64,000 bases of DNA from Crossaster papposus. Taxonomy: Eukaryota; Echinodermata; Asteroidea; Velatida; Solasteridae. Positions within the stretch are counted from its first letter, which is position 1; the number at the start of each line of letters is the position of its first letter. Below are positions 1-64,000 of this stretch, piece after piece. The position numbers and the translations under genes were made by a program. The notes under the pieces are model-generated. The model was not told where the DNA came from. It did no database searches and saw only the letters and a list, made by a program, of their open reading frames with translations. Location of the stretch: positions 992,001-1,056,000 of the forward strand of contig JBAIAA010000318.1 of assembly GCA_037893245.1 (NCBI GenBank), in the 5' to 3' direction.

Positions 1-390
1 TCAGATCTGAAAATAAAGATATCAGAGAAACCAACATTTCATAAAATAAATAAACCATTTGTTGATAGAAAAAATTGTCTCTGATATTAAATAGCCCTGT
101 ATGGGAAAAGGTATTTTTGCAGAGTGGGTCACATATTTGTAGTGGCGGATATCGGGTGGAGGGGGTACGGGATTGCACAGTAGCCCCGCCCCCACTAGGT
201 GGGTTTCTGAAGAAGATTTGGGTAGATTGACGCATACGCGTATTACCCGTGATAAATTTCTTTAATATTCTTGCAAAAGTATACGCAAAACAACTAATTC
301 TAAGTAAACTTGCACCAGCGGAAATGACAAATTTACCACACGGAATAACACACAACGCTACTTTTGCCGCCTTCTACGCCAGGGTGACTT

Positions 391-470
391 TGCAATTACT
401 TGGACCTAGATCTCGCGATATTGGATTCGCTCTATTGCGTATGTATGACACTACTTTGCAAAATTGCCGG
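391..470 (+). CDS. Possible upstream GAIN-domain exon of the adhesion GPCR (tentative)
   Basis: An open stretch after an AG at about 390 reads VTLQLLGPRSRDIGFALLRM followed by YDTTLQ. The IGFALLR...TTL pattern resembles the GAIN-domain strand usually written as FVLY...LF just before the part found in the exon at 2175. The ends are not resolved. GTATGT donors occur, but the phase they give does not match the next exon. It may be chance similarity. Confidence 0.25.
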
Positions 471-546
471 GTTTACCGCATGGGCGATTTTAATATAGCA
501 AAACTCAAGGGTGATGTGTTATAGATGATGTGCATCTGTTTACATC

Positions 547-722
547 TGTATTCAAATGTGCCCGTCAATATGCGCACGAATCATGTTTTACATAAATTTG
601 GTTAAGAGATGACATAAGAGGTCACATAATTCAAAGGCGATCTGACCTGCGACGTCAGTCTTAAAGCACATTTTATGTAAAACATGATGGGTGCGCATCA
701 CTGCCGGGCACATTTGAATACA
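547..722. mobile_element. Small TIR element
   Basis: The arms TGTATTCAAATGTGCCCG and CGGGCACATTTGAATACA are about 50 bp each and include ATGTTTTACATAAA and its partner. Non-coding. Confidence 0.65.
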
Positions 723-1649
723 TCGTCTATACAGTGTTGTATTACATTGAATGGTGACTTCAATTCTTGTTTTAAGGGCCGGTGAGGGTGCTTGTTGTGT
801 ACCAGGGGCTTGCGAGTGAGACGGAGAGCACGGCTTCAGTGGAAACCACCACGAGGTAAAGGCAATTAAAACGACAAGGCAGGCAGATTACAATATTTTA
901 GTGGATCGAGAGAAGAGTGATATGAGAGCTCCCCCCCCCCCCCCTCCCATCCCCGTGCCCAGTTTGCTATTTGTTTCCAAACGGTTGTGGTTTCCCATCT
1001 TCTGATTGGTTAATTACATGCAGATCTAATTAATACCTTGTTCTCCACGACACAAACCCAATTACTGTGTTCGATTACTTTCCCCGCGCTTACTCGGATA
1101 AGCGCGACACTGTTCGATTTGACGCTCGTGTGGCTTATCGCGCTTACTCGAGCCTGGCCCTAGTAACCAGTTACTTGGGGAAGTATCCCTATAATACATG
1201 CTATGCTAATACATGGCTACCACGTCCAGCGATGCGCAAGCCGTGGTAAATTACACAATGAATTTGTTGTATCGAAATTAGTCTGGGCGATGCGGTGACA
1301 TTAATCTATTTTGAGAGTTTTTAAGGAAGGAAAATACATGTAATATCACTCTTGCATGTGGCCGAATGTAGTTGGGTGCCAGTTCTTGTTGTCGGTAACG
1401 ATATACACACAAAAATCAATACATAAAGAAACAAAACACGTTTAGAATGTACATTGTATTTGTGATTTTGTGTATCTTCATTAAATTACCAATATTTTGT
1501 GTAATCAATAATAAATGAGTATTCTTCATTTTTGCAGCGTAGGGCCTCCCATAATTTGTTTAACCGATGGTGGTTGGCAATGTGCCAACCAGCCATTTAT
1601 AACAACAAATATTATATGGTTTAAGTCATTTAGAGCATGTGTACTTTAA

Positions 1650-2050
1650 CTTAAACATAACGCACAAAGTAAGCCAATTGGGTATTCCAACCGCACATGA
1701 CTTTGTGTACAACACGATTCGACGGTTTTTCTCTCCCTACAAAAGTGGCAGATAAATGCACGCATGCTATGGGGGACGTGGCAACGGAATCTGCATTCTG
1801 TGAAATGTTGTGTGCAATCGAAAAGACAATGGGAACTTTTGTTCTTACACACATTTTGGACATGCAAAACGACTGGAAATACTTCACTGTCCAAACGGTT
1901 TTGATTTTTAAATGTTACTTCCGAACACGACGATCTCTGAAAATGTTCTGATACCCGCTATGATTTTGCACAAGTTACGATGAAATGTTTATCTCGAAAA
2001 AAAAAAAAATCGTCAAATCTTTATGTGCACATGCGCAGTTAAAATACCGA
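1650..2050. repeat. Diverged relative of the promoter-side block
   Basis: Shares TATTCCAACCGCACATG-like, GATAAATGCAC, GCAATCGAAAAGAC and CTTTATGTGCACATGCGCAG stretches with 41,940-42,180 and the copies at 53.4 and 58.2 kb. Upstream of the GPCR GAIN exon. Confidence 0.6.
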
Positions 2051-2174
2051 TCTGGCTTATTGAAAAAGGTCGGTGTGTTTGCTGCCACCAAGCGTCTCAA
2101 ATGACTTTTGATGCCCGCAGTCTTTGCTCCGAGTCGCTATTGTCCAGTTATCGAGACGTTTCTTTTCTCACCAG

Positions 2175-2286
2175 CTCTCGGTTCGAGGAAGTTGCAAAAG
2201 TCAACAGTGGCATCTTGTCATGTAGTGTGCTATCCGGAGGCCAGTCACTTGAAGTTGGGCTAGAATTCTCTCTGCAACATAAAATG
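2175..2286 (+). CDS. aGPCR exon: C-terminal part of GAIN domain
   Basis: Preceded by a good pyrimidine tract (TTTCTTTTCTCACCAG) and followed by GTAATT. It reads SRFEEVAKVNSGILSCSVLS followed by GGQSLEVGLEFSLQHKM. This matches the GAIN pattern of a VxSxVLSxSV strand followed by a PVxFxFxH strand that leads into the GPS. It ends in phase 0 and joins the GPS exon. An acceptor further upstream (about 2117) is possible, so the start is less certain than the end. Confidence 0.65.
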
Positions 2287-5200
2287 GTAATTGGTACTCT
2301 CAGCTGGTCTTCGGAACCAATATGGCACTTTGGCGTGGCCTATAAAGGTTGTATAAAAACAAATTTAAAAAATAATGAGTAATAGTAGGTCTGTGTTAGT
2401 AAAATCGTGAACTTACATTTTTCAAAACTCCCCTTTTCAAGGAAGACACTTAATACTAACCGATGTAGCGGTTCGCGATGTTTTTTTCTTCAGGAGCTGG
2501 GTAATGTGTGAATGTATATTCATGAGAAAGAGCAATGGCAACTCATATACATTATTAAATGAACTATACAGAATTATTAAGAACGACTTCCTCAACCAAC
2601 TCGTCAATAGCATAGTTGGTAGAGAGGAGAACCATGGATCGAAAGATCTGTGGTTCGAAACCGACTATCGTTAACGTTTGTCTTTTTCTTCGACAAATTT
2701 TCTCATGGGTTATTTTGACCATAGAACAAGGTTCAAGGACAAACCGGGTTAGGTACATAAGTGCCTTGAAAGGTACAACAAGAACCGCTACACTGTTTAG
2801 TTTTTCGTGACTTCCCTTTTTCAAGTGTCGTGTTTTTTTCTCGACTTGCATGCACCCTGCAGTTCCTACTTATTTAAAGGTAAATAATGCTTCTAGGCAT
2901 CTAGCATAATTATATTTTGCTTGTATTCTGGTTTAACACCAAGTTAAGATGAAACAGAGCAATTTGTAAACGTCGGGAAATGTTACGGTCAGGGAACATC
3001 CCAGTAAGGTATTTCATAATAATTTGGTAGTTTGTTTATGTTTTCAAATGTTGTATAGTCTCCTTAACACGAAAACATCAAATGCAAAGCTGGTGAACCA
3101 TTCTTTAGATACAAGAATACTGATAGTATTGTTCCTGTTCGCAATGTTACCATAGTACTGATAGATACTTTTTTCTCGGATTGCCTTTTTTGAACTCCAG
3201 GTATAGCGCCACGAGTGGCGACAATTTTGAGCGGCAATAACATTTTGGCCAAATTTTGTTGATGGGCAGTAACTAACTTATTAGTGTAAAGCTTTAGTTA
3301 TTTATGTGTTCTTCATAGTTGATACAGATTCGTTTGGTTTTATTCAATTATCTTGTGCCGGTTTCTTGTTGCTTCCTTTTTCTAAAAATCTATTACACTT
3401 AATGAGCACTTGAGGGGACAAATTAACGTAAGTTTTTAGGTACTAAGGAGACAGTGACACCCTAACTGTCTATCTACCTCAACAAACGATAGTTGGAAGT
3501 TATTTTTGCTCTAGAACGACAGATTGGGGTCTAAATAGCATAAATCTCGAAGATCTTAGAGAAAGGGGTTAAGGTAAACAAGTTAGGACTTGTTTAAGTT
3601 TGTGTACATCCCTATAAGATTGTCTCCCTAAGTGTCGGCGTTTTTTATTATTATTATTATTATTATTTATTATTATTCATTATTATCGAGGTGGGAGGAA
3701 AACCCACGGAGTCATGCAGGGACTGAAAACCCAATCCACATTGGCCCAGGGTCACAGCGGTGGACGGCTAGGAAAGAGCCGCTACGCCAACCTGACATGA
3801 TGAAAAGAAATTTCATAAATACAAATCATTAATATTGTATATTATCTATAATTCCCCACAGGATGCTGCGGTTGGGCTTGAAGATAAGATTGCGACTCGC
3901 CAATGTAGCTTCTGGAATACAACGCTAAAGTAAGCTGCCGTTTATTGAATTGTATAAAACTTGTCTAGTCGTTGTATGATCATTTTTAACAATGGAAACC
4001 AGGGTTTGTATAAATCAATAAAAAAAACGACAACGGAGGGACCGGAGCCAGTCTATAGTGCGACATTCGAACCAGCATAAAACCGTGAGTCAATCTCATA
4101 CAATATGTAAGCACACAAATTTAGCTTAGCATGAAAATTCTTCTTCGGCAAAAACAGGGTTACAAATCAAATATTCATATAATGTTTATTGTTTGTGGCT
4201 GGTACTCAGTTGGGTTTTGCTTGGCATGAAAGATACATGGATTTTTTGGCTGGCAACCTGTTTTCACTTAACAAAACTGTTTGTGCTAAGCAATTATTTG
4301 TGCCTATACATGTTTTATGAAATTGGCTCCAGCTCATTAATGGTTCCTTATTGGTTCGTAATATCATGACGTCATATCTAGTTCGATCGGACAATAGAAA
4401 GCAAAGGATATGTTTATGTTTGTTGTGAATTATTAAGTGCAATATATGCAGTCACGGGTCTGTCGTGGTGGACAAATTCCTGAACACGCACAAAAGATCG
4501 AAATACGTACACAAATACAAACACAAGCTGCAACTATACATGCCAAATGATTTGATTTGTCCGACAAGATGATAATTTATTCCACAGGGAATGGTCAATC
4601 AATGGATGCCGTACTGTGGATGCAGATAGCACTACCGCCTCCGGCTCCACGAAGACGAATTGTTTCTGTGGTCACAATACCAGCTTCGCTGTACTTCTGC
4701 AAGTCACGGAGCGTCCCATTAATCCAACACAGGTAGGTACGGTGGAGGGAAACTAGCTTAATAAAACACATGCGCAAACGGTTGTAGCGTGCGAAATAGC
4801 CAGTGAGATAATCATTTTGCTCATGCACAAACGGGGTATTGCGCATGCACAAACAATTTAACTATTGAATAAAAACTGCGTACCTTTTACCATCGCAATG
4901 GAATACTATAGAGACGATTGGTAGCTGCAATTACACCAGTCCTTTTTGTAAAGCTTATACGCAAGTGCTCAAAGTTGGTGTGATATGCCTACCGGCAGTT
5001 TTGTACCGACTCAACCAAAAAGAAAAGAAAAAAAAAGAAAGAGAAATACCGTGGTCGATTCCCCTGCGCTTACTTCCTTAAGCGCGACAACGTTCGATTT
5101 AAGATCGTTCGTTTACTATTACTCTTACATCGAACACGCTAAAGGTGAGAATAGGACTAGTGAGTTTGCTGCCACCAAGCGTCTCAAAAGTCTCGCATAT

Positions 5201-8200
5201 TAAACAAAACAATGACCTAGCCGGCCAGCGTGTTTTGTTTGCACCACAGCGAAGGGTTTCTTGAAAGGAGACCAAAGTACTGATTATACAGTGCTTAATG
5301 TTCTCGGTGTCCTTTCCCTTTAATTACAATTGTCCCATATAATTTGGACTTAGAAAAGTAGGTTCTTGTGGATTGTTATTTTGTTGTTGTTTTCTAGAGC
5401 TCTTCGTAGTCTACTTTCAAGGGCGCATTAGGCGATATTTCTAGAAGAAACCTTTAACTTTAAAAAAAAGACACCCTCCCCCCCCCCCCCCAAAAAAAAA
5501 AAAAAATATTGTTTTAATAAACAAAACATTATGTAATACTCTTATTACATTTAAAATGAATTCTGTACATCCTTTTTCAGGGCAACGATCACGCCTTGAA
5601 TGTGTTGAGCCTCGTCTTAGGAATTGTCTCGATTATCTGCCTCGCGTTGACGTTGATACTCTACGCTTACCTAAGGTCAGATTGTAATGATTTCTTATCT
5701 TAACTTTCCTTTTCCTGCTCCTGGTAAAACCATTCTGGGTCCAAGTTGTCACGCGAGGCCGGCGATGGCCTGTGTGTATGAGCGTTTGTGGCTAACCTAA
5801 CTGTCTTTACACGAGTCGATCCGGGTGAGCTACGGATACACTCTTCGATAGCGACGTTATACATGCGTGCGCATCCGCATCACATACATGATACAATTCC
5901 TTGTTCTTGCGTGAAATGTGGTTACCATTAGCACATATTTTTCTGATATAGATTGTTTAGATTCTATAATTCGCGGTACACACTACTTAACAGACCCGAG
6001 TGAACTTAATAGTTTGACATTTGAAATCGCAGCACAGAATCTCACCAACGCTGGAGTTCTGCTCACCCGATATTGAATCGTGCTCGGGTTGGGTATCACT
6101 GCGAAAGGCGTTGATAATTGTACAATAAAGGTTGCTAAAGATATACCATTTGTCAGTTGTGCATTTGTATCGTTTGAAGCAGCAAACATTCTCAAACTCT
6201 AAAGAATGGTGCTTGACAACTATTCTGTTGAAGTCTTAGCTTGTGAATGCAGTATATTCCGAGACAAATAATAACATTATAAGATTTCGATTTTGAACCA
6301 ACTACTATCACAAAAACGCGTCTCTGAGACGCATTTTTGGACTTCTTTGATTATTTTCTTCAAAATGAAAGCAAGCCACAAGAAATAATTTCACAGGGAG
6401 TTTTCAATATCTTTCCATCAAGTCAGTTTTAACAATAATTTGGTTGGGCACATTTTGGGTAGATGCAAAAGGTATACTATCCCTTTAAAGTACATATACT
6501 ATCCCTTTAAAGTACATATACCACCATCTGTAGGTTTAGAATGAGCAATTTACCTATTAACTCCTATAAACTGTTTGGGTTTGTTTTATACTCGGACAGG
6601 CTGTTCAAGTTTCTTCAGATCAAGGTCCACGCTAATCTAGTCGCATCTCTGCTGATGGCGCAGCTCCTGTTTCTAACCGGGATCAATGCCACCGAGAACC
6701 TGGTCAGTTTAACTTTCATCGTTTTTTTCTTCTTTCTGATTGGTTAATCATAATATTATATATGTTTAAACGGCCCATTGAACATGGACCAGTCAGTTTT
6801 AAAGGCATTTCCAGTTAAATTTGGTTTAATCTGGTGCCTGACCCTTTTATTTGTACATATGAAGCAAGATATAAAACAAAGGTACCCCCCCCCCTTATTT
6901 TGTGTTGGTCCTTATATTCCTGGAATTCCGGGAATTCTTGTATAGTTATAATTATAGGGGGGTCGTTAGGTGTAGCAGTCGTTTGTAGTGTGTATACGGT
7001 TTAGCGACAACAAAGGGGTTGTTTTGGCAAAAGTTTCACGTAAAACTAGCAACGAGTCCATTATATGGGTAATTTCAGTCAATTTAATAGATTTGGCAGC
7101 CAAATCGATGATGACGAATCACCCATTTTCGCAACGGAATTTGGATGCACCTTTTAGATCAACATTCGATTAACTAAATAGATTGTTCAATTTTTAATCT
7201 AAATGCATAGGCCTACAACCACATTTTGAAACGATTGAATTTTAAACAATGAGGCATTCAGATTTTTTTTTTAAATTGGGTCATTCGAATTTGCTCGAGT
7301 TTACAGTTGCGCCAGTTTGACCATTCGAATTCACTATAAGGCTGTAGCATTCATGGAGTATAATTAAGCAGAGGAATTCGAAAACGGTTCAGTTTTTTAT
7401 AATTATACAGTTAATTAGTACAGTTTATACAAATTGATTAAGTAAATTAATGAGAACCTTTCTCACAAAATTTTGCCAAATTGATGACTTTCCCCGCTTT
7501 TTTACATATCAAAAATAAAAATCAGTTAGATACAAGAAGCATGGAAAATAGAGATATAACATAAACCCAGATATCAATTAAATACAGAAGATAAGGGAGC
7601 AAAAGGTAACAAGTAAACCATACACAAACTATGTGTATAAGTGATAAAAGGCGGGGAAATGATTACCTGAGTTTAATGTTGCCGAAGTTTATTGTTTGTA
7701 TGTCGACTTTCACACAACATGTATAAGTACAACATGTTTAACCTTTTGGGGTTAAAGACAGATACTTCAAAACTAAACAAACTAGACTAAAATTAAACTT
7801 GTGAAATGTTTAAACAAGTTCTAAACTTCGCATCTTGCCCAAGTCGTTTCCCTTTATTTTGGATGCAGAAAGGGCTTAAATAGAATGAGCGAAAATGAAA
7901 ACAAAAATACAAATCTTATGCAAATAAGCCTTTATTACCAAACCGACTGCTATATTGAATGACCATTTAAACTGAATGCCAACTGAACGAGTAAATCATA
8001 AATATGTCAGGTGTGTAAGCGCATTTTAACGTCGAAAATATAGTAATACGAACCACGGGAACGACAGCAGAGAGCTAATTCGCTTCAAATTGGCCACTAT
8101 CAAGAAGAATTCGAGCGATTCACAATACCTAGAAGCTGCCGTTGGAGGCGCAAATCCTGCTATACCCGCAGTGCATCTTGGGGAAAAGTCGGCATCAGTT

Positions 8201-11200
8201 TGAAAAACTGTATTCATTTTGCATGAACTCATTAGTTTTTACGTCTTTTTGGACGCGCACGATTAAAGCTTCAATTTTGTTCTGCAAATAACAATGTTTT
8301 AATCAACGACGCTTCCGGATACATTTATGTTTGTGTTGTACCACGCGTGAACAATGAAGAATAGATATTTCACTACAGTATGATATACGGAAGAAGTCGA
8401 CCGTAAAGTTTAAAAGTGGCTCTTTTGAGTCAAACGCTTGGTGGCGCACTGCATTGTGAATCGCCCGAATTGAAACTCTATTTTTGAAAAATAATGGCCG
8501 GGAAAACCCATATTAATACATGCAGTCGCAATGCGAGCTGCATGTAACACATTTCACTCCATATCGAGGAACAGGTGGAACGCCTGCGCCAATCTCTATA
8601 AGGGCACGTCCATGAGGCACATACCATTAAAATAGCTGAAGGGCTGTTCCTCAAAACACGAGGTAACATTGATGAGCAAAATCCTTGAAATATTGTACAT
8701 TTTCGACTTGTTTTTACTTTTTTACCGAAATGTATTTATGAATGGGAACAATGTGGTTGGCCGATATTAAACAAGTATATTTTACAACCAGTTCATGTGC
8801 CTAAACATTGTTAATGCCCTCATGGCCTTCGGCGTTGGCATTATTAACGCGTTCATCATGCCCCTTTGGCCGGTTATTTAAACTTAATAAATACCTAGGA
8901 GAGTTGCTGGCTTCTGATTGGTCGAGACTCGATCACGTGGAGTGGATTATCAGGTAGTAATATCATGGGTTTCAAGAATAAGCGAATAAATGTTCCCTGA
9001 ACCAGCATTAACCAAGCATCATGTAAGCCCATGATTGGCCGAATGCAACAGTTCTACGGTAACTTGTAACAAGGACGCATCAAATCTTGATACTGCGCGC
9101 TAAAATGTACGCGTAGAACGTTTGTATCTATACGCGCGGCATTTTTCAAAATGCGCGTGTCGTCTGCTAACGCTAGCGCGTTGCTATACACGGTGGGCAT
9201 CAGTGGTCAGCTAGTCTGGTCCCAATGTATGGGTTATAATAACAACACATATTGAAGAGACAGGGTACCATGAATAAGCTAAAACATGGCCCCTGAACAT
9301 GAACACAAAACGCTGGAAATATCGCCGAAAAAAAAGTCACAAGATTTGGATCATTTTGACCATTTTTCTCGTTTAACCAGTTCGCGCCGGATGACGTATA
9401 TAAACGCAAATATTTCCCCAGATTCAAAACGGATGACGCATAAACACGCCAAGTTCAAGTTCGGAAATGTATGTCAGCAGCGGGCAAGGCCAGAAATGCG
9501 TGGGTGTGCTTCCCGGCACTATCAGCCTGAACACGCTTCGGATTGAGTTTCGTTAAAAATAATCCCGCCCGTGGGCTCGGCGATGTTAAAATAATCCCGG
9601 CGCGAACTGGTTAAAAGGTATTTATTAAAGGTAATAACAGTGCGAGGACCCGCTTATTACTGCGTGATAATGACCGGGGGATGACCGCTGGTAATGGACC
9701 TCGCCTTAGGCTCGATCCATTACCAGCGGTCATCCCCCAACCCGGTCATTATCACGCAGTAATAACCGGGTCCTCGCACTGTTATTACCTTAAAAAAAAC
9801 CGGCTAAATTCACTTCATGGCCTGATGAGAAATACATTATGTGAGGACGCTATACGATATAATTTGTCGATTTCAGACGGCTTAAATAACGTCTACGTGA
9901 GTCCATGTAGCAACAATTCCCAGGCTTTTTTTGCTTATTTTGTGAATCAAATTTTCTTTTGTTTCAGGCTGTCTGCCGAATAATCACCGTCCTGATGCAG
10001 CTGTTTTTCAGCGCGGCTTTCAGCTGGATGCTGATTGAGGGCGGGCTTCTGTTTCAGAGGGCTACCATGGTCTCCAGGCAACCACCTAAGATGTTAATCT
10101 TGATGCTGATTGGCTGGGGTAAGTAGGCCCCGGGCAGTAGTAATAATGATAATATAGTAATGTGCATTTATAAATCACACCTATCCGCCGATAACGACGC
10201 TCGCGACGCAATACAATTATTACCCTGTTCATCAGGCCCTGGGTCACATAGCAGCTGATGTCAGCGCTCAATTCGGATGTCAGACAAGTCGACCGTTGAG
10301 ACAACTCGACTCTTTCCATTTATCTTTCCATTTATCGTACATACGGTCGAGTTGTCACAACGGGCGAGTTGTCTCAACGGTCGACTTGTCCCGAGTCGAG
10401 TTGTCTCAACGGTCGACTTGTCTGACCCCCCTCAATTCGACCTCGAAGGTACCCCTTATACTTCTGGACCTGGGTGGAGAGAGGCATCTGTAGTTAAGTG
10501 TCTCGCCCAAGGGCACAAACACCATGTTCCTGGCAGAATTCGAACCCAATCGCCATTTTTCTTCATATTTATTGCATTATTCCCTTTGGTTGTCACTATC
10601 CTTTAGGTGTTCCGTTACTTCTAACTATACTATCATTCGCGGTTGGCTATCATCAATACGGAATTTATGGGTATGTACTTTTTCCTCTTTTATTTTCTGC
10701 TCTGAAATTTGAGCTATACGGCTTCTTTTCTTTCTATTTCACAAAGATTACATTTTCTTTACAAACAACACTATTAGGCCTATACCATTAACAAACACAC
10801 ATCAGCATAACATTTTTTTTAATATATAGGCGAACAAGAAGGAGATAATTTGAGTAGAATTCACTTAGAAAAAAGGTACAAGTTTACAATTAAACATATA
10901 CATGACAAATTCACCAACTCTAGACTAACAAAGAGACTGGGCATGATACTAATTGATAGTAAAGACTGATAGGAAGCATTTAGATATGGGACCAGGCGCG
11001 GTTAAAAAGTACATTCTGGAAAATACATATACTGGATCTGCAAAAGTTATAAGTTGACGTCAATTGCGAAGGGTCTAGCCCTTTAAGTGCACTTTATTTT
11101 GATATATAAATTGCAGACTTTGCTGGCTGTCTGCACGCCACGGTCAGATCTGGGCATTCTTCACGCTGGTCATTGTTGTTATTTTGGTAAGTGATCCAAA

Positions 11201-14200
11201 TGGAACTTTGAGTAAGGGAGCAAGAGTATCTTTTTGCGTACTCGGAAAACAACATATAGTGATGGTTTTGAAGCAGTATTCATATTCGCGTGAAACCGAA
11301 TGACTCGGTGACTAAATTGAACGTGTATTTGCCATAAGTGACCGAGAAAACGTACAGTATCACAACATTATTCCATGGATAAACGGTGTAACCCCATCCC
11401 CTCTATAGAACCCATACTGATATCGATTAAATATAGGTTTCGTATCGTTCATACTACTTCACGCCAATGCGAAGCAATTTTAACTTAAAATTAAAGTAAA
11501 CTTTATCTGCGAAGACTGGTTTATACTCGGCGCCAACACATTGGGAAGTCAAGTTGGCGTAGCGGTTCTTTCCTCGCCTCCCACCGCTGTGACCCAGGTT
11601 CGAATCCCGCCTGGGCCAATATGTGGATTGAGTTTTCAGTCCCTGCTTGATTCCGTAGGTTTTCTCCAGAATATTCTTCTGGGGTTTTTCTCCAACCTCT
11701 GAAAACTGTATTGTCTTATCTCTGTATGTTTCTTCAGGCTTACGAGCCACAGGACCTAGGGCGCGTTTGAGGGATCCTTGGTTTCATTATCAGAAAGAAT
11801 TAATAATTAATAATAACAACTAATAATTTCAATTCAGTTGTAGCGCGAATTTCAGAATCCATGAAATACGGACTTATTGGTGATATTGCGCGTGCCTAAG
11901 TGATTAGGAGAGTGACCGGCCACTCAATATTGGGTGTTGAATGAAATAAATACAAATATATAAATGAACTCACTTGTCAATTCAGACAATAATCCAACTT
12001 GAATGTTTTCACAACATAACACAAGATTACTATATGGCTTGGACATCACAGGTGAACGCTGTCGTGGTGGGTGTGGTGTTAAGAACATTCCTGTCATTGA
12101 AGATGAACAAGGACAAAGACAACGCCGACAGAATCAGGTAGTTTTCCTGTCGATTAGTTAGTAAAACGTCATATTAATGAGTACATTATCAACGTTTGTA
12201 TTGTGCGAGGGCTTAATAAACTCTTGGTGGCGCTCCGTTTTTTCCGTGTCTCCTGCCCTCTGTGTCTTCTTCAGGGTGCACTGCACTAATTGCATTGACA
12301 ATTTCTGCGCGATCTCCTTAGAATAAAATGTGCACCCACAACTTTTATTTTTTTTAAACAAAGTGGGATTGTGTAAACATAGGTCCCCTAGCCGAGGATC
12401 AACTTCTTGGTCTAGGGGCTTCCATCTAAACACAGACTTAATACAAAATTATGCTTGAAAATGGGTCCCATATTGCCAGAGAATGTAGAGGAACACCATT
12501 TGTAAAATGGCTGCAAGCAGGTTTGGGAAGTATCACTATTCCGGAGGTAAGTTTGTTTTGGTGTGAATATTAAACAATGTAAAATGGCTACCCAACCTAA
12601 AATTTATAAGAAATTGAAAGATGAAAAAACACCAGTGAAACCTCAGTGATGTCGGCTTGCATGTTATTTTGCTCAGAACTTTATGGATTTTACACTGTTT
12701 TCAATGGGGCTTTAATTACTGCAGTGCAACCTTCAGTCGTCGTGAACGAAAATAATTACTTTCTTTCTTGTCAATCCTCGTGGAGGTGCGAAGACATGTT
12801 ATTTTGATTTGTTTGGGTTTTGTTTTGTTTGGGTTTTGTTTGTTTTGCTATTTTTTTTGAGAGAGAAAGTTATATTAGTTGATTTATGGTTACCATTTAT
12901 AAAAAATGATTAATTTACGTTATTAGTTTTATGTGAATATACCTTTCAACGAATATTTCCTTGATTTGATTGTTATTATGGATGTAAATCAAGCCAGAAA
13001 ACATGTGACACCCAAGCACATCAAAATCTGGAATAAGTCGGAAAATGAAATATGATATGATACACGGTAAACAAGCAAATTCCATAGGCTTTCAAATGAT
13101 ACTCATCATTGGCTATGAGCTACATGCATTTTGTTGGGAATCATTTTATGAAATTTCCAATCTTACCATTAACATAATTATCTCCAAATGTCACTTTCTA
13201 ACGTATTCCTGATTTTGATGTGCTGGGTCACACATGTACCCTTTACCTCCTCCCTGTTCCCATATTGAACAATGATAAACATAAACCGTTTATACATCAA
13301 TGTATACATGTATATAAACTTATACATGTATATTCCCTGTCTCAGGGCCAGTTTCCGTGCGGTAATCGTCCTGGTGCCAACCTTGGGACTGTCGTGGATC
13401 TTCGGTCTTCTCGCGGAAACATCGCCGGTGTTTGAGTACCTCTTCGTCATCTTGAACTCTTCACAGGTAAGGGTTGGTCATGTGTTTGTTGCAGGCTAGT
13501 AAAATTATTAGCCTAAATACACATGCGTTGAACGCTTCACGCGTGTGATTTTGTCCGTCTTAAATTGTGATCTGATATTCCTCACCCTGTGGAGACCTGG
13601 ACACTATAGGGACAATAGGACTAAATACGTCTCCGTATGGTAATTTCTATATAGTTGAATCTTTCTCCACAAGTATTTCACGAAATATATATATTGATTT
13701 TTCTCGAAAAGTAGGGTTAGTGATTGTGTTAGGGTTATGTGGGTGCCTGTTCGTGTTTAATAGGGGTTAGTGTTTAGTGTGGCGTGCCAAGTGAGTGTCT
13801 GTGTTTGGGTTGGGGTTTATGTTATGGTTAGTATTTGGGTTAGAGTTCGTGTTTGGGTTAGAGTTCGTGTTTGGGTTAGAGTTAGGGTTAAGGTTAGGGT
13901 ATGATTTTATTTTGTCCATATTTCACCACAGCAAAGTAATTTTGGTTCAAGTTGGAGAAAACAATGCCGTCTCTAGATTACACGATTCAAGTCTCGGTTA
14001 TGTATATCCTTCTAGCTGATTCGTATATGTGGAAGTTGATCGTCGCAAGAACCAGTTTTTTTCCAAGTGACACATTATTGTAATTTACAATGGAAAGTTT
14101 ATCACCTGAAATGCATGAAATAATTTACTGTTGTTTTGCCTTCTGTTGTTTCCCAACTTGATTTGTTTCTTCTTTTATCACAGGGCATATTCGTATTCAT

Positions 14201-15854
14201 CTGCCACGGACTGATGAATATCGAGGTAAGTAGCTATTAATTAAACACAGTGGTGATTCCAAAATCTACGTTTCTTACGGAGTAGGTGACCTGCCCCCCA
14301 CGAAATCTGAGTAAAGTTGACGTTTTGATATTTTGAGATATTGTTATTTCCAGATTCTTTTAATTGTTAGGTTTAAAATGACATATAATTTATTGGGTAA
14401 AAGAGTATTTAAAAATATATAATATTGAGCAAAACCAGCGGTCATTACACACATTAAATTAAGAATAGTTACTGAGAAAACACACTACATTATACTTCTT
14501 GGGTACGCTCAGTAAAATTAAATTTAGATTTGTTCTGCTAATCTTTTGCAAAAAATACTTGGTAGGAATCGTATCATGCCAAAACGCCCAACAAACGATT
14601 CCCCACTGTCTAATCGGCTATTTTCAATCATAACTTAATATAGCATGACGCCGTTTTCGTGGGAGCAGGTCACATGAATAATCTTCCTACAGAACAAATT
14701 ATACCGTATAGTCTATTCAAACTCGTCGAATTCCGGTTAGACAGGCAGATTGGTGTATCAATAATGTCCAATTGATGACAACATGCAGCATTAAATTTGG
14801 CACACAGTCGGAGTATGACATGAACAAGATATTTAGCTGTAGAGCCATCGCAGATTTGCCATTTGAAGAAATATAGGTAGAATAACAAGCTATGACTACC
14901 ATTTGGAAAATTTAAAACAAAATTGCTTGTTATTTCGATTTTGAAGGATGCTCCAAACCATTCAACTTCGTTTTCCGAGTATGCAAAAACACATGCGTCA
15001 TGCGATTTCTACAAAACAAATTAACAATCCATGACAAATTTGAATTTCAAACTAATTCGAATATCTCTAAATGAAACTGAACGCCCTGGAGGTGAACAAG
15101 AACCACCGAATTGGAACCATGACCAAAATTGTACATTCAAACACAAATTTGAATGATTTTCTTTACGAACTGGATTGAGTAAACGTATAGATTTTCCTTT
15201 TAATGTAAGTTTTTCCGGCTGTTGAAAAACATTTGTTATTCTAATTCCTCAACTCTTACATTCAAGTCACACTTTTTTAGGCACCAGGTTGAGAATATTT
15301 GTCATTACCGTTCAAATTTGCCTGAGCAATTTTATGCCAATCAATTTCAAACTTATGTTAAATAAGTTAGTCTGTTGTGTGTTTAAGTCAAGCACACATA
15401 TCAGACTAATTTATTAACATAAGTTTGAAATTGAACGATTCTCAATCCATTGGTATACGTAGTTTTGGCCTCACCATAGTAGAAGTGTGCCACCTAGTAG
15501 AAGTGTGCTTGTCCGTTTAGATATACACGTCCGTTTTTTTGGGGGCCATCCTGTTAATTATATAATAGCTGAAGCAAATAATGCTATTGCATAAGTCATC
15601 TTAGAACTGTTCACAGTCCGCCTCATTCTGTTAATTGTAACACCGTTTTTTGGCAAATTATACTGGGACAATTTTTGTTTTAAACAGCTTCATTTGATCC
15701 CGTGTAGGTCCAGAAAGCATTGAAGCGGCGGCGAGCTAACAAGGTCTCGGGCCTAGGGGCATCGTCATCTGAGCCCACGCAGTCACAGTCTGGCTCGAAG
15801 AAGACCATGGCGACCGTAATTGGTAGCGAGGGCGACAAGGACGACCGAATGTAA
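2175..15854 (+). CDS. Adhesion G-protein-coupled receptor (class B2), 3' half, 12 exons
   Basis: Exons: 2175-2286, 3862-3929, 4588-4702, 5581-5675, 6600-6702, 9968-10118, 10607-10670, 11117-11186, 12052-12137, 13346-13466, 14184-14225, 15708-15854. All have AG acceptors and GT donors, and the phases join without a break into 390 codons plus TAA. In order they encode the end of a GAIN domain, a GPS motif (CSFWN, then CFCGHNTSFAVLL), seven membrane helices and a 48-residue cytoplasmic tail rich in K, R and S. Family hallmarks: cysteine at the start of TM3 (AVCRII), SAAFSWMLIEG in TM3, GLCWLS in the second extracellular loop, LGLSWIFGLLA in TM6, YLFVILNSSQGIFVFICHG in TM7. The family consists of plasma-membrane receptors that self-cleave at the GPS and signal through a tethered agonist. 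The N-terminal ligand-binding exons are not identified, so the subfamily cannot be named. No ortholog symbol is claimed. Confidence 0.9.
2442..2825 (+). mobile_element. TIR element with an internal tRNA-like promoter, copy 1
   Basis: The ends are inverted (CTAACCGATGTAGCGGTT on the left; CGCTACACTGTTTAG on the right, with GGAAGWCAC-like extensions). Inside lies an A box TAGCATAGTTGG at 2,608 and a B box GGTTCGAAACC at 2,652, spaced as in a tRNA. It lies in the GPCR intron between the GAIN and GPS exons. Confidence 0.7.
3637..3797 (-). mobile_element. tRNA-derived SINE, antisense copy lacking the B box
   Basis: Same family as 11,550-11,830. On the minus strand it reads GTTGGCGTAGCGG...CCGCTGTGACCCTGGGCCAA. 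About 17 bp that hold the B box in the other copy are missing. The tail is the (ATT)n run at its left. Confidence 0.75.
3862..3929 (+). CDS. aGPCR exon: first half of GPS motif
   Basis: Reads DAAVGLEDKIATRQCSFWNT and then TL. CxFWN is the signature opening of the GPS cleavage motif. Acceptor CCCCACAG, donor AAA|GTAAGC, ending in phase 2. Confidence 0.88.
4588..4702 (+). CDS. aGPCR exon: second half of GPS motif, cleavage site and tethered agonist
   Basis: Reads EWSINGCRTV, then a serine/threonine stretch, then NCFCGHNTSFAVLLQ. The two cysteine pairs and the tryptophans of the GPS are present. Self-cleavage is expected before T in GHN|TSFAVLL. The His at -2 is conserved, and Asn replaces the usual Leu at -1. 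TSFAVLLQ is the predicted tethered agonist. The donor GTCACG is weak beyond the GT, but phase 0 joins TM1 correctly. Confidence 0.88.
5581..5675 (+). CDS. aGPCR exon: TM1
   Basis: Encodes GNDHALNVLSLVLGIVSIIC and then LALTLILYAYLR, a single hydrophobic helix with the family pattern ALxxLSxxG...LTLxxY. Acceptor TTTTTCAG, donor AAG|GTCAGA. Confidence 0.9.
6600..6702 (+). CDS. aGPCR exon: intracellular loop 1 and TM2
   Basis: Encodes LFKFLQIKVHANLVASLLMA followed by QLLFLTGINATENL, matching the family TM2 pattern IHxNLxxSLLxAQLLFLxGI. Phase 1 start, phase 0 end, donor GTCAGT. Confidence 0.9.
9377..9610. mobile_element. TTAA-flanked 234-bp MITE, copy 1
   Basis: Flanked by TTAA on both sides, with ends CCAGTTCGCGCCGG and CCGGCGCGAACTGG. 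Identical over its whole length, as far as I can read, to 31,400-31,633. Non-coding. TTAA and CC-ended TIRs fit a piggyBac-mobilised element. It lies in the intron between the TM2 and TM3 exons. Confidence 0.9.
9630..9789. mobile_element. 160-bp palindromic MITE flanked by TTAAA
   Basis: Two arms of about 70 bp (GGTAATAACAGTGCGAGGAC on the left, its complement on the right) around a short loop near 9,705-9,718, with TTAAA repeated on both sides. It would form a very stable hairpin in DNA or in the GPCR pre-mRNA. Confidence 0.85.
9968..10118 (+). CDS. aGPCR exon: TM3 and start of TM4
   Basis: Encodes AVCRIITVLMQLFFSAAFSW followed by MLIEGGLLFQRATMV and the start of TM4 (KMLILMLIGWG). It contains the TM3 cysteine that pairs with extracellular loop 2 and the class-typical FSWMLxEG. 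The donor is a perfect GTAAGT. Confidence 0.93.
10125..10560 (-). mobile_element. Second tRNA-like SINE family, antisense, interrupted
   Basis: Contains GATGTCAGCGCTCAATTCG, GGGTGGAGAGAGGCATCTGT and GAATTCGAACCC (an antisense B box), as in the copy at 22,115-22,425. Split by the 155-bp TIR element at 10,276-10,430. It lies between the TM3 and TM4 exons. Confidence 0.65.
10276..10430. mobile_element. 155-bp TIR element inside a SINE, 9-bp duplication
   Basis: The ends contain GTCAGACAAGTCGACCGTTG and its inverted partner. The host SINE sequence CTCAATTCG is repeated on both sides (10,267-10,275 and 10,431-10,439). Internal repeats of TCGAGTTGTCTCAACGGTCG occur. Confidence 0.75.
10607..10670 (+). 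CDS. aGPCR exon: rest of TM4
   Basis: Encodes VPLLLTILSFAVGYHQYGIY, the family's GWGxPLL...YG segment. It is 64 bp, phase 1 in and phase 2 out, with donor GTATGT. Confidence 0.88.
11117..11186 (+). CDS. aGPCR exon: extracellular loop 2 and TM5
   Basis: Encodes LCWLSARHGQIWAFFTLVIV then VIL. CWLS with a downstream WAF is diagnostic for adhesion/secretin GPCRs. Donor GTAAGT. Confidence 0.92.
11550..11830 (+). mobile_element. tRNA-derived SINE, sense copy
   Basis: A box region AGTTGGCGTAGCGG at 11,552 and B box GGTTCGAATCCC at 11,597, then a conserved body (GTGGATTGAGTTTTCAGTCC, TTTTTCTCCAACCTCTGAAA) and an AAT-rich tail. It lies in the intron between the TM5 and loop-3 exons. Confidence 0.8.
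12052..12137 (+). CDS. aGPCR exon: end of TM5 and intracellular loop 3
   Basis: Encodes VNAVVVGVVLRTFLSLKMNK followed by DKDNADRI. The charged loop matches the expected third intracellular loop. Phase 0 in, phase 2 out. Confidence 0.85.
12138..13345. other. GPCR intron between loop 3 and TM6 exons
   Basis: Low-complexity (TTTTGTTTGGG) near 12,810-12,860 and an (ATACATGTAT)-like patch near 13,290-13,330. No gene seen. Confidence 0.6.
13346..13466 (+). CDS. aGPCR exon: TM6 and start of TM7
   Basis: Encodes ASFRAVIVLVPTLGLSWIFG followed by LLAETSPVFEYLFVILNSSQ. LGLSWIFG and YLFVILNS are the strongest family signatures in the gene. Confidence 0.94.
13715..13905. repeat. Degenerate telomere-like repeat
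   Basis: Irregular GGGTTAG, GGGTTAGAGTTCGTGTTT and TTAGGGTTAAGGTTAGGG units in the intron between the TM6/TM7 and TM7-end exons. Related to the animal telomere unit TTAGGG but diverged. Confidence 0.6.
14184..14225 (+). CDS. aGPCR micro-exon: end of TM7
   Basis: 42 bp encoding GIFVFICHGLMNIE, the conserved end of TM7 (GxFIFxxHxxxNxE). Acceptor ATCACAG, donor GTAAGT. Phase 0 on both sides, so skipping it would keep the frame but destroy TM7. Confidence 0.92.
14226..15707. other. Last GPCR intron
   Basis: A/T-rich. Apart from the hairpin at 15,341-15,433 I see nothing functional. Confidence 0.6.
15341..15433. repeat. Hairpin in the last GPCR intron
   Basis: CAATTTCAAACTTATGTTAA and its inverted copy form arms of about 40 bp with a short loop. 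Probably a small foldback MITE. Confidence 0.7.
15708..15854 (+). CDS. aGPCR terminal coding exon: cytoplasmic tail
   Basis: Encodes VQKALKRRRANKVSGLGASS and a Ser/Gln/Lys-rich tail ending DKDDRM before TAA at 15852-15854. V(Q)xxLKRR is the usual junction just after TM7. The tail is short (48 residues). The first AATAAA I see downstream is near 17,525, so the 3' UTR length is unknown. Confidence 0.88.
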   Translation, partial: VQKALKRRRANKVSGLGASSSEPTQSQSGSKKTMATVIGSEGDKDDRM

Positions 15855-16189
15855 TCGTGTACGTACGGCCCCAGTCAAAGTCCAGCTGTTTCGGGCTTTA
15901 AAACACGAGGAATGCTACTTGCCACTGCACCATGTGTTCCTTTACTGCACCAAATCTACACCCAATGTCATAGCTTTGCTAAACTACAAAATAGACAATA
16001 CACCTAGACATACATAGAATTACAGTTGTCTTTTATTTCAACGTTACGAACCTCACAACACAGAGGTCCTTTACAGCAACTTATGCTAGACTTCTGCTGT
16101 TGTTGCCGCCAAATCTAGCCAATCTTTTAAGAAAATTGTTCATAATGTTTTTCTTAATATGCCACCTGCTAACAATTTATGAACTCTAG

Positions 16190-16590
16190 CTGATCCAGCA
16201 GGCCCCGCTACTCGAAACAGTTACTACTAGTAATAATAACAATGGGCTAATCATATACCTATTGGAAGCCGTGAAACTGAATAGCGAAGGATGCCACATT
16301 ATTACCCAGGTCATCGGGCCCACGAAACATTCCAAATACCATTTTCGCTCCCTGGGGAGTATACAGCTCGATGCTACCATTTCGGCGCAATTAGCTAAAT
16401 CAACCACAATAACCATCTCCGCCCTCACAGGTACCAATTACTCCTGGGTATAGAGAAACAATGAGTGACAAAAGTGCCCTGCCCAAGGTCACACGTATAT
16501 AGTCCCACGCTGGACTCGAACCCACAACCTGCATCTTTACCTAGATAATACAAATTCATTGCTCCAGACCACGAAGCCACGGCACTCCAA
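16190..16590 (-). mobile_element. tRNA-like SINE, antisense, downstream of the GPCR
   Basis: On the minus strand the tRNA head reads TGGCTTCGTGGTCTGG (A box) and GGTTCGAGTCC (B box). The body includes TGGGTAATAATGTGGCAT. It may lie in the GPCR 3' UTR. Confidence 0.65.
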
Positions 16591-17570
16591 GAAGTACACG
16601 ATTTTAAGGTCCGGCAAATTGTCGCCATTTTGTTCGACAAACAATGTCCACTTTAGCATGTACCGCCATCAATTTTCAGGTTTTCACAGAAAGCTACATA
16701 CGAATTTTCCTTTTAGATTTGTTTTAGGAATGAGAATTATTAAGACTATGGGCGGAATCTGCACGCTATAAGTAATACCTTACGGAAGCGGATATTCCGT
16801 TAATTTTTTTTTTAATATTATATTTATTTTTTATTAATTTTGTTAGGGGGGAGGGGGGGTGGGAGTTGTACCATATGCCTACGTAGCACAAAGCCAATTA
16901 CGACGTAGGGTCTGGGGCCCGCTTAACGGCCGGTTCATACTTCATGCGAATGCGATGCAAATTTTAATCGGTTTTATTTGTTTTGCGATACAATCAACTT
17001 TGATCAGCAGCCCCAAAGGAGGAAGGGGTGCAACAACAACCCGCCCTCTTCTATCCGCCACTCATACTACTACTTAGTTTAAATAGCACTAACCGTTTAT
17101 TGTAATTATTTAATTTTTAATTAACAACTGTAGTTTGTGTATATAGATGTAAATACAAAGATGCATATATTTCAGTTATTATCACATTATTATCACATTA
17201 TTCGAAAGTTCCCAGTCAGCACAAGTCGTGATATTAACGTTAACAATAGTTAATTTGGTTGATGTCTAATTTTGGTTTAATAATTGCATTACAAATGAAC
17301 GTTCACTTAAAGTCAGTTTTGTTAAAATTGTAAAATCATTTATTATATTGGTGGTGTATATTGGTGGCGCCCTTGATGGCTGCACCTTTCTTTTCTTTTT
17401 GTTGTCTGATCTGTGGCAAAAAGCTTCTTTTATGTGTGATTGCGTGCTTGTGTGTGATTTTAACTACGAACTGCTACCCTGTAAGTACTCCTGGATTTCA
17501 TTGACCATGGTTTTGTGTCGACAGAATAAAGCCCTTTGATGACATTTTGACTTTATTGTTTTTTTGACTT

Positions 17571-18761
17571 TTGAACTGCGGGGGATCATATTTTTTTATG
17601 TGCAGCCACCATTGTCTAGTACCCAGTATCATGATGACTCATATAACGTACTATATACGCACACTTCTGGCTATTAACAATACGGTTGCACGCACGTCTG
17701 TAGCCCGACCATTCAACCCGGAGAAGTGGCATGAAGTTAAGCTGCTTAAAATCGCATGTTCAACGAAGAGGGGCTTTCGTAGAGGCAGATTACGTAATAG
17801 TTTTTCAATTCCAACGTTGATTAATGCTCAACGTCAGTCTGTAATAAAGCCCGCCCGTACACCTGTATATGAAGCAAAATTAGTCCAAGTTCCTGTGCAG
17901 AAGCTGCCTGCTGCAAATAATGCACACAAATCACAGATAGCGATATGGAATGCGCACTCACTGACACGAAAAACTACTTCCATCACTGATTTCATCATCG
18001 GTGAAAAAATAGACCTTTTTGCCATCACTGAATCTTGGCTATCAGGCGATGATCGTGACAGCCATTCACTTGCTGAAGTAAGCAAAACATTGCCTCATTT
18101 CAACATTTACAATCAACCTCGTGCCCAGGGTAGAGGAGGCGGTTTATGCCTTTTTGCTCATCAAGGCTTTGTTGTCAAGCAAAATCTGCAAAAGTTTCAG
18201 TCATTCGAACACATGGATTTCGATGTGTCAGTTGGTGGTTCGTCTGTCAGACTTTTTATTATCTATCGACCACCACCTTCACAAACCAATAAGCTGACCA
18301 GTGTCATGTTCTTCAGGGACTTTTCCACTTTACTAGAGACAATAACCATACATCCTGGCCGTATAATTATGACTGGCGATTTCAATTTCCATATGGACGT
18401 CGAGAATGACCGAGATGCTACCACACTTCGAGAAATATTGAATTCTTCAAGTCTCCAGCAACATGTCATTGGGTCGACCCACCGACTTGGCTATACTCTC
18501 GATCTCGTGATCACCAGGACATCAGAAGATGTGGTCACCAACATCGACATTGTCCAAGGTCTCCCTTCAGATCACTATGCGGTCAAGTGCCATTTTGATA
18601 TATCCCGTCCTCATTCTGTGAAGAAGTTGGTCAAGTTTCGTGAGCTACGGAATATAGATGTAGCCAAACTCAATAGTGACATTGATGATTCAATCATTGG
18701 TAATATGTCACCAGGTGATGCTGAGCGAGTTGCTGGATGTACATGCACCAATCAAATCTAG
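17571..18761 (+). pseudogene. LINE endonuclease segment
   Basis: 396 codons. The N-terminal 120 residues are basic and unrecognised. The endonuclease starts at about residue 123 (IAIWNAHSLTRK) with the catalytic Glu in FAITESWLSGDD, then GGGLCLFAHQG, TGDFNFHMD (about residue 268) and the C-terminal SDHYAVKCHF (about residue 333). These are the standard motifs of LINE AP-type endonucleases, which nick target DNA for primed reverse transcription. A frameshift near 18,715 separates it from the next segment. Confidence 0.88.
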
Positions 18762-19353
18762 GCTCGTAACCCTACGCCCAAATGCTCCATGGTATTCCAG
18801 TGCTCTTCGAGTGATTAAGGTGAAACGTCGCCAACGCGAACGTGCCTGGATTGCCTCGGGTCTTGAAGTTGATAAACAGCTGTACAACGATCAATGCAAG
18901 GAGTATAGAAGGATGTTGGAGCAGGCAAAGTGTTCATACTATCGGACGAAACTGGCTGGCTGTGATGTTCGACAACTTTTTCAGTTTGTTGACAGCTTAT
19001 TCAAAGCTAATACGAGTACACGCCAAATCCTACCTCCACATGACTGTGCTCAGACGCTGGCAAACGACATGGTGGGTTTCTTTCACAACAAAATCAAGAC
19101 TCTCCGCAGTTATCTTGATATTCCTCAGCCTGTCATATCTGTCGACACTTGTGAATCATGTGAAAGTACATTTAGTTCATTCCGTGCAGTCTCTGAAACT
19201 GCAGTTCGCAAAATAATCAAGGAATCAGGAATGAAGTCATGTTCACTTGATCCACTGCCTGGCACATTCCTTACTCAATGCATTGACACTCCACTGCCTT
19301 GCATCACAAACATCGTCAACAAATCGCTGACCACTGGACAAAATGCCATCTGA
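18676..19353 (+). pseudogene. LINE linker and N-terminal reverse transcriptase segment
   Basis: Reads SELLDVHAPIKSRLVTLRPN followed by APWYS, the typical CR1/L2 linker after the endonuclease. It continues to KIIKESGMKSCSLDPLPGTF, the SxxKSCxLDPxP block at the start of the RT, and ends by frameshift near 19,343. Confidence 0.85.
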
Positions 19354-19933
19354 ACTGAAAACTACAAGAGTTGTCCCGTTGATCAAGAAACCATCTCTCG
19401 ATGCCAAACAATTTAATAACTACAGACCCATATCAAACCTGAAATTTGTATTCAAAACAATTGAAAGGGTTGCATCTTCCCAGTTGAATGTCTATCTACA
19501 GCGGAATGAACTGTATGGCGAAAGACAGTCGGCATATCGTAGATTTCACTCAACTGAGACAGCGCTTGTTCGAGTACAGAATGATCTTATCCAAGCTGTT
19601 GATCGCCACCAGGAAGCTGTTTTAATGTTGCTTGATTTCTCTGCGGCGTTTGATACAATTGATCATCAAATATTACTCAGACGTCTGCATAGTCGCTATG
19701 GGATCTCAGGCTCTGCACTTGGCTGGTTTTCGTCATACTTACAAGGCCGTCGTCAGTTCGTGGACATTTGCGGCGTTACGTCAGCAGAGTTTCTTCTTGA
19801 AGAGGGTGTCCCACAGGGGTCTGTGCTTGGAACTACCGTTTTCACATTGTATTCTGCTCCGATCAGCGATATCATCAACAATCACGGAATTAACCACATG
19901 ATTTATGAAGATGATACGCAGCTTTATCTATAG
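19343..19933 (+). pseudogene. LINE reverse transcriptase catalytic segment
   Basis: Contains NNYRPISNLKFVFKTIERV, LMLLDFSAAFDTIDH (first catalytic Asp), EGVPQGSVLG and the active-site motif YEDD at about 19,904, where the family usually has YADD. It ends in a stop three residues after DTQLYL because of a 2-base shift near 19,936. Confidence 0.9.
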
Positions 19934-19953
19934 TATTCAATCCATCGGAGCGC

Positions 19954-20751
19954 ATGGAAGCCATCACCACCCTTGAAAAATGTGTCACTGGCATCAAAGC
20001 CTGGGATGTCTGCAACAAAATGGTGTTTTATGACTCAAAGACAGAGATTGTTCATCTCAGTTCTCGATTTGTAAAAACACCATCCTTGCCTTCCATCATG
20101 GTTGGAGAAGTGAGTGTTGAAGCATCTAGCCCGGCCAGAGATCTCGGTGTTGTCATTGACAGCACTTTGGAGATGAAAGACCATGTTCTTGCGGTCACAA
20201 AATCTGCTTCATTTGCTCTGCATAAAATCAGTAAGATTCGCAGGTACCTTGACAAACACGCAACAGAACGACTTCTACATGCATTTGTGACTTCTCGGTT
20301 GGACTATTGCAACAGTCTTCTCTGTGGTATCCCTACATGTGACATTGCAAAGTTGCAAAGGATTCAAAATTCTGCTGCCAGGCTTATCATACGCACTAAA
20401 TATCGGGACCACATACAACCAGTGCTATATAATATGCATTGGTTGCCTGTTGCCCAGAGGATCGACTTCAAAATCTTGCTACTCACCTATAAAATCTTGA
20501 ATGAGTTTGCACCAGTCTACCTGAATGAGATCGTCACAAAATACCAACCTAGTCGTAGTCTCCGGTCATCATCACAACATCTCCTACGCCAACCAGCGCG
20601 AGGACGCACTGCTTATTACAGTGATCGTGCGTTCTCGCTCTCAGCTCCAAGGCTCTGGAACAATCTGCCGCCCCACATTCGTGACTCCAATTCACTGGAG
20701 CATTTTATGAATATTCTTAAGACACATCTTTTTAACATTGCTTTTAGTTAG
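19954..20751 (+). pseudogene. LINE RT thumb and C-terminal segment
   Basis: 265 codons, with CVTGIKAWDVCNKMVFYDSKTE (the family WMxxNxLxLNxxKTE block), VSVEASSPARDLGVVIDSTL, FVTSRLDYCNSLLCG and RIQNSAARLI. The tail includes HWLPVAQRIDFKILLLTYK and DRAFSLSAPRLWNNLPPHI, the standard end of CR1/L2 ORF2. Ends at TAG just before the 3' UTR. Confidence 0.9.
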
Positions 20752-21031
20752 ATATCTGTTTTAATTCATTAACGCATTCCTTTCGTTGTTTTTGTATGTT
20801 GTTTTTAATTAGGTTACGTTTGTGTTTAATACGTGTCAATTAATTCAATACTAGTATTTTGTGCCATTATATGTGACTTTTGCCAATTTTAAATTATCAT
20901 CTTTGAAGCATTAGATTTTAACTACCAAATTTTTACCACAGGAATATTTTATTATGCTAATCAATGTTTTATTTTCTGACCTATGTACAGCGCTTTGAGG
21001 CCTTTTAATTAAGATGGAAGCCGCTGTATAA

Positions 21032-21073
<42 letters not shown>

Positions 21074-21099
21074 GATTCAAGTACGTTGTTTTAACGCCG

Positions 21100-21870
21100 T
21101 AGATTTCATGTTACTTGTTTCTGTGAGATGAGAAGTTAACGTTAATCGAACGTAGTTATTAGGTTAGTACCAATTAACGATTCGTTTTCCGTTATGCTTT
21201 CAACGTTAAAACAAGTTTAAATTGGATATGTAAGGTTGGTTCGAGAATAGTTTACTGTATAACGTTGCAACATCGTTTTTATGGTAGTTCACTTTAAAAC
21301 GTTAAAAATCGTTTGGGGAGGTTGGCGAAATTGGATGAACCAAAATTCGTTAAAGAACGTTACAGCACATATGAAGCACAATATGTGGCAGAGAAAACCC
21401 CCCTCTTTTGTGTTCACCATTGTGTTCCCGGAATCTCAGGAATTCCTTTAAGGTTTCAAGAGGGGATGAGTTAGGTTACAATAGTGTTGAGTGTGTATAA
21501 GGTATAGGGATAAGAGGGGGTACCCCTCTGGCACATGTCGTGCTGGGTATATTACAGCAACGTTTACTGATGTTCAGCGAGGTTGGTTGAACCAATGTTC
21601 GCAAACAAAAACACGTTAAAGCAATGTTTACAGGAGGTTAGCGAGGTTGGTTAAACAACCGTTTAATAAACGTTTACCCTAACCATCCTCAATCCTCAAA
21701 AATCAATATGATTTTGCACGCATCATAGGAAGTTAAGGTTAAAGCACCGTTTGTGGAAGGCTAACGAGGTTGGTTGAACCAAGGTTAGCTAAAAATCGTT
21801 GCACCATTGTTTGCACGTTTGTAAACGTTAATACTAATAGTTTGTTTCAACGATTCGCTGCGGGTTATTT
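21100..21870. repeat. Degenerate tandem repeat with AACGTT and GAGGTTGGTTGAACC motifs
   Basis: Motifs such as GCGAGGTTGGTTGAACC and AACGTTA recur at irregular 40-60-bp spacing after the LINE tail, interrupted at about 21,370-21,560. No coding. Confidence 0.5.
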
Positions 21871-22114
21871 GTCGACTATATAAATGAGAACTACTACAAT
21901 GGGGTTGTGATATTTTCAGTATAACCATGCCAACATTGATCCATTGTATTAAAGATCAAAGTAGTACTTCACTGTCTAAACAGTGCGGAGGCCTATATTA
22001 AACGCGCATGCGTCAACCACGGTAACACACTTTTTAATTTTCTCAGCAAACTAAGGCATCATTTCCTCAATTTTTGAGGATTTGTTTGATTGATAGTCTA
22101 ATTTGACATATATA

Positions 22115-22425
22115 TATATAATAATAATAATTGTCGTGCTTATATATAGCAGGGAATTAATTGCAATTGTAAAGCGCTTTGAGATCGTTGATACGATAGT
22201 AAGCGATAAGCACGACGATGATCAGGTCACGGGCGAGGCGGCAGACGATATCAGCGCTCAATTAGCCTCGACCCTCTCAGGTACTTATTTATACTCATTG
22301 GTGGAGAGAGGCAGTTATTGTGTCTTGCCCAAGGGCACAAATGCCATGTTTCAAACAGGGCTCGAACCCGCGCACCCTCGTAAGTTCACGAGTCGAACAC
22401 CTAAACCATTGAACATTTCAGACAC
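22115..22425 (-). mobile_element. Second tRNA-like SINE family, antisense copy
   Basis: An (AT)n/(AAT)n tail, then AAAGCGCTTTGAGATCG (a LINE-like 3' motif), GATATCAGCGCTCAATTAGC and GGGCTCGAACCCGCGCACC (antisense tRNA B region). The shared AGCGCTTTGAG motif with the LINE at 17.6-21.1 kb suggests the SINE uses that LINE type. Confidence 0.65.
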
Positions 22426-22520
22426 ACAGGAAGGCAAAAGGTGTTGGGCATTCGAGTCTCGGACAGCCCAACAATATGACTGCCATTGTATATGTTATTG
22501 CAACAAAGCAGTCCGGCGTG

Positions 22521-22832
22521 ATTGACCATTTGCGTGTGGAATTTAAATAATATCTGGTACACTGACTTGTCCACACAGCTTGGCATAGTTTGACTTTAAA
22601 TTATCCAGACCACATACACTGTTGCTATATCACGTGATTCGGGGCAAGCTCTTGCATAGTTACGTTGGAGATGCTCAGCACCAATACATTGTTCACAATG
22701 GTTGAGAATGGTACAAAGACACCCGACCATTCCAGAGCCGGGGTTGCTGGAATTTAAATGTAAACTGTGCCAAGCTGCGTGAACAAGTCAGTGTACCAGA
22801 TATTATTCAAATTCCACACGCAAATTGTCAAT
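22521..22832. mobile_element. MITE with about 85-bp inverted arms
   Basis: The left arm from ATTGACCATTTGCGTGTGGA pairs with the right arm ending TCCACACGCAAATTGTCAAT. Matching continues through the TAATATCTGGTACACTGACT stretch. No clear target duplication and no coding. Confidence 0.7.
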
Positions 22833-24735
22833 TGTATATGGTATTGTATTACATATTCATGAGATCCTGTCACATGGTACCACACCACCAATCAATGACA
22901 GCAAAAATGACCGGAGGTCGCGTGCACTGTATCATCTGCATGACTGGAGTAATATGTATAATGCGCGTGACGTCATTTCTAAGCACGCTGATTGGATGAG
23001 ATGCCATATTTGGAATTACACCGGACTGCAAAAATGGCAATAAAGGAGTCCACACGAAGCTCGACAACATGTTTTCTTCATTAGTTAAACCATTGCTACG
23101 ACGTCACGCTATTGTTAAAAGTGTGGATTCGTATCTACGAATCAACGCTTTGGACAATAACAGTGGATTCGTATCGGTTTTTATCTTGCCTACATTTGTA
23201 ACAATTACGAATCCACGGTTATTCAATTACTCAACCCTAATCCAACCCTGATTACCAAATAATAAAATAAACATGTTTGTCTTTTTTTTAGAAGGAAGGA
23301 GGAGGCCTTTTTTTCTTTTCTTTTTAATAGCCGCTCGACACATTTTAATATGGGTCATGTAGTGAACATGTCACGCCCTATCATTCTATTTGAAATTAAA
23401 ACATGTCTCACCCACGAATACAAATCAAAATTCATGTGGGTCGATCATGTATGCACCATACACGTCACACCCTAGCCTTCCCATTAGAAACAAATATATT
23501 TTCACAGCACGTACACAGTGATGCTAAAGTCCAAATTACGATCTTAAAATTGTATTATCTTTTTTAATTGGCTTTTTCGCAATTTTGCGAAAAAGCCTTT
23601 GTTTTTGTTCTGATTTTTGTTTTACTTCTTTTTTCTTTTTCTTTTTGGGACCAAAATGCAATAGACTTTGTACACGTTCTTTCGTACAAGCACTTTTCAT
23701 AACAAGTCGTATCCAAACAAAACTTAACCCAAGTGAAGGGGTCTATAGTGAGCTCGTGTCTAGCAGACAGACATCATCAGGGGGTAACGTGACGTCATAT
23801 TACATTATTTAATCTTTGAAAATCGATAACAAATCACGCGCAAAAGACCGGGACTTTAGGTTTGTGGCAATTGATAGGATAATCCAGGATCTTCATTTTA
23901 TCTCGTGTGTGAGAAATCACGTGACCCTTCCTTTCGGTCCAAACAGAAAGTGCCTTATAATTTGAAAGTGAAAAATGATATGAACTTACTTTAAACGATG
24001 TTAGTGTTTGGCTAGTGTACTTTTCAAAATAATTACCGGCGACGTCATAACATGTTATAGCACCCTCTGGCGGCAGGTTCAAAATTAATATTCAGTTGAT
24101 GTGTGTGGCGAAGTTTGCTGAAATCACTTTATAATTGATGTATATAATAGCTTCATGTTAGAAACAATTTGACTGGGAGACAAAAAATATGACGTCACCA
24201 GACCAGAAGTTAGAATGAATAGACTTGAAGCCATCATTCAATTGTATTACGTTTTAAGACCTTGAAGCCATATCTCAGCAACGGATCATGCTAAAATAAA
24301 AATAATTGTGATTGGGTTGGTTAGGTAGTTCACCAAAAGTTTACAAATGTGTGACGTTATCGTGTTAATCACTTTAAATTACCTTGAATCTGTTTAAATA
24401 ACCTAAATTCGTTTTCATTACTTTTAATGTGTTTAAAATTCCTTTTGAATGGTTTTTACGGGGGGGGGGGGTGAAAAGGCCCTATGTTCTGTTCCTCGAA
24501 CAGACGTATTATTATTATTTTTTTAAAGATAATAACATTTATTATTTTTGTGAAAAAAAAGAAAAAAGGAGGCGGCCTCTAAAAAAAGAAGCGCGCGGTG
24601 ACGCTAAACATATTAATTGTTTTAGTTGGCCTTATGTAAATTACGTCTATGGCCACGATACATGCATGCCTTTTCATCTCCACTCAACTGGGTAGTTAAT
24701 AACAATACTTCTTTTGACGCAATGGTTTAAGTCAG

Positions 24736-24834
24736 AGAATACACTCGCAAGTGTGGATTCGTATTTAAGAATCAACTCGGCGCTTCGCGCCTTGTGAATT
24801 CGTAATTACGAATCCACACTTTCTCGTGTATTCT
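24736..24834. repeat. Hairpin element with GTGTGGATTCGTA arms
   Basis: Arms of about 27 bp (GAGAATACACTCG...GTGTGGATTCG and inverse). A looser relative with the same GTGGATTCGTA arms lies at about 23,121-23,218. Confidence 0.65.
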
Positions 24835-25140
24835 CCTATACAGAACAACGAGTTTGAGAGTTATTCACCCATAATCTGTAATTTCAGACTATAAAGGTTC
24901 GGACTCATTGGTAGTATTGCGCACAAATGCGGAGATTATAAGGAGTGTGATTTTATTTCCTAAGTAATTATTCTTAAGTAAGTGGTATTAAATATGAATA
25001 TAACAACAACAAAAGTACGTCAACTGTCCAATTTGTGATGTTTAATTTCAAGTCGTCATGTATTCTCTATTGCCTTTCCCCGTCTTCTCAGCACTGATAT
25101 TTAAAACAAAATATATAAGTACCTCCAGAAGCTGATGTGA

Positions 25141-25419
25141 ATGGCACTCTATGGAGTACATGTATTCATCAACACGAAAGGTTCGTTTTCTATGGAAACA
25201 GAAAGCGCTATTTATTGTGTCTTTCCAGATGCAACAATATCGGCGCAGTTCTCCGATGTTTTCTCAGTCCCAAAAAAATGTGAATGCGGAAACAAGGTTA
25301 ATTCTATAGAGTACATCGTAACTTGCATTAACGGACAGTTTTACAAAAGTTTGGAAAACCAGATTGTGCAGCAAGCTCAAAAAGGAATATATGTATTCAT
25401 TCATTCACTGTACAAGTGA
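25141..25419 (+). other. Unassigned 92-codon open frame
   Basis: Starts MALYGVHVFINTKGSFSMET and includes VPKKCECGNKVNSIEYIVTC. Codon use looks normal and there is a C-x-C pair, but I recognise no family, and there are no clear splice sites or neighbours to support it. It may be a chance frame. Confidence 0.2.
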
Positions 25420-25887
25420 TCAGGCAGGCACGCGTCACGCTACACTCAAGGCAGTCGCAATGGAGGGCGCGCGTGGCATGGATCGGTGTATTGGGTCGTA
25501 TGAATAAAAACTAGCAAATGCTATGAAGTACAATAGTGGGGCGGCTTAGCTCAAAAAAAAAGGTCGATTGTGCACTTTCCCTTAAAAGCATGAAACTTGG
25601 CACATAGTTAGAGTAACACAATACAAGGATTTTTAGTCCAGGGGCCACCGGAAATTGCACCCCGTATGGCGGCCATCTTGGATTTCAAAATGGCCGCCAT
25701 TGTGGATCTGTTTTGTTGAATATCTCCTTAACTGGTAGAGATATCGAGACAGTTGAAACGCCTATACCCACATTTTAGGGGTCTAGGAATCCATTGGCGA
25801 CATAAAAGTTTGAAAATTGTGGCCGCCATCTTGAATTCCAAGATGGCCACCATCCACGAGCTATTTTGCTCAATATCTCATGATTTT

Positions 25888-26379
25888 ATAATTTTAGAAA
25901 TGAGATGGCACTATCCCATTCAGTGACACTCCCTTTCTCTTGACTTGTTTTGGCTTAAAATGGATTTTAAGCATGACTTAGTCTTTGCCGGTTATGTCCA
26001 AATTAAAATGTATATTGGGTGGACATAAGAGATTGAGTGACTTTAGTTGGTTGGATAATCAGATGTGATTAGAGGTGCGAGCAGAGGATTATGTTTACAA
26101 ATCCTCTTGATAGCAATAGCATGCTTTCGTGCCTTGCTGTAGCACTCGTCAGTTGCGAATGGGTGATTCAAAAAGAATCGAAGCTGACTTGCAGAGAGGT
26201 TGTGGTTGGGATTGGGTATATTCCAATCATGTAAGTTTGGATTGAGCCATATGTTTGTTAGTCGGTTTCAGATTGTTCCTCCAGTAAGGAGAGCAATATG
26301 TTGAGGGTTTCGTCTGGTTCAGTAGGTTGTTCGAAAAAGCCAGAGTCTGTTGGGAGTGGTTCGAGCTTTTGCTTTTGAT
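25888..26379 (-). mobile_element. Partial PLE copy (3' part), not converted
   Basis: A direct repeat of 26,380-26,880 with normal base composition. In the minus direction it encodes the last residues of the PLE protein (PTDSGFFEQPTEPDETLNIL then LSLLEEQSETD) before TAA at 26,260-26,258, then the 3' UTR. It lies immediately 3' (in the sense direction) of the full copy, as in the partial tandem arrangement known for PLEs. Confidence 0.85.
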
Positions 26380-26765
26380 TTCAGAAATGAGATGGCACCA
26401 TCCCACCCAGCGACACTCCCCCTCTCTCGACCCGTTCCGGCCCAAAATGGACCCCAAGCATGACCCAGTCTTCGCCCAGTCTTCGCCGGCTACGTCCAAA
26501 CCAAAATGCACATTGGGCGGACACAATAGACTGAGCGACTCCAGCCGGTTGGACAACCAGATGTGACTAGAGGTGCGAGCAGAGGACCACGTTTACAAAC
26601 CCCCCCGACAGCAACAGCATGCTTTCGCGCCCCGCTGCAGCACTCGTCAGCTGCAAATGGGTGACCCAAAAAGAATCGAAGCTGACTCGCAGAGAGGTTG
26701 CAGCTGGGACCGGGCACACTCCAATCATGCAAGCTTGGACCGAGCCACACGTCCGCCAGCCGGCT

Positions 26766-28727
26766 TCAGACCGCCCCCCCCCCCCCCCCCAGCAAGGAGA
26801 GCAACATGTTGAGGGCTTCGTCCGGCTCAGCAGGCTGCTCGAAAAAGCCAGAGTCTGCCGGGAGCGGCTCGAGCCCCCGCTGTGGCAGCTCAGCTCCCAC
26901 CAACCTCTCCCGAATGCTCTGGGCCCCCTCGAAGGCAACAAAAGGAGGCCTCGGAAAAAGCTCCGAGAGCACCCGACTGCCCTCGATCAAGCTCCAGTGC
27001 CTGCCCACCGCTCGACACATGTCACCGCGATGCATGGCTGGGCTGCAGGTGGCTGCGAAGACAAGCGGAGCCCGTCCTGCTCCCTCTCCATCCCCTGCGC
27101 CGTGCACCAGTCTCGATCGGTCGGCACGTGAGACCCCGGCTGCTGCCGCTCCGACTTCACCGGAAGTGCAGCCTCCCGTGGTTAGCCTCTCCGAGAACAC
27201 CTCGACTCCGCTGCGGAAACCATCCGCGTTGCCGGCGCCCCCAGCGCAGCGGAGCGCCTCCCCGCACATGAACGCCTTGAAAATACGGGGTGGGCGGGAT
27301 GATGCCCCACGGAGATACTGGAAGGTCTCCGCCGGCCCCCTGCAGACCCCGGCGTCCAGGACTCCTGCTCCATGGAAACGGTCTCGTTCAAATATGGTCA
27401 AGTCAAGGTAGCCGATTGATGATTCAGAGGCCCCGCATGCAAACCTTAGAGTTGGGCGCATCCCGCCCACCTCCGCGACGAGACCCCGGAACTCGTTCAG
27501 AGCTCCGTTGCAGATGACCAACATGTCGCCTCCACAGCGCCACCATGCAAGAATGCCACCCGCCCCCTGGACCACTTTGCCCTCGAAGCCGTGCAGGGCG
27601 ACGTCACAAATTTCAGGGCCTGATGCGGAGCCCACCGCACAACCAACCCTCCGGAGAAAGAACCCACTCCCGAAACGGAAGCAGCCGCGACCGAGGATGA
27701 GTTCCAGAAGCCCCCGGATGCAAATTGAAGGTGGTTCCGCGACTGGGCGGCAACGGCCTGCGCCCTCGAGGGCACCGCAAACGCATTGGACCGCCCCCGC
27801 CCGTCGGACACCGGTGCACATAGAAACAACATCCATACTCGCGACCAGGACATCCCGCGAAAAATGTCCCTCCTCCAGCCCGCGCAAAACGTCCGCCGTA
27901 TCGCGGACACATGTGGGCCGCGCGGCCACCATGGGAAGAATGAAGCAGTCTATGCACTCTGAAACCCCCACCGTAGGGCCAGTACAACCACCCACAATTG
28001 GACGTCCAACAAAAGGCTCCCCCGGTGGCGGTGCCCCGCGCACCTTGGGGAGAAAACACATGGCCGGACACTGACAGCTCCGCAAAAGTGGGCCGAGGCA
28101 CCTCAAAGCATCGCTGCCGATGCGCCTGCCGCCTCTCACCTCCACGAGTGTGCCGCGAACCATCGCAACAGTTTGCGGGGCAACACCCCGGTCCAGCTGG
28201 GCACAGCGATGGGACTCAAGGCGGCGGCAATCCACCCGTAAATAATCCGAGCGGCCCACAATGCAAATGCCCCCGCCCCCGCCACACGGCTCGACCACGA
28301 TGTCAGGACCGTTCCCGAGTCCACCCATGGCGGACAAATCCCGCGCGGTCACGTCCGCCCGCCGACTCCCCAGCCCGACACGGGCCAGCTCGAACCCAGC
28401 GGCCTCCAAGCACTCTTTTAGCGTTGCACCAGGGGACGACTCAGGTCGCCAGCCCGATGGCGGCCCGAAAGGATGGCCCCTGGAGCGCCCATCACGCACC
28501 AAGAATGCAACTCCCCGCCTTCGACTGAAGGCACTCACGCCACCTACAAGCGCCCCGCGGCCCGGCCCGGCCCAGCAGGAGCAGGCACGAAACCTAAACC
28601 CCTTCCCAAAGCAACTGCTTCGGTCCGCGACAGTGCCGCCCCGGATAGGCCTGCCACGAAGGACCGGCACCGCTCCGCCAGCGAGCGCAAATGACTGGAG
28701 CCGGCTCGCCCGGCTCTCGATCCGCAC
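26766..28727 (-). pseudogene. PLE reverse transcriptase, sense-strand A-to-G altered
   Basis: 653 open codons. Recognisable in order: FGPPSGWRPESSPGATLKEC, DIVVEPCGGGGGICIV (family: KPxDKGGxxxV), CFLPKVRG (family: LPKIHK), GRPIVGGCTGPT, YVRDT-like CVRDTADVLRGLEEG, ASMDVVSMCTGV (family: DVxSLYTxI), the FxFGSGFFLRRVGCAVGS block, WWRCGGDMLVI at about 27,525 (family: RYIDDxxxI), and C-terminal LFPRPPFVAFEGAQSIRERL. Deviations such as Y to C, K to E, N/D to G, H to R and I to V/M all correspond to A-to-G. Loss of the catalytic Asp makes it inactive. The great length of the frame is partly an artefact, because stop codons need A. Confidence 0.85.
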
Positions 28728-28918
28728 TTGCCCGAGAAACGGCCAGACCTCGACCGACCAAGCAATCCCTCAGCTTTCCCGTCGAGTTCTCCTCCCGCCA
28801 CGGCAGCCAAGAGACCAATGGCCCGGATACAACAGACAATGCAGGATGGGCCACATTCCAGTTCATTTATTACAGCCACCATACAATAATAAGGGCAAGA
28901 TGACGGACCCACCTCCAC
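28544..28918 (-). pseudogene. PLE N-terminal segment in another frame
   Basis: Contains LSRTEAVALGRGLGFVPAPA, matching the PLE N-terminal signature LSxxExxVLxKGLxFxPTP that precedes the RT. It lies in a different frame from the RT segment, so at least one frameshift lies near 28.55 kb. Same A-poor composition. Confidence 0.7.
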
Positions 28919-28930
28919 CGAGAAGGCGGG

Positions 28931-29464
28931 TCAGCCCCGAAAAGGACAACTCGGCCCCGCAGTGGTCAGAGATCGGCTCAGGGCTGTCGCCCCCTCCCGA
29001 CGCCCCCGTTGGGCCGACAGGGTCCTGTGAAGAAGCTCAGGAAGCCTCCGAGCGGCAGAATGGTCCCGACCCTGGAAACCCCCAGCAAGCCCTTCCTGCG
29101 CCGAGCGTCCGGCGCCGGCGAGCCGGTCCCCGGCGACTGGCAGCCGGTGCGTGCACCCCTCCAGATAGATTCCCGCGAACAGCAACGATGCTCCCCTCCG
29201 GAGACCGCTCCAACGATCCCGGAACGAACCCTGAAACCTCAGAGATCGGCGCAGATGCGGTGGCCGCACGTCCACCTTGATACAGGGTGGCGGCGTGCCA
29301 GCCTCGACCGACCGGGAAAGGAGCCGCACCTGGCGGGCGATGCGCTCCCCGGCAGCCGTCAAAGCGCTGACGCCTTCCGCCAGGAACCTCACCCGTTTGA
29401 AACCCTCCTCGGACAGTCCGCGCGAGAACGCGGCCGGCCCGGTTGCCGATGCAGATGGGCCCAA
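28931..29464 (-). pseudogene. PLE N-terminal region, unrecognised
   Basis: 177 open codons in the minus direction, upstream of the RT signature and within the converted zone. Rich in Gly, Arg, Ala and Ser as expected of A-to-G converted sequence. No GIY-YIG or other domain is recognisable. It may be N-terminal coding or 5' leader. Confidence 0.4.
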
Positions 29465-31159
29465 GTCCAGCTCGCAGGAGAGGAGAAGACCCCTAAAACG
29501 TGGGTATAGGTGTTAAAAATGTATTGATATCTTTACTACTTCATGAGATATTGAGCAAAATAGCTCGTGGATGGTGGCCATCTTGGAATTCAAGATGGCG
29601 GCCACAATTTTCAAACTGTTATGTCACCAATGGATTCCTAGACCCTTAAAATGTGGGTATAGGCGTTTCAACTGTCTCGATATCTCTACCAGTTAAGGAG
29701 ATATTCAACAAAACAGATCCACAATGGCGGCCATTTTGAAATCCAAGATGGCCGCCATACGGGGTGCAATTTCCGGTGGCCCCTGGACTAAAAATCTTTG
29801 TATTGTGTTACTCTAACCATGTGCCAAGTTTCATGCTTTTAAGGGAAAGTGCACAATTGATCAGCTAAGCCGCCCCACTACAAGCAAAAAGTAAATGCAT
29901 TTACTTCGAAGTAAAAGCATTAAGTAAAAGCAAATGCTTCAATTCGTATGAATAAAATAAAGTGTTACTGTTTAGCATTTACTGGCTGAAATAGCAGTAA
30001 ATGCTTTTTACTTGCAATTGATTTCACAGCCGAATGGTTTATAACAATAGAGTCTCTATTGTGTGTACAATACACACACACGCATAGACGCTCGTACGCT
30101 GACAGGGGTGTTTGAATGAAATCGGAACCTCAAGTTACTGCTTCGCAGTCACGATGCCGTTTTCTGTCTCAGCAATATTGCAAGAAATTATCGGCCATCT
30201 ACGTCTCATTTCCTTGCCCAAAATCAGTACAACTGCTTGCATTTTAATCCTAGACAATCCATCTTCCATGTTCATAACTTTTCCTGCCTAACCACAATAT
30301 ACAAAAGCTTCTATTTTTTATATTAGTATTTGCTTCTCTTTTTTCAAGGTAGCCCCGACCCAACCTTGAAAAATTACGAGTAAATACTGCAAATCTGAAG
30401 CATTTACTCATTTTTATTCATACCAAATGGAGCAAATACTAATATTCTAGCAAATGCTGGAAATTAAAAAGTAAATACTTTTAGTCTTTAGCAAATACTT
30501 TCAAGTAAAACCTTTTGCTTTATTTTTATTCATACAGATTCCAGTAAATGCTTGAAAATTGATAGTAAAAGCAAATGCTAGTTTTTATGCATACGGCCCA
30601 TTGTTTCAGATCTCAGCTCCATAATCCATTCCGCCACGCACCTTTAAGTTTAAGCTGCCCCAAAACAATACGAGTTTAATCATACCTATTTCCCCGTAAA
30701 ATAAAGGAAGAGAACCCGAAAACCACTTCGTACTTTTTCGACCCTACTCGCCGTAGTGCAAAAAGTGATTGTCGCAGCACGCCATCGCACAAATCGGTTG
30801 GGGGCTGGCCTAATCGTGTCGTTGGCGGGCGCACTGCATGCTTTTAAAATTGTACGCGACGTGCACTATCAACGAATGGATACTGTAGTTTTGGCCCACG
30901 CGAAACTCAAAATCAATTTTGTGGGTTCTGATTCTTCCGAGGTCTTCCCAGCCTCTATATGTTGACCATGAGAAGTGTGCCGTCACCCCTTGGGTCTGGG
31001 TAAGGGTTTTTATTGTTGTGGTGGTATTTTGCATTGGTCTACTTTGAGGTTGTTAGTTGTAACTGTTGTGAGATGTGCGCCGTCACATGGTACAGTAGTG
31101 CTCAAATGTAATTGCGCGGACTCCCCCTACTATTCGCGCATTGTAGTCATTCGCGTTTG

Positions 31160-31669
31160 CAATTGAGGATCCTAGATCTAAAAGGGGGTTAAGTCACATG
31201 GAGTGCATTTTGAGAAAATGCAAAAACCGGGGTTTCATTATGTCCATGTGTGGACTTGACCCCCTGAGGTTGTACCTCTCAGGGACTCTTACACATGATT
31301 TACCACATCAATGAACTATACAATGTCAATAGAGGGCGTAGTGATCCTTCTTGAAGCATAAACTGACACTAACTACAGTTTCACAAGTTTGTGACTTAAC
31401 CAGTTCGCGCCGGATGACGTATATAAACGCAAATATTTCCCCAGATTCAAAACGGATGACGCATAAACACGCCAAGTTCAAGTTCGGAAATGTATGTCAG
31501 CAGCGGGCAAGGCCAGAAATGCGTGGGTGTGCTTCCCGGCACTATCAGCCTGAACACGCTTCGGATTGAGTTTCGTTAAAAATAATCCCGCCCGTGGGCT
31601 CGGCGATGTTAAAATAATCCCGGCGCGAACTGGTTAACCCCCTTTTAGATCTAGGGTCCTCAATTTAAT
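31160..31669. repeat. Older inverted-repeat element split by a TTAA MITE
   Basis: The arm CAATTGAGGATCCTAGATCT...GGGGGTTAA at 31,160-31,192 is repeated inverted at 31,634-31,669. The MITE 31,400-31,633 interrupts the right arm. Confidence 0.65.
31400..31633. mobile_element. TTAA-flanked 234-bp MITE, copy 2
   Basis: Same sequence and ends as 9,377-9,610, flanked by TTAA. It sits exactly at a TTAA within one arm of an older inverted repeat. The other arm (31,160-31,192) keeps the uninterrupted GGGGGTTAAGTCAC, which shows the empty site. Confidence 0.9.
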
Positions 31670-31905
31670 CGCGCATAAAGGCCTGGAGCGGATCGTGTCG
31701 TGAGAGCGGTTCGTGTCGTGAGAGCGGTTCGTGTATGATAGCGCCCTCTCGTGGGGAAAATTGGCACATTTGAATATAGATGTAAACAGAGGCACATCGT
31801 CTATACCTTCGTGTAGTCTACAATCACGTACGTCACCAACGCACGGAAGACACATGACACAATCAATCACTGTTATAGAGGGCGCTATCTTCAGACGAAC
31901 TGATA

Positions 31906-32227
31906 TGCTGCGTTCCAATCGCGTCGTTGTTATCATGTTCACGAGTGGGTTGCATTCCAAACGCTACTCACCAAGACGCACGCGCACAGTCGAGTTAGTC
32001 GTGCGGTAAGGACATTCTTTATCGAGCAAGAACTCGTACGTGAACCAACACGCACGCGCGAGTATTTGATTGGTAATGAAGTCGTGAACATGGAGACAAA
32101 AAATCCACCTCGAGTAATCCACCTCGAGTTCACCACTGGTGAACACGAGTTACCAGGCGATTATAACGCCATTCTACGACTCGTGAACTCGTGAACACGA
32201 TAAACACGATGCGATTGGAACGCAGCA
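31906..32227. mobile_element. TIR element with 3-bp ATA duplication
   Basis: The ends TGCTGCGTTCCAATCGCGTC and inverted TGCTGCGTTCCAATCGCATC are followed by further matching arm sequence rich in CTCGTGAAC. ATA is repeated outside. 322 bp, non-coding. Confidence 0.8.
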
Positions 32228-32376
32228 ATAGCCACGAACGGGCGCTATCACATGAAGGTCTTGGACAGGTCTACCTGTCGGGGGCGCGGCCAGACTATGG
32301 CGTGCGCGCAATATTAAACGTGTCTAACCGCGTCGCGATCGACCGGACATGTACATGTACATAGACACAGGAAATC

Positions 32377-32413
32377 ATGGCTGCCCCGACGTTTATTTGT
32401 GAATGGTGCAAAG
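32377..32413 (+). CDS. Possible isolated first coding exon (MAAPTFICEWCK)
   Basis: ATG in good initiation context (AATCATGG) encodes MAAPTFICEWCK and ends at a near-perfect donor (AAAG|GTGAGTG), phase 1. ICEWC could begin a CxxC zinc site. No matching second exon is recognised downstream, so this is only a candidate. Confidence 0.3.
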
Positions 32414-32593
32414 GTGAGTGAAACCGGAACGAAAGAAAAGGTACCCTTTGACCTCAGGGAAACGTAGTTTTGCAGATAACTAACTGTTTGCCAACATTTC
32501 GCACGACCTCACTAAATCTGAAGCTAATACCGACGTTCGCGGTACACTGCAATCAAACATTCAAAGCGCCCGCCGCGGCACCGTAACAACTCT

Positions 32594-32883
32594 AGCCTTG
32601 AGTGCAAGGCTGCGCTGTATCTGCAACGTGTTTACATGTTATCAGTGTGGGTTGCAATACTGGATGTACATGTACATTGTACATGTGTACTACTGGCCAC
32701 CCATGTGGAGTCTAATCACTGGCAGTTTCATTCATGAGAATGAAACTGCCAGACTGCCAGTGATTAGAGTCCACATGGGTGGCTAGTATAGTACACATCT
32801 ACAATGTACATTGTGATAATGCAGCCCACACTGATCACATGAAAATACGTTGCAGATACAGCACAACCTTGCACTCAAGGCTA
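32594..32883. mobile_element. 290-bp foldback element with 10-bp target duplication
   Basis: Almost the whole element is one inverted repeat with arms of about 145 bp, centred near 32,738 (TTCATTCATGAGAATGAA), bounded by TAACAACTCT on both sides. Long arms and a 9-10-bp duplication fit a Mutator-like foldback element. Confidence 0.8.
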
Positions 32884-33556
32884 TAACAACTCTTGAAGCG
32901 ATCAGCGGGACTAGACTGGTGTGGCCTCGCTGGCTGGTACTAGACTGTAGCTTGCACTCTGCAATGTGCAGCTTGCCACCGCCACACTGTCTTGTGCACA
33001 CAGCCTTGTCATATCCTTTGTATTTGTGTGTTAATTAAATAATTCCTGATGGGGCTCAAACTCGGTCGCTGATTAGATCCCTCGGAAAAGCGAGGGACAT
33101 TTGTCGAAAACTAGGGGAAAAAAATAAGAATTACTTGTCAACTAATGCAAGACCAATCCAATAATCATGCACGTTTGTCAAACACAGGCACCTGTGCGAG
33201 TGGGGATCCAGCTGCATTTTGTAAACTACGCATGCGTGAGACCGGAAGACACACGAAGCCGGGAATTAGAAACGACACGACGTTAGCGAATCTGGCGCGC
33301 CAGCGCCGAAATAACATAAGGGTCTTGGGCAAGACTATCTAGACTATTGTTAATTTGTTACCTAACACACCAACTGCCCCCCCCCCCCCAACCCCCCAAC
33401 AAAAAACAAAAACATCTAATTTCCTGATAAACCACAACAAAAAAAGGGTTGCTGCAGTTGCTGTCTACCTGTTGTGTTTTTTGCTTTTGTGTTGAATTTT
33501 TGAATTCTTTGCTGATATCTATAGTAGGAATGTCTTAGGTAACAATAGTCAAGAGT

Positions 33557-33775
33557 GTGTGTAGAGACAAAAGGTTGTTTTACTCTGCCTTCAATCGTGC
33601 TGGGTATTTCAAGAGAGCAATTTCTCAGTCGTCAGTCTTTCCACCTTCGCCGTGTGTTAATTGCCAAGTTCAAAGCCCGGAGCAACAGGAGCTATCATTT
33701 TTGAGGAAACAATTACCGAACGATTGTTTCGAATTTTTAGTCACGCACTGTACCCTAAATCCTTTCTGTGCATAA
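33557..33775 (+). other. Unassigned 72-codon open frame
   Basis: Contains SPCVNCQVQSPEQQELSFLR followed by KQLPNDCFEFLVTHC. Not recognised. It could be a fragment of a mobile element or chance. Confidence 0.2.
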
Positions 33776-33899
33776 ACGGTACAACCCATAATGAGGTAAT
33801 TGTTGAATTCACGCACGAAATAAAGACTTGTGAAGAGTTCAACTGATAAATCAAAAACAAAATACACCAAATCAAGTGTACAAATAGCTCGTGGCTTTG

Positions 33900-35170
33900 C
33901 CATCACTCGTGAGCTCGTTTGGATCACGCTTCAAAACCCTTCTTATCAAGGGTCATTGTAGATTTGTTTGTAAATCAAATAAAAAAGTATTTTAAGTTTA
34001 TTCAAAACAATATTTGTTTGTGTCTCAAAACACACACCAATTGCAGATATCTAAAACATTTACTACTGAATTATTACTAATATCCTACTTATTCGAAAGT
34101 TATAATGATCGTATGCATTCAGCTAAAGGATTGCGCTAGATATCCAGTAATTGTTCCGAAAAATAGATTTTGTTTTTATAAAAACAAATTGACGATCGCC
34201 GGACGGCGATTACGAAAAAACAAGAACAACATAAGAACCACTGCCTGACACCGGTTGTAAACCAACGCCGTCTTTCTTGCTTTTCTCAGCTTCCATGATC
34301 GTAAAAACTTCGGACAGGTCAGTTAAACGATATTTACTATAAAATACAACCTTCCAAATCTACACATCCATGATAATTCAAGAAATTACCAATGGTGTAT
34401 TCTACTTTTAAGTTTAAGTTTTTACCCAATGACCGCAACACAACTATTCTATAGATTGTCGTCTTTGTACGAGTACTTGGAGTTTCAGAGCCAACATGTA
34501 TTTTTTAATTTTATAATTGGGAGGTCAATATTTGGCACGATATTTTTCTTTTACGTCATGCGCTTTTGCAGTTTCAATAAATTGAGCTGCTAATAACAAT
34601 TTTGCAATAGCCTTTTTCAAAGGGGTGATTTTTTTAAAACATACTCGTCAAATTGTATACCAAAAATGTTGTTTATTGAAAACATTTATAATTACAATTT
34701 CCTTGCTAGCGTATACTGAAAAACATAATCACTAAAAGTAGGGTTGAACAAAATACTTTTGATGCCGAAGCACGTGTGAAACTTACGTGTTTTGCTTTTC
34801 ACAGATCTGCTCACGAAAATAGAACCCCACAAGACACGTACACCAATATTTCCTCCAAAATGGCGGCACGGAGGATACAAATTAATGATACGAATGTATA
34901 TTGAAGGTTTTAATTTTTTTTTAAAGACGATATTAAAAATAAACGTTCTGTCTGAAACTGGTGATTGGTGTTTTTTTTATAATATTTTTTAATATTTTTT
35001 TCTTTGTATAAGGCAGCCTGTGACATGTATTCAATTAACATTATTAGCACTTCGGCTGGCATTCGCCGCTTGATCAATACTCTCATTTATGTCAATCCAT
35101 TGACCGTAAGGCCGGTTTTCATTGGTACATGCCTTGTATATGAATAATATTGATCTTTACATCTTTTACC
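33900..35170. repeat. Dispersed repeat U, copy 1 (longest)
   Basis: Shares long stretches with 44,895-45,640, 46,185-46,970, 49,095-49,578 (continued at 50,802-50,945) and 55,455-56,440. Landmarks: TAGATTGTCGTCTTTGTACG, GAGTTTCAGAGCCAACATGT, GGCACGATATTTTTCTTT and CACTTCGGCTGGCATTCGCC. Non-coding, function unknown. Confidence 0.75.
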
Positions 35171-35731
35171 TTTTGTTTCGGAAAGGTTGCTGTGCTTTTA
35201 TTCATTCGTTGAATACATTTACAAAAAAACTCTGTTAACCCTTTCAGTACCAAGGCATATTTTGTCACAGTAATTACATGATATGACCAGTTAGTGACCA
35301 ATTACTTGTTGCCAATTTGTAGTGTATAGCGCCCTCGCAAGTCAAAGTAATGAAAGGCCACTCTTCTTTGAAGTGGTGTTGAATTATAATGGATTGACAG
35401 TACCCCCAAAGCAACGACTATTAGATTAATTAAAACAACAATATTGGCCTGTGAGAATATTTGTTGGGGAAGGGTAGGAAAGAATTATATATCTCACCCC
35501 ACTTTTTTGCCCTTGATATGAGTTGACAACTACCAAGAAGTGTAAAGAAACAATAACTTAGGAGTGAGAACAGTTTTTCTTTGAGAATACTTGGATTTTA
35601 TTCAAAATGAAGGAAATCCGGACTGTGAAGGTAATTGCACAAACATTCAAAATGGGTACACTATGGATGCAGTCAAAAGTTTTTTTTAAAAATGGGTACA
35701 CTATGGATGCAGTCAAAGGTTTAAATAAAGG

Positions 35732-37448
35732 CCCCCCCTACACCCCCCCCCCTACACCCCCCCCCCTACACCCCCCCCCTACACCCCCCCCCTACACCCC
35801 CCCCCTACACCCCCCCCTACACCCCCCCCTACACCCCCCCTACACCCCCCCCCCCTACACCCCCCCCCCTACACCCCCCCCCCTACACCCCCCCCCTACA
35901 CCCCCCCCCCTACACCCCCCCCCCCCTACACCCCCCCCCCCCTACACCCCCCCCCCCCTACACCCCCCCCCCCCTACACCCCCCCCCCCCTACACCCCCC
36001 CCCCCCCTACACCCCCCCCCCCCCTACACCCCCCCCCCCCCTACACCCCCCCCCCCCTACACCCCCCCCCCTACACCCCCCCCCTACACCCCCCCCCTAC
36101 ACCCCCCCCCTACACCCCCCCCCTACACCCCCCCCCTACACCCCCCCCCTACACCCCCCCCCTACACCCCCCCCCCTACACCCCCCCCCTACACCCCCCC
36201 CCTACACCCCCCCCCCTACACCCCCCCCCCTACACCCCCCCCCCCCTACACCCCCCCCCCTACACCCCCCCCCCTACACCCCCCCCCCCTACACCCCCCC
36301 CCTACACCCCCCCCTACACCCCCCCCTACACCCCCCCCTCTACACCCCCCCCTCTACACCCCCCCCTCTACACCCCCCCCTCTACACCCCCCCCTCTACA
36401 CCCCCCCCCTCTACACCCCCCCCTCTACACCCCCCCCTCTACACCCCCCCCCTCTACACCCCCCCCTCTACACCCCCCCCTCTACACCCCCCCTCTACAC
36501 CCCCCCCCTCTACACCCCCCCCTCTACACCCCCCCCCCTCTACACCCCCCCCTCTACACCCCCCCCTCTACACCCCCCCCTCTACACCCCCCCCTCTACA
36601 CCCCCCCCCTACACCCCCCCTCTACACCCCCCCTCTACACCCCCCCCCTACACCCCCCCCCTACACCCCCCCCCCCTACACCCCCCCCCCCTCTACACCC
36701 CCCCCCTACACCCCCCCCCCCCTACACCCCCCCACCTACACCCCCCCACCTACACCCCCCCCCCACCTACACCCCCCCCCCCTACACCCCCCCCCCCCTA
36801 CACCCCCCCCCCCCCCTACACCCCCCCCCCCTACACCCCCCCCCCCCTACACCCCCCCCCCCCCCTACACCCCCCCCCCCCTACACCCCCCCCCCCCCCT
36901 ACACCCCCCCCCCTACACCCCCCCCCCCCCTACACCCCCCCCCCTACACCCCCCCCCCCCTACACCCCCCCCCCCTACACCCCCCCCCCCCCCTACACCC
37001 CCCCCCCCCCCCTACACCCCCCCCCCCCCCCTACACCCCCCCCCCCCCTACACCCCCCCCCCCTACACCCCCCCCCCTACACCCCCCCCCCCCTACACCC
37101 CCCCCCCCTACACCCCCCCCCCCCCCTACACCCCCCCCCCCCCCCTACACCCCCCCCCCCCCTACACCCCCCCCCCCCCTACACCCCCCCCCCCCCTACA
37201 CCCCCCCCCCCCTACACCCCCCCCCCCCCTACACCCCCCCCCCCCCTACACCCCCCCCCCCCCTACACCCCCCCCCCCTACACCCCCCCCCCCCTACACC
37301 CCCCCCCCCCCTACACCCCCCCCCCCTACACCCCCCCCCCCCCCCCTACACCCCCCCCCCCTACACCCCCCCCCCCCCTACACCCCCCCCCCCCCTACAC
37401 CCCCCCCCCCCCTACACCCCCCCCCCCCTACACCCCCCCCCCCTACAC
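35732..37448. repeat. C-rich minisatellite, units TACACCC(C)n, about 1.7 kb
   Basis: Well over 100 head-to-tail units of 10-17 bp with variable C runs. A block of CTCTACACCCC units (about 36,335-36,630) and a few ACCTACACCCC units (about 36,730-36,775) form local sub-arrays. The other strand is G-rich and should form G-quadruplexes. No stop codon can occur in this unit, so a long open frame (Y/T/P/L/H only) crosses it; this is not evidence of a protein. Confidence 0.9.
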
Positions 37449-37786
37449 CAAACTGTTTTTGCTCCGAATGACTTTCGTGTCGATTTTGCAGTTTTCAACA
37501 TCTGTGAGAGGAGTTACACGCTTGGCATCCTGTCAAACGACGCACAGTTGGCCGGCTTTGGTGTAAAACTGGGGGTCAGCACCTCTTATCATGTGTAACT
37601 TTTGGGGGTTTGCACAATCTGGAATCCCCAGTGTGGTGTAGCGTGCAGTTCCACAAGCTCCAAACTTTAACTGTGACAACTTGCAGATGAGAGCTGGGCT
37701 GGTATACCAATTGTCCATGAAAATGAAATGTCCCTTATGTTCAAGTCCTGTAATTAGGTCGAGGACTACATGCCCACTAGATTTAA

Positions 37787-38340
37787 CCTCCACCCGTGAC
37801 GTCACCCTATTGTCCTACCGCTCCATTATTTTGAACGAATGGAGCGTTGGAGGCGATATCTCTCCATTATTTTGGGAAGGTAACGCAAGTGAACAAAGAG
37901 GAAGTCACTGAAACTAACCAGTGTAGCGGTTTTCGTTGTATTTTTTAAGAAACCTATGTACTCCAATCCGATTTTCCCTTCAATCTTGTTCTATGGTTAA
38001 ACTAACCCATACGAAAATGTGTCGAAGAAAAAGACCAACATTATCGATAGTCGGATTCGAACCACAGACCTTTCGATCCATAGCTCTCCTCTCTACCAAC
38101 TATGCTATTGACGAGTTGGTGAAAGAAGCTGTTCTTTATAATTCTATATAGTTATTTAATGTATATGAGTTGCCATTGCTCTTTCTCATGAATATTTTAA
38201 TCACGAACCACCCAGCTCCTGGAAAAAAATATCACAAACCGCTACACCGGTTAGTATAAAGTGTCTTCTGAACAAAGACGCTCCAGTCGTGCAAAATAAT
38301 GGAGCGGTAGGACAATAGGTGGTGACGTCCCAGGTGGAGG
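37787..38340. mobile_element. TTAA-flanked MITE inserted in the piggyBac transposase gene
   Basis: TTAA at 37,783-37,786 and 38,341-38,344 flanks inverted ends of about 52 bp starting CCTCCACC and including CTATTGTCCTACCGCTCCAT. No coding capacity. TTAA targets are typical of piggyBac and Kolobok elements. It contains a second element (about 37,893-38,272). Confidence 0.85.
37893..38272 (-). mobile_element. TIR element with an internal tRNA-like promoter, copy 2
   Basis: Inverted ends include ACTAACCAGTGTAGCGGTTT and its partner at the right (CGCTACACCGGTTAGT). Inside, on the minus strand, lies a tRNA-like A box (TAGCATAGTTGG) and a perfect B box (GGTTCGAATCC). Same family as 2,442-2,825, opposite orientation; nested within the TTAA MITE. 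Confidence 0.75.
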
Positions 38341-38348
38341 TTAAGTCA

Positions 38349-38451
38349 GATAATGCCCTCGTTAACTCGCCATTCGTGGGTAATAATGTCCCTCGGGCTT
38401 CGCCCTCGGGACATTATTACCCACGAATGGCGCGTAACTCGGGCATTATCT
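38349..38451. repeat. 103-bp near-perfect hairpin
   Basis: The arms GATAATGCCC...GTAATAATGTCCC and the inverted partner pair over about 43 bp around the loop TCGGGCTTCGCCCTCG. It lies directly after the TTAA MITE in the piggyBac gene. Confidence 0.8.
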
Positions 38452-39654
38452 ATAACGTAATGTTAGGTGGGTGGTGTGTTGAAGCATAACCAACGGAGGG
38501 TCGACTAGATTCCTTTGATGTGGGCTGATAGCCGGTGAACACCTTCCAAGCACATGTATAACCGGTTTCTGACTCGTTCAAAGAAAACATTTCAATCCCC
38601 ATTTGGCGGACTTTTTTGGCATGTACTGTTTGAAACCAAGTCGGCCAGTTTGAACTTGATCATTGTCAAATCCGTTGAGAGGTTTAGGTCTGGCTTGTAA
38701 AAGCGAGAAAAGGATGGCAGTACAATGTCGAGCAGCGGGCGGACCTTGGAGAGTTTGTCAGGGAGATCATCACCTGGTTGAGCTCTGTTGTTGGCAAGGT
38801 GGAAAGATCGAAGGATCGCAGCGAATCGATTGCAATACATGTTCGCCGAATACAGGGGACTTCGCAGAACTTCGGCCTGGACCAGTGCATTCTGTAGCGA
38901 GGCCTTTTGTTGATACCCATGCACAGAAGCAAGGCCATGAATGCCATAATTTCAAGAACAGTAGTTGGAGTCCAGGCAGGCTGATGATTGGCCACAACTT
39001 CACACATGGTTTGTTCTGCATAGCGATTGGTCTCGTCCACCATCAACTCCCACACTGCTTGGCAGAAGAAGAGCTGAAAGATTTGCATGGGCGACAGGTG
39101 ACTGAAATCTCAGTGAATTTTATCAGTGGGCGCTTGCTATAAGAGGTGCTTGCTTTATTCCATCCACACCTGAAATAGAAACATTCAGAAAGGTTAATGG
39201 GACACTATTCATTTCACGGCACATTTTCTTGTAAGTATAGTATACAACATTGGGTTGTTGGGTGTTTTTTCTTTGGGGGGGGGGGGGGGGGGGGGGGGGT
39301 GGTGGATCGGAGCGGGGTGGCGGGTCAAACGGATGTATCCGGGGTTTAGTATTTTGGGGGCCGACGGTTGGCCAACCATCTTTGGAAATTGCTAAACAAT
39401 ATCAGTTTTTTAAAACAGAACAGCACACCAGGTGCCCCGGTTTCACAGGATGCCTAAGATCATTCGTGACTGTCAAATATGGTCATTCATTAAATGAACT
39501 AGTTTTTGTCTTGTTTTGGTCGCAAATGTTGTATTACCTTTAATGACGAACTGTCCTTACAATGCTGTTTGTAAATGTTCGCATCTAGTGTTCCCACTGA
39601 AAGAAGTCTCCTTTTTTAATAAAATAAAATCTCATGAACTAAAATCTAATTGTT

Positions 39655-40490
39655 AAAGATTATTTTATAAAAATAGATCAAAATTTACAATCAATAGAAA
39701 GATAAGAATATGTAAACATATTTATGGCCAATCTTCTGGTACCACACATAAAATTATTCGTAACATCACTTGTAGTACATCTAATGTCGTATATCTCATT
39801 TCTTGCAGGTTTTGTGGAGTTCAGTATGTCGGAGAGACCAACAATGTCATAAAAGGGCGTTTCTACGTTCATCGATCGACTGTCAACATCAAGAAACAAG
39901 ACACCCCCGTCGGTCACCACTTTAATCAGCCTAACCATTGCATTTCTGATATGATTCTACAGGGCATAGAATCACTGGCCATCGGAAAGACTCAGTCCGT
40001 CTCAACCGGGAGAAAGTTTGGATGAATCGTCTTCGGACTATTCAACCACATGGGCTCAACATCCAGCAAGGAAACTATTAACTTCTATTGTTTTCCCCCA
40101 TTTGTCATCTGTTTCAGATTTAATCCTTGCCAGCAGTTTGCTCTTATTTGTTCTCACTCCTTTGGCTTTCCCCTTGTCTATTGTCCTAACCCCCCCCCCC
40201 CCCCCCCCCCCCCCTTCACATTTCTCCTATTAACACTTCTTGGTTAGTTCTTTCTTTGATCCTACCCACACTGATCTTTCCCTTTAACCCTTCAGCCTAA
40301 TCCTCCTTTTGTTGTTCCCACATAACTCAGTACATGACTTTTCTTTTTTGTTTCTCCTGCCAGCTATGATCTGCATCATGCTGCATGTTGCCCTATATAT
40401 GTTTGTTTCGTGTACACAGCCATTATGTCCCTGAAGAAGATCTTGTTAAGATCGAAATATTAGGCCCTCTTAACTTATTTAATATGTAAA
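39655..40490 (+). mobile_element. Endonuclease-bearing Penelope-like element, 3' fragment
   Basis: In the + direction, HKIIRNITCSTSNVVYLISC and CGVQYVGETNNVIKGRFYVH then TPVGHHFNQPNHCISDMILQ match the PLE C-terminal GIY-YIG nuclease (here VVYL...QYVG) with its CxxC...C zinc linker. One frameshift occurs near 39,990: the C-terminal part (REKVWMNRLRTIQPHGLNIQ) is in the next frame and ends at about 40,082. The RT is missing (5' truncation). The 3' UTR ends near the CCTGAAGAAGATCTTG...CGAAATATTAG stretch at 40,430-40,470, followed by A/T-rich DNA. Confidence 0.8.
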
Positions 40491-41689
40491 CAAAAAACAT
40501 GTTCCAAAAAACAAAAACAATTTTTTTTGTTTTTTCATTTTTTCAAATCAATAAAAAAAAAAAAAAATTAAAGAAAAATCAATAACAAATCAATATTTTC
40601 ATCAATTTATAATTGGATTCCATCGAATTATGCAATGCAAACTGAAACGTTCAGTGCTTTTGATGATTTTTCCTGCAAAAGGACATAAAAAAGCAAAGGT
40701 TACATAACGGAATGTCGGATGCAAAACATTTCGAGAATAGCTAAGTTGAACGGTGTGTTTTTATATCCTCCTTACCTATAGTTTGGGTTTTCAGACTAAG
40801 TGGAAGAGGCTTGTGTTGGCTCTTCATCACTTTCGTCAGATGTTGCTACAGAAGATTCATCATCGGACATATCTGAACCGCTATCTGTGAAGATTTACTC
40901 TAAAATCTTGGAAGCGTTTACGGCCATGATGGCAGATAATGGCGTGGGATGCAAACTGCTAGTGCATTTTGCATGCACGCGCGCGTCCTTTTGAACCAGT
41001 TTGAAACCAATAGAAATAATAAACCACACAGCTGCCAAAAGTGAGGGCGCTGTTAACATTTAAATTGCAAACAATAGCGGCTTGTGCCGACAGAGAACGC
41101 TGGTCACGTAACGACTATTATAATGGGGGACATACAAGCTCTTTGGTTGCGAACGTCAATGCAACTTTGAGCCCAGGCGGCGCGCTCGGTACTGATAGGG
41201 TACTGATAGGGTACTTTATGACTTGTACCGTGTACGTTTGGTTGACTTTCTTTTTACGGAAATCTGAACTACGAAACGGCCATAAATATAGATGATCAAT
41301 TTAAACCGAACCTGCATTTGGAGTATTTGTTCGTGCAATCGAAAAGGCGATGGCCATTTGTTTGACTATAAAAGTTTAGACACACAAAATGCAGAAACGA
41401 AATTTAGTAAATTTTACAAAATCCTATAAAAACATGCACGTTTCTCTAAAATATTGAGAAAAAAAAAAGAAAATAACCGTTTGAGCTGAGCATACAATTT
41501 GCAGCGTGATTTGCTTATTGTCGGGAAGACAATGCCCGGCCCATAACAAAATCCAAGTACTGCATGTCGGTGCGCAGACGTGTGCGGACGTAGGACTTGT
41601 ATATTAACATAAATTGTAGGGCGACGATAACCTTATACTGCATGTATAATGTCTAATCTTTAGAAATACTAGCGCGTGAATGAGAAAAA

Positions 41690-43064
41690 CAATCGAATGA
41701 CGTACATATTATGTCTTAACTAAAATTGTTTGTTCTTCTTTTTCTTAATTTGATAAACGTTCACATTTTGTACATTGAAATAATTTGTTTATATTATTTT
41801 AAGGTTTTTATCTAAGTAAAAATAATATTGTAAAAAGAAAACGTAATTCAAGAAACTATTCGATGTGCCCGGAAGTTCGGTTTCTCGTAAAGTCTCGTAC
41901 GTTCCCGAGGTCAACTTACGTGTTCTATTATAAGCCAGTTCGGTATTCCAACTGCGAATGTGCACAACAAGATTCGAGATATTTTACTTCTGAGATAAAC
42001 GCGGTCGATAAATGCACAGAAGTCTATGGGAAACGTAAACCGAATCTGCATTTTTATATTTTTTTTCGTGCAATCGAAAAGACGAAGGAAATTTGTGTTC
42101 GAATAAAATTTGTGATGAAGTGTCTGTCTCAGTTGAAAGCAAAATCGTCAAATCTTTATGTGCACATGCGCAGTTGGAATACCGAAATGGCTATTGGGAG
42201 TACTGCCAACTGTATTATCATTTGGCAGACACAATATGAGGGCGCTGTTTGATTTGGTAAAAGTCCTTTCATGAGGCTTTTGTATTTACCCAAACCAAAA
42301 CAGCGAAAATTTACGAGAAACTGAACTTCTGGCATATAGGACCTTCAACGTGTAAAGCCAGTAGTTTTCTTAAAATAATATTTTTTGACTTGATTATTTT
42401 TACTGAAAATGAAATGTCGAAAAAAAATTACTTTTTAATAAATATTTTTAATTTCAATTTACAAAATGAGAACGATATATCAAATTGGGGTAAAAGTGAG
42501 CAATTGTTTTTAGTTACGTCATATGTACGTCATTCTATTGCTATGGTTCACGCGCTTGTCTCTCTAAAAGCGTAGACCACGTGCAGTATAACACGGGCGT
42601 CGCCATACAATTTATGTAAATATTTATGTAAAAAGTCATATTACGTCCGCTCACGCCCGCTCACGTCTGCGCATGCATGTCACAGACGCATACACAGCTC
42701 TACACTTGATGGAATTGATCTGTTGACTCTTGTCTTGTCGTCGTCGTCTTCGTCGTCGTTGTGCAACAAAATCGACATCTTGGAGCTTCTCTGTATAAGC
42801 ACCGAAAAGAACAACCAAAATTGGCAACCAAAGCAACACGACGATGTCGCGTATAGGCCTAAACCAAAGCCGCACGACAGTGTAGTTTTGGTTGTAGTAG
42901 AACAGTGCCTTGAACATTATGAAAATAATGAGGATGCTTGAGTGAATTTTCGGCAGTATTTTTGTGCATTTGAACTACTGACCAGAATACACAACGACGT
43001 GACTCCTGCACGAATTCGGGCTTGTTTTAGTATTATTTTTTCGACTGTAACTTCGATCGCTAGT
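41690..43064 (+). other. Promoter-side block upstream of the signal-peptide exon
   Basis: This stretch is repeated, in the same order, at 53,130-54,405 and 57,970-59,375, with its last part also at 48,470-48,649. An older relative of its first half lies at 1,650-2,050. It holds a TCGTCGTCGTCTTCGTCGTC triplet run and ends directly at the ATG. No TATA box or other promoter element is certain. It probably contains the 5' UTR and promoter of the gene. Confidence 0.5.
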
Positions 43065-43224
43065 ATGGCAGCCGCGTCCAAGGTTTTTTTGCTCCGACGA
43101 CTGCTGGGCGTGTCACGCTGCTTGGCGATATTATTCCTTCTGGTTCTACATGTCCACAATTTGAAAGCACAGGGATCTGACGGTTTTGTTGGTCCACCTC
43201 CAGAAATCCCCACCACCGTGCCTC
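43065..43224 (+). CDS. First coding exon: signal peptide
   Basis: Starts MAAASKVFLLRRLLGVSRCL and continues with a hydrophobic core to about residue 36, then QGSDGFVGPPPEIPTTVP. The donor C|GTAAGT is strong and phase 1. An in-frame stop lies just upstream, so the ATG at 43,065 is a sensible start. The block it sits in (about 41.69-43.26 kb) is partly repeated at 48.5, 53-54.4 and 58-59.4 kb. Confidence 0.7.
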
Positions 43225-46200
43225 GTAAGTCTACTAAATAATTGAATAATTATTTAAATACATGTATCAATCAGTAAGTATTAGCATTAAAGGTAGTATA
43301 CACCATTGGTAATTGCTTGAATTATAATGAATGGGTGGATTTGGGGTGGCATTTTTATAGTAAATACCGTTTACTGTCCAAACTGACCTGTTCAAACTGA
43401 CCTGTCCAAAGTTTTACAATCATGGATGCCGAGAAAAGCACGAAAAACAGCGTTTGTTTTCAACCGGCGTCGAGCAGTTATTCTTATGTTATTTGTGTTT
43501 TTTCGCGATCACCGTTCGGCGATCCCGATTTTTTTATTTATGGAATTCTATTTTTTTCCGAATAATTACAGGATATCTAGCGCAATCATTTGCTGATCGT
43601 ATTGTTGATAATGGAGTTGAGCACCCATTGTGCCTTTTTCGTCACGTGATTTGTGATTAAATGGTACATGACGCTTGTTAAATCGTACTGGCGTCTTGCG
43701 AAATTGTACCGACGCCGTAGTGACGTCGTAGTACAATTTTGGCATTTCGTAGTACGCCGTGCTCATGATAAATCTTGACAATGTCGTAACCCTAGCGTAA
43801 TAATTTGTAACACTGTCGTAGCACTATCGCACTACTGTCGTAACATATCTTGACGGCTTTTTGGTAGCGTCTTGGTAAGACGTATAATTCAATTGATCTT
43901 GAACTTTTAAGTGCTAATTGCTACGGTACATTAACCCTCAGTCAAACGGCCAGCCTCCAAAGGGTGGACAAAATCTATGTGTTTGTTTATATTTTTTTTT
44001 TTTTTCAGTCAATGGAGCTGTCCTTTTTTTTCATCTATCCCTAGACCCTGCTGAATGGACTGGGAAAAAAATTCTAACCCAGGAGGTCATTCAGGGGGTG
44101 AAAAAAACAAAACCATCCCTTCAAAATAATGGTTTTGGCCAAAAGCCATAGAGTTGTGCAAACAAATCGAAATCTGATCCCATTGTGTATAGCCGCTGTC
44201 AAAAAAAGTCTCTGACATCTCTTTGAGCGGCCTTGGGGTAGATAACAAACACAGCTGTGACCCAGACATCCCTTGGGGGGTAGTTAGAGCTGTTGGTCGT
44301 TGTTATGTGTACAGTGTGTATCCTATTGCTGTTTCATGTATGTATTGCGCAATACTGATTTCAATGTTTACATGCTTGCAATGGATGTCCTTAAAAAAAT
44401 ACATAAAATAGCCAGAATGTTTAAATCTTTGATATGTGTGTCCAGGGTCCTTAGATCCATCTGTTCAAACCATTAGAACAAGATTTGGGCCCCCCAACAC
44501 AGTTATTTACCCTCCAACATAAAATGCCTACCGATGGATCCCGGTAGTGCCTCCCTGAAAATTTTTTTAGGTGGTGCCTCCGAGGGTTAAGATTGTTCTA
44601 CTTTGAAAAATCGGGCTCTTCCGTAGCAAACAACGTGTACATGGATAAGGGGCATTAGAGTTACTCTGGAACAACTTTAGTAAGAAAAGGATAAAAAACA
44701 CGTCAGTTGGAATTGGGTATAAATGAAATTTACTTCACATTTACTGCACTTAATACTGCATTTAATACTCCATTTACTTAACATTTACTTAGGTATCTTT
44801 GTTCGATCACGTTTGTTTTCACATCGCGTACTTGCGTTATATCAAAATTAACGGCGCGAAGATTTACCTACCTATATATCCGATAGATTCTAGATTCATT
44901 CGGGCTCGTTTGGATCACGCTCGAATTCTTATCAACGGTTATTTTAGATTTGTTTAAAAAAAAAAAAAAAAAGGCCTTCAAGTTTATCAACAAAATTGTG
45001 TGCCCAAAATGACGTTTTAGTCATCTATTTCAGTTAAGGCCAATGACCGCCTCAACATTAGTTCATAAATTGTCGTCTGTGTGCGAGTGCTTCTAGTTTC
45101 AGAGCCTATAATATTTTAGAAGTAAGAGGTCAGTATTTGGCACGATAATTTATGTTCACGTCATGCGCTTTTTCAGTTTCTATAAATTCAGATGCTAGTA
45201 ACAATTTTAAAATACTTTTCAAATTGTAAACAAAAAAAATTGTATTTTGCAAACATTTTTAATTACAGTTTTCTCATTGACTTAATGATGTATACTGGAA
45301 CCAAAAGTAGGTGAAGACATTACTTTTAATGCGGAAGCACGTATGGAACTGAGGTGTTTGCCTTTACCAGCTCTGCTAACAAAAATGAAAAAAGGGGATT
45401 AGCATCAAACCCCACAAGACAAAAATAATGTTTTTACGAGGTTTGCATTAACAAAAACCCGATAAATTATTTAAAATAAGCATTCTGTTTCAAACTGGTA
45501 ATTAATATTAATTTTGTCATTTTTGTCATAATGCAGTCGATAATATTTTACCATTTAATTTGACATTAGTAGCACTTCGTGTTGGCCGCTCGATATTACT
45601 CCCATTCAGGCGAATCCATTGACCGTAACGATTAATTTACCCATCAAACGAGAGAAGTGAAGTTTGATAAGAATTCTACGAATCCATTACCGGAATGAGG
45701 AGTCACGTGAGATTGTATTGTTCGGTAGAACTGAGGTATGCTACTTATTTAAAGCAACAATTAATGTAAAACCTTCATCCATGGTTTTACATTAATCATC
45801 TGTCATCCTCGAATTTATGAAGGTCATTTTCCTTAAATAAACGTTCCTCCCAGAAAAGGTTACAAACAGTAGGTGCAAGTATTATACTCGTCAAAACAAG
45901 TTTACTGATTAAGTTCATAAATAAATAAACAACAGCCTGGTATATCAATCTTGCCGAATACCAACAACACAAAAATCTAAATATTCAACCATTCTTCGAG
46001 TGGTCTAGTGACCTTTATCAAACTAAGAGTAAATGAACCGCTTCAATGTTTAATGAGTAACATTTACACAATTTTGAAGTTTTTAACATTTAGACAGCAT
46101 TGCTGAGAACCGATTGTGCAAATTCTTTTGCCACCAAATTGACGGTTGTCGGTTTATGATAAAATCGACAAAAGTTAAGTTTTTACCCAATAACCGCCAC

Positions 46201-49200
46201 ACAATTATTTTTAGATTGTCGTGTTTGTACGAGTGCTTGGAGTTTCAGAGCCAACATGTATTTTTTAAATTTTAGAAGTGTGAGGTTAATATTTGGCACG
46301 ATATTTCTCCTTTACGTCTTGTGCTTTTGCACAATAAATTGAGATGCTAATACATGTAACAATTTTACAATAGCATTTTTCAAAGGGTGATTTTTGTTAA
46401 AACATACTCGTCAAATTGTATACCAAAAATTGTGTTTATTGAGAACATTTATAATTACAATTTTCTTACTGGCGTAAACTAACACACATAATCACTAAAA
46501 GTAGGGTTGAAAAAAATACTTTTGAAGCGGAAGCACGTGTGAAACTGACGTTTTTTTGCCCTTAATAGCTCTGCTCACGGAAATGGAAATTGTAGCATAA
46601 AACCCCACAAGACACGTACACCAATATGGCCTCCAAAATGACGGCATGAAGGATACAAATTAATGATACGGATATATATTGAAGGTTTGCATTTAAAAAG
46701 AAAAGACGATATTAAAAATAAACATTGTGTCTCAAACTGGTGATTGTTTTTTGTATAATATTTTTTTTTTAATTTTTTTTTATAAGGCATATAATTTTAT
46801 AATTAACATTATTAGCACTTCGGCTGGCATTCGCCGCTTGATCAATACTCTCATTTATGTCAATCCATTGACCGTAAGGCCCGTCTCCATTGGTACATGC
46901 CTCGTATATGAATACTATTGATCTTTACATCTTTTACCTTTTTTCGGAAAGGTCGCTACGTAGGCAGTTTGTTGTGCTTTTATTCATTCGTGAAATACAA
47001 TTCCAACAAAAATCCGGTAAGGAGAAATTACGAAAAAGTTTACATTTTTGTATTCGAATGGGCGAGTACGCGCTACGTCCGAACCCATTTGAATTAAAGA
47101 ATGTCCACCTTTTGATTCGTTTTCCCAACTTAAACTACGTCTCTTTTACACCCATTGTCAATAATTTCAAAGGATCAACAATTTCAATTTAAATGTTAAG
47201 GTCTTTGTGTTGCGTAACCAAACAATGGAATAAAAGTTAAATAAGGGTGTTTCAAATGCCCAGTACGTTGGACATTGAAGTGATTTGATGATATACATTT
47301 TGTGTGCGTCAGGTGTGTCTCCACCAGCTCCGCAAAAATGTCTTCCAGTGATGATCCGTACATAATATCTATTATGTTGTGTCACCCTCAAGAATTGACT
47401 CGCCAATTTATTTAGATGGCGATTCAAAAAGATTTTTTGACCTATTCCATGGGGATTTATACACCAATGATGGTTTATACTCCATTGAGGATTTATACTA
47501 AAGCGGCAGATTCAGAGGTCTGTACATTCTTAAAAATAATGTACCGTTAACTGTACATTATTTATAATAATCGACACCTTTCTGAATAGAGTGACGTCAC
47601 AAGAGTAGTTTAAACCAATTATTGATTATTGATGTCAATATTCGCGACAAAATTCACGATTTTTTCAAAGTCGTCAATATTGGTCACTAACTGTTCATAT
47701 GATGTATCTAGTTTGTTGACCTTCGGTGTCTCTTGTTTTAACCAAGGTAAACACCCATGCATGGTACCCCATTATATACCTGTAATGGAAGGACGATATA
47801 TACTTTATTGAACGGTGTCAGCAGCTTCTTGTTTGCCGAAACAATAATAGACCAGGGAAAATACCTAATTTTGTGTGGTTGATCTCACACAAATTGCAAT
47901 AGAATATTTGGCACCACAGTGCACTTCTATAAGGTCCCTAGAATGACATACTAATTATGCAATTTAGTCATATTTCCATCACTTGGATTTTTAGAGATTT
48001 TTAGTATTTCATTCTAGGGACCTTATAGAAGTGCACTGTGGTAAAAAAAAATGTTATTGCAATTTGTGTGAGGTCAAAACGTATTTTCCCTGGACCAAAA
48101 GCACTAAACGAAATCACGATCCATGCACGTGCCAATTTAAAACGACAGTCCACGTTCATTGTAATGAAAATCGTGTATTTAAAGCAACCAACAATAAAAC
48201 GCCTCATGACCAGTCTTTTCCTTGTGTACCAGCGCATTCTCACTTAAGACCCAAGGGATGGTCTCAGAAATGTGGCGTGAAAGTGAATAATGCAATAGGC
48301 GATATTCAGTAAAAAATATGCAAACATTGGGCTTGTTTCTAGCTTGGTACCGACACATGATTGGAGCAGCCTCGGTATACCGGGTCTATTGTCCACCTTG
48401 GCTTTTGATTGGATATTGTACGATGTCTTCTTGACACGTATTTTGAACGGTCTAAAACGAAAGAACACTAGTAGAACAGTGCCTTCTAAACATTATGAAG
48501 ATAATGAAGATAATGAAGATGCTTGAGTGAATTTTTTGCGGTATTGTTGTGCATTTGAACTACTGACCAGAATACACAACGACGTGACTCCTGCACGAAT
48601 TCGGGCGTGTTTTAGTATTATTTTTTCGACTGTAACTTCGATCGCTAGTATGACAGCGGGTTTTTCGTGGGTTTTTCGCTCCGACGACTGCTGAGCGTGT
48701 CACGCTGCTTGGCGATATTATTTCTTCTGGTTCTACATGTCCGCAATTTGGAAGCAAACAGTTTTGAAGAGGTTGATCTTTCTGAGGTTGATCCTCTTGA
48801 GGTTGATTTTTATGGTCCACCTCCAGAAATCCCCATCACCGTGCCTCGTAAGTCTACTAAATAATTGAATAATTATTTAAATACATGTATCAATTACTAA
48901 GTATTATCATTAAAAGTAGTATATACACCATTTACTTATTAGTGTAATTTACAGAAATGGGCAGATTTGGTGGGTTAGTATTTTATAGCCAAATATTGTT
49001 ACAATAACGTGCTTAAAGATGTGTGTTTATGGGTGATGTATCAAGAAAATGTCTAGAGAAAAAAGGGTTTCCTAGTGTGGTTCCATGACCCTATTAACTT
49101 TATGTTAATGACCGACACACAATTGTTTTATAGATTGTCGTCTTTGTACGAGTGCTCGGAGTTTCAGAGCCAACATGTATTTTTTATTTTAGAAGTGAGA

Positions 49201-52050
49201 GGTCAATATTTGGCACGATATTTCTCTTTCACGTCATGCGCTTTTCAGTTTCCATAAATTGAGATGCTAATAATAATTTAACAATAGCCTTTTTCAAAGG
49301 GTGATTTTTTTTTTAAACATACTCGTCAAATCGTATACTAAAATTGTTGTTTATTGAAAACATTTATTATTACAGTTTCCTTACTGGCGTATACTGAAAC
49401 ACATAACGTGTGAAACTGACGTTTTTGCCTTTAACAGCTCTGCTCACAAAAATGGAAATTCTCATTAGCATAAAACACGTACACTCTAAAGTGGCGGCAC
49501 GGAGGATACTAATTAATGACACGAATGCATATTGAAGGTTTGCATTTTTTAAAAGACGATATTAAAAATAAACATTCTGGGCCGTATGCATAAAAAATAG
49601 CATTTGCTTTTACTACCAATTTTCAAGCATTTACTGGAATCTGTATGAATAAAAATGAAGCAAAACTGGAAAGTATTTGCTAAAGACTAAATGTATTTAC
49701 TTTTTAATTTCCAGCATTTGCTAGAATATTAGTATTTGCTCCATTTGGTATGAATAAAACTGAGTAAATGCTTCAGATTTGCAGTATTTACTCGTAATTT
49801 GTCAAGGTTGGGTCGGGCCTACCTTGAAAAAAGAGAAGCAAATACTAATATGAAAAATAGGAGCTTTTGTATATGTGGTTAGGCAGGAAAAGATATGAAC
49901 ATGGAAGATGGATTGTCTAGGATTAAAATACAAGCAGTTGTACTTATTTTGGGGAAGGAAATGCGACGTGGATGGCCGATAATTTCTTGCAATATTGCTG
50001 AGACAGAAAAGGGCATCATGACTGCAAAGCAGCAACTTCATGTTCCGATTTCATTCAAACACCCCTGTCAGCGTACGAGCGTGTGTGTATGGGTGTGTAT
50101 GGTACACACTATACAGACTCTATTGTTATAAACCATTCGGATGTGAAATCAATTGCAAGTAAAAGGCATTTACTGCTATTTCAGCCAGTAAATGCTAAAC
50201 AGTAAAACTTTATTTTATTCATACGAATTGAAGCATTTGCTTTCCCTTAATGCTTTTACTTTGAAGTAAATGCTTTTACTTTTTGCTTGTACTTCATAGC
50301 ATTTGCTAGTTTTTATTCATACGACCCCAGGTTCCGATTTCATTCAAACACCCCTGTCAGCGTACGAGCGTGTATGCGTGTTCTTGTCTTGCATTACGAT
50401 CGAGGATCGAAACACAAAAGAGAACAAAGGGAACAAAGGATCCTCGATCGACGGTTTGCTTGTCCGAATTCTGTCCTCGATCGACGGTGCAATGGCAAAG
50501 CAATGGGGATTGGGTTAAGTAAAGGAAGAAAGGAAAACACAATATCGATCCTCGGTCGTTATGTGGTTCACGACTGTGTGGGTGTGTATCGTACACACAA
50601 TTCAGACTCTATTGTTATAAACCATTCGGCTGTGAAATCAATTGCAAGTAAATTTTAGCCAGTAAATGCTAAACAGTAAAACTTTATTTTATTCATACGA
50701 ATTGAAGCATTTGCTTTTCCTTAATGCTTTTACTTCAAAGTAAATGCTTTTACTTTTTGCTTGTACTTCATAGCATTTGTTAATTTTTATTCATACGACC
50801 CTCTGTCTCAAACTTGATTTTTTTAATATTTTTTTTGTATATATTTTCCAAATGTTTGTATAAGGCAGCCTGTGACATGCTAGCATTCAATTGACATAAG
50901 TAGCACTGGCATTCGCCGCTTGAATAATACTCCCATTCATGTCAATCCACTGGATCCATTGGTACACTCTAAAAAACAAAGGGCCGTATGCATAAAAACT
51001 AGCATTTGCTTTTACTATCAATTTTCAAGCATTTACTGGAATCTGTATGAATAAAAATAAAGCAAAAGGTTTTACTTGAAAGTATTTGCTAAAGACTAAA
51101 AGTATTTACTTTTTAATTTCCAGCATTTGCTAGAATATTAGTATTTGCTCCATTTGGTATGAATAAAAATGAGTAAATGCTTCAGATTTGCAGTATTTAC
51201 TCGTAATTTTTCAAGGTTGGGTCGGGGCTACCTTGAAAAAAGAGAAGCAAATACTAATATAAAAAATAGAAGCTTTTGTATATTGTGGTTAGGCAGGAAA
51301 AGTTATGAACATGGAAGATGGATTGTCTAGGATTAAAATGCAAGCAGTTGTACTGATTTTGGGCAAGGAAATGAGACGTAGATGGCCGATAATTTCTTGC
51401 AATATTGCTGAGACAGAAAACGGCATCGTGACTGCGAAGCAGTAACTTGAGGTTCCGATTTCATTCAAACACCCCTGTCAGCGTACGAGCGTCTATGCGT
51501 GGGTGTGTATCGTACACGCAATAGAGACTCTATTGTTATAAACCATTCGGCTGTGAAATCAATTGCAAGTAAAAAGCATTTACTGCTATTTCAGCCAGTA
51601 AATGCTAAACAGTAACACTTTATTTTATTCATACGAATTGAAGCATTTGCTTTTACTTAATGCTTTTACTTCGAAGTAAATGCTTTTACTTTTTGCTTGT
51701 ACTTCATAGCATTTGCTAGTTTTTATTCATACGACCCAAAGTGCTAATTGAGCTCTTGAAGATATAAAGAGTTGCACTTCCAGGTGCTTGTATAGCGCTG
51801 CACTCAAAAAGAGCTACACTTGAGGTGCAATTTGCTGATTCAATATGTGCATTCACAGGGAGCTAAAATAAACACTATAAGTGCTACTTTTCTATAATTC
51901 CAAAACACAATAATTCAATCAATGAAGCTTGATGTTGGTTTTTTTTTCTCTCGCAAATTGTATTCCATCCAGAATGTGGCATCAAAGCGCGAAGTGTAGA
52001 CACTTAAATTGTCAATATACTATTCAAATTAAGTACCAAACTTTTAACTA

Positions 52051-52100
<50 letters not shown>

Positions 52101-55100
52101 ATTAATGGATAATAAGGTTTTCCCATAAAAATAAAAGAACAGGAATCTTTTGAAAACTAAATTCACTCTCCGAAAGTGTAATTGGTCCAATGTGTGAAGG
52201 TTTAGACTATTATCCTTAGTGATTTTTTCTCTTAGTGACAGCAGAAATGTTACTTTAAATATTGTAACCAGTGTGATTTACATCCAAAATTGCAATCTTC
52301 AATGATTTTCATTAGAAATTACTTATCACTGAATAACACATTTGGCTTATCTAATTTTATGTGTTTATACATGGTTAGACTTCTTCACAATTTTAGCCAA
52401 TTATGCTTTGGCAGGGAACATTTATACCGTTTGCAACGAAGGAGTCCAGCCTAGCTGGCGTTGTTTGGTCATGGTTTTAGGGCAATTATTGAATGTGCCT
52501 TAAGTGTCATGACAACTTCAGTTACTCGAGGTGGCAGCTTTCCTGTGTATTTGAGGCCATATACCTGAGACTTCAGGTAGATGAAGGAGTTCGTCAGGAA
52601 TGTGGAGTACTCCAGGTTGAACACATAGGATCTGTTTTACTAGTGATCTAGAGCCAAATGCAAAAAAGGCAAACTGCTTTGTTGATTCATTCTTCAATGC
52701 ACCCCAGATGTAGTTAATTGCCGACTTTTTAAGAAAAATAGTAAAAACAACAGAATTGTGTTAATCATTACAATCAAAAATAACATTTAAAAAATATTTA
52801 TACGTCACCAGAACTGACCTTAACACTTATAATAAAATAGCTTGGAGTTGAAAACTTCAAGTGTATGCCATGCTCTTCCTCATAACAATTATTATCACCA
52901 TGCATGATCAAGATTTATACTACATGTACCTCTAACTGCACCTATCATATTTCAGTTAACTTTCCAATGGCATAATTAATTACTGGGGGGGGGGTGTTAG
53001 ATTGCAAAAAAAAATTAAGCCCCTCTCTATATAATCATGTTGACTTGTTTTGCCTGGTTCCTTTCTTGTCTGCCAGTTACTCTTACTCTCAGCAGTCATT
53101 GCTGTATTCCTTTCAATGCATATCAACAATGGAATGACGTACATATGACTTAACTATAATTGTTTGTTCTTCTTTTTCCTAATTTGTTAAACGTTCACAT
53201 TTTGTACATCGAAATAATTGTTTTAATTTATTTTAAGGTTGTTATCTAAGTAAAAAGAACATTGTAAAAACAAAACGTATTTCAAGAAACTATTAAATGT
53301 GCCCGGAAGTTCGGTTTCTCGTAAAGTCTCGTACGTTCTCGAGGTCAACTTACGTGCTCTATTATAAGCCAGTTCGGTATTCCAACTGCGAATATGCACA
53401 ACAAGATTCGAGATAGTTTACTTCTGAAATAAACTGGTAGATAAATGCACACAAGTCTGAGAGAAACGTAAACCGAATCTGCATTTTTTTTTATTTCGTG
53501 CAATCGAAAAGACGATAGAAATTTGTGTTCGAATAAACACACAAAACGCCTAAAAACACTTTGTTGTTCAAACTGTTATTATTTTGTTAAGTTAATTCCG
53601 AACACGACGACCTCTTAAAATGTTTATGCCTTTACACGCGTATTATCATTTGGCAGACACAAAGGGGGCGCTGTTTAACGTGGTTAAAGTCCTTTCAGGA
53701 GTCATTTGTATTTACACAAACCCCAAAAGCGAAACTTTACGAGAAACCAAACTTCCGGCATAATACCTTCAACGTGTAAAGCCAGTAGCTTTCTTGAAAT
53801 ATTTGTTGACGTGATTATTTTTACTGAAATGTAGAAAATAAATAACGTTTTAATAAATATTTTTAATTTCAATTTACAAAATGAGAACGAGATTAAATTG
53901 TGAAAGAGGAGAGCGCAAAATATAGTTACGTCATAGGTACGTCATTCCATTGTTCTCGTTAACGCGCTTGTCTCTCTAAAAGTGTAGACCACATGCAGTA
54001 TAACACGGGCGTCGCCATTCAATTGTTGTAAACATTTCTGTAAAAAGTCATATTACGTCCGCTCACGCCCGCTCACGTCTGCGCACGCATGTCACAGACG
54101 CATACACAGCTCTACGTTATCATTTAGATGAAGTTGATCTGTTGACTCTCAATAGTACCTGTTCTACTCGCGAGGTGTCGAAGCACGGTGACCTTTTTTT
54201 CTCTGCGTCGCAGACGGCGGCTCTGTAAGCGCTTAGCGTTCTTGTCGTCGTCTTTGTCGTCGTTGTGCAAAACAATCGACATCTAGGAGCTTCTCTGTCT
54301 AAGCACCTAAAGAGAGCAACCAAAATTGGCAACCAAAGCAACACGACGATGTCGCGTATAGGCCTAAACTAAAGCCGAACGACGGTGTGGTTTTGGTTGT
54401 AGTAGAACAAATAGGTTCCATGATCCTATTAACTTAAGACGACACGGTGCCAATGAGGCATGTACCCAACGCGCATGCTCTTTGGCTCATGTGAAACAAA
54501 TGCTTGAATTGGTTCTATATTTTGAGTTGTGCATAATTTACCTAAATAACCCATTTCCACAGCTGCCTACGGAATGCCATTTCAAACCGTTGAGCCGAGC
54601 AAGAACTAGAGCAGGGAGCCTGAAAGTGCGCCATTTTGTTTTTGCACTTCCGGACCCCACGTATGTTCTTGCAAATGCACCTGTGTGCCACATAGTTCAG
54701 CGATAGTCAGAATACTTTTGGTCTGGAACCAAGACTTTTCTGGCGTTAAAAAAAAATGAGATGACGTTTGAAATCATTCTCTGTGATATCTGTTGTTAGC
54801 ACGGGGAAAAAAACCACACAATATTAGAAGTTTCAAATGGACAAAACGCATGAAAGATTATGAGAACATAACATGAATTTAACAACATGAGCTAAAAATG
54901 TATACATGTTAAACAATTTTGTAAGAAACCCGAAAATTTTGAACTCTGAAAGTGTTTCGATCATTACGATCATCGCAGAAAATGTCATCTTATCAAGTGC
55001 ACTTTCCATATGAATCATGACTTCAAATAACGAGACCAAGCGTTATCTAGTTGTTGCGAATAGCACAGTTCAAGGGAAAACGATTGCAAGATTTTGACAT

Positions 55101-58100
55101 AATGTGCACAACTAAAGTAGTACGGGTGAATATGCATGATCTCTCTGTGACCCTTTTGTGGGCATTTTACCCAGGCTTGCCCTTTCTCTTGCTATAATAT
55201 TTGATAGAATGATTTCTAATGGTACTCTCCCCCCAAAAAACATTTATTTTTAAATTTTGTCTTAGCATTTTACGAGAGAACAAGTGAACAATTCTGTTGG
55301 AAATGGGTAATAATGAAATTTACGTCAAATTTACTTCACTTCAGATTTTCGTTCCTATGAGTCTCCTTGTTCGATCACGGTGTTTTGTTCACATCGCCTA
55401 CTTGCGTTAGTACAAAAATGATAGCGTCGCGAAGATTTACCTACCTACTCGATAGATTCATTCAGGCTCGTCTGGATCACGCTTCAAAACAGATCTTATC
55501 AACTGTCGTAGATTTGTTTGTAAATCAAATAAAAAAGTCCTTCAAGTTTATTCAAAACAATATTTTTGTTTGTCTCAAAACACACACCATTTGCAGATAT
55601 TAAAACAATTATTAGTAATATCTTACTTATTCGAAAGTTATTATGATTGTATGCATTCAGCTAAAGGATTGTGCTAGATATCCTGTAAAAAAAACCACAA
55701 GAACAACATAAGAACCACTGCCTGACACCGGTTGAAAACAAACGCCCTCTTTCTTGCTTTTCTCAGCTTCCATGATCGAAAAAACTTCGGACAGGTCAGT
55801 TAAACGATATTTACTATAAAATACTACCTCCTAAATCCACACATCCATAATAATTCAAGCATTTACCAATGGTGTATCCTACCATTGTCGTCTTTGGAGT
55901 GCCTGGAGTTTCAGAGCCCACATGTATTTATTTTATTTTAGAAGAGGTCAATATTTGGCACGATATTTTTCTTTCACGTCATGCGCTTTTGCAGTTTCCA
56001 TAAATTTAGATGCTAATAACAATTTTACAATAGCCTTTTTCAAAGGGTGATTTAAAAAAAACATACTCGTCAAATTGTATACCAAAAATGTTGTTTATTG
56101 AAAACATTTATAATTACAATTTTCTTGCTGGCGTATACTAAAACACATAACATGTGAAACTGACGTTTTTTGCCTTTAGCATAAATTCGCATTAGCATAA
56201 AACCCTACAAGACACGTACACAAAGTGGCGGCACGGAGGATACAAATTAATGACACGAATGCATATTGAAGGTTTGGATTTTTTTTTTTTTTAAGACGAT
56301 ATTAAAAATAAACATTCTGTCTCAAACTGGAATCTTTTATTTTATTTTTTCATTTTTATTTTTATTTTTTTGTATAAGGCAGCCTGTGACATGTTAGCAT
56401 TCAATTGATATTAGTGGCACTTCGGCTGGCATTCGCCGCTTGAAGATCTAAAAATGTAGTTCCACTTCCAGGTGCTTGTATAGTGACTGCACGCGCTGTG
56501 CTGATTCGGCACCTTCATGTGTGCTACAACAACAGTACTCAAAAAGAGCTACTCATATTATTTTATTCCATCCAGAATGTGGCATCAAAGCGCAAAGTGT
56601 ACACATTTAAATTGTCAATATACTATTTAAATTAAGTACCACATTTTTAACTAAGCCCCCCCCCAAAAAAAAAAAAATAATAATAAAATAATAAATACAA
56701 AAAATAAAAAAAAAACTTATTTTGCACTTATTTTGCGGTGTAGAATAAATGTACAAAAGTACAAAAGTACATGTTCATTTGGAAACAAAATTTACAAGTT
56801 TCCTAAATTAAGCAGGAAACCTGTCACATACAAATGGCAAAATTACAGGAAAGAATTAAAAAATAATTAACCAGCTGAAACATCTTAATTTATCCAAAAT
56901 AATATTCATTAGTAATGAGTCATTCTTTTAATTAATTATTTAATGGATAATAAGGTTTTCCATAAAAGAACAGGAATCTTTTGAAAACTAAATCCACTCT
57001 CCAAAAGTGTAATTGGTCCAATGTGTGAAGGTTTAGACTATTCTCCTTAGTGATTTCTTCCCTTAGTGACACCAGAAATTTAACTTTAAATATTGTAACC
57101 AGTGTGATTTACATCCAAAATTGCAATCTTCAATGATTTTCATCAGAAATTACTTATCACTGAATAACACATTTGGCTTATCTAATTGTATGTGTTTATA
57201 GCCCAGGTTAGACTTCTTCACAATTTTAGCCAATTATGCTATGGCAGGGAACATTTATACCGTTTGCAACGAAGGAGTCCAGCCTAGCTGGCGTTGTTTG
57301 GTCATGGTTTTAGGGCAATTATTTAATGTGCCTTAAGTGTCATGACAACTTCAGTTACTCGAGGTGGCAGCTTTCCTGTGTATTTGAGGCCATATACCTG
57401 ATACTTCAGGTAGATGAAGGAGTTCGTCAGGAATGTTGAGTACTCCAGGTTGAACACATAGGATCTGTTTTACTGGTGATCTAGAGCCAAATGCAAAAAA
57501 GGCAGGCTGCTTTGTTGATTCATTCTTCAATGCACCCCAGATGTAGTTAATTGCCGACTTTTTAAGAAAAATAGAAAAAACAACAGAATTTTGTTAATCG
57601 TTACAATCAAAAATGACATTTAAAAAAATATTTATACATAACTAGAACTGACCTTAACACTTATAATAAAATAGCTTGGAGTTGAAAACTTCAAGTGTAT
57701 GCCATGCTCTTCCTCATAACAATTATTATCACCATGCATGATCAAGATTTATACTACATGTACCTCTAACTGCACCTGTCATATTTCAGTTAACTTTCCA
57801 ATGGCACAAATAATTACTGGGGGGGGGGGGGGGGTGTTAGATTGCAAAACATCCTAAGCCCCTCTCTATATAATCATGTTGACTTGTTTTGCCTGGTTCT
57901 TTTCTTGTCTGCCAGTTACTCTTACTCTCAGCAGTCATTGCTGTATTTCTTTCAATGCATATCAACAATGGAATGACGTACATATGACTTAACTATAATT
58001 GTTTGTTCTTCTTTTTCATAATTTGTTAAACGTTTACATTTTGTACATCGAAATAATTGTTTTAATTTATTTTAAGGTTTTTATCTAAGTAAAAAGAACA

Positions 58101-60511
58101 TTGTAAAAACAAAACGTATTTCAAGAAACTATTCGATGTGCCCGGAAGTTCGGTTTCTCGTAAAGTCTCGTACGTTCTCGAGGTCAACTTACGTGCTCTA
58201 TTATAAGCCAGTTCGGTATTCCAACTGCGAATGTGCACAACAAGATTCGAGATAGTTTACTTCTGAAATAAACTGGTAGATAAATGCACACAAGTCTGAG
58301 AGAAACGTAAACCGAATCTGCATTTTTTTTTTTATTTCGTGCAATCGAAAAGACGATGGAAATTTGTGTTCGAATGAACACACAAAACGCCTAAAAACAC
58401 TTTGTTGTTCAAACTGTTATTATTTTTTTAAGTTAATTCCGAACACGACGACCTCTTAAAATGTTTATGCCTTTACACGCGTATTATCATTTGGCAGACA
58501 CAAAGGGGGCGCTGTTTAACGTGGTTAAAGTCCTTTCAGGAGTCATTTGTATTTACACAAACCCCAAAAGCGAAACTTTACGAGAAACCAAACTTCCGGC
58601 ATATAGGACCTTCAACGTGTAAAGCCAGTAGCTTTCTTGAAATATTTGTTGACGTGATTATTTTTACTGAAATGTAGAAAATAAATAACGTTTTAATAAA
58701 TATTTTTAATTTCAATTTACAAAATGAGAACGAGATTAAATTGTGAAAGAGGAGAGCGCAAAATATAGTTACGTCATAGGTACGTCATTCCATTGTTCTC
58801 GTTAACGCGCTTGTCTCTCTAAAAAAGTGTAGACCACATACAGTATAACACGGGCGTCGCCATTCAATTGTTGTAAACATTTCTGTAAAAAGTCATATTA
58901 CGTCCGCTCACGCCCGCTCCCGTCTGCGCACGCATGTCACAGACGCATACACAGCTCTACGTTATCATTTAGATGAAGTTGATCTGTTGACTCTCAATAG
59001 TACCTGTTCTACTCGCGAGGTGTCGAAGCACGGTGACCTTTTTTTCTCCGCGTCGCAGACGGTGGCCCTGTTAGCGCTTAGCGTTCTTGTCGTTGTCGTC
59101 TTCGTCGTCGTTGTGCAACAAATCGACATCTAGGAGCTTCTCTGTATAAGCACCTAAAGAGAGCAACCAAAATTGGCAACCAAAGCAACACGACGATGTC
59201 GCGTATAGGCCTAAACTAAAGCCGAACGACGGTGTCGTTTTGGTTGTAGTCGAACAGTGCCTTCTAAACATTATGAAAATAATGAAGATGCTTGAGTGAA
59301 TTTTCGGCGGTATTGTTGTGCATTTGAACTACTGACCAGAATACACAACGACGTGACTCCTGCACGAATTTGGGCTTGTATTATTTTATTACATCCAGAA
59401 TGTGGCATCAAAGCGCATCAAAGTGATTTAAATTAAGTACCAAATTTTTAACTAAGCCCCCCCCCCCCCCCACCCCCCCCCCAAAAAAAATAAATAAATA
59501 AATAATAATAATAAAAATAATAAATCGTCTTACAAAAAGGCGCTCCTGTCACAATATGTAACGTAGCTTCCCTCCTTAACTCTGCTCTGCTCTGCTGCAT
59601 GGTGTCAATGTCAAATCTATATCTAACTTGTTATCTTTATTGGAATTGTCTCCCTGTCTCAGTCTCCACTGTCTCATCCATTGTTTTGTTTTGTTTTGTC
59701 TTCTTTGTTCTTTGTCCGTTCGTTCGTGTTAATTCCTATCGTTTGTATATTGCCTGTCTTTTGATTGTCTGTGTCAGGCTGTTCTCTACAAGCCTCGGTT
59801 TATTTGAACAGCCCCAAACTGTTCACTCCCTTCAATAATCTCTAGTTTATTGTTTCAGATTTTGTGCTTTTAATATTAATAGTTACGCATATTTCTTTTT
59901 GTTTATTTAAAAATCTAACCTACCTTGCTTGTGAAAAGTTTGGAAATAAACGTTTCGAATAATAATAATAATAATAAATAATAAATACAAATATAAAAAA
60001 ATACTGATTTTGCACTCATTTTGCGGTGTAGAATAAATGTACAAAAGTACAAAAGTACAAAAGTACTTGTACATTTGTAAACAAAATTTACAAGTTTTCT
60101 AAATTAAGCAGGCGTTCATGTCCTGCTTCATGTCCGTGCGATGGAAACAATAATTTCATTCGGCGACATCTGCAATGTTCCATTCCACTCGGTTTAAAGG
60201 AAACATTAAATAAGATTGTTTTGCATTATTTTTGCTTAAATAAATAAAGTATAATATTGACAACAACATTATGTGTGAGGTGTTTATTTTCTGTGATAAA
60301 TGGGGGGAGGGATAGTTTTTTGAAAATGTTACGTCAAACCACTCCTCCCCTCAAAGGAAAGCCTCATTAACATAAAACTTCGCGAGGGGTATGACGCAAA
60401 TAAAGGCAGAGAATCGCCGGGATGCCGTCGGCCTAGCCTGCATTATACTGACTGCCCAAACTTTTGTCTACCCCCCCCCCCCCCAAACTTTTGTCTACCA
60501 AAATGTTGTCT

Positions 60512-60550
<39 letters not shown>

Positions 60551-62313
60551 CCACCACCACCCCACACACTTTGCCACATTGTCAGGGGTCGTCCACTCCT
60601 GGCCTGTGCTCTGGGCCAACGCTGTTCCCACAGGCTCCTTGCGCGACAATATGTTGATGCACATGCTCTAGTTTTATCAGGCTGGATTGTAAAAATGCAA
60701 TATTCATCAGCTCGACGAATAAAACAAAATATCGGCTCCAACATTTATAAAAAGTATTCCCCCATTTACGATTTACGAACCTGGGGCTATTGAACCTTCC
60801 TACTAACGAACCTTCGGACAATCGAACAATCGGGCTACAATCGAACAGTATAACCACGACAAAAGTCAGTCTAGTAACTTCAGGGGTGAGGGAAGATGGG
60901 GGGGGGGGGGGGGGGGGGGGGGCGTTTCTTGCATTCATTATTATAAAAACAAGCCGTGGTAAACGTTAACGTTGCACGAAGGCATCCAATGCGCTGTATT
61001 TCTGGTCGCATGAGGGCGCTGTAAGTTGCCATTTTCTGGGTACCCAAAAATTTAGATTTTGGAGCTGTAAGAATATGTAAACTGACGTGAATTATATTCG
61101 AATCACTTTTAATTATACCCCCAATACCGCGAGCACATCGCCCTCGACGTTCAAAAATACGGCCCATTATAAGAGGCAAGGTTTGAACGTAGTCTGCAGC
61201 ATACTCATGATTGGGATTATACGTTGGAAACCGTAATCAATTCTTGATCTGTCAATTCAGATGAAAAATAGTTATTAAATCTTTGATTTCAGAAGCCGTT
61301 GTTATGGACCCAAGAACGTGCTTAGATGTGATGCATAGCACTGGCTTGTCTCATGACGGCTTCTACCACATAGACCCCGACGGACCTGGAGGCTACCCCG
61401 GCTTTCAGGTATACTGCCGGCTAGCGAACGATAGCCTCCCTTCACCAGGTAAAGATCGAGGAGCTAATACGATATAAGTTCAATGCAATACTCATTCTTT
61501 GAACCTGTACTTGACTTTTAAAGTTTTACCCAATCTTTCTCCTAAAGTATGTGTGATCTTATTAGTGTAAAGGAACCCCCTGTATAACTGCGTTCCAACA
61601 AGAAAGTATTATAGGTTTTCCCGGCTAATTTGAAGGTAGTATACACCAATTGCTTTTGCTGTATGTTTTCGTTAATGGATGGGTTATAGAGCTTTATATT
61701 TTACAGTAAATATATTGTGACGCTGACTTGTTTACAGTTTTGTGTTCATAGAAACTGGAAATCCAGGAACAAAAGTGTTGTTCTTGCAGTCTGGTTCCTT
61801 GACTTCCTTTAGACGAATTCAATAAATAGGCAAGAGTGTTTTTTAATTGAATAAGAGAGTTGGTGAATCTGAATGAAAAATGTTTTAAAATAGCCGCGGG
61901 AAAACCTATAATAAGTCATTATTATGAGATAAAGTCATTATGACTTGTTTCTGGTTTTTATCATTTCCCTGTAATGCTGTCGTATGAACCAGCAAAAGTA
62001 TCGATTCTTGTGTTTCCTCTCACCACAGGAACCACAGTAATCACAATTTCAAACGGCGCTGGAGAATACGTAATTCACGACCAGATTGTTAACGTAACAT
62101 ACGACAGCGTACCGGATGTGGGATCCATCCGGGCACTTATCGAGGCCTCGGCCGGTTGCCGCCAATTTCTATGGTACATTTGTCGCGGGATGCCCATCTG
62201 GTCTAATCACACTCAGCACGTGACCTGGCTGGACTGGACACGTACAGAGATGGCAAACTGGGGCGGCGGCCAGACTGGTGTATCGGGTTGCGCATGTCAG
62301 TTTGAACCAGTTG
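43065..62313 (+). CDS. Secreted or membrane protein with a CNTNAP/neurexin-IV-like domain, 5' part, 3 exons
   Basis: Exons 43065-43224, 61293-61448 and 62029-62313 all join in phase 1 and run on past the window. Exon 1 starts at ATG with a basic N-terminus and a hydrophobic core (CLAILFLLVLHV), a clear signal peptide, followed by a Pro-rich linker (GPPPEIPTTVP). Exons 2 and 3 read TCLDVMHSTGLSHDGFYHID and later ALIEASAGCRQFLWYICRG, ending with NWGGGQTGVSGCACQFEPVG. The IDPDG...VYC and C...Y.C...W...WGG..G..CAC patterns are those of the fibrinogen-like/COLFI-like segment of contactin-associated proteins and neurexin IV, which act in cell adhesion. The link between exon 1 and exon 2 across an 18-kb intron rests on phase, strand and domain logic only. 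Confidence 0.6.
44895..45640. repeat. Dispersed repeat U, copy 2 (diverged)
   Basis: Carries the U landmarks (TTGTCGTCTGTGTGCGAGTG, GAGTTTCAGAGCC-like TAGTTTCAGAGCC, GGCACGATAATTTATGTTCA) with more differences than the other copies. Confidence 0.65.
46185..46970. repeat. Dispersed repeat U, copy 3
   Basis: Closely matches 34,415-35,175, including CACTTCGGCTGGCATTCGCC and the GTCAATCCATTGACCGTAAG stretch. Confidence 0.75.
47852..48093. mobile_element. 242-bp MITE with inverted arms
   Basis: The ends CCAGGGAAAATAC are inverted at the right. The arms continue through CTCACACAAATTGCAATA and CACAGTGCACTTCTATAAGG. It lies in the large intron of the CNTNAP-like gene. Confidence 0.7.
48650..48847 (+). 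pseudogene. Second copy of the signal-peptide first exon
   Basis: Closely similar to 43,065-43,224, with the same strong donor (CCTC|GTAAGT). It encodes LRRLLSVSRCLAILFLLVLH in the frame that ends in phase 1. The ATG at 48,650 is in another frame and meets a stop after 14 codons. The conserved frame has no ATG between an upstream TAG and the hydrophobic core. The copy also has an acidic insertion, EEVDLSEVDPLEVD, made of three short EVD repeats, before GPPPEIPITVP. It could be a decayed alternative first exon, an assembly error in a polyT stretch, or a copy that starts at a non-AUG codon. Confidence 0.6.
49095..50945. repeat. Dispersed repeat U, copy 4, split by a TIR element
   Basis: Matches U up to AACATTCT at 49,578 and resumes at 50,802 with the 3-bp duplication TCT and GTCTCAAACT. 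The insert is the GGG-ended element 49,579-50,801. Confidence 0.75.
49579..50801 (+). mobile_element. GGG-ended TIR element, copy 2, internally duplicated
   Basis: 3-bp target duplication TCT (49,576-49,578 and 50,802-50,804). The undisturbed host repeat reads AACATTCTGTCTCAAAC. A complete unit ends at about 50,327 and is followed by a second partial unit restarting inside the element (GGTTCCGATTTCATTC) that ends at 50,801. The second part carries a further small inverted-repeat insert with GATCGAGGATCGA motifs (about 50,385-50,570). Confidence 0.85.
50981..51737 (+). mobile_element. GGG-ended TIR element, copy 3, simple form
   Basis: 757 bp, ends GGGCCGTATGCATAAAAACT and inverted GGGTCGTATGAATAAAAACT, with AAA duplicated on both sides. 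Both subterminal regions are packed with short motifs AGCATTTGCT and AGTAAATGC in both orientations. Non-coding. This is the cleanest reference copy of the family in the window. Confidence 0.88.
51755..54405. repeat. Large tandem duplication, segment A
   Basis: Nearly the same sequence recurs at 56,440-59,240 (offset about 4.7-4.8 kb). Shared landmarks include CACTTCCAGGTGCTTGTATA, a TTGCAACGAAGGAGTCCAGC stretch, a G run before TGTTAGATTGC, and GTAGACCACATGCAGTATAA. It contains a 47-base C run (52,054-52,100) absent from segment B. It includes the promoter-side block of the signal-peptide exon but not the exon. Confidence 0.85.
55455..56440. repeat. Dispersed repeat U, copy 5
   Basis: Matches copy 1 from the TCATCAACTGTCGTAGATTTG-like start through CACTGCCTGACACCGGTTG to the GGCTGGCATTCGCCGCTTGA end. 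Confidence 0.75.
56440..59375. repeat. Large tandem duplication, segment B
   Basis: Copy of segment A. It runs a little further into the first-exon block, to CACGAATTTGGGCTTGT at about 59,375, which ends some 35 bp before where the ATG lies in the 43.07-kb copy. A third partial copy of the segment start continues at 59,376-59,520 and 59,980-60,115. Confidence 0.85.
59560..59985 (+). mobile_element. Likely LINE 3'-UTR fragment with AAT tail
   Basis: Inserted in an (AAT)n stretch of the third partial copy of the large duplication. T-rich 3'-UTR-like sequence ends GGAAATAAACGTTTCGAATA and then (ATA)n. No coding. Confidence 0.5.
61293..61448 (+). CDS. CNTNAP/neurexin-like domain, exon A
   Basis: Acceptor TTTGATTTCAG, donor G|GTAAAG, phase 1 at both ends. 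Encodes AVVMDPRTCLDVMHSTGLSH, then DGFYHIDPDGPGGYPGFQVY and CRLAND. The G-Y/F-Y-xIDPDG...VYC pattern is typical of the domain. Confidence 0.85.
62029..62313 (+). CDS. CNTNAP/neurexin-like domain, exon B
   Basis: Acceptor CTCACCACAG, donor G|GTAAGT, phase 1 at both ends. Encodes TVITISNGAGEYVIHDQIVN, VTYDSVPDVGSIRALIEASA, a C-Y-C cluster and NWGGGQTGVSGCACQF. It completes the domain started in the previous exon. Later exons lie beyond the right edge. Confidence 0.88.
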
Positions 62314-62361
62314 GTAAGTAATAGCTGTCGTGATAGCTGAATTCGGTGTGTGTGTACACTA

Positions 62362-63014
62362 CAGGGTGGTCAAATAAAAACGCACCCTCGGTACTTCTAC
62401 TATTCAGAGACCTACACTTTCAGAGACCTACACAGACATATCCCTATAAAAGCAGGTTTGCATTATTGTTTTGAATGACCAGGTCCTGCTTCTGCTTCTG
62501 CTTCTATAGGGATGATTGTCACTTTTGAAACTGGACCTACGACCATTGAAATGACAATAACTTCGCTCCGCAACATCGTATCTCAACAATCGAGATGTCA
62601 AAATACGCAAAACAACATTATGCACTGGGTTATTTGCTTCGATTAATCATCCATACCCTTTCGGGACGTTAACTATTGGCTCATGTTTAGGTGTCTCGGT
62701 ACTTTTTGTGATGAGTTTATGTAGATAGGAAATACTGTGAGAAGGAAAATGATACCAGGAACTGTAGATTCGGTCCAGTAGTTTTAATTCCAGCGTCTTT
62801 TTTGTGAACCAAAGTCATGGGCTCAAATTCGGATTATCGCACTCAGCGGACATCCAAGAATAAATAACCCCTTTCCCTGAATCACACAAATGGCACTGGA
62901 ATCAAAACTACCCAGTGAACCGATTGAATCGGGAGTAGGTCTTGGTATCATTTTTCTTCTAACGTGTATGGTGAAGTATGAGGTTGCGTTTTTTAAATAT
63001 TTTTGACCACCCTG
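62362..63014. mobile_element. Tc1/mariner-like non-autonomous relic
   Basis: The ends CAGGGTGGTCAAATAAAAAC and inverted CAGGGTGGTCAAAAATATT are typical of Tc1/mariner TIRs, with TA at the left and TT at the right where the duplicated TA would be. 653 bp, no transposase frame. It lies in the intron after 62,313. Confidence 0.65.
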
Positions 63015-63300
63015 TTTAAGGCGCTGGTATCAGTCACAGTCTGTCATGGTTCAGAGAAAGAAAGCCAAACAAAAAGTCAAGCTTGAGGACCCCTTCCCCA
63101 CTTGGACTTTCGTCCTCTAATCCGCACGGTTCCAGTTTTAAATGTCTGAACATGTAGGCCATATATGTTTAGAGCGTAGACGGGTTCCTTATGTGTAAAC
63201 ATTGTCGTCTTAGACCCCAGGAAGCCATTATGGACCACAGCGAAATGACTGAGAAGCAAACACAGTTAAAATGTTTGACATTATTTTTAGTTTATGTTAA

Positions 63301-63766
63301 CCTTGCGACGTGCCACCGTACTTTTTTTCGAAGTCGCTTCTCCGTAAAAAACAATTGATTGTTCATCATTTGTTAAATAAATCTCATATTACATGTATTC
63401 CTACTTCAAAGCATGCCGAATAGCATGGTAAGTGCGCTTGAACCCTTGTTGAACCGGTGACCCAGCTTTTAGCAAAGCAAAGTGCTGCCCCACGAGTATC
63501 CCATTACATTGTGTACATAAAGGGGCCTTTCAAGTCTTGGTTTTCCAGACCTACCCAAGCAATTAATCATGCTATTGTTGCCTTGCCCAATTCAACAACA
63601 CCAGCTGGGATCGAATATATTCAGACACTATGGGAAAGTACTGTGTTGACATAATTTATAAAGCAATAAAACCGAAAAGCATTGGCGTTACACACGAAAT
63701 ACAACCGACTTTGAAAAAAAGTACGGACGCGCGTTCGTGTAAAAAAAATCGTCGCACGTCGCAAGG
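63301..63766. mobile_element. TTAA-flanked MITE, third family
   Basis: TTAA at 63,297-63,300 and 63,767-63,770. Inverted ends CCTTGCGACGTG, with a second matching stretch around GTACTTTTTTTC. Internal sequence non-coding. Confidence 0.8.
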
Positions 63767-64000
63767 TTAACCGAATGAATGTTTCTGAAGCACAACAATT
63801 ACCTGTATGTGCCTGGAGTTCCCGTTGTTGAGGGCCTTAAATTGCCCTAAGCCTCAGACGAAGAAGAGGAAGCCAGAGATTCGAAAAGGCGTAATTGATA
63901 CAAATTATAATATAGTAACCAACGGACAATGTACTCCAACCGATAATGTCACACATATTGAACATTACTGTAGGCCTATATCACTAACGATAATGTAACA

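Follow-up and report, generated by a model that had tools for sequence, protein, structure and literature searches.

In a 64,000-nt window of the Crossaster papposus genome (contig JBAIAA010000318.1), a 3.1-kb retroelement copy appears to have had more than half of its sense-strand adenines changed to guanine, on one strand; the arms of the surrounding palindromic element and a neighbouring copy are untouched, and the change stops at the borders of the one copy. Judged from sequence, this tract is very probably the DNA record of a single Penelope-like element (PLE) RNA that was hyperedited by an ADAR-type enzyme and then reverse transcribed into the chromosome.

One-way, strand-specific change limited to one element copy

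The hypermutated copy stands in tandem with a short copy of the same family (Table 1). A MAFFT alignment of 25888–26380 (first copy) with 26380–26885 (second copy), counted on the + strand from first to second, gave 95 T-to-C changes, no C to T and no A to G; the remainder were two G to A, one G to T and two T to G, both of the last in a ragged end. Unchanged sites comprised 119 A, 70 C, 126 G and 70 T, gaps took up 29 columns, of which 21 fell in the first copy and 8 in the second, and 3 of the 318 non-T sites of the first copy had changed. The initial annotation had counted by eye about 90 one-way T/C substitutions and few others; a proper alignment, in which symmetric substitutions would have spoken against any strand bias, bears it out (95 versus 0). 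After trimming of the ragged ends, which removed 4 of the 95 changes, 91 of 159 sense adenines (57%) read as G in the second copy. BLAST of the pair likewise placed 89 of 92 differences in the T/C class, with none in reverse. Among the 56 repeat pairs of at least 100 bp that BLAST found in the window, no other had such a one-way skew; among the best 40 of the 56, ranked by share of the commonest class, the next two reached 6/11 and 6/13. The homologous part of the second copy also carries an 11-bp duplication (26464–26485) and, at 26774–26790, 17 consecutive C on the + strand.

Table 1 Features of the insertion and its surroundings (positions in the window)
Feature	Position	Strand	Evidence
Left arm of the palindromic element holding the insertion; unedited	25564–25883	.	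98% complementary to 29541–29860; flank-like composition
Short copy from the same family, 5′-truncated (3′ end only); unedited	25888–26379	-	Alignment with 26380–26885; composition
A-to-G hypermutated retroelement copy, sense = minus	26380–29494	-	One-way substitutions in 26380–26885; elsewhere, T depletion and change-points
Hypermutated part homologous to the unedited copy	26380–26885	-	Pairwise alignment
Damaged reverse transcriptase, 667-codon open frame; conserved part 26886–28052	26766–28769	-	
Upstream open frame inside the tract; no family above cut-off	28931–29494	-	Best Pfam E 0.05, below curated cut-off
Right arm of the palindromic element; unedited	29541–29860	.	Complementarity to left arm; composition

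The T/(T+C) ratio changed at 29494 (29491–29505) and at 26396 (26381–26402), so that the hypermutated span runs from about 26380 to 29494, limits that are those of one element copy. Per 100 bp, the ratio was 0.16–0.38 in the tract versus 0.47–0.84 in the flanks shown, and the implied editing level along the tract was 52–66%, varying with the assumed starting composition; these values describe a single locus, and no second copy of the body was found within the window. The arms lack T depletion, and with the T/(T+C) profile this confirms a 3.1-kb depletion that spares them, as had been reported. The span first proposed, 25888–29497, needs to be narrowed: 26380–29494 is hypermutated according to the change-points, but 25888–26379 is an unedited copy. 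Low T also occurs elsewhere in the window, in a C-rich satellite at 35.6–37.3 kb and in a C-rich stretch at 60.3 kb (0.32–0.35). A search for a target-site duplication returned a 4-base match only, and candidate unedited islands that could mark gaps in a duplex (27369–27423, and five TA steps from 28828) were not significant (740/5000 and 252/5000, respectively).

Identity of the element and direction of the change

Assignment to the PLEs is provisional: the 667-aa frame matched a hand-typed PLE consensus with E 1e-37 over 391 aligned positions, but, unmodified, it gave zero Pfam matches at E up to 10. By Pfam, GIY-YIG was absent from the unmodified frames 26766–28769 and 28931–29512, and in either copy the reverse-transcriptase frame runs into its stop codon within the repeat; the element therefore resembles an endonuclease-free PLE, or a relative. 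The GIY-YIG endonuclease is missing from some PLEs, and a hammerhead ribozyme is frequent in PLEs although not universal. No hammerhead was matched by Rfam up to E 5 in 25300–30100, where editing could mask one in the long copy, and the four weak Rfam matches to other RNA families, each under its gathering score, were not convincing. A partial tandem (pseudo-LTRs) is present as the full copy plus the 0.5-kb 5′-truncated one. Protein searches of viral_contigs and pattern searches of viral_contigs and genome_contigs did not recover the family, which fits a eukaryotic element, and the hand-typed consensus retrieved no genuine reference PLE from viral_contigs, PDB (E up to 1) or phages. Elsewhere in the window, a likeness of the frame at 61944–62321 to a CNTNAP-type exon, which would have pointed to an animal host, gained no support from searches.

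The copy pair by itself leaves the direction unfixed: the G-rich version could be the family norm, and 25888–26379 could instead have been hypermutated from sense G to A (+ strand C to T) by an APOBEC/AID-type or repeat-induced process. We regard this reversal as very improbable. In the reverse-transcriptase frame, sense A is flat from one codon position to the next (13.6, 14.1 and 12.0%), so the damage is blind to codon position and its direction can be read without relatives of the element. Under the reversal, the native protein would have had such flat A with 14% at codon position 2, a state found in none of 22 GC-matched phage genes (21–36% A at position 2); unlike the tract frame, LINE frames in the window are not flat either. 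Against the hand-typed consensus, which was written after the frame had been seen, sense A to G was the best of 12 substitution types, accounting for 56 of 246 mismatches versus 22.4 in shuffles, and G to A covered 5 versus 3.8; both tests thus give A to G and not the sense G to A of an APOBEC-type scar. Compositionally, the outlier is the 3.1-kb copy and not the short copy. Neighbour context does appear under the reversal too, the G-to-A share being lowest before A (7/26) and highest before T (24/33). Many APOBEC3s, however, favour a 3′ A (TC in the cDNA), here the least affected context.

A sense A-to-G direction is supported by codon-position composition, the consensus test and neighbour context, in agreement with the initial annotation, and the departures in conserved motifs from which the annotation had read it (RYIDD-type to RCGGD, LPKIHK-type to LPKVRG and DVxSLYTxI-type to DVVSMCTGV) are seen in the 667-aa frame. 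Stop codons are depleted in the tract (14 per kb in sense versus 39 for the short copy), but this was not counted towards direction: low sense A or low + strand T produces it whichever reading holds, and it is visible on the + strand too.

In the repeat, the edited share depended on the sense 5′ neighbour: 23/26 after T (0.88), 37/58 after A (0.64), 23/48 after C (0.48) and 8/27 after G (0.30; p 8e-5). This order, T>A>C>G, was the best of 24 and arose in 0 of 20,000 permutations (repeat only), and it matches the U>A>C>G order of ADAR. The upstream base was G for 8/91 edited adenines, against 19/68 of the unedited ones; in edited human cDNA, an upstream G is given as 7.85% versus 30.3% (Zaranek et al., PMC2873906). 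The 3′ neighbour had no significant effect in the repeat (A 30/59, C 27/41, G 10/21, T 24/38; p 0.31), and neither form of the reported 3′ rule of hyperediting, G in mammals and reptiles or A in amphibians and invertebrates (PMC5625713), was seen; as the rule varies by clade, we did not take it as defining. In the body, which lacks an unedited state for comparison, A/(A+G) was 0.105 after T, 0.339 after C and 0.285 after G, that is, low A after T was present but adenines after G were not specially spared, and neighbours may themselves have been edited. The ADAR-type 5′ preference (U and A favoured, G avoided) is thus found in the repeat and ambiguous in the body. With the two ragged-end T-to-G columns set aside, the changes are A to G only, on one strand and clustered, as in ADAR hyperediting.

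Origin of the scar

The proposal that the change goes back to A-to-I editing of the element's RNA is supported by the 5′-neighbour order, by the 57% level, which is close to the figure of almost 50% that a review (PMC12925331) cites for avian retroviruses, and by borders that are those of one element copy. We suggest that a full-length sense PLE transcript formed a duplex from end to end, the complementary RNA coming from antisense transcription or from an inverted copy; the even editing level along 3.1 kb suggests such a double-stranded substrate. An ADAR-type enzyme may then have deaminated more than half of the adenosines in the duplex, and the inosine-bearing RNA would have been reverse transcribed, probably by the protein of an unedited copy. 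The product would have been joined to the unedited 5′-truncated copy within the palindromic element and inherited; the two copies would thus come from different molecules or events.

Errors of the reverse transcriptase would likewise yield sense A to G, confined to precisely the one element copied, if C were inserted opposite template A because nucleotide pools were unbalanced or because the enzyme was adenine-prone, like that of diversity-generating retroelements. Those elements, which change A to any base in a short variable repeat, share with the tract an adenine-specific change tied to reverse transcription, but here the change is A to G only, bar two unreliable end columns, and covers the whole element. 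All 95 changes are A to G, with no A to T, and A to C in just the two ragged-end columns. Excess dCTP, through the next-nucleotide effect, should favour adenines adjoining G in the template, yet those were the least changed (8/27), and the neighbour order is best matched by ADAR; we consider such errors unlikely. Adenine could instead have been deaminated in DNA, on the sense strand, by ADAR acting on DNA:RNA hybrids or by an ADAT-type DNA deaminase. This has some biochemical footing: amphioxus ADAT2/3 deaminates A of DNA in vitro (PMC10354150), and ADAR can edit hybrid DNA in model substrates, although the source for the latter leaves open whether retroviral hybrids are edited in this way (PMC12925331). 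The DNA of the first hybrid is, however, the antisense strand, where editing would give sense T to C (0/119 seen), and ADAT2/3 also deaminates C (PMC10354150), whereas sense C to T occurred at 2/129 sites; this route is quite improbable. A GC-rich tract (65% in the reverse-transcriptase frame) with a run of 17 C might raise suspicion of an assembly artefact, of mutation bias or of ordinary GC-biased conversion, but these have next to no likelihood. GC-biased conversion, already set aside by the annotation as not one-stranded, should raise A to G on both strands, and the + strand has 0 A to G against 95 T to C; the other 55 repeat pairs show no such skew, and an artefact would respect neither element borders nor a neighbour rule.

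Precedents and significance

ADAR A-to-G hyperediting of retroviral RNA is described for Rous-associated virus 1, avian leukosis virus, HTLV-2 and STLV-3 (PMC12925331, PMC8586724). Those cases share with ours A-to-G clusters in reverse-transcribed RNA, in the avian ones at nearly half of the adenines, but concern viruses, partly in cell culture only, and local stretches, whereas here a chromosomal retrotransposon is affected over its full 3.1 kb. The G-to-A scars left by APOBEC in retrotransposons are also deaminase scars fixed in genomic copies, but differ in base, enzyme class and stage (cDNA, versus RNA as proposed here; PMC2873906); the same study reports that A-to-G clusters were not over-represented in high-quality DNA traces. 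Metazoan hyperediting of repeats, with clustered A-to-I in duplex-forming repeats and upstream G avoided, is described there from RNA only, and our tract is DNA (PMC5625713). PLEs themselves form partial tandems of a full and a 5′-truncated copy and insert within other repeats (PMC3846280, PMC11167929), and their type of reverse transcriptase is suggested here by the hand-typed consensus; unlike those described, this element gave no GIY-YIG or hammerhead, and its long copy is hypermutated. Among the open-licence papers listed in literature searches on editing, hypermutation and PLE features, there are retroviral precedents, but no title or abstract opening reports A-to-G scars in PLEs or in any other retrotransposon of the germ line.

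In 2016, a review on how retrotransposons are restricted treated roles of ADAR editing in Alu subfamily evolution and in mutational suppression of retrotransposition as undetermined but logically assumed (PMC4982230). A full-length ADAR-like scar in a chromosome would demonstrate that editing does not bar a retrotransposon RNA from reverse transcription and inheritance. Strand-specific A/G clusters together with the 5′-neighbour rule offer a simple test for any animal genome, and hyperedited copies may evade ordinary homology searches, as the absence of a Pfam match to the 667-aa frame suggests. More tentatively, ADAR could act as a germ-line mutator of retrotransposons in this host, hyperediting duplex PLE RNA; some of the dead copies would still be inserted, and many copies would bear A-to-G scars. 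If that is true, germ-line ADAR scars would parallel, at the RNA level, both APOBEC scars and repeat-induced point mutation.

The retroelement and its setting

The retroelement lies inside a palindromic element as a partial tandem, in which a long, hypermutated copy is joined to a short, unedited and 5′-truncated copy homologous to its 26380–26885 portion (the repeat); the rest of the long copy is termed the body.

Features of the retroelement locus and of its surroundings in the window
Feature	Position	Strand	Remarks
Palindromic non-coding element enclosing the retroelement	arms 25564–25883 and 29541–29860		arms 98% complementary
Retroelement, long copy	~26380–29494	minus	partial tandem, inside palindromic element
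3′ fragment of same family (short copy)	25888–26379	minus	downstream of long copy in sense direction
Open frame, 667 codons	26766–28769	minus	within long copy
Inverted repeat pair	29879–30606 and 50974–51701		728 bp, 99.3% identity; starts at outer edge of right arm
Direct repeat pair	52102–54409 and 56940–59256		2.3 kb, 96.4% identity
LINE-type retrotransposon remains	17568–20751		frames with Exo_endo_phos (E 4e-8) and RVT_1 (E 2e-23); composition control
piggyBac-like transposase fragment	38684–39109	minus	DDE_Tnp_1_7, E 1e-15
Frame with GIY-YIG match	39657–40025		marginally below Pfam cut-off (E 2.7e-4); probably relic of another, endonuclease-bearing Penelope-like element
Long tandem array	35725–37470		C-runs spaced by TACA (some TCTACA); zero G on + strand in 36001–37000

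Pfam gave no match to the unmodified 667-codon frame with an E limit of 10, and a PDB search returned just two designed proteins (E 0.04 and 0.19), which we took as chance matches. An ad hoc reverse-transcriptase consensus of Penelope-like elements (PLEs), written after the frame was seen and read by Pfam as RVT_1 (E 3.4e-13), matched over 26886–28052 without frameshift or stop (E 1e-37 for the window, 107/391 identical; runner-up E 0.58). The element behaves like a PLE and, judged by this reverse-transcriptase match and the partial tandem, is probably one or a near relative; a full and a 5′-truncated copy in partial tandem are described for a PLE (PMC3846280). Because the frame stops inside the repeat in both copies and no GIY-YIG (Pfam, element's frames) was found, it would be an endonuclease-lacking form; no hammerhead was found with Rfam.

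One-way substitution and its direction

Base-by-base alignment on the + strand revealed 95 T-to-C changes from the short to the long copy and 0 in reverse, bearing out the one-way difference that the initial annotation had claimed. The remaining substitutions were 2 G to A, 1 G to T and 2 T to G, the last both in the ragged alignment end, and 315 of the 318 aligned positions with a base other than T in the short copy were unchanged. Trimming drops four of the 95 changes, so that 91/159 sense As (57%) are edited in the repeat, that is, A in the short copy and G in the long one, at 0.40–0.68 per 60-column bin and without significant clustering (567/5000 permutations). BLAST alignment of the pair placed 89/92 differences in one class (0 reverse), whereas other window repeat pairs reached at most 6/11 and 6/13 (56 pairs of at least 100 bp in all). 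The signature is known from this single locus. Beyond these changes the long copy carries a duplicated stretch of 11 bp and an extended run of C; the copies otherwise differ little, which fits a young insertion. The run, 17 Cs at 26774–26790 where the short copy has a brief T/C stretch, perhaps arose by slippage once T-to-C change had created a homopolymer.

The direction, sense A to G as initially proposed, was upheld mainly by codon-position composition. Sense A makes up 13.6, 14.1 and 12.0% of positions 1, 2 and 3 in the 667-codon frame, as against 21–36% at position 2 and 1–10% at position 3 in every one of the 22 phiC31 genes that are 640 bases or longer (GC 61–68%); position-2 A in window controls was 29–32% (three LINE frames), 33% (GIY-YIG relic) and 23% (piggyBac-like relic). 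Low A, flat over codon positions, is expected from codon-blind change. Sense A/(A+G) is 0.70 in the short copy, ~0.61 in the flanks and 0.24–0.29 in the long copy, which is thus the compositional outlier, the short copy being flank-like. Relative to the ad hoc PLE consensus, A to G can account for 56/246 mismatches (353-column alignment), the highest of 12 substitution types and above shuffle expectation (22.4 ± 4.4; none of 2000 shuffles reached 56); C to G (32 vs 18.2) and G to C (13 vs 6.0) also exceeded shuffles, and the reverse type, G to A, accounts for 5 vs 3.8. Since the consensus was written after the frame was seen, codon-position composition carries the weight of this argument. Stop-codon depletion in the tract fits A to G and is uninformative on direction.

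Extent of the tract and enzyme signature

T/(T+C) per 100 bp of + strand was 0.16–0.38 from 26401 to the tract end and 0.47–0.84 in the flanking kilobase, with best change-points at 26396 (26381–26402), the junction between copies, and 29494 (29491–29505), the junction with the palindromic element. The proposed T depletion over ~3.1 kb sparing the flanking arms held. The arms differ from each other at 6/320 positions without one-way skew. Low T by itself is not special to the tract, occurring also in a C-rich satellite and at 60.3 kb. Two patches within the tract (27369–27423 and 28828–28890) appeared less edited, not significantly by permutation. Boundaries at element junctions and arms without skew indicate that the process acted on one element copy; because the arms would pair with each other over their length if transcribed by read-through and yet are untouched, hypermutation most likely preceded insertion.

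In the repeat, the edited share depended on the 5′ neighbour of the sense A (T 23/26, A 37/58, C 23/48, G 8/27; p 8e-5), and T>A>C>G was the best of 24 neighbour orders (0/20,000 permutations as good). ADAR enzymes prefer 5′ neighbours in the same order, T(U)>A>C>G. No 3′-neighbour preference was found in the repeat (p 0.31). G lies upstream of 8/91 edited and 19/68 unedited As there, an avoidance shared with human cDNA, where it precedes 7.85% of enriched vs 30.3% of other mismatches (PMC2873906), and with edited sites across metazoans, where upstream G is strongly depleted (PMC5625713). In the body, whose sequence before editing is not directly readable, A/(A+G) was lowest after T (0.105, vs 0.339 after C), as expected for the ADAR order; As after G were not particularly spared (0.285), and the preceding G may itself be an edited A. 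The editing level implied along the tract was 52–66% in 7 bins, by assumed starting composition, and the 57% of the repeat is close to the level cited for avian retroviruses with hyperedited RNA, almost 50% (PMC12925331).

A proposed route through duplex RNA

These retroviruses are among the viral precedents for A-to-G hyperediting (PMC12925331). Among the papers listed by literature searches, none describes in its title or abstract opening a retrotransposon scarred by A-to-G change in the germ line, and a review calls ADAR's mutational role against retrotransposition undetermined (PMC4982230).

Deamination of the cDNA strand would give sense T to C, seen at 0/119 positions of the copy alignment, so strand logic favours RNA as the substrate. 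The most likely route is that full-length sense RNA paired with complementary RNA, that an ADAR-type enzyme deaminated it in the duplex, and that reverse transcription and insertion followed. The shift from edited to unedited sequence where the copies meet points to separate molecules or events as their sources; PLEs are described as forming tandem arrays and as starting reverse transcription internally (PMC11167929). Inverted repeats and palindromes are also reported for PLEs (PMC3846280), and these would be a possible source of long duplex RNA.
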